The notes beneath the pieces were generated by a model that saw only the letters and a program-made list of their open reading frames with translations, was not told the origin of the DNA and searched no databases. Shown here piece after piece: positions 1-64,000 of a DNA stretch of 64,000 nt. Within the stretch, counting starts at the first letter, position 1; the number at the start of each line of letters is the position of its first letter. A program made the translations under genes and the position numbers. The stretch comes from Xanthostigma xanthostigma (Eukaryota; Arthropoda; Insecta; Raphidioptera; Raphidiidae). The DNA lies in assembly GCA_963575645.1 (NCBI GenBank), contig OY754469.1, positions 22,896,001-22,960,000 of the forward strand, in the 5' to 3' direction.

Positions 1-834
1 CTTTGCCGATTTTTAAAACTGAAAGATTCGGCTCAACGACAAATGTAGAACTAAAAATCACACTACAAATCCTATAAGTATGATTTGTCTGATAAATTAT
101 TCGAAAATTTTATTTATAATAAAATATGATTATTAAACAAAAATTAATCGAGAGATTTGCAACTCTAAAAAATAAAAAACACATTTGTGCGCATCTATCG
201 GTAATAAAACCCGGGATCCAGATGGCAGATGAGTATTCTACCACTGAACCTTGCCTAGACATCGCTATTTATATAGGTTTAATAACAAATCGTGAAGTTT
301 GAAGGCATTGCATTTCACAAAATATTAATGTCAAAAAACCGACTAATATTTGAAATGACATCCGTTTTAGAACAAATGCAATCTTTTTATTTTAGGACAG
401 AACATACGCAATGTTTAAATGTCCATAACACACTATGTAACAGAAAAGGATAACTGATCCGCGTGCGTGATGTATAAGGCAAAATCGAATTTATACAGTG
501 TTTATTTCTGTTTTTTATGTATAAAAAACTATTTGCGCGAATTCTGTTATACGAAATCTATGTAAAATTTTCTCTTCTTTCGTTTAAGACAGGTTTCCAA
601 CCGATCAAATTAAAATTGAGCGAATTATAATCAAAAAACTTTTTCGTTTTTAATTTGCTCCCCTCTGGGACCAAATTTAAAAAATCCGACTCCGTGAGGA
701 TCTGTGCCTTGCCTTATATTATAAGTGTGCCAATTCCATCTTTTTATGTCTACGGACAGACATGCAATAGGTAATTATATATTATATGTAGATTTTTCTT
801 CACGTTTTTTTACGCTTTTTCTTAAGTTATATCG
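1..834. other. AT-rich DNA, no gene recognised
   Basis: I see no supported coding region or RNA gene here. There is a short polypyrimidine-like phrase near 655-672 (tttgctcccctctgggacc) that recurs in similar form near 1624 and 7717, so part of this stretch is interspersed repeat. Confidence 0.5.
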
Positions 835-910
835 TCAAAATCACTTTTCCTTAGCTACGCATCAAAATGCAATTGAATTTTGCAGCGTAGCTAAGGAAAA
901 GTAATTTTGA
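835..910. repeat. Hairpin, about 27-bp arms
   Basis: The sequence around cacttttccttagctacgc is followed, after a loop of about 24 bases, by its near-perfect reverse complement (gcgtagctaaggaaaag). This is directly visible. It may be the remnant of a small fold-back element; no target duplication was identified. Confidence 0.7.
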
Positions 911-959
911 AGACATAACATTAGAGAGAGACAGTTTATGTAACAATGCTTTATTTCGC

Positions 960-1830
960 CCACCAGCAGTTGAGTTTGTGAGATTTTTTTTTTCACTTGT
1001 CGCATAAAAGTAGATAAAAAAACGAAAAAAATGGGTCTGGTTTAGGTCGATACGTCAATTAGAACCAAAGTTATGGGAGATTTAAAAAAGTTCGTTTTCC
1101 TTCTCTCTTGCAGGTTCAAACTGACCCAACGCGTCCAGCTTCCGGTGCAAAGGAGGGGTCTTTAGTACCTTCGCTATAAAAAAATTAAGCTCCTAGCTGT
1201 AATGGTTTTTTAAAAAATGGCATTCAATTTTTCCAAATTTCGCGCATAAAACGACAATATCTCGCGAACGGGTGATCTCATCAGTCCCGGTCTGGAACGA
1301 GCTTACGCGGATTCTTTTTGTCTTCAACTTTTGTTGGAACATTTTTTTCCCCCGATAATAATAGCCGAGTTATGGGGCAAAAACGGGTTTTCCGGAACTT
1401 TAAAGCGGCATATTCCCCGCCGCTACCGCCGACATGCGGTCACAAACTATATTACACTAAAATGTCGGAGGAGCTCGACTCTACAGTTTTCGTAGGAAAC
1501 TTTTTTCGATTCGAGACACATCGGATTGAAATGTCCAATCCACTCCACTAGTAGTCGGGTTTTAGTTTTTGAACTTATTTTTTTTTAAATTTATTTTTTT
1601 GATATTATTATTTATTTTTTCAATTTGCTCACCCCTGGGACCAAAATCCAAAAATAAATGTAGCCTGTGCTACCCGGGCCTTAATAACGAATTGATTTGA
1701 CACCTTATTTATCAAAATCGGATGAATAGTTTAGGTGCTCCGGTGGATCATCCGTAATTACAAACATACAGACTGCTAAACTCATAACCCTTCCTTTTGA
1801 CTTCGCCGCAGTCGGGTAATCAAGTTTTTT
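960..1830. repeat. Interspersed repeat block
   Basis: The part around 1455-1560, including gtcggaggagctcgactcta, reappears inverted near 19675-19800, so it belongs to a dispersed family. The end of the block (1790-1820, ttgacttcgccgcagtcggg) resembles 3' tails common in insect non-autonomous repeats. A small frame at 1318-1551 is an accident of this repeat and not a gene. Confidence 0.5.
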
Positions 1831-2754
1831 TTTTTTGACACGAAAAACTGAAAACTCCATCATATTGTTGTCTGCATAATTAATTTTTATTCGTATTTAC
1901 CGCAACTATGATAAGCAATTATCATATATTATTATATTGTTATTGCACAACAAAAGCGATTTCAGGGTTGGGCTATAATACAATTCATGATCTATCAATC
2001 GAATATTGTAATAATACCATAATTTATGTAGTAATCAGTTTGTTCAACGATTTATAAAAGTAGACCATTGTTAAACAACCATTGAAGCTCAAACGACTTA
2101 TATTTATTCAGATATTAGCAAATAAAAATATCAATAATAAAATTATTTTATACAATGAATATTTTAAGGGGACGTTCATTAAAATGACGGGGAGGAGTCC
2201 GGCAAAATCTCATATAAAGAACGGGGAGGGGGGGTCAATGAAAATTTCAGATCGATTTTTTAATTCAGAGAAAAGTCATTATTATAATAATGTTCTGTTA
2301 ACACTGTGACCATTCAGTAAAATAAAATTTTGCAACGGGTTTTCTAAAAAGGATCTAACGGCTTTTTAAAATAAAAAACAACAAACTGGATTTGTGCAAT
2401 AGATGCATGTAGTACCTACATACCTACAAGTGATTATGTGTGAATAATATTAAAAAGTAGCATAAAATCAGTAAACCAAAATAGGTATTATGGAGAGAGA
2501 TTACAGGTACTACTCGCATATGAAATGAAGTTTTTTACATAACACCTATTATGTATGCGTTTCTAATAATTATATGGTACTCAGTTTATATACCGAACCG
2601 TCGAAAACGGGTTCAAATCTAACTGAAAAAATTGTGTACCTAACGAAGAGCAAATTTGAACAGCACGTTTTTCCGACTAGGTATTACACAAAATATTCAA
2701 AAAACTATTGGAGAAAATTGTAAACAGACGCTACTATATTGATTATTAGTATCG
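1831..2754. other. AT-rich DNA, no gene recognised
   Basis: Nothing supported beyond AT-rich low-complexity sequence. A G-rich patch near 2167-2240 (aaaatgacggggaggagtcc) looks like a relic MITE end, but no partner end was found. The 75-codon frame at 2082-2309 has no recognisable content. Confidence 0.45.
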
Positions 2755-3413
2755 GGCCGTATTCATAAAGACTTGTTAAATCTCTCAATAGTTATTAAAT
2801 CGTTCACTGTTATTGAACCAATAAGGAAAGTTGGTATTCATGAAGCAAACCGAAAAGAAATGGAATAGAATATATGTATATATCTTTCCATGCTAAAAAC
2901 TTAAGTTGTTACTTGTTAATGATTTTAATACAGATTGTCTGAAAAACTAGTCCAAAACAATAATATTTGATCCTAAAAAATGAGACTTCAAGTAAAACTT
3001 GGTTTTATATTGAAGGAGATTTATTTGGTTGAGGAACAATTGAAAAATAAGCTTTACTAGAGTATCGCTTGTAGCCAACGTTTCGAAAATATATATTATT
3101 TCATCATCAGGGCCTACTAACAATTATTTTATATAACAATACAAACCAAATTAACACGTGATAATACAGCAGTCATATTGGATTAGTTGTCACAAACCGA
3201 AAAGAAATGGAAAAGAATATATTTCTTTCCTTGTTAAAACTGTCTAATAAATAGTTTAATAGCAGAGTACTACTACCTACTACTATGAATTATTTGACGA
3301 TTTAAACGTTCTGCAATAGCACTAAATGTTCTTTCTATTAATTTGTTTATTAGTACAATCTACCTGTTAAATTAGTTGTTGGCTATTTATGAATAATATG
3401 GCCCTTATTAATG
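2755..3413. mobile_element. MITE-like element with imperfect inverted ends
   Basis: The left end gggccgtattcataaagac and the reverse complement of the right end (gggccatattattcataaa) match imperfectly. Such GGGCC-ATTCATA ends are common in insect MITEs. Inside, a phrase of about 50 bp (caaaccgaaaagaaatgga) occurs at about 2844-2893 and again at 3192-3240, which brackets a possible secondary insertion. No convincing target duplication was found. Confidence 0.4.
3060..3190 (-). repeat. Repeat fragment with GAAACGTTGG tail motif
   Basis: On the minus strand the sequence reads cctgatgatgaaataatata followed by tttcgaaacgttggctaca. Phrases of the form 'gatgaa ... cgaaacgt' are typical of the terminal regions of Penelope-like elements. 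The piece lies between the two copies of the 50-bp direct repeat. Assignment to a family is a guess from this motif alone. Confidence 0.25.
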
Positions 3414-3930
3414 TCAAATAATCGATAAATAAATGCTACCGCCTATATGCTAAGAAAAGAACTATAAAAATCCCGCATATAACAGATTCATAACAATAGA
3501 ATCGTACAAAAGGACTTCACAATAGCTGAGCTCGTAGGAATGTGGTATCGAGTTCCCGGGTTCCCATTTGAGAGCTTTGAAAGTGACATTTCAATTTTCA
3601 ATTTACCTTTAAAAACAACAATAATGCAAAATGAAAACATAAACAATAACTCGGATCACACAACTCTAGTAGTCAATGCCTTAAAAAAATGAAAAAGGCG
3701 TATACCTAAATTGAAAACATGGTAGGTAAATATAGTAGGTACTCAACATTATCATAATGTATCTCGTATGTAAATGCCGTCATTACAAGTTAAGAGTTGG
3801 GACATCATGTTACAAGAACGATAGCGAGTTTAACAGTAACACGAGTCATAATGGCATATGTAAAGAAACAATACCTACTACATTTTTAATAATAATTTGT
3901 AATCATTACATATAGTATAAAATAAAGTCG
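3414..3930. other. AT-rich DNA, no gene recognised
   Basis: No supported feature. The phrase gtatcgagttcccgggttcc near 3545 is an isolated GC patch. Confidence 0.4.
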
Positions 3931-3934
3931 CTGA

Positions 3935-4430
3935 TTTCACTAATAGAAAGAGCGACAAACTAGGAAGGTTTGTATATATAATTTGTAAATATTTTGTGCA
4001 AAATATGGCTGAAATATGACGGTGTTTTGTCATCACTACATAGTATTAATACCAAGTTGCCGTTTCTCTCTGTCCATGGTTTCCGCTTACTTCTTCTAAA
4101 CCGCGCAACGGATTTTAAAACGGTTTTCATTAATAGAAAGAGTGGTAAACGAGGAAGGTTTGTATATATAATTTGTAAATATTTTGTACAAAATATCGTT
4201 GAACTGAGAGTGTTTTTTCAAAAAGCACTATCAATACATGGTATAAAAAGTCGCTGCCTGGTTCTCCGCTTACTTTTTCTAAACCACGCAACGGATTTTG
4301 AAACGGCTTGCACTTACAGAAAGAGCGATAAACGAGGAAGGTTTGTATGTTATATTATTTATAAATATTTCGTACTAAATATGGCTGAAATAAGACGGTG
4401 TTTTGTAAAAAATCACTATCACTACATCTA
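3935..4430. repeat. Tandem repeat, about 187-bp unit, nearly 3 copies
   Basis: The phrase taatagaaagag followed by acgaggaaggtttgtat recurs at about 3941, 4131 and 4315. The spacings are 190 and about 184 bp. Each unit also contains aaccgcgcaacggatttt. The 159-codon frame at 3994-4473 simply reads through these repeats and shows repeated peptide blocks; I do not regard it as a gene. Similar satellites are widespread in insect genomes. Confidence 0.75.
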
Positions 4431-4980
4431 TATATATAATATAAAAATCAATTGCCGTGCGTTAGACTCGTAAAAACTCGAAAATGGCTCGACTGATTTG
4501 AATATTTTTTTTTTGTTTTGTTCGCCTCAATACAGGGGTAGTTTAGCAAAAAAAAAAATTAATACAAATCTAAAGGAACAGCCGAAAAATCGTAGAAATT
4601 GAAATGCTTTGTATATGTTCATGATACATAGTCCGAATAAGATTTTTGTGGAAAGAAAAACTGGAAAAGTGACTTGAAATATAGTGGAGCCGTATGCTCT
4701 ACTAACAACTATTGGTTTTGCTGCCGAGCGGGGCGCAGCCCCGTGAGGCTAGACTATAATACGGTGGAGCCAAAGGCTCTACTGCTGTTATCACTGCCAT
4801 ATTTCGTCTTAATCACGTGCAAAAATGTATGTTACGCTCTGCAAGTACGCCTATTATTCTATAATTTTATAGGCAATCTACAAATCCACGCGAAGCTGGA
4901 CCGGATCACTACTTATATTTATATATCTAAAAGTTCGGCCGGAAATTTGGATTGTTTACGAATACAAAGTCTATAATTAG
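4431..4980. repeat. Interspersed repeat with GAGCC-GGCTC direct repeats
   Basis: Two near-copies of a 22-bp phrase (agtggagccgtatgctctac and cggtggagccaaaggctcta) flank a G-rich patch, gagcggggcgcagccccg, which is a short palindrome. The block probably continues the tandem element to its left. No coding capacity is recognised; the 100-codon frame at 4674-4976 is not convincing. Confidence 0.4.
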
Positions 4981-6080
4981 GCTTCACTGTTAGATTTAAA
5001 TGGCAATTGACAAAGGTATCACTACTGGATTGGTAAAATCGCATTACTTTTGTTTTACTTTACGAACTAGTGAGAAAAAGAGTCATTTTACAACTGCTGT
5101 ACAAGCATGAAAAGCAGCTATATTGGGTCGTGCAAAAAACATTTTATATTTTGTCAACACAAAAATGAAAGGATATTGATTAATTTATTTTATTATTTTA
5201 CTTTAAATTTTAAAATTTTGTTAGGTTTTCAGTTTAAATAACAATAATCTATTTTAATAGTACCTATTTGTAAGATTTTGATGCAGTCAATAATGAAATT
5301 TTTTATAATAAATATTATATAAATTATTACAGTCTATTTTAATAATCCTGGGGAATAGGGATTTATATACATTATTATCTCGTATGGCATAGGCCATTCA
5401 GTCCTCGATATAAATTCGTTCGTGGCAGTAAAAAAGAGATAGATTGGAACATTTATTTTCTTCCTTTTAAAAAACGCACTTTATCACATTTCTCGCAAAT
5501 ATTATTAGAGATCAGATTTACAGAACGTTATAACCTATGAAAAAGAGGAAGGTATAAAGGTTTCCTGTTCCTTATTCCAAACAAAAAATTGAGAAAAATA
5601 TAAAATGAATGTGTGTATCCGATATTACGACTATAAATTGAGACTCTACAAGTGCGACCCTTGAGATCCACAAGACCAACTTCCAGTATGATCAATATTG
5701 AATAATAAATATGTAGGTATATTTAAAAAATTAAACCCGAGAAATATTTTCAAAAAATTCTAAAAACGACTGGGTCGATACTGATAGAATTTCTTTCGGA
5801 TCAAAATAGCGTTAAACGTTTCGATTGACACTCTAACGAAGTCGATATAATTCTTTGTTCGCGAGATATTGTGTAAAATCTACCTTTTTGGAGTCTTTTT
5901 GGTTAAAAAAAAACGGCTGGACTGATTTTGAAAAAAATAACTTTCAGATTATATTTACGTTAATACGCGTCGATTGATTTAACGTTCAGTCGATATTATT
6001 TTTTATCTTGGAAATTACGTTTTAGAAAGAAATGATCACATACACGTACGTACAAACACACACACATACACAGATACATC
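4981..6080. other. AT-rich DNA with a degraded repeat near 5750-6080
   Basis: The first part is featureless AT-rich DNA. From about 5750 phrases such as ggctggactgattttgaaaa followed by a CA-rich microsatellite (acaaacacacacacatacac) resemble the microsatellite-tailed repeats common in insects. No open frame is supported. Confidence 0.4.
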
Positions 6081-7669
6081 CATTAAAAATAATTAATTTA
6101 AGTAGTGACCTTGAAACATAAAAATTTGTTAAAATTTTTTATTTCGATTTTCGAGCACATTATAATAACTTCTATAGTGGGAAATTAAAAACAATCTAAT
6201 AATAAAAATGTACACAAGATTTCTGATTAAATTAAAACGAGTTCGTGAAAATATAATTTGGATTTTCAATTCATTATTAACAATAACACAACTAGGCCTT
6301 AAAAAATACAGCTTTTTTCATACAACTAGCGCGTGCAGAAAAAAATAATAAAATTTTATACCGTCCATGTTATATTATTATAATAATAAATTCGTACAAT
6401 TTGATTTCAACATAATTAATTATAATAAATCGATTAATAAACTTGTGCACTGTGCTTAAACAGGTATATCTAATCACTTCTATATATAGAGATTTATGTT
6501 ATTCAAAATAAAATCATAATATATTTATGACACTCCCCGCTTGTCTACGTAACAGTAATATTTATGTGTTTTCATCAATTGCAGGTAGCCCATATGACAC
6601 AAGTACAAGGTATCAAGGTTACAATTCATTTGCAATAATTTTAAGCTACATAAATATAATAAAATTAATATTATTACATTGATTCTAAAAGCTAAATCTG
6701 AGTAATTTGTGGTCTTAAGAAGACGTACAGTAGAAAATTTTCGTTAAAATCATTATCACGGGTCTTCCTTCAGTTGTAATAATTAATGTTTGAATTATTT
6801 ATTGTATCAATCACAATTTTATTTTTTAATAAATTATAATTATTGTTTATTTTTTAATATTTAAGAAAATAATTATAAAAATTTAGGCATTTGACTACAG
6901 AAGTATATTTCGGATAATGTATCTGACAGAGACAGATATAGTTCAAACATGGCTGACAGTTTATTTGGCAGTTTTTTAAACAATTTTTAAGTAATATTTC
7001 CCCAAAATCGCGCGTGAAATTTTATTTTTTAAATTTTTACGATATCTAAAACATAATATCTAAAAAAAAAAACATTTTTAATAGTTGATTATGTACATGA
7101 AAACTACACCCTAAACATTTTTAAGAAAGATTAGTTGAATGTTGAATGTACGTGATATTGGTATAGATAACGCATTTAAAGATATCTATCTGGACACTGA
7201 TGTTCTAATGATCAGATAACCATTTAAGCTTGCGTATTCTTGTATTAAAAGCTTTCAGAAGTGAACTGCACTTGGTTTCATCTCTAACCCTTTCGCTTCG
7301 ACCGAGGCTATTGTTTAATTTTTAGATTTATTGATATAATGTGCATAGACGCAATTTTTAGTATAAAGTAACCGTTGTATAAAGTGCTGTGAAAATAATC
7401 ATGTCAGTGTTCTTCGCATTTTTAAACATTTTTTGTTACTATAAAACTATAACAAACATTTTTATTTACTAATTAAAATAGTAACTGGAACGATTTAAAC
7501 CGATATTAATGCGAACGACGCGGGTAAAAACTAATCATTTCAATATTTCCTCAACTTCGGTTTAACCATATACTTTTATTCTATACGGAGCATAAGAATA
7601 AAATCGCAATCGAACCATTAGGGTGCAAACATATACTTCTGTCTTTTTTACGCCGTAAGCACTGGCGTA
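6081..7669. other. AT-rich DNA, no gene recognised
   Basis: I see nothing supported in this stretch on either strand: no frame above chance length, no RNA gene and no clear repeat ends. Confidence 0.45.
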
Positions 7670-7758
7670 TCCAGGAGGGCAAAACAAGCACGGGGAACCC
7701 GGCTTAAGAAATTTCAAATTTGCTCCCTCCTGGGCCAAAAGCTGGGTACGCCCATGTT
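7670..7758. repeat. Small fold-back, GGCGTATCCAGGAGGG arms
   Basis: The left arm actggcgtatccaggaggg pairs with the right arm ccctcctgggcc...gggtacgccca. The ends resemble those of hAT-type MITEs, but the element is very short and no target duplication was established. Confidence 0.35.
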
Positions 7759-8054
7759 AACGTTATAGAAAAGACATAGTTTTTGAAACAGAGATACTTT
7801 ATTCAGATTGAATGTAAGTACATCAACTCTATCATCGGAGAAATCAGTGAATTAGGACGAAGAAAGAGGCGCAGATATATTTTCAATAAGCTTTGCTGCC
7901 TTCGCTCACCGCACATTGAGTAGATAGACAATGATTCATATAGTTAATTATTATATATAATGGGTTAAACGTAAAACGAATGATAGAAAAAAAAAAGCTT
8001 TGATGTAAAATTTAGACTCGTTTTATGCAACGTTATACACTGATTTACTTTTAT

Positions 8055-8166
8055 CCTGGGTTTCTACGACGACTTTCAACGCTAAATCCACTTTTAAAGT
8101 AGATTTGATATTGGTTCTCAACGTTAACTTACTCTACCTTTAACGAATCACAAACCCAGCACTGAC
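8055..8166. repeat. Short fold-back MITE-like sequence
   Basis: The left end cctgggtttctacgacgac and the reverse complement of the right end (gtgctgggtttgtgattcg) share a CTGGGTTT-type terminus. A related start, gctgggtttcagtttaaatc, appears near 19194. Family assignment is uncertain. Confidence 0.35.
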
Positions 8167-8383
8167 ACTGGAACAAACAGACAGGCATGCTTTCCTGTTT
8201 AAATACCATATCAAAAAACGGAAAATCTTGTCATGTGTCGTTAACATTTTAAAATAAGTATACGTTAATGCTGATTTTTACAATTAGGCATCGTAATAGA
8301 TCTGTAGAATTTACATGTCTAGAACAAATCATTCCGTGAATTTTTGATTAAAACAATAATTATAATCTAATAAAATAACATTT

Positions 8384-8640
8384 TCACGTGATAACGTCTT
8401 ATAAATTGATGAATCACCAATCTTATAAATTGATGAAACACCGGCTGCATGCACGAAAAAATGTAACGTTCCTAACGTTCCGCCTGACCCTGTGCGTGCT
8501 TTTCTCGAAAACGGCCCTAACGATTTGGATGAAATTTACTGAAAAGGGATTTTGGGGGGCAAAAAATCGTTTTAGCTAGGTCTCATCTCTCGAAAAAATC
8601 GTTTTCATACAAATTTTATCATTTTAAAAATCAATTTTTT
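8384..8640 (+). repeat. Dispersed repeat family R1, copy A
   Basis: This starts at cacgtgataacgtcttataa and runs for about 250 bp. A second copy with the same order lies inside the Polinton at 57963-58250, nearly identical in the central part (gaaaacggccctaacgattt and beyond). A more diverged piece lies at 9291-9430. The 63-codon frame at 8388-8579 is part of the repeat and is not a gene. Confidence 0.8.
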
Positions 8641-9290
8641 TTAAATTCCCATTTGAACTTTTTCGATGAACAGTATTTTCATCATAGATACTAACTTTTA
8701 AAGCAAAATTATCTATGATACCGAATTTTTTTCATCAATTTTTTCGCTTAAAAATTTGAATAATACTTCCACCTGTATAATGGCAGAATGCCAGTAGATA
8801 TTCACATAGTTATACAAACCATTAAATAAAGTGTCTCTTTGTGTCATATAGATGAAAACTTTGTTCAAATACAAACAAAAAGGAAAAGCTTAAAAAGCAT
8901 TCTTTTTCATTTAGCAGTGACAAATCATAGACATTTCCAAAAAAAATCTACCTTTGTACTTTTCGTATTTAATAATTTTCAAATTTCAGTTATTCGTGGC
9001 AAAAATATATACGCTCGACAAGGGTATAATATCGACTGGACTTTTAATTTATCATACAAAATAAGAATTAAAATAGATATACCTAGATAACTTTAGTAAC
9101 ATATTTTAAGTCTAAATTCGACAAGATGTCGTTTCGAGAGATTTTTGTAAGATTTAAGATTACACAGACATCTGCCTAAAAAGGGAACGATCTACTAAAA
9201 GCCTTTCTTAATGTAATGCAAAGGCAGTTTGGTTTTTCATTTTTATACCGAGATATGGCGTTAGTATATTGTTTTGCTATATTATTAAAC
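8641..9290. other. AT-rich DNA between two R1 copies
   Basis: No supported feature. The 83-codon frame at 8839-9090 has no recognised motif and the composition of surrounding intergenic DNA. Confidence 0.4.
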
Positions 9291-9430
9291 GAGTTTTTTT
9301 TCTCGAAAACGGCAGTAACAACAAGGATGAAATTTACTGACAATGGGTTTCGGGGTGCAAAATATCCATTTAGGTAGGTCTTATCTCTAGAAAATTTGTT
9401 TTATTATCGATTTTATAATTTTATAAAACT
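9291..9430 (+). repeat. Dispersed repeat family R1, diverged copy
   Basis: The phrase ttctcgaaaacggcagtaac, then tgaaatttactgacaatggg and ggtaggtcttatctctagaa follow the same order as the copies at 8384 and 57963 with many substitutions. It is an older member of the family. Confidence 0.6.
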
Positions 9431-9561
9431 ATTTTGGACGTTTTTAAATATGGTTATATGGTGAAAAGGTTTTGGAAAAAACAAACTATACATGCCAAAT
9501 AAAAAGTTATCAAAGAGGACCTATATATTTTCAATAAATAATCAAGTTTAGATTGTCAATG

Positions 9562-9730
9562 TTCTTTTTTTTTTTTTTTTTTTATTTAGGAAAACAAAAA
9601 ACAAAGATGTGCTTCGACTTCTGAGGTCATTAGCACTTCTGCCGTAAGGCATATTATGCAATAAGCATATTGTACAATAATTAGGTTAACATATAGGTAA
9701 TACAATAAATATAACATGTATGATATGGTA
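9562..9730 (-). repeat. Retroposon-like 3' tail with poly(A), minus strand
   Basis: A run of about 20 T at 9566-9584 precedes sequence that on the minus strand ends in a poly(A) tract after cattagcacttctgcc-type sequence. A poly(A) end without inverted repeats suggests the 3' end of a LINE or SINE read on the minus strand. I cannot identify the family, and no reverse transcriptase is present nearby. Confidence 0.35.
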
Positions 9731-10257
9731 AATATCAGTTAAATGTATTAATTTTCAGGTTCTTCTTTTATTTTATTTGAAAATGATTCTAAAAATGTCA
9801 GCTGGTTACGTGACCATTCTGTCCTCCAATACAATTTATGATGAATACGATAATGAGTAGTTTTTGATATCGCGCACGCTACTGAAAACTGAAAAGACAA
9901 GCTATATGCAGGAGGAATAGATAGTAGACGTTCATTTATTTACCGCGCCCACACAAATTTACAATACACATACCGTAAGGATAATAGAACTGACTGTAAT
10001 CGTTGTATTGCATACAAGCATGCTATCTCCCCTTCTGGTTTGACTCAGGATAGTGAAATGTGCATACATTTCATAATGCAGGAATAATTCACGATAGATT
10101 ACATAACATGTTAGTTGTTGATCAACCCCGCAAGAGTCAATAAATTAATAAGACTATAGGTTTTGCTCGCGGTTTGAATTTTGGCTCCAAATTCACTTGT
10201 GATGTTTCGAAAGGAGCCTTACTTTGACTAGACCGTGACCAGGTGCAGTGCCTGTTT
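9731..10257. other. Intergenic DNA, no gene recognised
   Basis: No supported feature. Composition is less AT-biased near 10000-10250, but no splice-consistent coding frame was found. Confidence 0.4.
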
Positions 10258-10258
10258 T

Positions 10259-10536
10259 AGAGGCGTTCACAAATTACGTTAGGGGAGGTCTTACCCAATC
10301 TCACGTAGGGGCGAAGGGGGTCTCGTCAAAAATAACGTAATTTATTTCCGCAAGAAACAGTGCAAAATTGCGAGAAAATTAAAAAATCGAACGCAATTAA
10401 GGACAGTTTTACGTATTTACATTAAAAATACGCATTTTGAAAAATCTCACGTGAGATTAGAGGGAATCTCACCAAGGAAGGAGGGGGGGTTAAAAAATCG
10501 CCAAATTTGCCTCACGTAATTTGTGAACGCCCCCTT
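10259..10536. mobile_element. MITE with GGCGTTCACAAATTACGT inverted ends
   Basis: The left end aggcgttcacaaattacgtt and the reverse complement of the right end (ggcgttcacaaattacgtga) share about 18 identical bases. Both ends are followed by a G-rich run, as is usual for this widespread insect MITE type. The interior contains repeated cacgta/tctcacg phrases. The target duplication is ambiguous, so the superfamily is left open. Confidence 0.75.
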
Positions 10537-10539
10537 TGG

Positions 10540-11459
10540 AACTTGGCAATGAAATGTTCCTATTAAACATTTCTGAACATTACACAGAAGACTGCAGTAA
10601 CCAAATCTGCTGGACAAGGGGCTCTACAACCCTTAATACAACACTGGTCGAACAAAAAGTGGCCAACACTTTACATTTTCAAGTGATGTCTGTACAGACA
10701 GGCAAGGGTCTCGTTACGTTAAATAATGTTATATAATATAGCAACTGTCAGTCTTATGAATTTTTTTGAGTATTTTGAATGATACGCTAGATCGTAATTT
10801 CAGCTTGTTTCTCTGTACGTTCTTTTTTATTTAGGAAGCTCTTGCAACCCTATCAGTTACTATCTAAACTTTAAGTATGTATAATACTTTTTATTAGGGT
10901 TGTAACGAATAAAATTACAAAAAGTTCAAATCACTATTGTTTAATAATCAGACAATTTAGTAACATATTTATCATTATTGTATGTTAAAGTATGCTTCAA
11001 ATTATTATTATTATTCTCAAACCGAACGCCACGCGACGTATAGACATGTAGTAATAAATTGACACGAAAACAGTCGCAATGAAAGTTGCGAACCTGAATT
11101 CAAATGTTGAAAAGTGGCAAATTTTTTGCATATTGCGAATGGGGATAATTATAGTTAAAAATCTACACTTTTTATCCGGCTACGTCCAGATTAAAATCGT
11201 ATTCCCGTCGATTTCGACATTAACGCGAGCGAACTCGCAGACAAGAGCTAGTGGTATAGTACATAATAGTAGATCTGCGAGTAAAAACTATAAAGAATTA
11301 CTGAGACAGCAATGTGTTTTATGTATGTATTACCAATGTATGTCCCATTCTTTTTAAATACAATGGTATTATACTGAAAATCCTCAATAAAGGAGTATTG
11401 TTCTCCAATTCTGCCCTCTTCCGCTGCCACTGATTCTTACAATAACTAATTCATTTAAG
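10540..11459. other. Intergenic DNA, no gene recognised
   Basis: Frames at 10536-10736 and 11079-11357 are short, lack recognisable domains and are not flanked by convincing splice sites. An ATT trinucleotide run lies near 11004-11013. I see nothing else. Confidence 0.4.
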
Positions 11460-11461
11460 TA

Positions 11462-12152
11462 CCGTAAAACGGGGCTACTTTGAACAGGTTTTGGAGGTTT
11501 TTGGTTTGTAACTTTTTTTTTACGGCTCGAATTTCACTTTTTTTTACGCCAACAGAACAATGTGTCCTTTGGTTATCAGATCTATGGCAAATTTAAGACC
11601 TACCACCCCCCTAACTCCCTACTTTTTTTAATTTATTAAATGTCAAAGTAACCTCAGAAGTGGGGTTTCTTTGACAAGGCATTGAAATGCAACTGACGTC
11701 AAAGATAGTCGCACCTACAGATATAACAAAAATTAGACTCCTTCTTATTCTTCTTCTTGTCCTTGTTTTTGATTTCCTTCTTGCGAACCAAACAACTCAG
11801 AGGCACATCTTCGTCGGAATCAGTCTGGTGCTTTGTAAGCAGTCCAGAGGTTGATTATTCTTGAAAGCTGAGACATTATCTTCTATTTCAGGAGAGTCAT
11901 CCATAGTTGGAAAATCTAAATCTAAAATAGAAATCGATTTTGGAGAGTTATTGAAGGTGCTTGGCGAACTGACTTCTGACATAGTTGGGAAATCGATTTC
12001 TGGAGTATCGTCGATGGTGGGTGGGACATCTATTTCTGGGGCATCTTCTTCTGCATTATCTCTTTGGCTCGTAACCGATTTTGGCGCTCTGTCAAAGTAG
12101 CCCCAAAATCTGTCAAAGTAACCCTGGAAGTCAAAGTAGCCCCGTTTTACGG
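11462..12152. mobile_element. Tc1/mariner-superfamily element, TA flanks
   Basis: The ends are ccgtaaaacggggctacttt and its reverse complement, each flanked by a TA dinucleotide (11460-11461 and 12153-12154). This is the expected signature of Tc1/mariner/pogo elements. The terminal phrase tcaaagta-ccc recurs inside the right end near 12092 and 12112, giving a subterminal repeat set. A minus-strand protein remnant lies in the right half. The 691-bp length makes this a non-autonomous derivative. Confidence 0.85.
11797..12100 (-). pseudogene. Transposase C-terminal remnant (pogo/Tigger-like, tentative)
   Basis: The minus strand carries a Ser/Pro/Asp-rich frame (for example DDSPEIEDNVSAFKNNQPLD). 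Upstream of it in the same direction are further acidic repeats of the type PEIDFPTM. Low-complexity acidic tails of this kind end many pogo/Tigger transposases, and the host element has TA flanks, so I infer a degenerate C-terminal tail. No catalytic DDE region is present. The plus-strand frame at 11861-12100 is its shadow. Confidence 0.4.
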
Positions 12153-12600
12153 TATAATTTCAGAAACATTATTCTCATTAAACTATTTTGGAAACTTCTG
12201 AGAGTTATCGTAGCGTATGTTATAAAAGGTTAAATTAAAAATAAAAACTGAAAAATGAATTATTTATTAATGTCAACGTTTCATAGTTAAACCATTGACC
12301 AAACAATATTTGAAACTTACCTCTGGTCCACAAACCTAAAGTTCTTAAGTATAGTTACTTAAAAATACTTCATGGACTACTTCTAATTATTTAAACTATA
12401 AAAGCACTACGAACAAAAGCATATTTCACAAAGCACCACAATAATTTTGTGAGAAAAATAACTTCGTCTCGTCAAAAAGCACAACCTGGCAATCACTCAC
12501 AACAAAAAACATGTTTCATAAAACTAATTCGAGGATATAATAAAAAATCGTATCGGAAAATTTCGTATCGTAAACAAACATGAAATGACTGTTTGTCGTT
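12153..12600. other. AT-rich DNA with a candidate splice donor on the minus strand
   Basis: At 12315-12320 the minus strand reads ccagag then gtaagt, a close match to the metazoan 5' splice consensus. It lies downstream, on the minus strand, of the GC-richer patch at 12.60-12.96 kb. Nothing else supported. Confidence 0.3.
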
Positions 12601-12960
12601 AGAGAGTTGTGAATAGAGAAAATCGAGAGCTTATAGGGTCAACACAAAACAACAACGAACGAGTCGATGCGATAGTCCGCGAAAGACACCTCACTACACA
12701 CGAGGTAGTATGCCCCAGTCTCAACTACATAATATAGTAAGCGAACACACTGACCGTGTAACGGCAAGAAGGTAGCTACGAACGTCGTAGCACAGCAAGC
12801 ATAGATAGCGTTACCGATCTAGCCAGGCTACACCGTGCGTCGTTTGCGGCCGATGGCGGGAACCGACGCTCGATGCGCGCGCCGCGACGTACAAAGGTGG
12901 GTGTGCCGCTCATCACTCGTCCTGTTCTATTCCTGCCGTTACCACGTCTATTCTAAATCG
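12600..12960. promoter_or_regulatory. CpG-richer patch, candidate host promoter/first exon
   Basis: This patch stands out from the AT-rich surroundings by many CpG dinucleotides, for example gcgtcgtttgcggccgatgg and tcgatgcgcgcgccgcgacg. In insect genomes such patches often coincide with promoters and untranslated first exons. The orientation is unknown; a minus-strand donor at 12315-12320 would fit transcription to the left. No open coding frame of note is present. Confidence 0.35.
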
Positions 12961-13739
12961 AATAGAAGGGACCGTTACCCTGATTCCTTATAACATTTAT
13001 ATGGAATAAGAATAACGCTACTTGACAAAAGTTTGTATCAAGAAAGCTCAAATTAGTTGACAGCGCAACTATGCAAAATTAAAAAAAAAAAACACACACA
13101 TTTATGTTTCAAAACTAACAATGAATTTTTTTAAATTAGAACCGCGACTTTTATGTAATTTTTTTTAATTAGCAACATTGTTTTTGTACACGGTGGATTA
13201 ACCGAATTCAGAAAACGAATATCCATTTTTTGTTTCTTAAATATTAAATATAGCATTAAATCTTCTACATTGTAAACAATCTACATATACCAACAGTAAC
13301 TATTTACACATAGGGAATATACATTTTACACAGTCGAATAGAGTTCGTTTAACTTTGGAACATACTGTAAGTACGGTGAATGCTACCCACAGATATCCAT
13401 TGTTGCGTAGGAGCTTCAGAGTGTGATTGTTGGCTAATCAATATTTAATACAGACTGTTTAAAAAAACATGGAACAAAATACACAACAAAAACAACAAAA
13501 ACATTGTTTTATTTTCATAATTTACTGACAATATACTCGGTTAATGTGAATAAAAAATTGAAAAATATTAATTTGCAATTGAGTTACACATCTGCTGCTT
13601 GATGAGTAAATCGTTTACAAATGAAATTTTTCATTTCTTCTTCGCATAGATAGGCAAAATACGACACCAGTGATTTAAAAAATAATAACATTTTTTATTA
13701 TATTTTTCATAAAGATTTGACAATGTTGACTGTAGCGTC
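12961..13739. other. AT-rich DNA, no gene recognised
   Basis: Short A runs (13081-13092) and AT-rich sequence only. No gene or repeat boundary could be supported. Confidence 0.4.
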
Positions 13740-14480
13740 TTTACATCTTTATACCATACTCGCCGTTACCCGCGGCTTCGCATACGATTGAGACGAAACA
13801 CGTTCCCATTATTTGGCATAGTTACTCCCTTCTCGACGTAGACTCCCCCTAATAAATTAAAAAATTTATGATATTCACGTGATCAACGTCCTGAAAAACC
13901 TTGAAAATGACATCCATGTTGATTTTTAGACTATACATCTCTTTTCAGCCTCTAACTTTGAAAAAGCAGGAAACACGTGTTTATTTGTTGACAGGAGTAA
14001 TCCTGGGCATTTTCGAATCGAAACATCTATCTTATATGATTTCTCTATGCAAATTTTGAACCCCCGTTACACACTTTTAGGGGTTGAATTTCCAAAATTC
14101 TGGTTTTAGCGGAGGCCTACGTCCAGTGGTATGAGCTGTGCGTTGATATATCAGTCAATCAGTCACGGTTTCCAGTCCCAGATCTACGATTTTTTCGAAC
14201 CGTGGCAGAAACTTGATAATAGCGCCCCCTCTCTCCAGCGTTTGAGACAAATTACTTAAAAAAAAAAAAAACTCACCAATATATAAAATGGTTGGCATTT
14301 TTCGTCAACAGAAAACAAGCAGATTGAGTACTTAAATCGATAAAAGTGCAGATTGGGTGTGGTGTTCAATAAAATTATATATTAATTTTGGCGCCCCCTG
14401 AAACTGCCGCTCGGGGCAAGTGCCCCGATTTGCCTCCCTCTAGATTCGGGGCTGCCGGTTTCCTTTAATATATTTAAGAT
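13740..14480. repeat. Degraded insect repeats (CGCGGCTTCGCA-type and others)
   Basis: The phrase gttacccgcggcttcgcata is a hallmark of widespread insect non-autonomous repeats. Further right, agcgccccctctctccagcg and tggcgccccctgaaactgcc recur about 170 bp apart, suggesting another degraded element. No coding region is recognised. Confidence 0.4.
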
Positions 14481-15379
14481 AGATAAAGGTATCTCAATTA
14501 TTTTAATAACATCTAATAGAATAATCACCCCAGTTATTGAGCGTCTATAATCTACAATCTTGAGCTTGAAAATAGTCGAGTGTATAGCGATATCATTGTT
14601 TATATGTTTCCCCTATTACAATCCCTCAATTTTTAGGTTCTATTCCAAGAACTGCAGGAATAAGTATCAAATGGATTTTCAATTTAAATTATTAAAATTA
14701 TTAAAATGATAAGTTCTAAAAGTAACCCTGGCTGTTCGTAACTCTTTCAATGACATATTTGGCCAGGCAGTTATTTAACTCAACTAATATTTTTTTCTGT
14801 ACAGTCGCTATATCATATTAATTCCTCCAGGCAAGCCTACATAATACTAATGTTAAGCCCAATGGAGCCCACTCAATGAACTAGTTTATCATAAACCATC
14901 AGCCAGCAATAGCTATAAAAATTAATTAAAGTAGGTATGTATAAAAACAAGAATAAACATCAAAAGTGTGAACACAATAAAACCATCACGGAAATTAATT
15001 CAGTTGAAATGTCTGTACAGTCGTCAATAAACTGATGAATAAAATTGTGCTATATATATTTTAAGCATAATGTTTTGTTTACGATTTTCATATATTTTTT
15101 ATAGATCAATAATCTAAACAAAAAAACGGTTTGTCGTTCAGTTTTATTTTCAACATGCCAACATAACAAAATTCTCAAGTCACAATACAATTTACAACCC
15201 GTAGACCAGTAGTTCAAAATATTTATTATACAAGATCTTTAAAACGAAATAAAGCTGGTGTATTTTAAAATGATCTATAATAATTGAGGATTTTATAAGT
15301 GTTTTAGTGATTATAGGCGAGATCGTCCAAATGTCGTTGTCTACATGACGCTTCCAGAGCTTATCTAATACAAAATCCA
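14481..15379. other. AT-rich DNA, no gene recognised
   Basis: No supported feature up to the hAT target duplication. The 62-codon minus frame at 15192-15380 is chance. Confidence 0.4.
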
Positions 15380-15779
15380 CATCTTATCAGTGGCGTAGCT
15401 ACCTAGGGGCTAGGCGGGGCAGTGCCCCGGGGCCCTCAAGCTCAGGGGGCCCTCGAATCCATACCAGAAAATCTTGATCGAACTGAACTTTTGAAAATTT
15501 CTCCCATTTTCAAAATAAATATGACAGGTTACAATCCGACTTTAATCATGGCAACTCAGTTGAGAGAAATTCGAAAGTTATACCTAGGGAATTCCCCTAA
15601 ATTCTTTCTGTGGGCTGGCAGTGTTGTCAATTTGACGGATAGCGATATGTGCGTTTTATTATTCATCGATATGCGTTTTATTGTGAATTCGAGTCAAGAT
15701 TTTTTTTTTGCGAACGGTTAAAAAATTAATGCTGTATCAGGAGTAAGTAAGTTAATGTCAATAAACTTTTTAGTACTGG

Positions 15780-15974
15780 TCAATATAGTGGTTCAATTTT
15801 ATTTGATTTTACCACATTATTTGAGTCACTATCAATAGAAATATTTTGTCCAGAAATACTTGCAGAAGGCTGACTAAAAAACTTGTCAATTTTGGGCAAT
15901 TTTTGTTTACTATCTTCTCTTTTTTGGCGTTGTTTGTGTTTAAATGCACCACTGGGTTTCTTCTTTTTGTCCAT
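15780..15974 (-). pseudogene. hAT transposase N-terminal fragment
   Basis: The 64-residue minus-strand frame begins MDKKKKPSGAFKHKQRQKRE and continues with a Lys-rich stretch and DKFFSQPSAS. The 'KKPSGA-x-RK' opening followed by a 'L-x-KFF' phrase is typical of the first exon of hAT transposases of the ZMYM1/TTF-zinc-finger type, which normally run to several hundred residues. Here only the start survives, with no zinc finger, RNase H-like catalytic core or dimerisation region. The frame lies inside a hAT element, about 15 bp from the palindrome at 15989-16102, which may have held the promoter. Confidence 0.65.
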
Positions 15975-15988
15975 AATTTTAGTTTTCT

Positions 15989-16102
15989 AAATCTATAGAT
16001 TTGACACGATTTATTGACGTAACGGACATTAATATGAGTGGTACTAAAAATTTTAGTACCACTTATATTGATGTCCGTTAATCGTGTCAAATCTATAGAT
16101 TT
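15989..16102. repeat. Large palindrome inside the hAT element
   Basis: The arms begin and end with aaatctatagattt and meet at gtggtactaaaaattttagt. They match over about 50 bp apart from roughly 11 extra bases in the left arm (tttattgacgt). It lies just upstream of the minus-strand transposase start. It could be a promoter or binding-site array, or a nested fold-back insertion. Confidence 0.8.
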
Positions 16103-16503
16103 CGGCTACTCATTTTATAACGCGAAATATCGTGAAAAAAATGCCGGGGATTCCCCAACGACGTCTTGTAGCGTATCATTACGTTTCTCCTTCCTTTTAC
16201 TTTTAACGTCGTCTTGAATCTTTTCTATTTCGTTTTATTGCCCAAATCTACACCTAGTATTAATTGTAATTTATGTTGTTACTGTTTAATATTTTTATTA
16301 CCTGCCCTGCAGTGCACGAAAAAAAGCTGATCATATCAATAAGAGCTTTATCATCGATGATAAAGTAGCTTAGCATTTTTAAAGTATTTTGTATATTTAA
16401 TATTTTTACTTGATAAAACCTAACCAGTTTATATAGCAGTGGGGCGCCATTTTTTGATTTGCCCCAGGGCCCTTGGTTACCTAGCTACGCCACTGCATCT
16501 TAT

Positions 16504-17869
16504 AGTGAAATATCGCCCGAAATTACATTGTCATTGCCGTTATAATAATAAATAATTCATTACCACATTTTGTGTTTCATAAAATTTGTCATAAATAATT
16601 ATATCTAGATAGCGTTTGTCAATTTATTATTTTTTCGGTGCATAATATTTCTTATGTGACGATTATTTTTTCCGCTCTAGTCACTGGTTAGTCACGAAGT
16701 CACTGTGGTGAAACTGAACAGTGAAATTCAAATATTAGCCAATAACTCACCGCTAGTGAAATATTCTCATCTCTAATTCTTAGAGATGACAGACATTGAC
16801 CACACATTCATTTGTAAGAGACACTTTTTACACCGCTAGGATATGTCCAAAAAGTAAGCCGATGCTCTACATTGTTGACACAATAATATGGCTCTGTTTT
16901 CGTTTCCAAAGGGACGACGCTCTGGGAGTAAATAATCTTCAATAAAAAAATCTCGCTATGATCAGAGCATGTATATCAAATTTAATTTTATTTACATATT
17001 TTATCACGTTTCAAAACTTGAAAATAGCAATATGCAGAATACAATAGAATATATATATATATACACAATTGAATGAACTTTAAAATAACTTCAATAAACA
17101 TTTATTTATCGAAATATGTGTTAATTATAAAACTGACAATACGAGTATTGTAACTGACTACGTATTTAAAAGCTTTGTACTATATTTTTCCATAAACCAC
17201 GAACTTTAAAGGTTGATAAGCACTGATCCAGACAAAGTAAACACCCTCTGGCACCCCAGTTGGCAATTCAACCCACGCAACCAACGTGGGATTGCGTAAG
17301 TATTCCTATAGGTACCAAGTAAAAAAACCGTTTGGTTTATGCGTAAAAAACAAACGTGTTCTCAAAATTTTCATCTAATATATTATGCATCGATACTTAA
17401 AAAATGTTTATTTTAAACATCGACATAATTCTGTGAATATTTGGAAAAAGTTTGAGAGTTGCTGCAAGTACTATGTTAGTTCTAAATCTTACTACACTTT
17501 ACATAGTATCATCTATTAGTCATAGCACTAATTCTATTTATGAGTCAAAACGGCTGCACCGATTTTGGGCAAACTTGGTAGATTATGTACTGGTACCGAT
17601 ATACTCTGTTATTCATTCGGTTACGATCGGATTAAGATAAGGCTTCGGCCAGAACCGACATTGACGCGATTGAATCCACAGGATAATTATCCTTATCATA
17701 AATATTACCTTTGATCGAAGTACTACTTCAGTAAGCAGTTACAAAATGTTAAGGCTAATAATAATGAGCATCTTTTAGACGTCATCGTTAAATCAGAAAA
17801 TACAAAACCAACATTAATGGGAGTGAAGTCATAGGTAATAATTAGTTTATTATAAAACTAGCTGCGAGT
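16504..17869. other. AT-rich DNA, no gene recognised
   Basis: An AT dinucleotide run is present at about 17050-17063. No coding, RNA or repeat boundary is supported; the 62-codon frame at 17452-17640 is unconvincing. Confidence 0.4.
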
Positions 17870-18770
17870 TCAGCTTCGCTCGGGTTAACTTCTGCGCAGA
17901 AACAATCTTTAAATTGTAGTTAAAGTGTGAGTATAAGGTATTTGGTTGCGTTATTATATCAATATAGAAAAAGTATTTTATGACAAAGAGAATAGCAATT
18001 TGTGATAGATTTCGATCAAGTCTACCGTAGCAAAGCGTTACCTATAATCCACTTTAGGGGCCATTCAAGTATTATGTAAACACCAAAAAGGGGATGGGTT
18101 TTTGCTTAGCTTATTTTTGATGACATGGGGGACGGAGGGGTCGAGATGGTGATGACGTCAGCAATATTTATTTATAACAATAAAGAACAGATTTAAAAAA
18201 AATATATATACAAATGTTTACGTAAGCATAAGGAGGAGGGGTAAGAGCTTTGCTTACTTTTGCTGACAAGGGGGAGGAGGAGAGCAAAAATTACTAAAAT
18301 TCTGCTCACATAATACTTGAATGGCCCCTTATCAACGACTAACATGGATATTAAACAGCATTCGACAGTTAAGTGTTAAATTGACATCAGAGACGGGCAA
18401 GCTATATATGAATATGAAATTCTTGTCCTTCAACCGATTTTATACGATCGTGACTATCGACATTTTTTTTGCCGCGAAACAGATTAATTTTTGTGAACGC
18501 AACCGGCTTAGCGGTTATTTCGTACAGATTATTTTCAAAGTTAAGCAGGGATACACCATTTTTTTTACTAATTTTTCTAGGATTGTGGGTCTCTAAATAA
18601 TCAAAAATAAAAAAAAGGTTCGCCTGTTGTAAAGGGATAACGTGAGTATTCGAATTTTGCGCACATATTGTCGAGTCCAAAATAATATTTCTTTGTTGGA
18701 TAATTTTTGATAGATTTCAATGAAGTCTACCGCACCCTTAAATTATTAATATAGATTAATGTCACAGCAG
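17870..18770. repeat. Degraded repeat interrupted by a MITE
   Basis: The left end actagctgcgagttcagctt followed by cgctcgggttaac is a common insect repeat opening. A 33-bp phrase (gatagatttcgatcaagtct) at about 18004 recurs as gatagatttcaatgaagtct near 18709, flanking the central region. The MITE at 18057-18328 sits within it. The overlapping frames at 18321-18596 and 18402-18680 are not genes. Confidence 0.45.
18057..18328. mobile_element. PIF/Harbinger-like MITE, 3-bp TTA TSD
   Basis: The ends are ggggccattcaagtattatg and its reverse complement (cataatacttgaatggcccc), with TTA directly outside on both sides (18054-18056 and 18329-18331). A 3-bp TTA/TAA duplication is the known signature of PIF/Harbinger transposition. 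The element is 272 bp with no coding capacity. The interior has G-rich runs near both ends (ggggatggg, ggaggagggg), as in the related MITE at 10259. Confidence 0.8.
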
Positions 18771-19189
18771 GTACATAATTACTTGCTAATGCTAAAAAAA
18801 TAAAACATCAAAGACCGGAATTGTGTAATATCTAAAAAATGGGATCAGTCTGGTAAGTTATACACGAATACTGTATAAAGTACAAACGTATTATACATCC
18901 ATAACGTTATAATGATAGACTCACATTTACACACCAACCCATAGTATACACGCACGCACACTTATTCTATGCTCTGTGTATAGGGGTTGTAAATTGGCAG
19001 ACAGCGCGTCGTCAGACCACCTGTTATGGTAGACGCCATCTCGACGCCGTCCGCCATATTGGATACAAAGTGACCGCATATTTACGTATGCAATGTACAG
19101 GCATATATGGCTGACACGGTCTCAATAATCTGTAGCAGTGACGTTGTTACAAAAAAAATTATTACACATCGAACATCAAAGACTATGGT
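18771..19189. other. Intergenic DNA with a GC patch at 19000-19070
   Basis: The patch contains cgccatctcgacgccgtccg followed by ccatattgg, which could be a regulatory stretch. No frame or RNA gene is supported. Confidence 0.35.
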
Positions 19190-19465
19190 AATGCTGGGTT
19201 TCAGTTTAAATCTAGTTTTAAAGCTGAAAATCGTATCAGAAAACGAGCATTAGTGTTATATACTGTGATTAATATTTCGATATTATAAAAACGCAAATTG
19301 AATTCTGTTATAAACTAAATTACTAATTAATCTTTATACTTTTTTATGTTTTTTAGCTCAATTTTGAAGAAGATCCAGATCCGTATCGAAACGTTAATTA
19401 GTTGAATTCTAATTATATAATTTGTTAATATATTGTCTGAAAAATTGGTCGACAATTTTATTTAT
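19190..19465 (+). repeat. Dispersed repeat family R2, uninterrupted copy
   Basis: The right part reads ttagctcaattttgaagaag, then atcgaaacgttaattagttg, and ends with attgtctgaaaaattggtcg. The same order occurs on the minus strand at 22440-23060, where a MITE interrupts it, and the last segment recurs at 39183-39215. The 'gaag ... cgaaacgttaatt' phrase recalls termini of Penelope-like elements. That family assignment is tentative. Confidence 0.6.
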
Positions 19466-20100
19466 TCAAGAGTAAATAGGCGTTAATCAAAGATTTGGTT
19501 GTACCGGGTACCGGTAATTGCTCGTATTCCTCTCGGGAGAAGAAACTATAACTAATTTTTTATAAAAATCCGAATAAAAAAAAAAAAATATTCTCACTTT
19601 TTGGCCTGAATTTTTCCATGTTCTGATAACTTACTAATTAACCAACCTTCCTAAAAAAAAAAGCTAAAAACCACGAATATAGTGGAGTGGATTGGGAAAA
19701 AAATCCTTGAATCCGGTATGCCTCGAATCGAAAAATGTTTCCTACAAAAACTGTAGAGTCGAGCTCTCCCAACATTTTGGTATAGTTTGTGACCGACTGT
19801 AATAAAATAAAAATTCTTCATAGAAGTGTTATCAGAAAAAAATTTGACGCATTTCTGACCCCCAAGTGATCTGAATTGTTTCAATCGTTTTTGATTGAAA
19901 AACGGTAACCATGCTTTGAAGTTTAGTCGGGAACGGCGACACATACACAAAGTGGATCCGAGGCGACTCCCTAAGACTGTGTTACCAACATGAGTAGGGA
20001 AGAAGAAGAAGAAATTTTCGAACGATACTAATACAGACATAGACAAAAATTTTCTCATTTATATATTATAATACAAAAGACTTGAATACCTACAAATAAA
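19466..20100. repeat. Intergenic DNA with an inverted copy of the 1.4-kb repeat
   Basis: Around 19675-19800 the minus strand matches 1455-1560 (shared phrases include gagctcgactctacag and aatccactccac). The 135-codon minus frame at 19651-20058 runs through this repeat and has no recognised domain, so I do not call it a gene. Confidence 0.5.
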
Positions 20101-20105
20101 AAGAT

Positions 20106-20134
20106 ATTACGGACATAATAATTATGTTCGTAAT
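20106..20134. repeat. 29-bp palindrome
   Basis: The arms attacggacata and tatgttcgtaat meet at an ataatta centre, with one imperfect position. It could be the core of a lost fold-back element. Confidence 0.6.
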
Positions 20135-20736
20135 TTCTATTAATTAATCACGATATTTTTGATGTAAATGGTTGATGTAAAAAAATTAAAAGAATTAAAT
20201 TGATTTTAAAAAACGAATTGTAAGACTAAGAGAAAATTATTTTATCCATATATTCAGACATTCGGAAAAGAAGAATCATGCATAAGCATTAAACTTATGT
20301 GCAAGCCAATGAGTTCTCGCGGTTCGCAAAGATGGAACAGCTCGCTGTATAATAATGTGTCCAGTGCAGTGTCTTGCCCAACCAACGTCACCTATAGATT
20401 ACTGACAATCCACCTGTATTTATTGTTTCTGGTCACGCACTTCTGTTTACCAACAATGGTCGCTGTTTTATATCAAATATCTGTTCTTTACGCTTTATAA
20501 TCTGGGTACGATCCTATTATTCAATATTTTATATACTGCCACATGCGTTTCATAATTAAATACTTTAATTAATTTAACAGCCGATATCATACAGTATGGC
20601 CAACGAATTACTGATTATACAGTGTACATCTAAATTGTGCACTCCCTCTCTTTTGAACGAATTGACTTGCAAGTTTGGCCAAAATCATTTTTACAAGTTT
20701 TTATTTCACTTGTCATAATATTTATTTAGGTCAAAA

Positions 20737-20831
20737 CTTGCAATCAAAATTTAAACTAATCCAAATCTTTGATTAACCAATTTTTCTGACCTTAATCAAA
20801 GATTCGGATTAGTTTAAATTTTGATTGCAAG
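20737..20831. repeat. Hairpin with 40-bp arms
   Basis: The left arm starts cttgcaatcaaaatttaaac and the right arm is its reverse complement ending gttt...gattgcaag, with a 15-base loop. The arms differ at only one or two positions, so the structure is young or maintained. A third, direct partial copy (gtcaaaacttgcaatcgaaa) lies at about 20911. The loop, ccaatttttctgacc, recalls the end of repeat family R2. Confidence 0.85.
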
Positions 20832-22096
20832 AATGGTCGATAATTTAGAAAATTGACAATTTTGAAACGTGTGTAAATTCGGTAAAAGTATTGTCATAAT
20901 ATTTATTTGGGTCAAAACTTGCAATCGAAATTTAAATTAAATCAAATTAAGAAATTTGAAATTTTGAATACGTGTATAAATCCGGTGTGAATGCATAAAT
21001 TCAAAATGGTGAATACCCTAAGATGGTGGATTAAATTTTACTTTACAACTCTTTTGACATGGGTATCAAATGAAAGAGTTTGATGAGTGGTATGTGACGT
21101 CATTACAAAAAAAATAATTTTTAGTATATTTCAATAAAAGTTTATCTATAGAACTTGTTTCATTGTTATTTCATTTTAAGATAAAGTTTATGTAAATTAA
21201 AAGATGGTCCACATATTATATTGTCAACTCAACACGACTAAAAATTTTTAATAGTACCTAAATAAAAATCAAATTGTCCGTTTTCAAATTCGATTCTGGA
21301 AACAGATGGTCCAATTTTATTGACTTGGTTCCTAAACTTAAAATATAGGATACTTTTTTCCAGCATATGCTCGCGAGATCAGCCCGTGTTTCAGACCCTC
21401 TATAGTCTATACGATAAAACAGCTGCTTTTTATGCCTGTATAGCGGTTGCAAACTGACCCATTTCGCACTAGTACGTAAAGTTAAACAAAAAAATGTGAA
21501 ACTTAGTCGTACTACTATTCTTCATAGTAAATGCATGAAAATCCAATACAGCTTACAATAATTGGAAGTGAACTTATTCAAAATTGAACTTCCGAAAAAC
21601 TATGTGAAAATTAGCTATTTTACAGGAGATACGTGTAAAAAATACTACACGTATCTCGTGCGTGATGATATGTCATCACGCACTAGAAACATAACCTAAT
21701 ATTACCAGAATTTTTAACATTCTACATGGCCGCGGTTTTGTCAAAAAAATTAAAAATTTTCTCCTCGAAGGGAAACGGTTAATAACAGATCGAAATGAAA
21801 CAAAATGTAGGTAGCTTGTAGGAGAATATACTACAAAACTTTAAACTATTTTCATTAAAATGGAATTAATCGTTTTGACTATCATTCAGAACTGGCAGTT
21901 AATACACATTGTCTGCAACTCAGCAGACACTGAAAGTTATAAGTTTCTGACCCAGTTCAATAAAATAAAATGATTAATCTATTCCATTGCCAAGAATTAT
22001 TGAGCTTATTGCATATGCTGTACCTATGAAATGACAGATTCCGCAGATATTGGTTAATTCTAGGTAGGTAACGTATTATATTTTTTTAATTAATGT
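20832..22096. other. Intergenic DNA, no gene recognised
   Basis: A small inverted repeat lies at about 21627-21660 (gatacgtgtaaaaaatactacacgtatc), then cgtgatgatatgtcatcacg at about 21661-21681. No coding frame is supported. Confidence 0.4.
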
Positions 22097-22241
22097 ATAT
22101 GTTGCCGGGATATTGTCAAATCCGTGATTTGTAATTTCACTAGTGAAATTACAATATCACGATTGACAAAGATTCGTGATATTATAATTTCACTAAGTGA
22201 AATTATAATATCACGGGTTTGACAATATCCCGGCGACATAT
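22097..22241. mobile_element. Compact MITE with two internal palindromes
   Basis: The outer inverted ends (atatgttgccgggatattgt and its reverse-complement partner, two mismatches over about 32 bp) enclose two separate palindromes. One is at 22131-22152 (centre tcactagtga) and the other at 22181-22209 (centre tcactaagtga). Nearly the whole 145 bp is self-complementary. The frame at 22090-22284 is an accident of this structure. Confidence 0.8.
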
Positions 22242-22439
22242 ATAAACCAGTGGCATTATTTGCATGCGTGTAATACTCAAACATATTCTTTCTGAACTTG
22301 GTACCTCCATTTTTTTACAATTTATCACTGTTGTAATTATAGCGAAGGTAACTGTAAATTACAGAGATCTAAACAAAGGCATGTTACAGTGCACATTGGT
22401 TGTTTGGTATATTCGTGTAAATAACACAATTAAATTGAT

Positions 22440-23060
22440 AAAAAAAATTATCGATCAATTTTTCAGACAATATAACAAATTATATACAGTGTAACCTCTG
22501 TATAACGTCCTTCATTATAACGAAAAACTTCCTATAACGTAGAACTTTTTACAATTTGGTTGCGGTTTATCTTAAAACCCATACATTAAGACCCTCTTTA
22601 TAGCGCAACAGCCATTCTCTATTACGAAGAAATATGTCCATATTTAGGCGTCAGCAAATATTTACAGACGTGAAGAGAACGATTCTGAACCATCACCAAC
22701 TATTCAACAAGCACTTGATGCCGCCAAATTTATCGAAAATTCCTATTGCTTAATGAAGATGATTCCACCACATCCTAAGTCATGCATACGATACTTAATA
22801 AAATACAAAACAAATATAGGCATAGCAAAAAACGTCAGGCAAAGTAAACAGACTATATGTGTTATGAATAAATTAATTAGGTGAAATTTGGTTATTTTTC
22901 TTTCTACCCTCCATATAACGAATTCTTTTTATAACGAAAAAAAATGCTCGGTCCCTTGAGATTCGTTATAAACAGGTTACACTGTAAATATAATTCAATT
23001 AATTAACGTTTCGATCCGGGTTAGGACCTTCTTCAGAACTGAGCTAAAAAATATAAAAGA
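22440..23060 (-). repeat. Dispersed repeat family R2, copy split by a MITE
   Basis: Read on the minus strand, the right piece (from about 23060 to 22985) gives ttagctcagttctgaagaag and atcgaaacgttaattaattg. The left piece (22486 to 22440) continues with tgtctgaaaaattgatcgat. Together they follow the order of the copy at 19190-19465, with the Tc1/mariner-like MITE between them. Confidence 0.75.
22487..22984. mobile_element. Tc1/mariner (pogo/Tigger-like) MITE with TA TSD
   Basis: The ends are cagtgtaacctctgtataac and the reverse complement of gttataaacaggttacactg, flanked by TA on both sides (22485-22486 and 22985-22986). The interior (about 22640-22850) includes phrases such as gcacttgatgccgccaaatt. 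They may descend from the C-terminal part of a Tigger-like transposase, but no open frame remains. The element sits inside repeat R2, and the uninterrupted relative near 19.4 kb shows the pre-insertion sequence. Confidence 0.85.
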
Positions 23061-24343
23061 AATTGACACTGAAATTTATATATACATTGGCTATACAAGC
23101 AAAACATCGGTAAAGCTTCTTTTTAAATTGTTCCCCAGCCAAACTTTCTCCCAGCATTTCAATACGTTAGATTTGTTAAAAGCATTAATTTGTTCTAACA
23201 ATTGTCAAATTCAGACATCTATCGCGTGTTCTATACTACACTACGTGTCAGTGTTTAGACTAAGGGGAATCGCCACAAGTTCGACACTGAAATATCAAAC
23301 AGGTTAGTGTATTTTGTACTTTTGTATTTATGTACCTAGACATTTTTAATAAAAATAGTATTGGTCATGTCAAATAGCAGTTGGACATCGCCAAGTATGT
23401 GCTTAAATTTTGGCAGCTAAAAATTTAATCCAAAAAACGTTGGAGTTGGTTTCTGTATAAAATTTAAACGTGAAAATTGGTAGGCCCACTCACAGATGAC
23501 CAAGAAAGTTGACGAAACGGCATTTAGAGTAAATGCGAAAAATCGATATCAGTTGGTTTTCAGAAAAAATGGCGCATTCTAAGCGCGAAGAACAGGAATA
23601 TATTATGTTATTTAAAAGTTTTGAAGTATAGTAATAAAAAATCATTGAATCCTTTATTTTATCAGCGGAGTGGTTAGTTACATTTAATCTGTGCAACGAT
23701 GTTTGCGAATGTCTGGTTCTCCCAAAATAATATGTTTCAGTTGCAATCAGGAAAGAACAAAGAGGCATGCCTTGCGCCACGACGCTTGAATCACCGTGCA
23801 TCGTCGATCGAACGGCTTTGTTTTACCCCCACGTCTATCTACAAACAAGACGATGACATTTCGCTTCGTAGAACACAAATAATAATAGGCATGATGACAG
23901 TAAACAAGAATTAAAGAATGATTGTAAAGAAAAATATATGTTGAAAGGATTCTAAAAAATGACCCAAAAACATTGAGATTAATAAGATTTTCTCATAAAA
24001 TAAAAGTATAAAATACTGCATTCGGTCATTTTCACTGAAACACCGAATGACGTCACGCCTATGTACCTAAATCAATTAGAGAATATATAAATTATAAACA
24101 CTTGAAGTAAATAATCACCATGTCGCTTGAATTTTTGTTGGGATCATTCACTTCAGGATCATTTAATTAGTTTATTTGTTGTTTACTCGTGGTTTTATAA
24201 CACTTATGTCATAAGTTGTTTTGAGGTTAGTTAGCTCGCAGCTAAAGAAAGCCATACTATTTTTACCAGCAAGTATACTTACTTCTAAGAAAATATTTAA
24301 TATGAATCATTAAGTAAATTTATATAACTGTCTACGAAAAACC
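23061..24343. other. Intergenic DNA, no gene recognised
   Basis: The overlapping frames at 23490-23801 (-) and 23699-23914 (+) have no recognised motifs and run against each other. Nothing else supported. Confidence 0.4.
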
Positions 24344-24351
24344 TTTGCAAC

Positions 24352-24872
24352 TAGTGATGTGCCGGATCGCGGATCTGAATACGGATATTTGGTTTCAAGA
24401 TCCGCGGATACGGATACGGATCTTAACTTTCTTAGAATACGCGGCGGTAAATATTGCACATCGACCTTTGGAAAGAGACTATCTATTATGGGAAAAAGTT
24501 ATTGACCTCTTTAAGAGTTAACTCTCATAACAGATTGTCTCTTTCCAAAGATCGATGTGCAATATCTCATTATAAAGATAACTTTTTAGTACCTTTGAGT
24601 TATGTACTATTGGTATGGTAGTCACTACGATAAATTTTTGCAATATAAAGGTGCCATGCCAAATACGATTTTAAGAAATAAAAAATAATCTGAATGGAAT
24701 TTAACATTTTTTCATTATTGCCTAATCACCTATATACATAAATTTTCATCTATGAATTGAAAATTAATAAGGTAAAAGATACGTAAAAGATCCGATAAAA
24801 ACTAACGGATACGGATACGGATCTTTCTTTTCCCTCGGATATCCGCGGATACGGATATCCGGCACATCACTA
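24352..24872. mobile_element. hAT MITE with 8-bp TSD
   Basis: The termini tagtgatgtgccggatc and ggcacatcacta are inverted, and the 8-bp duplication tttgcaac lies outside both (24344-24351 and 24873-24880). The interior is rich in repeated ggatacggatac units near both ends. A second inverted repeat is nested inside, between about 24452-24480 and 24537-24566 (atattgcacatcgacctttg and its partner). At 521 bp with no frame it is non-autonomous. Confidence 0.93.
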
Positions 24873-24880
24873 TTTGCAAC

Positions 24881-27800
24881 ACAGCTCTACACCCATAAGG
24901 CATAAATACAACATCTAATGCCGGTTGTTACTTAGGCGTGACGTTACAAGCGGACGCCATGAGTGTTTTCGCGCTTAATTCAAAATAGAAAGATAAAAAT
25001 GCAATAGTTTGCGTTAAAATTTAATTTATTGCTGAAATAATGTTTTTTTTTTCGGACACAGACGTAGAACGAGATTTCAAAATCTGCCATCATGCCTATT
25101 AGTATTTCAGAAAAATTTTGTATTTTTCGTGACTTTGCCTGCGTGGACGTAAACTCTGCCTGCGTTGGTGTTGGTGCATCAATTTGCATCAAAATCAATT
25201 CGATCGTTTTCGAAGGACGCCAGTATAAATAGCGACACAAAAATTAATTTTGCACGATCCTGTGATTTCACTGTTTAAAAACCTATTTCTTCTCGGGTGT
25301 TAGAATTTAAATTTTAAAGTGTGTTGATGAATTTATTTTACTCGAACAGTCGTTCGTCAGGCTCATCTGGCACTGCACTGGCAGGAAGGTACTTTGAGGC
25401 ATATGTGATTGACATATATGCGAGAATTAAGAGAGGTAAAAAAATACTAAAGCGGAATAAGAAAATCCTGAACCGAAAATACAGACAGATGTTCCGTTAA
25501 AACGTTGAGTATATTCCGTAATGACAGTTATTAACTTATTACATCAAATTCTAAAACTACGTTTAAATAGACAACATAATGTCCCATTTTCAACAAAACA
25601 ATAAGTAGGTAATTGTTATGTCCGTCGAAAAAATTGGTAAAAATATAACCGGAACTCGATAGTGGGAGTAGCTTACTTGTGACGTACTCAATATGGCGGC
25701 GTCTGAAAGGGGCAATAAAGAAAAATATGAATGGGCATTAGGCCGAATTCACTCTAGAAGATGTTTTTTTTTTTTTTTATTAAAAGTTCTGAAAAACTAC
25801 AATATCGCTATGGTACATCCATAAAAATATAGTCCTTTGGTGGAGTTCTGGTTTTTTCGTCTGTCCCTATACGGCAATTTTTATGCCACTACGCTCGGGT
25901 TACGATACGGTTCCTGCCAAAGCTGTAATTAATGCATACGAACCCGCAGCAGGTTAGTATTGAATAAAATATTTTGATGTTTCCTTATCCGTCGACTTTT
26001 GTCCTCAGAGAATTATGGTCCACGTATATTTAAGTAGTTAAGAGTCAGCGCACACGATGATGTCACTTTTTGTATCGAAAATGCGCGATTCAGGAATTGT
26101 ATCGAGATTTGAAGATTACTCAGTTACTCGAATTTCTCGTTCGATCGCAACAGCTTGCGTTCAAACCAGAGATATTTAATAAAAATAATTGTGTTGTATG
26201 TCTATGGTTCAATCCAGTGATCGAGCGTTTCTTTTCGACAATCACGAATTCGTGATACAGAGGCTATACATTTTACCGAAGGATATGCTACTTCATTCTT
26301 TGGATTGTTGCATTTCGCGATCTACAAGCGATTTTACACAGTCGTCAGAAGCTGAACAGAAGCATGTGTGCGATGTCCCGTAGTAGTACAACAACGTTCA
26401 GATGGCGTTACCCTGTCCTATATAAACGAATATTGTATATATTATGGCTCCTATGTTGCACAATACAGGTAGTTACAAAAAAGGATAGCCTATCCCGATT
26501 TTTTATTACAGAAGGCAAATAAAACAGGTTTTTTCCAGGTGATTTACTGCAAAAATAGCGATACATAACTTTCTCGTTATGGTCAGTAAAACACTGTTAG
26601 CCCTAATCCCTTTATTTTTTTATCAAAATAAAGTATTGCGTCACGATTTGAGGTTTAGGTCATAGCTTTTATGTAATAGAGCGTATATAAATGTATATGT
26701 ATTTTTTTACGATAATTCAGTATCTACATGGAATTTAAAAAATAAGTTGTTTGATCAGTTGTATTTTGCGTTTTTCGAAATCTTCGTTTAAGCTTTTTCT
26801 AAAACTGGCTGCACAAAAATATTTTTTCAATATAAATTGTAACAATCGAAATAGGTAATGCATTTTCTCTTTTGATAATAAATCAATGAATTAATTTCGA
26901 TTCTCGATACACTGAAATTTCCATTTTCTATAACATTCATTGGGGTTCATAGATGATTAATATTATATAGTCAACCCATTATTCTAACAATTTATTATAT
27001 TATATAAATGTAATGACAATAAATATTGATTGTGTGAGGACCGTTTTAGATATATATAATGAATTACTCTAATGCTGTTATTGACAGAGAACGCTGATCG
27101 TCTGAGAGCTCCTTTATTAGGAATTAATTTTTATAACCTGTTATACATAATAATTAAGTATTAACTGTATTATTTCTACTAGAAATGATCTTGATCTTGG
27201 GGATTCTTAAATCACACACTCGTCCCCACAAGGGGGTGGTTAGCCGGATTGGCTAAGGGCCCAGACACGAAAGTGCGCACGGCGCCTGGCTGCAATTTTT
27301 TTAGGACTATAGGTATGGGACTCTTAATAACGGGAGCGGGGTACGTTACGGCCTAGGGGGCTCGTTCATACTGTGGAGGCTCTGTTCATATTACTTGATA
27401 TTGGAATGTCATATTTGATATTAATGCATACCTATATAATTTCACAATAATTAGCTAGTAATACTACCATTATTTCTTAAATAATAAAATATATAAACCA
27501 TATAACTTAATACAGGTACTTACAATGCCATTTTGTGGTAATTGCACCAATATAGAGCATTTGAATATAAAGTATCAACACATTTTACTACACACGACAC
27601 TTTTCGAAAAACAAATGAACTGTTTGCGTACTGAGTTTTTCGCGTGCTGTTTACTATAATTAATTACAAAAGTACAATTAATCGTTAACTGAATTAGTAA
27701 TTAATAACTATATTAATTAATAAAAACACGGAATAATACACAGCAACTACCTACATGTGGTTTGAGCGAAAACTTGTATCTGTCGATGAACACAGCCGGT

Positions 27801-28182
27801 TTTACTCAGTTAGTAAACAGTTGCACGAGATCAAGTTGAAAAATGCACCGCGCAGCCGCCGTACTGCTTATAACATTCCCCCGTATGATTCCGATCTACG
27901 TGGGTCAGTCGATGATTCCCATCTAATACAAAATCAGATGGCAAATTTTGAAATACCTGTGTAATTGTCATTTTAAATAAATATCAAAATATTACAACTT
28001 GTACACGGATAATAATAATAATAATAAAAAAAAAATTGAACAGACTTTAGAAAAGATATATCTAAAAGGAATTTTAGTTCAAGAAGATACCGGAGTAGTT
28101 CCAAATTTTTTTTTTAAATCATTTCAGAAGTTTTTTTTTTTCGATTAATCAAGTATCTCTTTTTTTAGAGGAGCTAACCGTT
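24881..28182. other. Intergenic/intronic DNA, no gene recognised
   Basis: I see no supported gene across 3.3 kb. Short frames at 24980-25240 (-), 26070-26255, 26189-26383 and 27755-27964 lack recognised motifs and coding-like neighbours. A T run lies at about 25766-25780 and an ATA repeat at 28008-28026. The GC patch near 27225-27370 (cacaagggggtggttagccg) looks like a repeat fragment. Confidence 0.4.
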
Positions 28183-28750
28183 TTGAATAGTTTCCACTTC
28201 GCTGTATTCAGTAAGATGTCTAGTCTCGAGATGAAACGGCATAATTTTTATTTAAATCGATTCAGTCGCTTTTTTCCAGCTGCCAGCTGCAACTCCCCTC
28301 CCCGCGAAGGAATGACAGGACGTCGGCACCGTAGGGAGTATATATGGAGCGAGAGATACAGGAGGTCTTTGTGGGTATGGGGTTTTTTCGGAGCCCCATA
28401 CTGTCCAGGGCTGTCTTCCGTGGTTGTGAAATGTGGGAAATGCATCTAATCTTCCTCCGTAACAAAACGAAAATGTAAAATAAAGTTTACAAATCAAAAT
28501 CCAGATAAATTAGACAAAAAAAAGACGGTCAAGTGGGAGTAGAACTCGCGCCCAGAGGGTTCCGTACCGCTATTTCATAAAAATTAAATTTGTAATGTAA
28601 TAATTTTGTATAATAAAATGATCAAGAATTTACGATTTTCGGATTTTTTTCTTTACATTTTTGTGACATTTGACCGCGAGTGAAATTTTTAGCAGCACTC
28701 GGATCGAAGGGGAGGGGAACGCTGGACATCTTTGTTTAAAACCACAATAT
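28183..28750. repeat. GC-rich interspersed repeat block
   Basis: The block contains ggtatggggttttttcggag and agtagaactcgcgcccagag followed by ggttccgtac. The last phrase resembles a very common insect repeat motif (actcgcgc...gggttccgtacc). Four overlapping frames on both strands arise from its unusual composition, and none shows a domain. Confidence 0.45.
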
Positions 28751-31189
28751 TAAAGGTTACACCAAAATCTAGCTTTCCGGGAATTTTTCTGAAGGACTAA
28801 TGTCTAATATTTTTGGACTATATTATCGCATAATTTAGAGCCTTTCTCGAAGTATTTTTAAAATGCATATTTGGGTATGTAATATATTGTGATAACTTGG
28901 AATTAATTTGTATTTTACTCTTAAATATTCGGTTTATTAATAATGTTTTAACATAAAAATAATTGCAATACAATTCAATACTATTTTATAATCAGTAAAA
29001 CTTATTCCAGTACAAATGACATTTTTTTTTCAAATTCAAAATGTTTGTAGCCCGGGTATCAAAATTTTTCAGATCGATATAATATAAAGGACATACGTAT
29101 TTTTATTATTGTTCGCATCCTTTTCTACTAGGCCATGGTAAATAAATACGTATCTTTGTTGAAAAGAAAAGGACAGATAGATTCATTCACGATGCATCGG
29201 AATATATACAAGCTGTGACCCTATAGCCATTATACCAAATTATGTATGTGTGTGTGTGTGTAGTCGAAATAGCACCCCTTAGACTACGAACACATAAGGG
29301 CTGTTTTTTTCCTAGTTATTGCCTCGAGGGTTTGCCAGGGTAAAGAAGCTTCTTACACTTCCCACTATGTCCTAGTTCTCTGTACAGCTGCGCCAAAGGA
29401 TAAAAGGGAACACCGTAATTTTATGGGAGTTTTAAAAATCGATTTTTGTTCAGTAAATATATCAAGTCATTTTTAATATATATATCTGCTTTGAAATGAA
29501 ATTATCGTTCCAGGAATAGTGATAATTGATATAATATGAAGTTAAAGAAATAGTATACAGGGTGTAATTGATATAAATTTATGTATTTATTCGCACTTCT
29601 AGATCAAAGTTAAACAAAGAAGAAACTCTAGACTTCCGAAACAGTTCGTTTACTGATTATGTTATACTTAGCAAAAAATTACTTGTAAAAGATGTCATGT
29701 TTTTTGCATATAATAAAATATAAATTGATAATTGATAATCAAGTTTTCTTCCTCTCACAGAAGCCTACTTTATTTATCTAAATGCACGCCATTAACTGAA
29801 GATTTTCTTAGGATAATTAAAGTGACAAAAATGCATTTTGTTGCGCATAAGTTGATAGATCTTGGCAAACTCATTACATAATCTTTACCTTGCTAAACTT
29901 CTAGATTTTTGAAGCTATAGATAGATAGATAGTTATTTATTTGTAGATCATAAAAATCTATAAATAATTCATATAAACGATACACGAAGTACATAGAGCA
30001 AAAATGATATTAAAAATAAAGATTTAAAATTTATATTAATTAATCCGTAATGTATGCCTATGAACTTCTTATTTAAAGACAACTTCTTTTGACGCTGCGT
30101 TATGAAAAAGTGCTATGAGTGAACACACTGTAGCATCAAAATTAACAGGATTAAGTTGCTCGAAGAAAAAGGCTACCAACAGAAAAGAGGTAGTGACTAT
30201 TTTCCCTTGAGCTTAGCTGCTGTTATGCTAATCTCACTCCAGTTCTTTTATTATTTAATTTCAATAAATTATTTGCATGCAAATTAAAAATTAGTTTTTA
30301 ATCACGCCCAAGAAGTATAACTTCAAACGCGCGTAGGTACACGCAACCACGGAAATAGTTTTGCATTTCAAAAATGTTTTCAAGGATTATTTAGATAGGA
30401 ATTGTACATGTTTTCAAATTCAAAAAGATTATTTTTAACCGAAATTATGTTTTATGCCTTTCAGTAAGCAAATAAAACGTCATTTACCACAAAACTTAAT
30501 TCAATTTCACAGTCAATTGATTGATGCTTAAAACACGAATTTGTTGAAGTGGGTTGCAAATGAATTTCAGTGATTGCTTTTATCTATGTATAAATTAATT
30601 ATTGTTAGAACCTAATTAGATTTTGAACAATAATTATGTTTAACTAGGTATACAGTCTATCAGCCAATAATATATGGTATAACTTCATTATTTTCAAACT
30701 TTGAGTAACTGTATATAGAGTAGTACAGGTGACTTCCTGTAATGGGAACAATATGACAAATCATACCTAATAGTCGGAATAATTTCAAACTTATGAAGTC
30801 CTTATAAATCTACTAATTTAACTTATAAAAAAGTTCTCTTAAATAAAAAATGTAACATTCTTTTAATTGAATGTCTTAGCAATACCTACCACATAAGTGA
30901 ATTATAATATTTTCGGTAATTTCCATGCGAATGAACTACTTTTGCTACCAATTTCACGTACAAAATAAATGTATTTTTTATTTAGGAAAAAGTGGTTTTA
31001 CTGCTGTTATCAAAATCCAATTTATTCTTCAGATTCACATACAACAAGGAATAGGTAAAATTGTGGACGGACCTGTGTTTTACACAAGAGCTGTCAAAAA
31101 TAACTAGATTTTGTATGGAAACTTAGTACATTCCAATTCTTTCCTTCAGAGGTATTTGATTGTTCATTATTCTATATATAAAAATTGTA
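28751..31189. other. AT-rich DNA with simple repeats
   Basis: A GT dinucleotide run lies at about 29247-29263 and an ATAG run at about 29919-29934. The sequence atacagggtgtaattgatat near 29557 resembles the start of a common insect repeat. The 60-codon frame at 30925-31107 is not convincing. Confidence 0.4.
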
Positions 31190-31197
31190 GATCTAAA

Positions 31198-31700
31198 GTG
31201 ATTCCCAAAGTGGTCTATATCGACCCCCAGGGGTCAACGACAACTTGCAAGGGGTCCATGTCAGCGGGAAAAAAAAATGGGGGTCCATGAAATGAAAATG
31301 AGGGTCAACGATAGTGAATCTCCTAACAAAAAAAAGAAACAAACTGAAACATCGTTGATGCCAAATGTTGAAAATTTATTATAGCATCAGGTTCATCCCT
31401 CACACTAAAGCATTTATTTTTTGCTTATACCTAGTTATTTTATGTAACAGAAAGTAAATTTTAATTTGATTCGTTTAATTTGAATCTAATTAATAAATGT
31501 ATAAAACTAAACATTTCACACTACATTTCACTACCGTTATAAATTTAAATCGTTCAAAGTGAGTAGCACTATACCGGTTGTCAAAAATACATTTGAAATT
31601 AATGAATTTGCAAAAAATCAATATCAGATAAGCAGGGGGTCTACCCAAAACCGAAAAACATGGCAAGTGGTCTACGAGACAAAAAAATTTGGGAACCTCT
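31198..31700. mobile_element. hAT-like MITE, imperfect 8-bp TSD
   Basis: The ends gtgattcccaaagtggtc and the reverse complement of tttgggaacctct resemble the widely seen 'GTGGTTCCCAAA' hAT ends. The outside octamers gatctaaa (31190-31197) and aatctaaa (31701-31708) differ at one position. The interior has repeated ggggtc phrases. This looks like an older hAT MITE. Confidence 0.65.
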
Positions 31701-31708
31701 AATCTAAA

Positions 31709-33679
31709 CCTTCCTCAGGAAATAAGCCATCAAATGGTAAAAACCTCTTTCAAATCCATTTTTTTTAGGGAAAAAATGTTCATATATTAGTACTAATGAA
31801 CATCATGAACTACTAATTTAAAGTCTGAAATTGGATTATTTTCGATAGATAATAAACTTTATGAATTGAAAGTTATATTTTCAAAATCAAAAATCACTTC
31901 CTTGTATATATTTAGAAGAATGTATATTTTAATCATTTACTTTGGTTATATCGTCTTATTCTTATTATTTATTATTATAATTCGTTCCACAAGCTCCCTC
32001 TGATTTGTTCATTATTTCATCTTTAATAAATTAACAGTGTCACTACCAATCTCGCTATGTCTGAAATAGCTGCATCCATTTTACATTGATTCATCAACCA
32101 TTCTGCCAGTAGCAAATACGTTAACAAAGACATTAATCACAATCGAACTATTTTCAGATATGCCACAGTAACCCGTAAATTAATTAAAAGACAATGGCAA
32201 ATTTTCTGTATATCGGGCTTGTACTGTACACAGTTTGTTCGTTCACTTGATCAATAAACGCAGAGCGAAAAGCATGACAACCCCAGCAAGGTCTGTGTCC
32301 AGGGGCGGTAAGGTAAAGACATTGCAGACCAGGCGGATTCGAGGGTCATTTTGGTTGAGACAACCAAAATTGACATTGCTTTTAAGAACAAAAAAGACTA
32401 CTTTGACATAGTATTCTTACGTTTCGCACGCACTTTTTTCGTATCGGATAATACTTGAAAAACGTGTTTGAAAATTTATCATTGGTTTTTAAGGAAGCAA
32501 TGGTCTTGAGTGCCGGTCGCTGAAACGACTTGTTAATGAAATGGTGTGAGCAGCCTGGAACGGATGAAAATTAGAAAATATATGATTCGAAAATTGAGTA
32601 TGTGGCAAAAAATGAGCGAAAATGTAATAGAAAATAATAGTATTATGTATATCTTTCATAAATGTTAAACAGACTATACTTATTTATTTGGAGCCAATCA
32701 AAAAAGTGGTCCCAATAAAATTTGCGAACTGTTTTTAACAGAGAGATATTGGAGGTGAAATAGTTCGATAAATGGACTATTTTTAAGGACCACCCTATTA
32801 TGCACAGATATAATGTCAGCCCTTATTTTTTGTTTACTTAACTGAGTCGAATGATAAATGTGAAATGTCTTTTTCGTGCACGAACGGTAACCATTTCGGG
32901 CCGGAATTCTTTTATATTTATGGGCCGGCTCTGAAGCTGGTATGCGGTTAGCCGTTAACGCTGTGCCCCTTCGTTACCGATGCAGTTACGCGGGGGATGC
33001 TTGCTATGCATGATGCATGTGTTGTAATGCATAGAAGGGAAGCAACGTCACGCACACGTGAACATTGACGTCACTATTTATAAAACAACTGCACATTAAT
33101 AATGAATGATCATATGATGTCTTGATTTCTGTAGAAAGTATAGGCGACTGATCAAAACATCCCTTGTTCCCTTCCAATTTACGTGATCTGAAGGTGTTGG
33201 AGAAATTTATCTTTGACGAATGCTCTACATTTTATCTCATTAGCTTATCTTCTTATCTCTTTTAAAATCCTTGAACTCAATACAAATTCCTGGGCATATT
33301 TTTTTGTAGTGATGATTTCTTTTGACTCGATTAATAATTTTTTATATGAAATGCATGCTTTGACCGTTCCATTTTTAAAAATAAATGCTTACATACTTTT
33401 ACTAAACAAAAAAAATATTCCATTTTTGCTCACTAAAGGATTGTGTGGACGATTATTTTGGATATGACAAATTGTGTAGTTCAACTCAAAATATATAACA
33501 CATTAACTGGTTTTCAATTTAAAAAAATCTCTTTAAGTTCTTTTCAATCAAAATATAGTATTTTAGTCAACAGAATCCTATCTTGTTTGATTCGCTTGCT
33601 TGTTCATTTACGCTTTATATAATTATCTGCTGTTTTTTCTCTTTTCATCTTTCTTCTACACATAATATATAGTACGGGT
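31709..33679. other. Intergenic DNA; GC patch near 32890-33080
   Basis: The patch near 32890-33080 includes gggccggaattc...gggccggctc and a palindromic ttgctatgcatgatgcat, then cgtcacgcacacgtgaac, which has CRE- and E-box-like words (cgtca, cacgtg). Regulatory function is only a possibility. The 84-codon frame at 33213-33467 is hydrophobic and AT-rich and is not called. Confidence 0.3.
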
Positions 33680-33960
33680 CGCACAGTACGAGTTGTCATA
33701 GCAACAGCGCCAAACGACGCGTACATTCACATAACAACGCACACGCGGGGAAAGAGGCTTGTAGCACGTTCCTTGTGCTGCCAACTACACGATGCATTGC
33801 CAGACAGCGTGGCGATGCGAAAAATTATCACCGACTAAGGAAAAAGGAAAACAAACCGCACATTCAGTATTGCGTAGTAAGTTGTAGCGTCGCTTTCTGA
33901 TATTCCTCTGCAGCGCTGCGAGCTGCCAAATTTATTTGCGTCTAGCCGATGTTGGAAGCA
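33680..33960. promoter_or_regulatory. CpG-richer patch, candidate host promoter
   Basis: Phrases such as caaacgacgcgtacattcac and cagacagcgtggcgatgcg raise the CpG content well above the flanks. It is one of two such patches in the window. No coding frame, clear TATA box or splice site decides its orientation. Confidence 0.3.
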
Positions 33961-34032
33961 TCAATCCTGAAGTTTCTCGACTCGTCATTTCACCATATTT
34001 ATCATAAAAACAGTTATTATTGTAAATAGAAC

Positions 34033-34096
34033 TGTTACGATAGCTGAATGGATATAGCTTCGCCTTCGTAGGTCGCCGATTCGATTCCAGTTAACA
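34033..34096 (+). pseudogene. tRNA-like sequence or SINE head
   Basis: The sequence has an A-box-like tagctgaatgga (34041-34052) and a B-box-like gattcgattcc (34078-34088). A five-base acceptor-like pairing, tgtta with taaca, spans its ends. An anticodon-loop-like ccttcgtagg lies in the middle. It is only 64 nt, too short for an intact tRNA, and the arms pair poorly, so a degenerate tRNA or tRNA-derived SINE promoter is likelier. Confidence 0.35.
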
Positions 34097-34229
34097 TCAG
34101 TACGGTTTTGTTTTTTTTGCAACTATTCCATATTCCACTTGATATTCATTTACATTTTTTTTTATTTGCCTTTATTTATTTTTTACAATCATACTTAACT
34201 GGGTGTTTTTTCTCGCGGTTCCATGATAA

Positions 34230-35293
34230 TTGATCCTCCGACAATAAATCCCCGACAAAATATACCCGACAAAATATCCCCGGACAAAATATCCCCGGAC
34301 AAAATATCCCCGGACATATTGCACCCGTGACAAAACATCCCCGACAATTGATACCAAATAAACATTAATTTACAAATAAAATCAAAAATTATGAAGCTTC
34401 CCATTTTGCATTTTAAGTAACTCAAATGGATGTTTGTAAGTTGCTGTTCTGTTGATTTCTCGTCACGCGCAGTCAGTCGCTCCCTTAGTAATACAGTAAC
34501 CCAAATTGATCATTTTTGTCACCCAAAATTGTAATTTACAGTCACTCGTTTAAATACTACCCACCCTGTCATCGTTGACCCCGGAATTGTTTTTTTAAAA
34601 ACTCCACATTTGCCCCTTCCCGTTTCACTTCGAGACAATTCGCATACCCGTTTATCGTTCTCCCCGGAATTGTTTTTTTAAAAACTCCACATTTGCCCCT
34701 TCCCGTTTTACTGCGAGACAATTCGCATACCCGTATATCGTTCTCCTCGGAATTGTTTTTTTAAAAACTCCACATTTGCCCCTTCCCGTTTCACTTCGTG
34801 ACAATTCGCATACCCGTTTATCGTTCTCCCCGGAATTGTTTTTTTAAAAACCCCACTTTTGCCCCGTCCCGTTTCACTTCGAGACAATTCACATACCCGT
34901 TTATCGTTCTCCTCGGAATTGTTTTTTTAAAAACTCCACATTTGCCCCTTCCCGTTTCACTGCGAGACAATTCGCAAACCCCTTTATCGTTCTCCCCGGA
35001 ATTGTTTTTTTAAAAACTCCACATTTGCCTCTTCCCGTTTCACTGCGAGACAATTCGCATACCCGTTTATCGTTTTCCCCGGAATTGTTTTTTTAAAAAC
35101 TCCACATTTGCCCCTTCTCGTTTCACTGCGAGACAATTCGCATACAAGGATAAATTGTCGGGGATCTTTTGTCACGACTCACGAGGGTATTTTGTCCGGG
35201 GATATTTTTTTTGGGAATATTTTGTCCAGGTATATTTTGTCGGGGATATTTTGTCGGGGATATTTTGTCGGGGATTTTTTGTCGGAGGATCAA
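34230..35293. mobile_element. Fold-back element enclosing an 83-bp satellite
   Basis: The left arm (34230-34350) starts ttgatcctccgacaataaat and is built of about 15-bp units of the form gacaaaatatccccg. The right arm (about 35147-35293) is its reverse complement, ending tcggaggatcaa. Between them lies a tandem array described separately. The target duplication is unclear (ttga/tcaa at the edges). Small frames on both strands here only read the repeats as Gly/Asp/Ile/Leu/Ser repeats. I cannot assign a superfamily. Confidence 0.85.
34565..35145. repeat. 83-bp tandem satellite, seven copies
   Basis: The phrase cggaattgtttttttaaaaa starts at 34582, 34665, 34748, 34831, 34914, 34997 and 35080, an exact 83-bp period. 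Each unit also holds ccacatttgccccttcccg and gagacaattcgcatacccg. Units differ by a few substitutions only. The array fills the centre of a fold-back element. Confidence 0.95.
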
Positions 35294-35924
35294 GAAGCCT
35301 GATACGGGATTCAGCGGGGAGTTCCCCCAAATTGATGCTCACGCAGCACCGGCTAAACGCATGCTACTTTGTGACAAATGATCATCTTTTAACTCAGTAG
35401 AGCTCTGGGAATGTCTTTCACACATGTTTTGCTGATTCATTTCATTCGTGCCAAAATGGTTCGTCAATAACAAATGAATAAAGATTTGCTTGTACTGTAC
35501 GGACTCCACAGAAGTCTGTTAAAAACACAGAGTTTGCAGATGGTAAATGGAACAATGGGCCATATACTATGGCGATCAAATTAGGTACCTATATTAGCAG
35601 AAAACGATATTCTAAATTCAAAGAGCACAGCCAGAGAGATAGAGCCATTCAACGCTTTTTCTGGAAAGACTGGAATATGCATCGAATACTTTTCAAATTC
35701 AATATATTGACAGAAAACGAGATTCTAAATTTAATGATCACTTCCGAATTCTGGAGGTGGTATCTATTATCATTTCGAAGATATGGTTAATAAAAAAATT
35801 GCAAACTTGAGCTTATTTTTTATTTAATATATTATTTTCTATTAATCTAAGGCTTTCTAGGTCTCATTAAAGTCATTTAATTATATTTATATGAAGTTTA
35901 GATAGTGACCTTTATATTTATTTT
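35294..35924. other. Intergenic DNA, no gene recognised
   Basis: The 73-codon frame at 35569-35790 contains two loose repeats of an 'ENEILNLM/SRKRYSKF'-like phrase at the DNA level (aaaacgatattctaaattca and aaaacgagattctaaattta). It shows no domain. Nothing else supported. Confidence 0.35.
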
Positions 35925-35925
35925 A

Positions 35926-36248
35926 AAATGGTAAAAAAAATAACAGGTGAAATAAAAAGGTCATCAAACTTCGCATATTTGTTGAGTTTTTGAAATTTTA
36001 GATGCTTATTCTATCTTCCATTTAAAAACATCTGTTGAGCTCTCAATGAACCAAAACAAATCAATACTAGTTTAGAAGTCTATTCATTGTAATATTTAGG
36101 AGACTAAAAAATATTGTGGTGCATAAAGCGCTCAACAGATTTTTTCAAATGAAAGATAAAAAAAGCGTCTAAAAGCGCAAAAATTCAACAAAAATGCTAA
36201 GTTTGATGACCTTTTTATGTAACCTGCTATTTTTTTTTCTTACCATTT
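35926..36248. mobile_element. Fold-back MITE with about 115-bp arms
   Basis: The left arm begins aaatggtaaaaaaaataaca and includes aggtcatcaaacttcgca. The right arm is the reverse complement, ending ttcttaccattt. The arms are imperfect but matched along their whole length, with a spacer of about 85 bp. There is no frame, and the superfamily is unknown. Confidence 0.8.
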
Positions 36249-36837
36249 CAATGAAATTTGGTACACGTATAATAGGGTTCATTACATCAAAAGATAAGCT
36301 ATTTTAAACTCGGCTCGTTCGCGTGAAGGTTTCATACAAATAAAAGTATATTTCATACAAAATTATTTTTTGACAAAATTGGAAAATCTCTATCAAATTC
36401 GGTGTGCTATAAATAGAGATCTACATGCCTATTTCAACGGGTGTATCCGTTACGCTGTATCACTTACCAAGGTCGTAGGCAGGGGGGATGTTTTGGGGGT
36501 TCAAACCCCTCCCGAAATATCTTAGCTAACCCACTGTTTTATACATATACTTACTAAAATATTTTCAACTCTTTTTTCGGATCTGTGATACAATAATTCC
36601 ACGTTTTTCGGAATGAGTAAAATCGAAATGTAGGTAATGCATTGTTAATAAATTAAATGAATCATTAAACTCTTTCATCGAAATCTTTTCGGCTGCCTTT
36701 TAATTAAATTTATATATATGTAAAATTATAATGTACTTATGTATTTTCAAATAAAGTTGTTGCTTATTGTCTCTGGCCCAGAGCTCGACTCCGCTCGAAA
36801 TGAAATCCTAGCTACGGACTTGTCACTTACCGTATCT
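36249..36837. other. AT-rich DNA, no gene recognised
   Basis: A GC patch near 36470-36525 (gggggttcaaacccctcccg) suggests a degraded repeat. No gene is supported. Confidence 0.35.
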
Positions 36838-36839
36838 TA

Positions 36840-37738
36840 GAGGACGGTGACAGAAATAGTCAACGAGCACTTGGTGGCAGAAACGCTCTCTCCCTCTACA
36901 AATCCGCTTAGTTGCGATACGACGCTGGGACACTTAAAAAAAAAAAACAGCAAAATTCAAAATTCCTCTACTAAATGGCGCAGTAAATGACTGAAAGAAA
37001 TCTGGGGGGACCTCCTAATTGCAAAAAAAAATATTTTCTGACAATTTATCCTTTGCAGAGACTGTCAGTATAATAAATAACTACAAAATAAATATTTTTT
37101 AAAAAAAAAAGCTCGGTGAGCGAAACCGAGTTCAAACGGTTCTTCTTCTTGTAGAGAATCCCGAGGTACAGTTTTCTGCCAAAATCGACCTTGCAAAAAC
37201 GCGTCATGCTCGCGGAAAGTTTAACATAGTATTCAGGTAAGGGACAAGTACGTTAAAATGGCAGATTGTAATCTAACAGTGACAAAATTGGCAGATAATA
37301 TTTTTTCAAAATTTTTGAGTACTATTAGAAATCCTGGTAAGAATTTCTGCCACCGAGCGAGGACTGCGTAATTTTTTTCTTGTATTCCGGGCCACCATAC
37401 AATAATTCCGTCAAGTTTTAACTTCAAATTCAATTTTTTTTTAAATTTTTTTGACGTTTTTTTCGATTTTTTAAAGGATTTGAAAGTCTCTTCAGGGAGT
37501 AAATTAGCAGAAAATATTTTTTCTGCAATAAAGGTCCCTCCAGATACCTTTCAGTCATTTTCTGCTGGTTAGTAGAGGAATTTTGAATTTTGCCGTTTTT
37601 TTAAAGGGCTTCAGCGTCGTATCGCAACGCGCTAGACCCCTACTCCATTAAGCGGATTTGTAGAGGGAAACTCAGACTACACGAAAGAGAGCGTTTCTGC
37701 CATCAAGTGCTCCTTGATCATTTCTGTCACCGTCCCTC
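36840..37738. mobile_element. Long-TIR element, TA flanks
   Basis: The arms run about 250 bp. The left begins gaggacggtgacagaaatag and the right, reverse-complemented, begins gagggacggtgacagaaatg. Both continue in step through ggcagaaacgctctc, tagaggaattttgaatttt-type and tttctgc-rich sequence. TA lies directly outside both ends (36838-36839 and 37739-37740). This suggests a Tc1/mariner-type target, though a longer duplication cannot be excluded. The 66-codon minus frame at 37233-37433 in the spacer has no recognised motif. Confidence 0.8.
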
Positions 37739-37742
37739 TAAC

Positions 37743-38429
37743 TATAAGACTCGTTTTTTTCTGGAAAATCTATTGAATACTTTTACCTTTTGCTCGGCGT
37801 CGGATCAAAATTTCTTGAGTACCTATACTTACACCATTCTGAACAACTTGGCACCACGATAACTCTCAACAGACTTAAACAACTTAACCGAAATTTTGTA
37901 CATATATTGGAATTAATCACCGCATGAACCTTATTCAAAATGGGGCCAGTCAAGCAATTTTAAGGGTTGTTTTTAGAGGTTGAAATTAGTTCAAACTAGC
38001 TAGGCTATACCAGTTTATCCTTGAGTGTACATATATTCATATTAGGGCACACTAGTTCAGCCTAGGCTAAACTAGTTTGTCCTATTGAGCTTAGGCCAAA
38101 CCAGTTTGGCTTAGGCGAACTAGTTTGTCCTGAAATTGGGTTTGGCCGGTAACGTACTATATACAGTACACATAATATTTATAATTTATATATTATATTC
38201 ATTCTATAAATTCGAATGTATATTTTTAATTCAAAAAGAAAGATATATATTATAGAACTTTTTTTCCAAATAGATGATAGTTGTAGGTTTATATTGAATC
38301 AAATCTTTTCTATTTCCATACAATTCGTCTAGACTTTGGATTTACATTATATTAAAATACTTTATGTAAGTGAATTGTACGACACTGTACAAATTATTTA
38401 TAAAAAATAAAAAAACTATATAATTGAAA
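37743..38429. other. Intergenic DNA with short direct repeats at 37990-38140
   Basis: Variants of ctaggctaaactagtttg recur about five times (for example tagctaggctataccagttt and taggccaaaccagtttggct). This makes a degenerate minisatellite of roughly 25-30 bp units. The rest is AT-rich and featureless. Confidence 0.5.
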
Positions 38430-38597
38430 CTCCTTTAAAAAAAGCCTCTAAAAAGCAAAAATTAATAAAGTTCTGTGATCGGCGCCAATTTAGTTACTAC
38501 ACCTTTTTATGTACCTACCCATAATGCACTTTCATTAAATTGGCGCCAACCTCAAAAATATATTATTTTTCGATTTTTAGAGGCTTTTTCGAAAAAC
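38430..38597. repeat. Fold-back sequence
   Basis: The outer arms aaagcctctaaaaagcaaaa and tttttagaggctttttc pair. Inner arms cggcgccaatttag and taaattggcgccaa also pair, about 55 bp apart. It is a small non-coding fold-back. Confidence 0.65.
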
Positions 38598-39262
38598 GTA
38601 AAATTTTTAACCACCCTCTTTCTTAATATTTTATTACTAAACTAGAAAAAGACTGTTCAATTAATTTAAGTAAAAGACGAATTGATAACCTCTTTCTTTA
38701 AGTCGGTTAAAAAAAACTCACTTATCCCGTCCCATTAACCATATTATTTGATTTTGAATTTTGAAAACTACGGCTGTTGCATACATCGTAATTATTCCTC
38801 TAATAACTCTAACACGATAACACCACTATATTGTTTTCTAAATTTTAGCTGTCGTAATTTTGGAAATAAAAGAATCAGTACCATTATGCGCGTTTGAGAT
38901 TTTTACTGTTACTTGTTAGAAACTTCTGTAGATATCGACTCAAAACTTTAAGCGTTGGCAAATTTAGACTAGATCTAATTAAGCCAACCCTTTGAAATTT
39001 AGCACACGTATATAAGTCCGGTGACGTCATTGTAAACCCAATATGACGGACGTCACATGTCCGATCGGTTTGAAATTTTGTTTAAAAGCAGTAAAAAAAA
39101 AATTAAAACTATAAAAAATAACACAATAAAATATTAGTAGAAAAAACTTTTTAAAGGGAAATTTTATTGAAATGGTCAATAAATAAGATTATCGACCAAT
39201 TTTTCAGACAATTATATTAACACAAATAATATATTAAGAGCACTGTGGTTGAAACAAAAATA
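38598..39262. other. AT-rich DNA; R2 end fragment at 39183-39215
   Basis: The sequence tatcgaccaatttttcagac matches, on the minus strand, the terminal part of repeat family R2 seen near 19440 and 22450. Otherwise nothing supported. Confidence 0.4.
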
Positions 39263-39420
39263 AAAAAAATAAAGAATAGTTACTTCTTACCACAACAGTT
39301 TTATTAGCAGATGTACATTTTGGGAGCTATGCTCTCATCTTCAGCAAACACTATACTAGTTTAGTTTTTGCTTATAAAACTGTTGTGGTAAGAAGTAACT
39401 ATATTCTTTATTTTTTTAAT
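39263..39420. repeat. Inverted repeat, about 45-bp arms
   Basis: The arm ttacttcttaccacaacagt is repeated inverted as actgttgtggtaagaagtaa, about 70 bp away. The spacer on the minus strand reads gctgaagatgagagcatagc. That phrase recalls the terminal sequence of Penelope-like elements, but no reverse transcriptase is nearby. Confidence 0.6.
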
Positions 39421-39554
39421 TATATTAACAAAATATATAGGTAATTATAATTCAATACATTTACGTTAATATAATAATCGGATGTTAGTCTAAGATTTGT
39501 TTATTGATATGTACTAAAAAAGAAAAAAAACACAGTTGTGTGGTTTTAAGAAAC

Positions 39555-39560
39555 CACGAC
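39555..39560 (+). repeat. Polinton target-site duplication, left
   Basis: The hexamer cacgac directly precedes the left AGTAGTTGAT terminus and matches the hexamer that follows the right terminus. Six base pairs is the known Polinton duplication length. Confidence 0.93.
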
Positions 39561-39597
39561 AGTAGTTGATAGGGCGATTTAGGCAGACATAGCCCCG

Positions 39598-39650
39598 CAG
39601 GTAGCCCCCCCCAGGTAGCCCCCCCCCAGGTAGCCCCCCCCCAGGTAGCT
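39598..39650 (-). repeat. C-rich minisatellite in left TIR
   Basis: Four copies of caggtagc separated by runs of 8-9 C give a 14-17 bp period, about 40 bp from the tip. The right arm has five copies. Such a G-rich array (on the outward strand) could form G-quadruplexes. Confidence 0.9.
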
Positions 39651-39916
39651 CTCGACCTTCTAGAGATTCACACCATATCATCTCACAGAGATTTATCGTT
39701 GCCCGATTTACCCCCCCCCCTCCTGTAACACGCGTTCCCATTATTATGTTACAAGCTCTCCTATAGGAACTTCCTGATAAATAATCTTTGTTAATATTTT
39801 TTCTTCACTTTGGTAAATTCCCTGTAATCTATGGTTAATTCCTGATAATCGTTGTTATCCTCCCCCGCTGTCCTGCTTGAAAGACATTGAAAAAAGCTAG
39901 AAAACCGGGTCGGCTT

Positions 39917-39998
39917 CCGGCTCGGGATTCGAACCCCCGTGTGACTTCCACAGCTTTGCGGAGACAAGCGTTTGTCCACGCGGCTACAAACAGTCACC
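39917..39998 (-). other. tRNA-like sequence in left TIR
   Basis: On the minus strand, reading towards the element tip, an A box (tagccgcgtgga, 39986 to 39975) and a perfect B box (ggttcgaatcc, 39935 to 39925) are spaced about 40 bp apart. The length between them, with a possible extra arm, resembles a class II (Ser/Leu-type) tRNA. The T arm and acceptor pairing are imperfect, so it is a tRNA-derived sequence rather than a clear functional tRNA. An identical copy is in the right arm. Confidence 0.6.
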
Positions 39999-40559
39999 GT
40001 GAAAGAGACTTAAATGTGTGTACAGTTACAATAAGATCCATGGGTGGCGACCATGAGTGAAACCTATAGATGACAGTCGTGCACTCTTCTGATCATTGAA
40101 GGTCATACACTTATTTACAAGCCACATGCAAAGTATGAAAAGGTGGATCACAGCATTGCAATACCCAGATAATAATATATTATACAGACTGTTTAATACG
40201 GCTGTGTCTTGTTATCAACTACAAATTTAATATGCATTGCGTTATAATTGGAATGGATTATAAGTAGGTTATATTAATAATGATTACCAAAGAATATATA
40301 TTTAACATTTTATTAACATTAAATTCTCTTATTTATTTATTTAAACATCATATTAATATAAAATTCTACCTAGTAGCTTTTTCATATAGGTTCAGACAGG
40401 AATACGTTTTAGCGGTCCGATAGAGGGACATTTATTTTGTTTTTATGTTTTTAGTAAACAGTACAAACAGACTGACAGAGGGACAGAAACATTTTTTCTT
40501 TTAGTGCGTAAAGTTATTGATGTAATTGAGAAATTAACTTGATCAGGTTATTATATCTA

Positions 40560-40700
40560 TTATTATATATATAAAAAATCTCGTGTCACGATGTTCGTCC
40601 GGGCTAATCTTCGAAACCACTAAGCAATTTCAATGAAATTTTATACATGTGAAACCGGGACGAGCCGTTAGTATTATATAAATCATAAATATTAGAAACC
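40560..40700. repeat. Interspersed repeat fragment in the Polinton
   Basis: The phrase aaaatctcgtgtcacgatgt followed by tcgtccgggc and cactaagcaatttcaatgaa matches a repeat opening that I know to be common in insect genomes. It lies between the left inverted repeat and the first gene, and probably inserted after the Polinton. Confidence 0.4.
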
Positions 40701-40773
40701 ATGCTGCAATAAAATTAATATTTAACTTTCGAACAAGTGTTGACAATAATCTGCAGAGATACTTTTTAAGGGA

Positions 40774-40802
40774 AAGAGAGAGAGAAAGAGAGAGAGAGAG
40801 AA
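40774..40802. repeat. GA microsatellite
   Basis: A run of gaga/gaaaga units ahead of the first Polinton gene. A similar GA tract lies just after the polymerase gene (52492-52514), so GA tracts mark both gene-flanking regions. Confidence 0.8.
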
Positions 40803-40946
40803 TTCCCATGTCACTATTTTCAAAAAACAGCTCGTAAGAAATCAGATTATCCGAGCATTGTTTTTGTTGAAAAGTTTTTGCAAAGGAAGAGAGACTTTAT
40901 CGGTTCATATACCGCCCTAGTTTATTTGACTTGAATATTAAAAAAC

Positions 40947-40980
40947 TATAAATACAACGTTAAACTAAAAAAGAAACAGT
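40947..40980 (+). promoter_or_regulatory. TATA box and initiator of the 127-residue gene
   Basis: TATAAAT at 40947-40953 is followed by ACAGT at 40976-40980, putting the initiator A 31 nt after the first T. The arthropod initiator consensus is (A/T)CAGT. A start here gives a leader of about 54 nt before the ATG at 41032. Confidence 0.6.
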
Positions 40981-41031
40981 AAGCATTGGGCTTCCGGACA
41001 GTCAACAACGGAGAAGAATTATAATATTAAC

Positions 41032-41415
41032 ATGGCAGATAATAAGAAATTTGAGATCATCCACGAGAGTGTAAACAAAGTTAAACGTTTTGGAATAAAC
41101 GGTAGACGTTTGGTTTTTAAAATCAAAGAAGAACCTAAAGGGAATACAGGCGACTCCGTTTTATGGATCAAAAGTGCAATCAACGAGGTCATAGAATATA
41201 TTACAAGAGAACTGACACCTGAAGACTACGTGGGAATTAGCTTTAACAGCTTTGATCACGCCACGGGTAAAGAAGGATATCTACCCTTTCGAAAAGCTAA
41301 AAATTTAACACTTGGAGACGTATGGGGTATTCTAAGCGGAATACATCAATCTTGTGGACAAGCATTTAGCACAGATAAATTTCAGATGAGTGTTACATAC
41401 GTCAGGAAACCATGA
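41032..41415 (+). CDS. Stand-alone PolB N-terminal-domain protein (Polinton)
   Basis: This 127-residue protein aligns over nearly its whole length with residues 44-153 of the polymerase encoded 7 kb downstream. Shared signatures include 'WIK-(S/E)-(A/G)-INEVI', '(P/E)-(D/S)-Y-(V/M)-GI-(S/T)-FN', 'FR-(K/Q)-A' and 'GDVW-x-I'. No metal-binding or catalytic motif is visible. The same domain begins many insect Polinton polymerases, and its function is not known to me; roles in protein priming or DNA binding are guesses. The start codon follows a TATA/initiator pair and no upstream in-frame ATG is closer to it. An AATAAA lies at about 41588. Domain duplication within one element, or loss of the rest of a second polymerase gene, are both possible origins. 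The frame is open throughout. Confidence 0.85.
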   Translation: MADNKKFEIIHESVNKVKRFGINGRRLVFKIKEEPKGNTGDSVLWIKSAINEVIEYITRELTPEDYVGISFNSFDHATGKEGYLPFRKAKNLTLGDVWGILSGIHQSCGQAFSTDKFQMSVTYVRKP

Positions 41416-43735
41416 AGTAATTAATATGTATTATTTAAGTTTTAACACTGAGTTTTCTTAAGAATATTATGTATGTATGTTATGAATACTAAGACATAAA
41501 TTTTAAGAATATTTTGTAATATATATGTACCTACTACTTAACTGATACTTCTGACGCATTCTATGCTCTTTTTTAGTTGCAAAAGTGAATAAAGTAGGTA
41601 TTATTATTATTATTGTTATTATTATTATTATTATACAATTAATAAAGAAAAAATAAAGAATTTAAAAGACATTTCTACCGTTTTGTTATTCAGCCTATAT
41701 ATTATTTAACGATCTTCTGTGCAAACTAGTAGTGCATTTATTAACTATGCAAGCTTCTTTTATAATAGTTTTAAAATTTTTAAAAATTCAATGTTGGGCG
41801 GTTCAACTTTGAACGGTTCTTATTATTGGCATAACAAATCTACTTCCTTTTTTGTTTATATATTGTAATTTTTTTCTTTTTTGTATTTTTCTATACTAAA
41901 TAAAAAAAATTTTTATATCGTTCTAACCGCAAAAAATACCTGTTACAAGTAATCACAAAACATTTCGATTACTTTTTTAATTACTGCAGTGCTCTTCGTC
42001 GAATACAGCATATATAGATCACAGGTTTTGGTATTTTTTCATTTAAGTGTTCAACGACTTGAGATTATGGTTAGTAGGACATAATTCTGGAGAAAAGAAG
42101 ATAAACAACTCTACGTTTGCTTATATAGCTCAGAGACCGGAAAGTTTATCACTAAACTGCAGGAACTGTTCTTTCCAATGACGTACATGCATTTACCGAG
42201 AGAGGGTTGAGGTTTGGAAAAAAATAAAGGTTGAATAGGATAAATGTATATTAATTTATATCTTATTTTTGCTAGGCATGGACGGCTCTTTTCAATGACA
42301 GACAGTTTCACTTCAATGTCATATCATCGAGAGAAAGGTTAGCTAAAAACAACGACCTCTTTTGAAATCGATATGAATATTAATTATATGTAGCGACAGC
42401 ATCTTCAGTTGTTTATCAACATTAACAGTTCCATATTTTCCACGAAGCAACCTTATATTGATGAAAACTGACCCTGTATTGCTGAAAGTAAACCTCTGTA
42501 TTTGATGAGAGCAGTTGTGTATTGATGAAAACAGTCCTTTAGTGCTAAAAATAGACCTGTTTTTGTTGAAATCAGTCTTTTATTTGCTGAAATCCCTATA
42601 TTTACTGAAAGCAATCCTGTATTTGCCGACAGCAGTCCTGTATGTGCGGTAATTTTTTCTACTGATTTAGGCTATGCAAATAATATCTGTTACTATTGTA
42701 AAAGGACACCAAGATTTAAAATCTTGATTTTTTAATTAAACTAGCGAGAGAGAGAAACGTCTCAAGTATGAACATAGCTATGGAGTATTGAACTCGCAAC
42801 ACAATCACGGACATATTATATGGGCTCAACATCTTAGAAAAAGAAACATTTAGGAGAATTAATAATAATTTGTTAGAAGAAATGATGACCTAATTAACAA
42901 ATCCCCACTCACACTTGATACATCTAAGGTCTTTTTGATCTCCTAGTAAAGACTTATTTTTGGTTGGAGATTTAAGCGAATGTCTTTTTATTCCTTCCAT
43001 CATGGCCCTAAGTTAAATAAAAATATATTGTCAACAGAGTTTTTTTTGTTTCAAATTTTATTTAGATTATAATATATTATGTATATAGGAGAAGCGGTTG
43101 GAAATGAATAAAAGATTTTAAGTATTTTTTTTTAATTGTATATATTAATCATAAGTGATACATAGCATTTAGTAATGAAAGCATATTATAAAATACAAAT
43201 CACTACATATTTCTAAAGCCGGGTAAATCTTCTCCAACCAAGAGTCATGGACTTTCACGCAGCCCATTTACAATGTAGTTCTTCGTTACTGCTGCTGATG
43301 GTCATGTTTTAGATCTCGACGTCATCACTTGTACGTTTCGTCAATTAGTTAGGACCTTCCTCGGAACGATATCGAGTATGTCTTGATACAGGCAGATGAC
43401 TTTCTTTTTTTTCAAAAAAACTGTGTCTGACGTGTACTTATTCGAGAGAATAGCCTCGATTTCTGAATTCAGGGCAATTATATAGCTTCTCTTTTGCGCG
43501 TATTATTGTTAAATATTTTTTAGAGTTACGCCGTCCCACTTTTATCTCTTAAGCAATTCAGTTTCGATTCAGTAGACGTCATGAATCCTTAAGTCAATTT
43601 TTCTTTTTCTTTTTTTCATTTGATGTATAACCGCTGATGCTTCACTTATACGACTTACTGACGCCTGATTCCTCGACATAAGCTTTTGTTTATCTATTCA
43701 TTTTGATTCGAGTTATATGCATTTTATTCACAAAC
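41416..43735. other. Polinton interior without open genes
   Basis: The stretch begins with polyadenylation-type AATAAA words and an ATT microsatellite (about 41600-41635). It contains the degenerate minisatellite listed below. No Polinton core gene is recognised on either strand. Confidence 0.5.
42452..42648. repeat. Degenerate 19-23-bp minisatellite, about nine units
   Basis: Units of the form ttgctgaaagcagtcctgta recur with many changes: ttgatgaaaactgaccctgt, ttgctgaaagtaaacctctg, ttactgaaagcaatcctgta, ttgccgacagcagtcctgta and others. The period is 19-23 bp. It lies between the two small Polinton genes. The copies are too diverged for recent expansion. Confidence 0.75.
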
Positions 43736-44401
43736 TTATTTGATCAAATCCATTTTCCTGAGCTGTTGCACTATCGAATGAATTTCGTCTTTATGTTCCG
43801 ATTCGCCCCCGTCTTCATACAAGGCCTTCAATCGGTCGACTAATATGTTCGGATCTTCAATATCATCGTAATTACTTCGAGAGTCGTCATTTTCGTCAGA
43901 ACTATGTGAGGAAATCGACTCTTTACAGCTCATTTTCTGTCTCTCTTCATGACAATCGTTGTCTCTTTTAACTTGTTTCACCGAATTTTCACCTTCTCTT
44001 TTATCACATTTAGAGCGCAGAGGTTGAAATAGCTTGGAAATGATTTGTCTGTACTTGAAACTTCCGTCACCAGAGATTTGATCTGATGATCTGTAGTTGC
44101 GTTTGTGAGCGCTGGTCAGGAGCAGAAGAGATTTATACAACACCAAGTCTTTGGATTCATAATTTAGAGGTCTTCTCTCAAAAAGTAGTTCCGCAAGAGC
44201 GTCGGTTAGTTCAAACGTACGATTTTCATCAATGATCAATACTTTGTTTATTATGCGTACAGGCATACAGCCTAGCATAAACTTCCTATCTTCATCGTCA
44301 AATCTAACACCAAATCTGTCGACTCTGCGTCCGTCATAGTACAGAACACAGTCGTCGTCGCTTCTTCCATTTCCTACTTCGTTTTGCTTTTCGCTCGACA
44401 T
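43736..44401 (-). CDS. Polinton protein of unknown function, 221 residues
   Basis: The N-terminal half has a compact conserved-looking region: 'FGVRFDDEDRKFMLG' at about 30-44, then a short beta-rich stretch, 'LLFERRPLNY' near 92-101, 'YKSLLLLTSAHKRNY' near 108-122 and 'KYRQIISKLF' near 136-145. The order 'YGIRY-x-MLG ... LLTNAH-x-Y ... KY-x-II' matches a family I recall as common in arthropod Polinton-like elements and of unknown role (I believe DUF8207-type; not verified). The C-terminal part is charged and Ser/Asp-rich, probably disordered, ending with a short amphipathic helix ('IVQQLRKMDLIK'). It is divergent from, and opposite in strand to, the other two genes. The ATG follows a TATA/initiator pair. 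The frame is open throughout. Confidence 0.75.
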   Translation of the reverse strand: MSSEKQNEVGNGRSDDDCVLYYDGRRVDRFGVRFDDEDRKFMLGCMPVRIINKVLIIDENRTFELTDALAELLFERRPLNYESKDLVLYKSLLLLTSAHKRNYRSSDQISGDGSFKYRQIISKLFQPLRSKCDKREGENSVKQVKRDNDCHEERQKMSCKESISSHSSDENDDSRSNYDDIEDPNILVDRLKALYEDGGESEHKDEIHSIVQQLRKMDLIK

Positions 44402-44442
44402 TTTATTATTGTTGCAGTTGCCCGGTTTGCAGTCAGACTAAC

Positions 44443-44478
44443 ACTGGTTGAAAGACTCTTAACTCTAGCTATATATAG
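44443..44478 (-). promoter_or_regulatory. TATA box and initiator of the 221-residue gene
   Basis: On the minus strand, TATATATAG starts at 44477 and CCAGT begins at 44447, with the initiator A at 44445, 32 nt from the first T. The predicted leader to the ATG at 44401 is about 44 nt. The layout matches the two plus-strand promoters of the element. Confidence 0.6.
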
Positions 44479-44537
44479 ACTTATTAGAAAACTATTACAA
44501 AAACAAACACACAACAGGTACTAGACGGGCTCATAGC

Positions 44538-44572
44538 AGGGTTAAAACAGCGTTAAAACAGGGTTAAAATAG
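44538..44572. promoter_or_regulatory. Three 11-bp iterons upstream of the minus-strand promoter
   Basis: gttaaaacag starts at 44541 and 44552, and gttaaaatag at 44563, an exact 11-bp period. They lie about 60-95 bp upstream of the TATA box of the 221-residue gene. One helical turn of spacing suggests a protein-binding array, but chance expansion is possible. Confidence 0.45.
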
Positions 44573-46050
44573 GTGCATAATATCTACAAAACAGTGTATT
44601 AACTGATACAAGACAAATACTAGAATCAAGTACCAGACAGACGCAAAAAAAAATTACCAAAAAAATGCACAATAGCTACAAAACAAGTCCAAACAAGACT
44701 TGCAAAATACATACCATATGCAAACTGTACAGGATGGCTCATAACTATAGTATTTTATTTGAGTAGTAATTAATTTAACATCATAACGTTTAGCTACTGA
44801 CAAATAAATAGTTTATTATAGTAGAGAATAGTGCATTAGTGAGTGATGTATTGTGAAGTGAACAGTTTGGAGTACTGCAAAACTAATAAATTAATCAAAC
44901 TTATTGCAAGGGCAATTGTAGAAGAGGTGAAAGAAGAAGATATTAGTGAAGTGAAAGGAAAGAAACTGCAATACGAAAAAGGGTAAAAATAGAATAGATT
45001 AACTAAAAGCTGCGAATTTAGAAAACTGGCATTAAAAAACCCAAAAGATAGTTGAAAACTTACAAAAAAATAACTGATTTGTTTTAAATTTCTGTTGATG
45101 TAAATTCAGTCACTAATTTAGAGTAATGACAGCAAGATGTGCAGTTCTCACAAAAAACAAAATTACAGATAATTCTCTCCTTTTTAGCTACAGGATGTAG
45201 TTTAAGAAGACTCACGTACATCTCCTTCGGCTTGAAAAAAAAAATACTATTTCAACTAAATCAGAATAAGCAAATTGCTTGGCACATATTTTTATAAAGA
45301 AGGGATTTAACGTTCCAAAAGCACCCTTGTGTTGTAAATATTGCGTAACAGGTTTAACATTTCTGTTTTTTTTGCTTAAAGAAATGACATTTTAAGGTAG
45401 CTAACCAGAGATTGAATTATGGTTAATTTAGTAAACCGTAGAGCGAGGTAAATATTGCTACTTAACCAAAAAATATATATCAAAAATAAACTAAATCATT
45501 TACTAAAGTTTGGTGACCAAATTGCATGCCACACGACTAAAATATTATGAACCAGTCTTTAGACGTTGGTGCAAAAATGCAAGAGAAACAGTTATGATTA
45601 CATTACAATCGTTAAGCTGACCATATTATTATATATAAAGACCGATTGATACCTACATAACTTTCGATTATTGTTTCTGCATAGCTGGATTATGGTACAG
45701 AAAAATGGTTCTATCACTTAGGCCTTTACAAGATAGATATATTCGTATACTATCAACTAGATCTGTTATTATCATAATATTCTAAGCCTCGTCAATTGTA
45801 AATCTGACACAAAACGTCAGTACCTATAATATGCAATGTAGTCACAATGTAATATCATTAATACTTTGGAAACGTTTAAAAAGAAGTCATTTTCAATATT
45901 TTACAGTCTGTTATTGAGAAAAGACACAGTGTCCTCGTACAAAATAAAAGTGTATAATGTTATTGCAGACATGTACTTATTTGCTTTGTTCAATATACAA
46001 GAGAAATGAAATCAAACACGTTTATGAAAACATTACGTGTACTTCTTTGA
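44573..46050. other. Polinton interior without open genes
   Basis: AT-rich sequence with no recognised Polinton core gene or clear repeat ends on either strand. Confidence 0.45.
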
Positions 46051-46051
46051 G

Positions 46052-46087
46052 TATAAAATCCATTGCAAGCGGCAGCAAATTATCAGT
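46052..46087 (+). promoter_or_regulatory. TATA box and initiator upstream of a possible PolB leader exon
   Basis: TATAAAA at 46052-46058 is followed by TCAGT at 46083-46087, with the initiator A 33 nt from the first T. This is the best initiator match of the candidate promoters. Downstream, a consensus donor GTAAGT begins at 46234, and an acceptor-like tttaattgtcttgcag ends at 48393, just before the polymerase ATG. Confidence 0.5.
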
Positions 46088-46233
46088 TCTCGGGTGATGG
46101 TTCAACTTATACAAAGCTACGGACAGTTAGTTTTATCAAGAGAATAATTCAGAAAAACCTATTACAGTGCAAGAACAGTGCCTCAATTTTGTGACAATTC
46201 TTGAAAAAAAACAGCATATAGACATCATAAAAT
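46085..46233 (+). other. Candidate non-coding leader exon of the polymerase gene
   Basis: The interval runs from the initiator to the donor GTAAGT (46234-46239) and has no long open frame. If it is spliced to the acceptor ending at 48393, the intron is about 2.16 kb and contains both TTAA-flanked MITEs. A separate TATAAAAG at 48349-48356 offers a simpler, unspliced alternative. This is inference from splice-site words only. Confidence 0.35.
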
Positions 46234-46464
46234 GTAAGTAAATAGGTATTTATGTAAAAATTATTACGTAGTTTTAAGTCTTTCATACCAAAATAGAAAA
46301 ATTGAAACAATTGTAACTTCACCCAGTCCCTATTTCCGTCTGTTAGTTGGCGGCCAGGTATAATACTTGCCTCGTAGCTTAAATTCCCGGTAGATTCATT
46401 TCTGTATTGTGTAGTGTAAAATACGATTTATTTTTTATTACCAGATTTTTTAAAAGAAACTTAA

Positions 46465-47364
46465 GCGTTTGCGCCACCTTGAGATTTTTAAAAAATCGAT
46501 TTTTTGGTCAATTTTTATACTTTTGAGAATATTTGAAGCGTTTAACCATTCCGAAATTCAAACTATTACCGAAGTGACCGTTCGAGTTGACCCCTAAATC
46601 AGATAGCGATCGGACCGTTACGAGATCCCAAAGTCTTGATAAAGGATATTACATGATTTTTTTGGGGTGTTTTGGACGCTAAAAAATAACTCAGATACCT
46701 ACATTCGTTGTCATAAATGCCGTACTTCTTTACATAATATTATATTTCTGTATTTTACTGTAGAATAGAGTACGCAAAGTTGGAACTATAGTTTATACCT
46801 ATTCAATTTGTTACAATCAGTTAGTTTTTCTTTTGCGTTTTTCTCGAAACGACTCTTTTCAAACCGGTGTACACGATATCTCAAGATCAACTTAACCAAT
46901 TTAATAATAATAATTTGCAACACTCACTTTTTTTATAGTATTATTATCTGAAAAGTGACACGATTTTTTGACTAGGTGTCATGTTCAAAAGTTATAAATT
47001 TGTAAAGTCAAAATTTTGATGTAAATTCGAGTTTTTTTTCAAACAGCAGTCTTTCTACACAAAAGAAATTACGTCACATTTTAGCTATTGTCCTTCTAAA
47101 TAAGAAAAAAAGTTATGTTTCAAACAATGCCTAAGAGAAATCAAGTACACCATCAGGAAAAAATTTCAAAAGAGGGTCCTACGTATCGGCTCATATCTCC
47201 GCCCATTTTCAATTTTTAATCGTTTATATTGCAAATTGTTCGTAAAACTACTATATACTCGTATATGTTTAAAAGAAAGATCATTTTATATACTTAATGG
47301 CTACGTCAAAAATATGTTTTTTTATTCCTATTTTTTTCTGAGCGCCAAGGTGCCGCATAAATCC
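46465..47364. mobile_element. TTAA-flanked MITE (piggyBac-type target) in the Polinton
   Basis: TTAA lies directly outside both ends (46461-46464 and 47365-47368). The left end gcgtttgcgccaccttgag pairs imperfectly with the reverse complement of the right end (ggatttatgcggcaccttgg). A TTAA duplication is the known signature of piggyBac-like elements. The 900 bp has no frame. The terminal match has small length differences, so it is an old copy. Confidence 0.55.
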
Positions 47365-47502
47365 TTAATACTATGAAAGAATATGATTTTATTTGAAAAA
47401 TGTTTCTCTCGTATACAGTTTCTATTATGAACTTTATAGATGACAGCACTAATAAAGGTTATGATAAATAAGACAAAATGCCTTACAAAACAATTAAATT
47501 AA

Positions 47503-47975
47503 GGTAGTTCACCCGTGAAATGGCTTTTCTTAGGAATTTAATAAAATTGAAGGTTAATAAAATTGCTTTATAATATTTAATTTCAAAAAATGATTTTTTT
47601 TTTCTCCGACTGTAAAACGAGATATTAACAATCAAATTGTGCATAATTAACATACTGGAGGTATACCACGTATAAAGAAAACGAGTACATTCCAGAATAT
47701 CCCGAAAACGGTTCTTAGTATATTTCTTAAAAAAAATTAATGCATTGTAAATTAAAAAATTATAAATTTTTTTTTGAAGAAACTGAATTTTTACCCGATT
47801 TGTTAAAAAAATATAGACTTTTAAAATCAAAATATTTTTATTGTACTTGCATTTTTAACTGTATAGGAGTGTATCTGTATATTAAAGCTTATATTAGATA
47901 TTTTGGGTACAGTCTCTTACAAAAAAAATACAAGTCTTTAGCACGGAGAATTTACGACTGTCGCGGTGAACTACC
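47503..47975. mobile_element. Second TTAA-flanked MITE in the Polinton
   Basis: TTAA at 47499-47502 and 47976-47979 flanks the ends ggtagttcacccgtgaa and the reverse complement of cgcggtgaactacc. The 473-bp interior is AT-rich. Frames at 47483-47830 (-) and 47740-47979 (+) fall inside it and are not genes. A piggyBac-type origin is inferred from the TTAA only. Confidence 0.65.
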
Positions 47976-47979
47976 TTAA

Positions 47980-48348
47980 CTTCAGAAGAACGCAACAGTA
48001 TTGACTATTTTTGAGTGAGCGTTTATTATTTTTTTTAATTATTCGAATGCGGTTTATTCCTGTAGCGAGAAAAAATTTATCTTTGAAGTATGTCTATTGT
48101 TATTATTATAATAGAAATATTTTTTTTGTTTATACATAATATTGCGTAATACATTTACTTTTGTTTGTTATTGTCCTGAAAACAACTCATTTTTTTGGCA
48201 TAATGCAATAGGTTATGTGGCATTTTGAAAGACGAAAGTACGATAATAATTAATTTATGATGCAAATGGTTTCAATCAGTGCATATGTTCCACATTTTCC
48301 CGCAAGGCCTTACTTATAACTACACATTTTTAAGCAGACATTTGTTTG
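47980..48348. other. AT-rich sequence ahead of the polymerase gene
   Basis: No gene or repeat boundary is supported between the second MITE and the proximal TATA box of the polymerase gene. Confidence 0.45.
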
Positions 48349-48393
48349 TATAAAAGGAAAGATCAAAACTAAATTTGTTTAATTGTCTTGCAG
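48349..48393 (+). promoter_or_regulatory. Proximal TATA box and acceptor-like site of the polymerase gene
   Basis: TATAAAAG at 48349-48356 lies 95 nt before the ATG, but no CAGT initiator stands about 31 nt after it. The pyrimidine-richer tttaattgtcttgcag ends at 48393. The site could therefore be an alternative promoter, or the end of a leader intron. Confidence 0.4.
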
Positions 48394-48450
48394 CTGTCAA
48401 CAACAACCAGATCTGCCCTAATTATTATTATTCGACTATAAACTGTAATA

Positions 48451-51400
48451 ATGGAGCAGATTAATAAAAACGAAACTGTCTGCACAGCTGAGGGAAAAGA
48501 AATCAACACTCTAGAACACGTTGACAATAATAAAAAGAAAGAAAAAAAGTACGAAAAAGTTAATGAAGAACATAGTTTAGTGAGAAAATTTGATATATCG
48601 GGAAAAAAGTTAAGCTTTAAGCTGAAAGATATACCTCTGGAAGCTAACGGACCCGAATGGATTAAAGAGGGAATAAATGAAGTTATAACTGATTTACTAG
48701 AAGACGTGGATCCGGAATCATATATGGGTATCACTTTCAACATAGCTGACAAGGATGCTAAAGGACCAGGTTTTCTATCGTTTCGTCAAGCACGTCATGT
48801 GACCTTTGGTGATGTTTGGAATATAATAGGTGCCATTTTTCAATCCAATGCAGGCTCTCAAAACACCGATACGTTTGAAATGACCGTAACCTCATTCAAA
48901 ATACCAGGGGGTAGAGGAAAAAGGAAAACGAGTAGAAAATTCAATTCCTTTGATGAAGAATGTCTTAAACGGAAAGGTATTGTTGTTATTAAAAACACAG
49001 ATAGCTTATGTCTTCCGAGAGCTTTGGTGGTAGCGATAGCTCAAAAAACCAATAATCCCGAGTACGTAAACCTCAGAAAAACGGACAGTCTTCAAAAAAC
49101 CAGAGCGCTTGAGCTTCTGAATGAAGCCAAAATTTCTATACCCGAAGAAGGCTCGGGAATTACAACCCTGCAACAATTCCAGGCACATTTAAAAGATTTT
49201 AAAATAGTGGTTTATAAGTACGCTACGAAAGGCCGTCAACTTTTTTATGAAGGTCTGAACGAAGAAGCAAACTGTAGAATCAATCTTTTATATCACGAGG
49301 GACACTATAACGTTATAAACTCTCTCACAGCAGCATTTGTGTCCTCATACTTCTGTGAAGATTGTCATACACCTTACAACGATAAAGATAAACACTTATG
49401 CAAAAATATGTGTAAAAGGTGTGAAGGATCATGTGTGAAGAAACAAGGCGACACTTTCTTGAAATGTTATGAATGTAACAGATCTTTTAAAGGGCTATCG
49501 TGCTTTCAAATTCACAAAGAAACAGAAATATGCGATAAAAAACAAAAATGCAGTGAATGTTTCAAAATTATAAATAAAGGTCTGAAAAAAACACACATCT
49601 GTAATGAAAACTATTGCACAATGTGTAAATCAAGCTATATAAAAAAAGACGAAACCACGCATCTCTGTTACATACAAGCTGATAATAAAAAACCACCAGA
49701 AACAGGATACGCATTCATATTTTTTGATGTTGAAACACGACAGGAAAGACCTTTATCTTTGTATGATCAGAATACTATGGTACATGAACCAAATCTAATA
49801 GTTTTCAAAATAAGATGTTTTAAGTGTATTGATAGCGAACAGGGTGATACTTGTCAACTGTGCGGTAGTGTAGAAAAATATATATATGGTGAGAGTTGTG
49901 TAAATTTCTTCATGGAATATGTTCTAGGTATAAGAGAAATATATAAAGAAGTGGTGATTTTAGCACATAATTTGCAAGCTTTCGATGGAATATTCCCCTT
50001 AAAATACATAGTAGAAAAAACATCTATAACACCTGAATTATTGACGAAAGGCACAAAAATAATCATGATGAAAGTAGACAATGTAAAATTCATAGATTCC
50101 CTCAACTACTTTCCAATGTCTTTATCGGCGTTGCCTAAAACTTTTGGGCTAAATATAGATTTGAAAAAAGGATACTTTCCGTACATGTTTAATAAAAAAG
50201 TTAACGAAAATTACATTGGACCTATGCCTGACATTAAGTTCTTTGAGGTAGATAGGCTGAAGCCAAAATCGACAACGCAGAAATACAAGGACGCAGAATT
50301 AACACAACAGATTAGAGAAAACGATGATAACAGAGAGTGTTTTAGAAATTGGTATCATCAAAAGTGTGAACAAAACTACGTTTTTGATTTTAAAAAGGAA
50401 CTGATAGAATACTGTAAAATGGATGTAAAAATATTAGAACAGGCATGTTTAAATTTCCGAAGACTTTTTCTTAAAGAATGCAACGTTTGCCCTTTTATTG
50501 AAGCAACAACTATAGCCAGCGCCTGTAATTTAATGTTTCGTCGATTATTTTTAAAACCTGAAACAATCGGTCTAATACCTGCTCAAGGATATAGATTGGC
50601 TGATAAGCACTCGGCTATAGCCTTGCAATGGTTGATCTGGGAGGAAAAAACGAGGAATATTTCTATTCAACATGCTGGAAACTCTAGAGAAGTTGTCATA
50701 CCAGGTTCTAGATTAAGGGTCGATGGATACTGTAACGCAACAAAGCAAGTATTTCAGTTTCATGGCTGTTTTTGGCACGGTTGTCCTTCTTGTTTTACCA
50801 CTTCAAGAGAGTTGTCCTTATTCAGACATTCGAACGTAACTTTTAACAGTTTATATGAAAAAACGAAAAACAACACAGAGAGAATAGCAGCTAAAGGTTA
50901 CGAAGTTGTTGAAGTATGGGAATGTGCATTTAAAAGAATGTTGGAAAATAAACCAGAAATGCAATGGACAGCGATTCATCCCATTATGAAATTTACGCCT
51001 ATACTTTCTCGCGATGCGTTCTACGGTGGAAGAACTAGCAATATCGTCGAGTACTATAAAGTTAAAAACAACGAAAAAATATATTATTACGACATTTGTT
51101 CCCTATACCCTTATATATGTAAATATGGTCGCTTTCCTATCGGTCACCCAGATATTTATATAGGAAATGAAGAGTGTATGCACCGTATACACGAAGAAGG
51201 ATTGGCAAACATGTGTGGTTTGATTAAATGTGACGTGTTACCTCCTGAATCATTGTATTTTCCAGTTCTTCCAGTGAAAATGCATAGCAAATTAATGTTT
51301 TTACTATGCAAAACCTGTGGTGAAAATATGCAACAAACCGACTGTACACACACAGTTGAAGAGCGAATGCTAACAGGCACGTGGGTCTTTGAAGAGATTG

Positions 51401-52416
51401 CAAAAGCTGCAGATTTGGGTTATAAAATATTAAAAGTCTACGAGATATGGAGTTATAAATCTACCAAATATAATAAAGAAACAAAATTTGGTGGTTTGTT
51501 TTCTGATTTTGTAAATAAATTTGTCAAACTCAAGCAAGAGAGCGACGATTGGCCATCTGGATGTGTCACTGAAGAGCAGAAAAAATCATACATTGACGAA
51601 TATTTGTCTTCAGAAGGTGTGCAACTAGATTACTCTAATATTGAAAAAAATCCGGGGCTTAGAGCTTTAGCTAAGTTAATGCTTAATAGTTTCTGGGGAA
51701 AATTTGGTCAAGTTGAAAGGTTAGCAAATACTACTATAATTAGAAACCCTGTTGATTGGTATTCGTTATCTGCAAATCCCGCAATAGAAATAAATTTTGT
51801 AAAGAGCATTAATGATGAAGTAATAGCTGTAAATTATCAATACGTTGATGATTCACTATGCAAACTAAGAACTGTTAATCCTGTTATAGCTAGTTATGTT
51901 ACGGCTCAAGCAAGACTTGAGTTGTATAAATACCTGGAAAAATTACAAGAAAAATGTTTATATTTGGATACCGATTCTACAATATTTGTTACACATATTG
52001 AAAATCCTATAAAAACAGGTGAATTTTTAGGTGATATGACAGACGAACTTTGTAAAGATTTTGGACCAGGCAGTTATATAGTGGAATTTTGCTCAGGTGG
52101 TCCTAAGTCTTATGCTTACGTTGGTTATTCACCTGAGAAAAAGATATATTTTTCCGTAATAAAAGTAAAAGGAATAACATTAAATTATACAAATTTAGAA
52201 AAAGTTAATTTTAATGTCATGAAAAACTTTACTCTAAAAATAAATACAGACAACGATAAAGTTATTGTCTCTGATAAATCGTTTAGACGTACACAAGATT
52301 TAAGTATAATCACATGTGAAACCACAAAGACTTTCGCAACAAATTCAGTAAAAAGAAAATTTTATGATGATTATTCTTTGCCATTTGGCTATAAAAAAGC
52401 ACAAAAATTATCATAA
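48451..52416 (+). CDS. polB: Polinton protein-primed family B DNA polymerase
   Basis: The 1,321-residue protein would replicate the linear element DNA by protein priming. In order: a Lys-rich start; an N-terminal domain (about 44-153) shared with the 127-residue protein; an OTU-protease-like region with 'NTDSLCLPRAL' (182-192) and 'EGHYNVI' (283-289); a Cys/His-rich zinc-binding region (302-406); exonuclease motifs FFDVETR (424-430), HNLQAFDG (506-513) and YCKMD (654-658); a VSR-endonuclease-like insert with 'FHGCFWHGCP' (770-779); and polymerase motifs DICSLYP (881-887), KLMLNSFWGK (1075-1084), YLDTDS (1171-1176) and 'GGPKSYAY' (1216-1223). All expected catalytic acids are present. Insect Polinton polymerases usually run about 1,000-1,300 residues, so the length is full. 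The ATG at 48451 is the first in the frame after the acceptor-like site. The frame is open from end to end. Confidence 0.96.
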   Translation: MEQINKNETVCTAEGKEINTLEHVDNNKKKEKKYEKVNEEHSLVRKFDISGKKLSFKLKDIPLEANGPEWIKEGINEVITDLLEDVDPESYMGITFNIADKDAKGPGFLSFRQARHVTFGDVWNIIGAIFQSNAGSQNTDTFEMTVTSFKIPGGRGKRKTSRKFNSFDEECLKRKGIVVIKNTDSLCLPRALVVAIAQKTNNPEYVNLRKTDSLQKTRALELLNEAKISIPEEGSGITTLQQFQAHLKDFKIVVYKYATKGRQLFYEGLNEEANCRINLLYHEGHYNVINSLTAAFVSSYFCEDCHTPYNDKDKHLCKNMCKRCEGSCVKKQGDTFLKCYECNRSFKGLSCFQIHKETEICDKKQKCSECFKIINKGLKKTHICNENYCTMCKSSYIKKDETTHLCYIQADNKKPPETGYAFIFFDVETRQERPLSLYDQNTMVHEPNLIVFKIRCFKCIDSEQGDTCQLCGSVEKYIYGESCVNFFMEYVLGIREIYKEVVILAHNLQAFDGIFPLKYIVEKTSITPELLTKGTKIIMMKVDNVKFIDSLNYFPMSLSALPKTFGLNIDLKKGYFPYMFNKKVNENYIGPMPDIKFFEVDRLKPKSTTQKYKDAELTQQIRENDDNRECFRNWYHQKCEQNYVFDFKKELIEYCKMDVKILEQACLNFRRLFLKECNVCPFIEATTIASACNLMFRRLFLKPETIGLIPAQGYRLADKHSAIALQWLIWEEKTRNISIQHAGNSREVVIPGSRLRVDGYCNATKQVFQFHGCFWHGCPSCFTTSRELSLFRHSNVTFNSLYEKTKNNTERIAAKGYEVVEVWECAFKRMLENKPEMQWTAIHPIMKFTPILSRDAFYGGRTSNIVEYYKVKNNEKIYYYDICSLYPYICKYGRFPIGHPDIYIGNEECMHRIHEEGLANMCGLIKCDVLPPESLYFPVLPVKMHSKLMFLLCKTCGENMQQTDCTHTVEERMLTGTWVFEEIAKAADLGYKILKVYEIWSYKSTKYNKETKFGGLFSDFVNKFVKLKQESDDWPSGCVTEEQKKSYIDEYLSSEGVQLDYSNIEKNPGLRALAKLMLNSFWGKFGQVERLANTTIIRNPVDWYSLSANPAIEINFVKSINDEVIAVNYQYVDDSLCKLRTVNPVIASYVTAQARLELYKYLEKLQEKCLYLDTDSTIFVTHIENPIKTGEFLGDMTDELCKDFGPGSYIVEFCSGGPKSYAYVGYSPEKKIYFSVIKVKGITLNYTNLEKVNFNVMKNFTLKINTDNDKVIVSDKSFRRTQDLSIITCETTKTFATNSVKRKFYDDYSLPFGYKKAQKLS

Positions 52417-55400
52417 TAAAAATAATTAAAAATAAATTATTGCATTCTGTTTGATAATATAAAATAAAAAAATAACCTTTGTATCGTTTCAGGGAGAGAG
52501 AAAGAGAGAGAGGATATTTTCAACTATTGTAGAACATATTTTCAAAATAATACTTAAAGCATGATATTTGCGCTTCTTTTGCCTAATAATAAGTAAAATA
52601 TTGTTAGATATAAGTAAAGTAACATAGTTCTTACATAGAACACATTATTGTAATACATTATATTGTAAAATGTTATGAACCTTGCTTATTGATGTTTTCA
52701 ATTATTATCATTTATAACGGTGTTTGAATTATTATTATCTGTATGTGTTGCTGTTAATAAAAGGAATAAATATTTACTCAAATGTCTTTTTTTTTTTATT
52801 CATTAAGATTTACCCCTGCTTATTTTCAGGATTTTAAAATCTTAAAAATAGCATAGACGTAAATATTGTTGTGTGAGCTCTGTACCAACCTCTGCTATAA
52901 ATGGATCGGTTTGAAAAGGTAACGAACTGTCATATCAATTTTGTGAGCAAGCCTTGACTTTACATTGTTTTTGTGATGTTATAAACGTTGATATTGGTTG
53001 GAACTATTTTGTAACCGTCTTTTGTGCATTAAATATCAATTGTCAAACTCAAATGTCAATTAAAGATTTCAAAAATGAGGATTATAACCAGAGGATAAGA
53101 ATTTTATAGTCTTTAGGCTGCACCTCAACGATTTGAGGTATAATATAACGAATTGTTGTTATGAAACGTAAAATATGTCATGTTAAATGTCTTTGTTTAT
53201 CAAAACCATGGCTACGTTTTTTTACTGACATATTCCTTTTTTTATATTAGAAAATATTGCTTTCGTTGTTCATTTTTTTCGCCAAAACAAACGTGAAATG
53301 AATAAAGAATTGTCACTAGTCATTATTAAACAGAGGCAAACGTTCCAAAATGCTAAGTGCGCAATAATCTCTTTATAAATTGTGCACAAACGATCACAAA
53401 TTGTATGGAACTATTAAAGGGCCATTCGACAACCCCTGATGGCCTGATACCACGGCTGGAACGCTTTTTTTATCTACTAAGCATGAGCGTGACGATAATA
53501 ATGCCTTCTTTTTTAGAGATATTGGAACAAATCCATTCTCTTAAGATTAGTGGAGAACCTATAATTAGTGCTAGCATTTTACACTAATAGATACACTGTT
53601 ATAAAAAAAAATAGTCTATTTGCATATTTTTTTTAAACGACTTTAAAGTCATAGTTATTATTGCCCTATTTTTTGAATAACAATAAATACTGACACGTGT
53701 ATCTAACATAATATGACAAACAGTCTGCCTCAGCCTCAGCCCTCAAGTGATCGCAATACTTTCATGTAACGTATAGGTTAGGTAGGGGAATATCATGAAA
53801 GGACTTCAGGCTTCTTCGACATGAAAGTACGACTTCGCTTAATGTTTGCACATCATCCACATTTAAACAAAAAATATTAAAAAATAAAAGAACAGTTAAA
53901 ACTTGAACGTGTCTAAAATTACTTTACAAATTTCTTTAAAATAATTTATAGGTCGGCCTTTCTTGATAATTTTCATTATGTATATGAAGAGGTTACGACG
54001 ACGACGACGACGATGCAAGTCAAAGAAAACGTTTTTATTTCAGTTATTTGAGAGATTAATTTTAATAAATTGGGCCATCATTCAACAATATTATTACTTC
54101 AATGTCATTATATAGTATGTATAAAAATATATCAAATAAATTAAAATTACTGATTTCATTATCACCTGCAATGCATACAATTCAAAGATTACATTTCGCT
54201 CATAATATAGCTTAATAAATAATAAGTATTGTACATGAACATTAGCATAATGTTTTATGCTATAACATTTTTTTGTTGCATCATTTAAAACCTGCTATGT
54301 CTGCATGTCGTTTTGTTCGATTCACCTTCAGTCATTACCCCGATACAAGAATCGTGTTTGTTTGTCGTATATTTAAATATCGATTTATCCAAAATGTTTG
54401 GCGAGACAAAATTTATCATCCAAAAATAAATACGAATCTCTGAACTTATAAAGATTGCTAAAGCTCTTTTTAACGAACTCAAATAGTTCTCAGGTGTTGT
54501 AAGCCAAGAACAAATTAAAAGATCAATTATTGCAATTTATTATCAGTAGGTGAGTAGCTGAACCTCTGTCTGTCTTCGGTGTTGTCTCGATTTTAGTTCG
54601 TCGTTAAACGTCTAACCTACATATCAAAAATGTCATGAAAAGCTTTCAAATATGTTATTTTTAAACCCTATAAAAAACTCGTGATTTTTTCAAAAAAATG
54701 TGTTTGGTCGTCTGAGAAACTATGTGTGTGTGTGTATGTGTGTGAGTTTTACAATTATATTAAAATGAAAAGAATAACAATGAAGTGATCAATCGTGTCA
54801 AGTCGTTGCCTATGTCCAAGATGATGTTACCAGTAAAATTTGTATTAGAATGATACTGCATGTAGGTGCTTTGCGTCACCCCTAACTTTATTTATTTTCT
54901 GCATACTTTACTGTTTTTCAATTATGTTTCAGTACTGACATTTTTTAATTATTGGAAAATTTAATGTCTGTTTTTACCAAATAATATTTTCAAAATATAA
55001 TCTGAGACTGGCTAGGTACTTTAAAATTCCCTAATGCAGAATTGCCGTTATATATTAAGTATTCTCATGAGTCATGACCTTAGCTATCAAGTGTATATAA
55101 TCTATAACCTATCTAGTATAGAGTATTAGCATTGTAGTTAAATTAAATCTAATGAAAACATATTATATATTATATTTACTTATCCATTGTCGAAAATACA
55201 AATAATATGATATGTGATTGTCAAAGAAATCAAAGATATTGTGCTCTTGTGAGTTGTGTAGCATTTGTGATTTTGGTTGTAGTAATAAAGTGCCAAACTT
55301 TTTTGTAAACCCATAAATATAATGTTTTGTGACAACCTGTAAAACGCAATACCTGTACTCTGAGCATTTGACATACATGATACAGACAAAGGCGACCTTG

Positions 55401-57958
55401 TTATATTATTGTTAATTCGATGTTGTGTTATTATCTTTTGGTTAAAATATTCTACATGTGTACTTACTTATTTTGAAATAATAAATAGGATTTCCCATTT
55501 GCAAAAATTGGATATCATGTCGCGACTTTGTATGAAAAAATTGTCAATGTCAGAGAATTCCTCATGTGAAATACAAGATATTAAAAACTTGTAAATGTTC
55601 CCAATTTTCAATAATAACGAAGTCAAATATCTGAAAAATGTGTGGTATGGAGATACAAATTTCCACTTTGCGTTAAGGAGGTTGAGGTGCAAAACGAAAA
55701 TAATGAAAAAAACCTCACAATTTCTCCACATAAATTATATAGGTATCATTTACAGATAATTGATTGCTCTACTGACATCGACACCTAAAAATTTATTATT
55801 CCTTTTGTTTTTGTAAATTAATTAAAATACAGCAACGCTGAACAGCGTCTGCCATCTGACGGCTTTAATTTTGAAACAACGTCAACTCTTCGATCTGCCA
55901 TCTGACCTTCATATTGTAATACAACAGACACAATGCTGCATACTGCCGTCTGACGGATTTAATTTTGAAACAGCGAGCAACGCTGAATAACGTCATAGCA
56001 ATGCTGCATGATGCCATCTGACGGATTAGCTCAACGCTTTTGCTACTTGCACCTCTATATGACAATTTTAGTAAAATATTTCTTCGATCTGCCATCTGAG
56101 CTTCATATTGTAATACAACAAAAAGAAGAACGTTATAAGCAGTGTGCAAAATTAGAAAGGAATTGAATACCCGCAATCATATTTAAAAAATAATTTTGTA
56201 AAGTGATAATTATTATACTTATTTAGTGCGAATAATTCGCACAGTTTTAATGTATAGCAAATAACCAAATAATGTCAGCAGTTCCAAAAACTATGTAAAG
56301 CATTGATGTTTTACGCATATTTTAATATTTTTTCGAATTTAATTAGGAGACTTTTAATAAATAAAAAACATGATTAAACATTAGTACTTTTCAATTATGG
56401 ACTTTTATTCTTGTCAAAGCAGCAACGTTGCAAACAAGTATGTGGCGAGAAATTCAAATATATTTAAGAAATGGAAGCATGTTATTTGAATATAATAAAT
56501 TATATACAGTAAAGATAAATAAAAACTTCCATATAAAACGTTTTTCCATTTTTATCAATATGTTTTGACTTTTGTATGCTTTTTTACTACAGCACACCAT
56601 CTAACTAAAATACGGAGAAATGCTAATGTATGTACGCAACGTTGCCGTTGCCAACTGTCAAATTTATGTTTTTTGTAAGTGATTTTTTTTAACTGATTTT
56701 TTTAATGATTTAATTTTAATTTTTATTGCTTCTATTTTATTTTTTTTAATTATTAATTTCAAGAAATTTGTAAAATACAGATATTTACATAAACTTTTTT
56801 ACGAAGTTTGGTACAAAAAAATTTCAAAAGTTAAGTAAATGATTGGGACTGTAACGCATCAATCTCCTTAAGCTTTGCCCATTGTGACGTCACTACGGTG
56901 ACACTTTTCTTAAATGTGTGTGATGTTCTCAATTCATTTTATTGACCGGCGTGGTTGTGAATTTACTTTCATTATAACAGCTGTATTATGCATATAAATA
57001 AAAGTATATGGTATATGTGACATCGTACACACACATATATAAAGGGTATGTAATATGCATCACCAGATTACGGAACTTTTTATTTATAAACAAGAGAACT
57101 ATTTTTTTACATTTGTAACGGTGATCTTTGTCACAAACATGCTTTCTGAATGAATCTTAAGTGTTCGTGATTAGTTATACTGCCGAAACAATGTTTATTT
57201 TTTTTTGAAGAAAAAATGTGTAATGATGTACACCTTAAAACATTGAATAAAACGACAAGACATTTCAAACATAAATGTTATTAACTTAAGTGTTCACTCA
57301 AAATGTAAAACAATTTTTTTTGAAATTTTTAAAAGCTATTTTTGTAATTTTTACACTATTTTAAATAATTTATTTAGATTAAATAATAAATAAAAATCTA
57401 TGGTTTAAAGTTATATGGTAGGAATGATACGACAATGATGTATTTCTAATTTATTTTGAAAGCATTACCTGTTGTTTGTTGAACGTTTAAAGAGATTATT
57501 ACAAACGATTGCTAAATGACCATTTGCTAATAATAATAAAAACCATTCTTTCGAACTTACAATTTCAACTGAGCTAAGATTTTACTTTCTGAGATTTACG
57601 GGCAATTTCGACTGTGTCTACTATGACTTCAATGATTGTACCAACCAACAAATAATACTATATATTTTTATAATATATTGTAGCTACAGCCTGCTGATAT
57701 TTACAGAACAGCTGTTATATTTTAGATGCAAACAGCACATTCAATAAACGTGTCGATATAGTAGTTACTCAGTTTTTATATGATAATCAAAAATTCTTTT
57801 TTGATTTATTATCGCGAACATCGTTCTAAAATAGGAACCAAATTTTGATTGCTTTTTTATTTAACTGCAACTGTCATCTGAGCATAGTGCATACCTTCAA
57901 AATATAATCTGTGTAAGCTTTCTACAGTTAACTAAACTGTCACGGTTTTTAGGTAGTT
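52417..57958. other. Right half of the Polinton without open genes
   Basis: This 5.5 kb holds AATAAA words after the polymerase stop (52429 and 52757), a GA tract (52492-52514), an ACG run (53997-54014) and a TG run (54724-54741). No integrase, ATPase, protease or capsid frame is recognised. Short frames at 53357-53587, 54285-54482, 55163-55389, 55409-55731 and 55865-56176 lack known motifs. Confidence 0.55.
55830..56130. repeat. Mixed direct repeats in the Polinton interior
   Basis: The phrase tgccatctgacgg with ttaattttgaaaca recurs at about 55851, 55945 and, in part, 56010. The phrase gatctgccatctgaccttca with atattgtaatacaaca recurs at about 55891 and 56089. The minus frame at 55865-56176 reads these repeats. 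It looks like an interrupted tandem array. Confidence 0.65.
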
Positions 57959-57960
57959 TT

Positions 57961-58530
57961 TGACGTGATAACGTCTTATAAATTAATGAATCACCAATAT
58001 TATAAATTGATAAAACACCGGCCGCATGCACGAAAAAGTGTAACGTAACGTTCCTAACGTTCGTAACGCGTAACGCGTAACATTCCGCCTGACCCTGTGC
58101 GTGCTTTTCTCGAAAACGGCCCTAACGATTTGGATGAAATTTACTGAAAAGGGATTTTGGGGGGCAAAAAATCGTTTTAGCTAGGTCTCATCTCTCGAAA
58201 AAATCGTTTTCTTACAAATTTTATCATTATAAAAATCAAATTTTTGACGTATGAAAATACTTAAATATTGTAAGTAGGTTTTGGAATTTTATATACTTAA
58301 ACAATAAAACAATTGTTTTCTAAATATTATGACAGTTAATCTTTGAGACTTAAATAAATACGGAAGAAAGAAAGTTAATAAAAAAAAATATTTTTTTAGG
58401 TGGTGAGTAATTTAATAAATAAAATTAACCTAAATTTGAAGCGAAAGATGCAATATCATAGATTCGAATGATTATAATTATTATATGTAGAATTTAGGTT
58501 ATGTATTACGGAATACGTTATCACGTAAAA
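57961..58530 (+). repeat. Dispersed repeat family R1, copy B inside the Polinton
   Basis: The block starts with acgtgataacgtcttataaa and ends with acgttatcacgt, so it has about 12-bp inverted tips. Its left 290 bp matches 8384-8640 closely (for example ggccctaacgatttggatga), apart from a short extra taacg-rich stretch at about 58043-58082. Since it lies between the Polinton genes and the right inverted repeat, it probably inserted after the Polinton. Confidence 0.75.
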
Positions 58531-58784
58531 CTATCGTCCGTAAACCGACTTTACAGACAACCAATTTTTTTATAACAAGACACCGCAGTATTAAACAGTC
58601 TGTATATCTGCGTATTGCAATGCTGTGAGCCATATTATCGCTTATGCATGACCTTCAATGATCAGTACCGTCTGCGCCTGTTTTGTTTTATATTTTTTAT
58701 TCATTATTACTTCATCTAGGTTTCACTCATGGTCGCCACCCATGGATCTTATTGTAACTGTACACACATTTAAGTCTCTTTCAC

Positions 58785-58866
58785 GGTGACTGTTTGTAGC
58801 CGCGTGGACAAACGCTTGTCTCCGCAAAGCTGTGGAAGTCACACGGGGGTTCGAATCCCGAGCCGG
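58785..58866 (+). other. tRNA-like sequence in right TIR
   Basis: An A box (tagccgcgtgga, 58797-58808) and a B box (ggttcgaatcc, 58848-58858) point towards the right tip of the element. Identity with the left-arm copy is complete as far as I can read. It may act as an RNA polymerase III promoter, or be a captured tRNA/SINE fragment. Confidence 0.6.
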
Positions 58867-59133
58867 AAGCCGACCCGGTTTTCTAGCTTTTTTCAATGTC
58901 TTTCAAGCAGGACAGCGGGGGAGGATAACAACGATTATCAGGAATTAACCATAGATTACAGGGAATTTACCAAAGTGAAGAAAAAATATTAACAAAGATT
59001 ATTTATCAGGAAGTTCCTATAGGAGAGCTTGTAACATAATAATGGGAACGTGTGTTACAGGATGGGGGGGGGGTAAATCGGGCAACGATCAATCTCTGTG
59101 AGATGATATGGTGTGAATCTCTAGAAGGTCGAG

Positions 59134-59207
59134 AGCTACCTGGGGGGGGGGCTACCTGGGGGGGGCTACCTGGGGGGGGGCTACCTGGGGGGGGGCTACC
59201 TGGGGGC
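59134..59207 (+). repeat. G-rich minisatellite in right TIR
   Basis: Five units of gctacctgg followed by 5-9 G occupy the last hundred bases of the element. The left arm has four, so the arrays have changed independently of the otherwise matching arms. Confidence 0.9.
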
Positions 59208-59238
59208 TATGTCTGCCTAAATCGCCCTATCAACTACT

Positions 59239-59244
59239 CACGAC
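59239..59244 (+). repeat. Polinton target-site duplication, right
   Basis: The hexamer cacgac directly follows the right terminus and equals the left flank. Confidence 0.93.
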
Positions 59245-59246
59245 GC

Positions 59247-59572
59247 AAGTGAAACTTTTATTGGATTGTAGGCGTTGGATTGTAGACACTTATCCATCAC
59301 GATTAATTATAAACAACAATATTCACATGAATACACGAATAAAAACATGTAAACACTGTACAGCACTTGCCCGCATGACAGACTGACTATGTGTTATACA
59401 TACTACACGGTCAGCTGATGCTAACCATGGGCGCCGCCATATTGGCCTTGGCTGCTCTACCGAGCGCCTACTCCGAACGCCTTTTACTTTACCCCTACTC
59501 CGCGGCCGCCTGTAATGCGACATGCAACCGACGGCCAGAAAAATTCGGGGCGATAGAATAAAAGTTTCACTT
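59247..59572. mobile_element. MITE with AAGTGAAACTTTTATT ends
   Basis: The left end aagtgaaacttttattggat pairs with the reverse complement of gaataaaagtttcactt. The interior has a GC-rich section (gggcgccgccatattggcct). It begins two bases after the Polinton's right target duplication, so the Polinton landed at or beside the edge of this MITE. No clear target duplication was found for the MITE itself. Confidence 0.75.
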
Positions 59573-60339
59573 TAAAAATTTTATAACTTGGTGCACAATT
59601 ATAAAAGCGTGGGTTGTGACTAATGAACGAATATTTTATTTTTGTCCAATACTATAATATCATTCATATACTTATATGGGCTTCAAATATACATATAATT
59701 ACAATAAATGCGTATATTATATGCCTTGACACGTCGCAATGTGAGAAACGGACATGCTTATCCGCAGTACGTGAGGATTGAACAAGGAAATTAAATATCA
59801 TGAATTGAATATTAAAATGTTACACAGGGACATCACTGTCAGAAAGAAATCATATTAATAATTTATTGATAAAATTACATACTATCAAATTCAAAATTCA
59901 CATCGACGGAAAAATATAAAAAAATAATTGATAAAAATCTATTCATCACACTCGGATCTCAGATATTTGACATCTGGCGTTGTGATCTGCATTTTAATTA
60001 TCCTTTGTATTATTCCTAACAATGCACTCGATTTTAGATTATGAATCGACGGGGTACTAAAATTTACTTGGATTTTTAAGGGGAAAAGCTTTTTCATACA
60101 GTTTGATTGTTCTTGAGATCTATGGTTAATATTTATATTATTGATATAAATAATAGGACTTTACATTTTCTACAGAATGGCCATAAGTATATGTATACAA
60201 ACACATGCTATACATGATTTCAATACAAAAAACTCGGGTCGCAGTGCGAAACCCTGCCGACAATATAGTGTATTTGCTTTTATAAGCAGTGTGGCTCTAC
60301 TGTATGAACTTAACTTTGTTTTTGGACAAAATAAAAAAA
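59573..60339. other. Intergenic DNA, no gene recognised
   Basis: No supported feature; the 68-codon frame at 60177-60383 is unconvincing. Confidence 0.4.
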
Positions 60340-60785
60340 ATTACCCCTTAATACACCCCTTAAAACACCATTTTTATACTTAATTTCAATACTATATACC
60401 AATTTAACATCTGTACCAAATTATATCCACCCTTCAGTATGTAAATCCATATCAATAAACTTGCGTTTTCATAAAATTTGTAAGTCCGGTTCTGTCGGGC
60501 CGATTTTATTAAAATTTTAGCAGCACATTTCAATAATTACTAAAGGGTTAAATTTCAAATTTGAAACGATTCTGAGATTTTTTTCGGTATTTTTGGGCCC
60601 AAAAACATTTTTCAACCCCTAAATACCCCCCTTAAAATGGCCCGATCGGGCCCATTTTAAATAGGCTTCTTGCGATGATGGATTCCAACATGTGGACCAA
60701 ATTTCATTTAAATCGATTAAGTCTGTCGAGAGTTATCGTGGTCACACATATATATATATATACATATATATTAACCGACGCCAAT
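60340..60785. repeat. Degraded repeat with TA microsatellite tail
   Basis: Phrases such as taccccccttaaaatggccc and aaatttcatttaaatcgatt followed by an AT dinucleotide run (60748-60771) and taaccgacgcc resemble the microsatellite-tailed non-autonomous repeats common in insects. No frame is supported. Confidence 0.4.
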
Positions 60786-61400
60786 AGTGTAAGTGCCTTA
60801 TGGCAAATACACTAAAAAGGATGTTCTCAAATCGGTTTACAGCCACTGGTCCTCGATGTTATTAATTAATATAGATCACAGTTTGCTAGTACAAAATTCT
60901 GACGAATATTACTTAAAAGTAGATATTAAAAATCATTTACACAAGTTCATAACACTGACCACTCTACTATTTACACAAGTGATGTCAAACACGCGGCCCG
61001 CCGTGACGTTAATAAAAAAACATTGAGTCTAATAATATAATCATTATAACAATCGTATTTTATATTTTTTAACATTAAAACCATGCGGCCCCCAACTTAG
61101 TACAAAATAGAAAATGTGGACCGCAATATCATATGAGTTTGACAAGCCTGATTTATACGAACCATTTCGAACTCCTTCGAGGCTATCTCAAAGAATCTAT
61201 AAAGTAATTTTTTTCAAGTGGGTTAACGTTACCATAACGAAGCTGTATTCCAATACGTCTAGGTGAAATAGTTACCAAGATACGAGTGTCCAAAAATTAC
61301 GATTTTGGTATCCACTGACTGACTGACTGACTTATATATCACCATAAAGGAGTCGGCAATATACAGAATGTGTCACAGAAAACCGTACATTGGGAAAACT
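60786..61400. other. Intergenic DNA; possible old MITE at about 60975-61150
   Basis: tgatgtcaaacacgcggcc (60981) and gcggcccccaacttag...gagtttgacaagcctg recall hAT ends of the type 'tcaaac-cgcggcc', but the right end is unclear. A CTGA tetranucleotide run occurs at about 61315-61330. No gene is supported. Confidence 0.35.
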
Positions 61401-61654
61401 CATAGAGATATAAAACTAGAGTCCGCGAGTGAGCCTTGAAAGTGTCTGCTATTGAGAGAGAGAAGGCTGCTTACAATTCCGTATCACTATGGTAACTAAA
61501 GACCCTCCATTCTTCAGTTAACGATATGTCAACGAGCGCTCATGAGAGAGAGAGAGAGATATGGAACGATTGCAGCGTTCTCTCTCTGTACTGCAGACAC
61601 TTTCACTTATGGCAAGCATACCCGCTAGCGTACTCTAGAACTTATATCTCTATG
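61401..61654. mobile_element. Fold-back MITE
   Basis: The left arm catagagatataaaactagag and the right arm ctctagaacttatatctcta are reverse complements with small differences. Pairing continues inwards through aagtgtctgc / gcagacacttt. A GA run lies at 61541-61560. There is no coding capacity. Confidence 0.75.
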
Positions 61655-61864
61655 ATGGGAAATCTCCATTGTGTAAAGTACTTTGGCCACATAATATGAG
61701 CATGGGTACCATGGTAACGCTGACTAACCATTATTTAATAACAATATTTGCTAATAATGAATAATTAGAAAAATCAGTTAAAATAAATTCTTCAGTATTA
61801 AATTAATTTATTTTTATTAATGTAACATTTTTTTATTTAGAAAATATTTTTATTCAACACGCGT

Positions 61865-62226
61865 GAGTAATATGTAATTTCGGGGCCCTGCTAAACGTGG
61901 GAGAAATAATATATTACTTCACTATAGTGTAATAATGAATTTTCTGGCGTGGGAGAAATCATATATTACTTCACTAGTGTAATAATGAATTTTCTGGACC
62001 AATAGAAACTCAGTAGCAAGCCCAAGCGCTAAATAATGAAAAAAACTGCAAGTAGCTTCTGGACCAATAGGAGCGTGGTAGGCGGTATTGTATACTTATA
62101 TGAAAACAGCATCGCAATTCAGCGAAATCATGGCAATCTTGTGTATACACTGACGGTGGTACGTCAATCAATGAAGTGATTTATTATTTTTCCCTCTTTT
62201 ATCAGGGCCCCGATTACATATTACTC
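61865..62226. mobile_element. MITE with GAGTAATATGTAATTTCGGGGCCC ends and internal duplication
   Basis: The ends gagtaatatgtaatttcggg and the reverse complement of ccccgattacatattactc match well. A unit of about 52 bp (cgtgggagaaatcatatatt to gaattttctgg) occurs twice in tandem in the left half. There is no frame. Confidence 0.8.
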
Positions 62227-62242
62227 CTGCTAGTTGAATAAA

Positions 62243-62371
62243 GTATTATGTGCGACTATTGATCGAAGGAGAATATTCCACTCGCGTGTGTTTTACCGCA
62301 CTCGCTGCGCTCGTGCGGCAAATTTCACGCTCATGGAATCTTCTCCTTCTCTCACTAGTCGCACAATATAC
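62243..62371. repeat. Fold-back sequence with central palindrome
   Basis: The arms tatgtgcgactattgatcga and, inverted, actagtcgcacaatatac pair over about 45 bp. The centre cgcactcgctgcgctcgtgcg is itself palindromic. It lies 16 bp from the preceding MITE. The 67-codon frame at 62234-62437 is not a gene. Confidence 0.7.
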
Positions 62372-62510
62372 TATTTTTTATTAATAATTAACCCAAACAA
62401 ACAGTTAAAATTAAAATTAAAGCAAATGTTCAAATAAACCTCCATTTTAATTATGCAGTAGCTTAATCGGTTATAAAAACTTTGTCTCACTTTGTCAAAA
62501 ATTACAGGAG

Positions 62511-62720
62511 TCACACTTCGGCGATTTTGTCTTTAAGTTCATCCAGGTTGTGCCACCATCCCGAATAGATTTCATTATTTAAAGTGTAAACCATGGTAAT
62601 GACCTCTGCATAGAGGGCAAAGCAGTCTCTGATAGTAACTAATTTGTACTGTGTACTTTTCCCTATGTACGGTTTCATGTGATACACCCTGTATATGTCG
62701 CGGGTCACGAAGTGACCCAT
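62511..62720 (-). other. Unassigned small open frame, minus strand
   Basis: The 69-residue frame has a more protein-like composition than its neighbours (for example KPYIGKSTQYKLVTIRDCFA and SGWWHNLDELKDKI) and is less AT-rich than the flanks. The DNA upstream contains atatacagggtgtatca, a phrase often found at the start of insect interspersed repeats. It may be a fragment of a repeat-encoded protein or an exon of a host gene. I recognise no family. Confidence 0.3.
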
Positions 62721-63240
62721 TTGATACTTTCAAGTTATTCACTTTTTGAGTTCCGCAAATGAAGTATAATTGTACAAGATATAAAAATAAATTATATAAA
62801 ACGTAAACATGAAACAAATATCTACTTTGAGAAAATATAAATAACAAGATTAACAGTTTGCAAGTTTTTTCAATAAAGTTTATCTTATTCACTAGCGGAC
62901 TGTCTTAAAATGATTATATCTATTGACCCGAGCCATATTCAATAGTTACATTTTGACCCGCAGCCATAAAAATTGCCGACATCTGAATTCTAGTCGGTGT
63001 TATCTAAGCTGAACATAATTTTTCAAAAAGTATTGAAATTCCACCAAAACGATAAGTGTCAAAAAGGGCCAAGTTCGATACAAAGAACAAGTGACTTTTC
63101 TGAAAAAAGTGATATCTAAGAAAGTGGCAAGTTTTCATAAATGACTCGTGTATGTAAACTTGTCAAGTGTTTTACTTGCCACCTCTCAGATCTCACTTCT
63201 TTTTTAACCGACGAAAAACAAAAACGGAGGAGGTTCTCAA
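62721..63240. other. Intergenic DNA, no gene recognised
   Basis: Nothing supported; the 105-codon minus frame at 62575-62892 overlaps the unassigned frame and is hydrophobic chance sequence. Confidence 0.4.
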
Positions 63241-63275
63241 GTCGACGCGTATATTTTTTTTTTTTTTTTTTTTTA
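63200..63275 (+). repeat. Repeat 5' part with T tract
   Basis: The phrase aaaacggaggaggttctcaa followed by a run of about 20 T is a well-known opening of an insect interspersed repeat. It leads directly into the 164-bp tandem array and is probably part of the same element. Confidence 0.55.
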
Positions 63276-63279
63276 TTTA

Positions 63280-63770
63280 TGTATGACCACGCATAACTTT
63301 TTACAGAGCAGTCCGATTTTGATAATTTTTTTTTGTTTGAAAGGGTATACCCCGAAGTTGGTCCCATATAAATTTGGTAAAAAAATTCCAACCCTAAGGG
63401 TAGGAAAACAGGGGATAATTGATTGTTCACTCACTGATTGTAATGTATGACCACACATAACTTTTTACCGAGTAGTCCAATTTTGATAATTCTTTTTTTA
63501 TTGGAAAGGGTATACCCCGAAGTTAGTCCCATATAAATTTGGAAAAAAAATTTCAACCCTAAGGGTAAGAAAACGGGATTATTGATTGTTCACTCACAGA
63601 TTGTAATGTATGACTACGCATAACTTTTTACAGAGTAGTCCGATTTTGATAATTATTTTTTTATTGGATAGGGTATACCTCGAGGTTGGTCTCATATAAA
63701 TTTGGAAAAAAAATCCTACCCTAAGGATGGGAAAATAGGGGTGATTTATTGTTCACTCACAGATTTTCAT
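63280..63770 (+). repeat. 164-bp tandem repeat, three copies
   Basis: The phrase tgtatgaccacgcataactt (with variants) starts at 63280, 63444 and 63608, an exact 164-bp period. Each unit contains gattttgataat, agggtataccccgaagtt and cccatataaatttgg. The minus frames at 63116-63458 merely read through it. Confidence 0.9.
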
Positions 63771-64000
63771 GCTGAGTTGTGTATTACAATTATAAATTAT
63801 ATAGCCACAAAAAATTATAAAATAAAAACTTTTTAACAAAAAAATTAAACCGCCGAAAAACTGAAAAGCAAAAAATAATAAATCTTTTTATTTAACTAAG
63901 TTCTATCTAAGTAGTTGAACGTATGTGACAGTCTAGTATATCTAAGTAATTTTGAGTCGGCGTCAAACAATCAATGAACAAAGATCACTAAAAGAAATAA
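63771..64000. other. AT-rich DNA at window edge
   Basis: No supported feature in the last 230 bases. Confidence 0.4.

Follow-up and report, generated by a model that had tools for sequence, protein, structure and literature searches.

A Polinton-like element with intact ends

The window analyzed here is a 64-kb stretch (C6:22896001-22960000) of a genome of 623 Mb in 28 contigs, and it holds a 19.7-kb element (positions 39561-59238; Table 1) that lies between inverted repeats of ~658 and ~670 bp. Polinton/Maverick elements have terminal inverted repeats (TIRs) that start with AG and make a 6-bp target-site duplication (TSD), and the element studied here likewise begins with AG tips, has long TIRs and is flanked by CACGAC. 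The original prediction for this DNA had named matching 14-bp tips, inverted repeats of about 655 and 667 bp, the CACGAC duplication and a full-length family B polymerase, and all four were borne out: identity between the ends extends over the outermost 36 bases, with imperfect inner parts, the repeats occupy the positions in Table 1, CACGAC stands at both ends and is single at unoccupied sites, and the polymerase matches PF03175, as expected of a Polinton (E 4.1e-42), with a reading frame that is open in all three copies of the element. Tandem arrays are present on either side of the element, at 34571-35145 (83-bp unit, 6.9 copies) and 63279-63765 (163-bp unit, 3.0 copies).

Table 1 Features of the element (window positions) and of related elements elsewhere in the genome (contig:positions)
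Feature	Position	Strand	Remarks
Left TSD, CACGAC	39555..39560	.	Single CACGAC in joined-flank matches
Left TIR	39561..40218	+	Tip AGTAGTTGATAGGGCG
Subterminal array of ~15-bp C-rich repeats	39593..39649	+	CCCCCCAGGTAGCCC
Stand-alone paralogue of PolB N-terminal domain, 127 aa	41032..41412	+	42% identity
221-aa protein	43739..44401	-	Homologue of the C-terminal part of a 336-348-aa Polinton protein
Dispersed repeat inside element	46813..47370	.	77-79% to other genomic places
Dispersed repeat inside element	47499..47979	.	79-84% to other genomic places
Family B DNA polymerase (PolB), 1321 aa	48451..52413	+	PF03175, motifs, selection
Non-coding stretch common to diverged C11 relative	52890..54136	+	About 96% in aligned columns
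High-copy repeat, ~600 bp	57957..58560	.	96-99% to at least 35 other places
Right TIR	58569..59238	-	
Subterminal array of ~15-bp repeats, right end	59135..59206	-	
Right TSD, CACGAC	59239..59244	.	
Sibling copy	C5:3124091-3143769		TSD GAGAGT
Sibling copy	C9:32810453-32830133	-	TSD GTGGGA
Complete Polinton, family A	C8:33905945-33924715		Tip AGTAGTTGGTTTTTACC; TSD AGGATG
Complete Polinton, family B	C3:19377221-19395166		Tip AGTAGTATAATAGGCC; TSD CTCGTC
PF03175 inverted pairs	C2:28738520/28746104; C5:13867052/13875615; C12:16348683/16358069; C1:16111035/16119939		

For each of the three insertion sites, 200 bp per flank were joined with one duplication kept and used to search the genome (53 matches listed, 40 of 2535 candidates scored). 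At the window site, 11 other genomic places among the matches listed span the join at 93-100% identity (for example C2:56946913-56947150, at 100%). These other copies of the hit repeat carry one CACGAC across the join, and the element was therefore inserted into a dispersed repeat; empty sites with a single CACGAC, the check set beforehand, thus favor a true duplication for the window copy. At least 24 matches span the join of the C9 site at 79-84%, as matches across the join only, and none spans that of the C5 site among the matches listed (53, from 40 of 2535 candidates scored).

Genes and nested repeats of the element

The large PolB combines an N-terminal domain that has a paralogue in the same element, an OTU-like motif, exonuclease and polymerase motifs and a Vsr-like stretch. 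All seven Exo/Pol motifs sought are present, namely FDVET, NLQAFD, YCKMD, DICSLYP, KLMLNSFWG, DTDS and GPKSY, which we take to be the Exo I-III, A, B, C and KxY motifs. The OTU-like motif (DSLCLPRA) is our own motif reading, in a region with no Pfam OTU match and a fold too poor for use, and the Vsr-like endonuclease stretch (aa 763-825) is a weak match below the cut-off (TIGR00632, E 3.3e-5). The 127-aa protein aligns with the N-terminal domain of PolB at E 6.1e-23; their differences at codon positions 1, 2 and 3 number 48, 50 and 79, with pS of 0.82 and pN of 0.38, a pattern which indicates that the pair has been under constraint since the duplication.

The third gene is related to a protein of complete Polintons, to which its product is 30-32% identical and whose frame comes after the ATPase frame in the three complete-Polinton loci read. 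Searches that started from the 221-aa protein used the 220 residues after its Met. Used as queries against the element, the 348- and 337-aa proteins matched the gene at E 8e-14 and 1.4e-14 in tblastn and at 1.2e-14 and 1e-15 in phmmer, respectively. Compared with a relative on contig C26, the gene has a dN/dS of 0.57 with 12 of 40 differences synonymous (P 0.35), and hence no significant constraint is shown against that relative.

Dispersed repeats are nested inside the element (Table 1). For the ~600-bp repeat, which is possibly a young non-autonomous transposon, 40 of 5148 candidates were scored, giving the 35 other places; the match runs to the end of the query, and its inner border with the right TIR is thus not fixed. 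The dispersed repeats are present in all three copies of the element, with the C5 and C9 matches full-length and 100% identical among the matches listed, and the element therefore went on jumping after gaining them.

Polinton genes not detected

A hidden integrase, ATPase or capsid gene was sought by six-frame Pfam scan, short-slice rescan, tblastn and filter-free phmmer and none was found, in agreement with the original claim that these genes are not recognizable in the element. The first scan covered 40216-58600 in six frames, with X at stops and slices of up to 1633 aa, and returned no family at E 0.1 outside PolB. In a control, PF03175 was absent for the 1072-aa PolB frame of the complete Polinton on contig C8 even at E 10, and a 633-aa slice of the same polymerase matched it at E 8.8e-25. 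Because this polymerase was missed in a long frame, most of the element (40216-46900 and 52400-57956) was rescanned at E 1 in slices of 766-952 aa; coverage of 46901-48450, 57957-58600 and the five remaining PolB-overlapping frames comes from the long-slice scan. Just two weak matches came out of the rescan, PF09870 within the 127-aa gene (E 0.063) and PF17382 (E 0.11); each falls short of its cut-off, and neither family is related to Polinton genes.

Protein queries comprised 20 Polinton frames (16 from the C8 element and 4 from a second Polinton family), which were searched against the whole element with tblastn and against 693 stop-to-stop pieces (overlapping slices, some present twice) with phmmer, and they gave no significant match apart from the 221-aa gene. 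Since these single-sequence searches find no connection between the polymerases of the C8 and window elements, an equally diverged gene could escape them. For the rve integrase there was no Pfam match in the element, the best tblastn E was 0.47 and phmmer gave nothing at E 1; as controls, the C8 element matched PF00665 (E 1.2e-12) and its integrase found a retroelement integrase piece by phmmer (E 1.3e-5). The A32/FtsK-like packaging ATPase likewise had no Pfam match, with best values of E 0.065 over 38 aa in tblastn and E 0.27 in phmmer (control: PF04665, E 7.5e-7, in the C8 element), and neither did the double-jelly-roll capsid, for which tblastn reached E 2.6 at best (with the C8 query cut at 315 aa by the end of the piece) and phmmer nothing at E 1 (control: PF21738, E 1.6e-63, in the C8 element). 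An adenovirus-like cysteine protease had no Pfam match in the element and equally none in the 16 C8 frames, and is thus without a positive control, as is the parvovirus-type helicase and capsid, which had no Pfam match in the six-frame scans.

The element might still be autonomous through a recombinase of its own that profiles do not see, given that an absent match is not an absent gene, that Pfam missed a true polymerase once, and that 6-bp duplications suit any integrase of that stagger. However, no frame of at least 140 aa is open from stop to stop outside the three genes, the only short-slice Pfam matches are to the two unrelated families above, and part of the remaining DNA is dispersed repeat, so that we regard an undetected recombinase as quite improbable.

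Sibling copies and recent movement

The check for sibling copies by the inverted repeats, suggested with the original prediction, revealed two more near-identical full-length copies, on contigs C5 and C9: a genome search with the TIRs gave nine matches, all belonging to these and the window copy. The three elements measure 19678 (window), 19679 (C5) and 19681 bp (C9), and all have 6-bp TSDs that differ from one another (CACGAC, GAGAGT and GTGGGA). Relative to the window copy, C5 carries 4 substitutions in 15,324 and C9 carries 2 in 15,325 alignable positions, out of 19,678. Assuming a substitution rate of 3e-9 per site and year, this divergence would correspond to tens of thousands of years, and from their sequences the copies appear to have jumped very recently. 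A 26-base tip searched in the genome with at most 3 mismatches occurs at six sites, all of them ends of the three copies, and hence reveals no autonomous sibling.

Single-base differences between left and right TIRs outside homopolymer runs are the same in all three copies, as is one extra repeat unit at the right end, in which one base differs in C5. These common left-right differences suggest that each end was inherited as such, with no evening-out during these jumps. An alternative is that the element is ancient wreckage whose ends and polymerase were kept by chance and whose copies are segmental or assembly duplicates, as its mostly non-coding content, partly made of dispersed repeats, might suggest. 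The different flanks, the three different TSDs and the unoccupied sites rule out segmental duplication or assembly copies and, with the constraint on PolB described below, contradict wreckage, which we consider barely conceivable.

Complete Polintons in the same genome

Searching the genome with the C8 integrase yielded 117 matches, of which 52 (49 places) were at least 75% identical. At 45 of the 49 places the integrase gene is open and near full length, and these fall into two Polinton families, one of 18 (343-350 aa) and one of 27 (323-368 aa, mostly 356). The remaining 65 matches (23-33% identical) are probably retroelements, as they are mostly long frames. The ends were read for one full family A pair, three more family A left ends, which carry the same tip as the C8 element, and one family B pair. 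The window tip shares 8 bases with family A (AGTAGTTG) and 6 with family B (AGTAGT), with no resemblance to family A beyond the 8 bases; AGTAGTTG occurs four times in the window on both strands together, two of these being the element tips. Complete Polintons that share the AGTAGT tip and 6-bp duplications are a likely source of integrase in trans.

Two further observations concern other polymerase- and Polinton-related genes. Between integrase and capsid, the C8 element codes for a protein with a phospholipase A2-like domain (PF08398, E 3.4e-14; L059:7900-8541). Diverging inverted pairs of PF03175 matches, 7.6-9.4 kb apart and with open frames of 721-924 aa, lie on four contigs (Table 1), as if another element were a long palindrome with one polymerase per arm.

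Selection and age of the gene-poor state

Relatives of the element in this genome are fragments, located on contigs C11 (two copies), C10 and C26. Between PolB and C11, 28 of 60 differences are synonymous (expected fraction 0.239, P 1e-4), compared with 14 of 32 for the shorter C11 copy (P 0.011) and 48 of 125 for one C10 stretch (expected fraction 0.248, P 5e-4); the expected fraction was taken from the non-coding spectrum, and three of the seven PolB comparisons were given this test. The dN/dS of PolB was 0.27-0.35 in six of the seven comparisons and 0.69 in one (101 codons, four changes). PolB has thus been under purifying selection since its split from C11. These tests draw on few independent lineages, since the relatives themselves contain stop codons and the C11 pair, at 99% identity, amounts to a single sequence, and part of the selection could predate the loss of the other genes.

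The C11 relative runs from PolB into 52890-54136, where no frame of at least 120 aa exists, and the C26 relative spans 43627-47298, with the 221-aa gene and one unassigned 130-aa frame. By contrast, in the complete C8 element the ATPase frame begins about 185 bases after the PolB frame. Identity in aligned non-coding columns is about 96% for C11 and 91-93% for C26, and the gene-poor stretches of these relatives indicate that the common ancestors were already largely non-coding there. Taken together with the purifying selection on PolB, this suggests a non-autonomous lineage of long standing and not a copy that broke recently. The earlier proposal of a non-autonomous lineage is thereby supported further, as it is by the co-resident complete Polintons, whose tips are related, and by three recent insertions, all of this one gene-poor element.

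Contig C26 (21,185 bp; L052:1-7979) contains a 3.8-kb palindrome, with arms 99.7% identical, of the diverged relative (the 43.6-47.3 kb part), adjoining a fragment of a family-A-like PolB N-terminus; it may have arisen by fold-back, either of the element itself or in the assembly.

The diverged relatives also bear on whether the three copies came from outside, packaged by a complete Polinton virus and integrated on arrival, and were not copied here. The copies are almost identical, and the C8 Polinton encodes a double-jelly-roll capsid, a packaging ATPase and the PLA2-like protein. Against this, diverged relatives in the genome show that the lineage has been resident for long, and two pattern scans of viral contigs found nothing (weak evidence), which makes an arrival from outside very improbable.

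A replicase-bearing element and its proposed borrowing of an integrase

We propose, with a probability of roughly 0.6, that the element is a replicase-bearing, integrase-borrowing non-autonomous Polinton derivative. We infer that its mobility is supplied by other elements and probably relies on integrase from complete Polintons that reside alongside it. In such a scheme, the element's own PolB would replicate it in linear form from protein-primed ends, in which the priming role is putative, and the stand-alone N-terminal domain may assist PolB or be itself a putative priming or terminal protein. An integrase from one of the resident complete Polintons, with family A (tip AGTAGTTG) the likelier source, would recognize the AGTAGT tips and insert the copied DNA, leaving the 6-bp duplications. 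Packaging in capsid proteins of complete Polintons would be a further, putative step, and the least certain one. Somewhat short of an even chance is what we would give to a more specific version, in which the element is a long-lived "replicon satellite" that has its own replicase and the stand-alone N-terminal domain as a candidate priming protein and depends for integration, and perhaps for packaging too, on complete Polintons whose polymerase belongs to a different class.

The strongest alternative is that the element possibly had, until recently, a complete parent of its own class which this assembly lacks. The copies would then be survivors of a complete family, made by a now lost or unassembled parent that shared their ends and PolB, and PolB would be intact since the loss was recent; a complete element with this PolB could indeed exist unassembled. 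Just three copies were found, and the window PolB is unlike that of family A (best BLASTP E 0.17 against the C8 PolB, no phmmer match at E 1, and different motifs), so that the lineage must once have had a complete ancestor of its own. However, relatives diverged by about 4-9% in non-coding columns share the stretches beside PolB and the 221-aa gene, which implies that the ancestor was already gene-poor there, and PolB has been constrained since the split from the relatives. Moreover, searches of the element turned up no remnant of an integrase, ATPase or capsid gene, and the assembly has no other element with these tips and, among 22 matches, no other intact PolB of this kind. We therefore find a recently lost parent doubtful and prefer the borrowing of an integrase.

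Relation to known systems

The element shares long inverted repeats, AGTAGT tips, 6-bp TSDs, a size of 18-20 kb, a family B polymerase and one further conserved protein with Polintons/Mavericks (polintoviruses) of families A and B. It differs from both in that no integrase, packaging ATPase or capsid was detected in it, in that its 221-aa protein is shorter and lies on the strand opposite to PolB, and in its extra stand-alone polymerase N-terminal domain; its polymerase belongs to another sequence class than that of family A.

Non-autonomous DNA transposons as usually described have no large constrained replication gene, whereas the window element retains one. Judging from the available part of PMC6431247, it has in common with such transposons, which are mobilized in trans, cis-acting ends and no integration enzyme. 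The Polinton core set consists of polymerase, integrase, ATPase, protease and capsid proteins according to the available parts of PMC4028283 and PMC5718144, and by this set the element is not a complete Polinton and is instead a derivative with Polinton ends. Adintoviruses, in the portion of PMC11071296 available, have a Hexon, a chromodomain integrase and a PolB with an N-terminal OTU-like domain; the window PolB has an OTU-like motif by our reading of the motif only, neither Hexon nor chromodomain integrase was found in the element, and it thus falls outside the adintovirus definition given there. Bidnaviruses combine a Polinton-origin replicase and inverted repeats with parvovirus-type capsid and helicase genes (PMC4061559, in part), and they have in common with the element inverted repeats and a Polinton-origin replicase apart from the capsid/integration set. 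Unlike them, the element has no parvovirus-type genes found and is integrated with 6-bp TSDs. In the available part of PMC8504770, Maverick consensuses that span 0.6-4.5 kb and contain just one domain, either polymerase or integrase, appear as fragments.

A literature search for "non-autonomous Polinton" gave no match, and the available portions of PMC4061559, PMC11071296, PMC6431247, PMC5718144, PMC4028283 and PMC8504770 describe no Polinton that lacks an integrase while its polymerase is intact and its copies are recent. New beyond the original prediction are the stand-alone copy of the polymerase N-terminal domain, the homologue of a conserved Polinton protein, and the nested repeats that predate the last jumps.

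In Polintons a single element combines replication, integration and virion formation, and a replication-only lineage that is still jumping would, if our reading is true, separate these functions in nature. It would suggest that integration can come in trans, with AGTAGT/AGTAGTTG as the short tip that must match, and that replication is needed in cis or from a matching PolB, while the stand-alone N-terminal domain is a concrete candidate for a priming protein. If true, the element would represent natural parasitism among virus-like elements within one genome, comparable to that of virophages and their giant-virus hosts.
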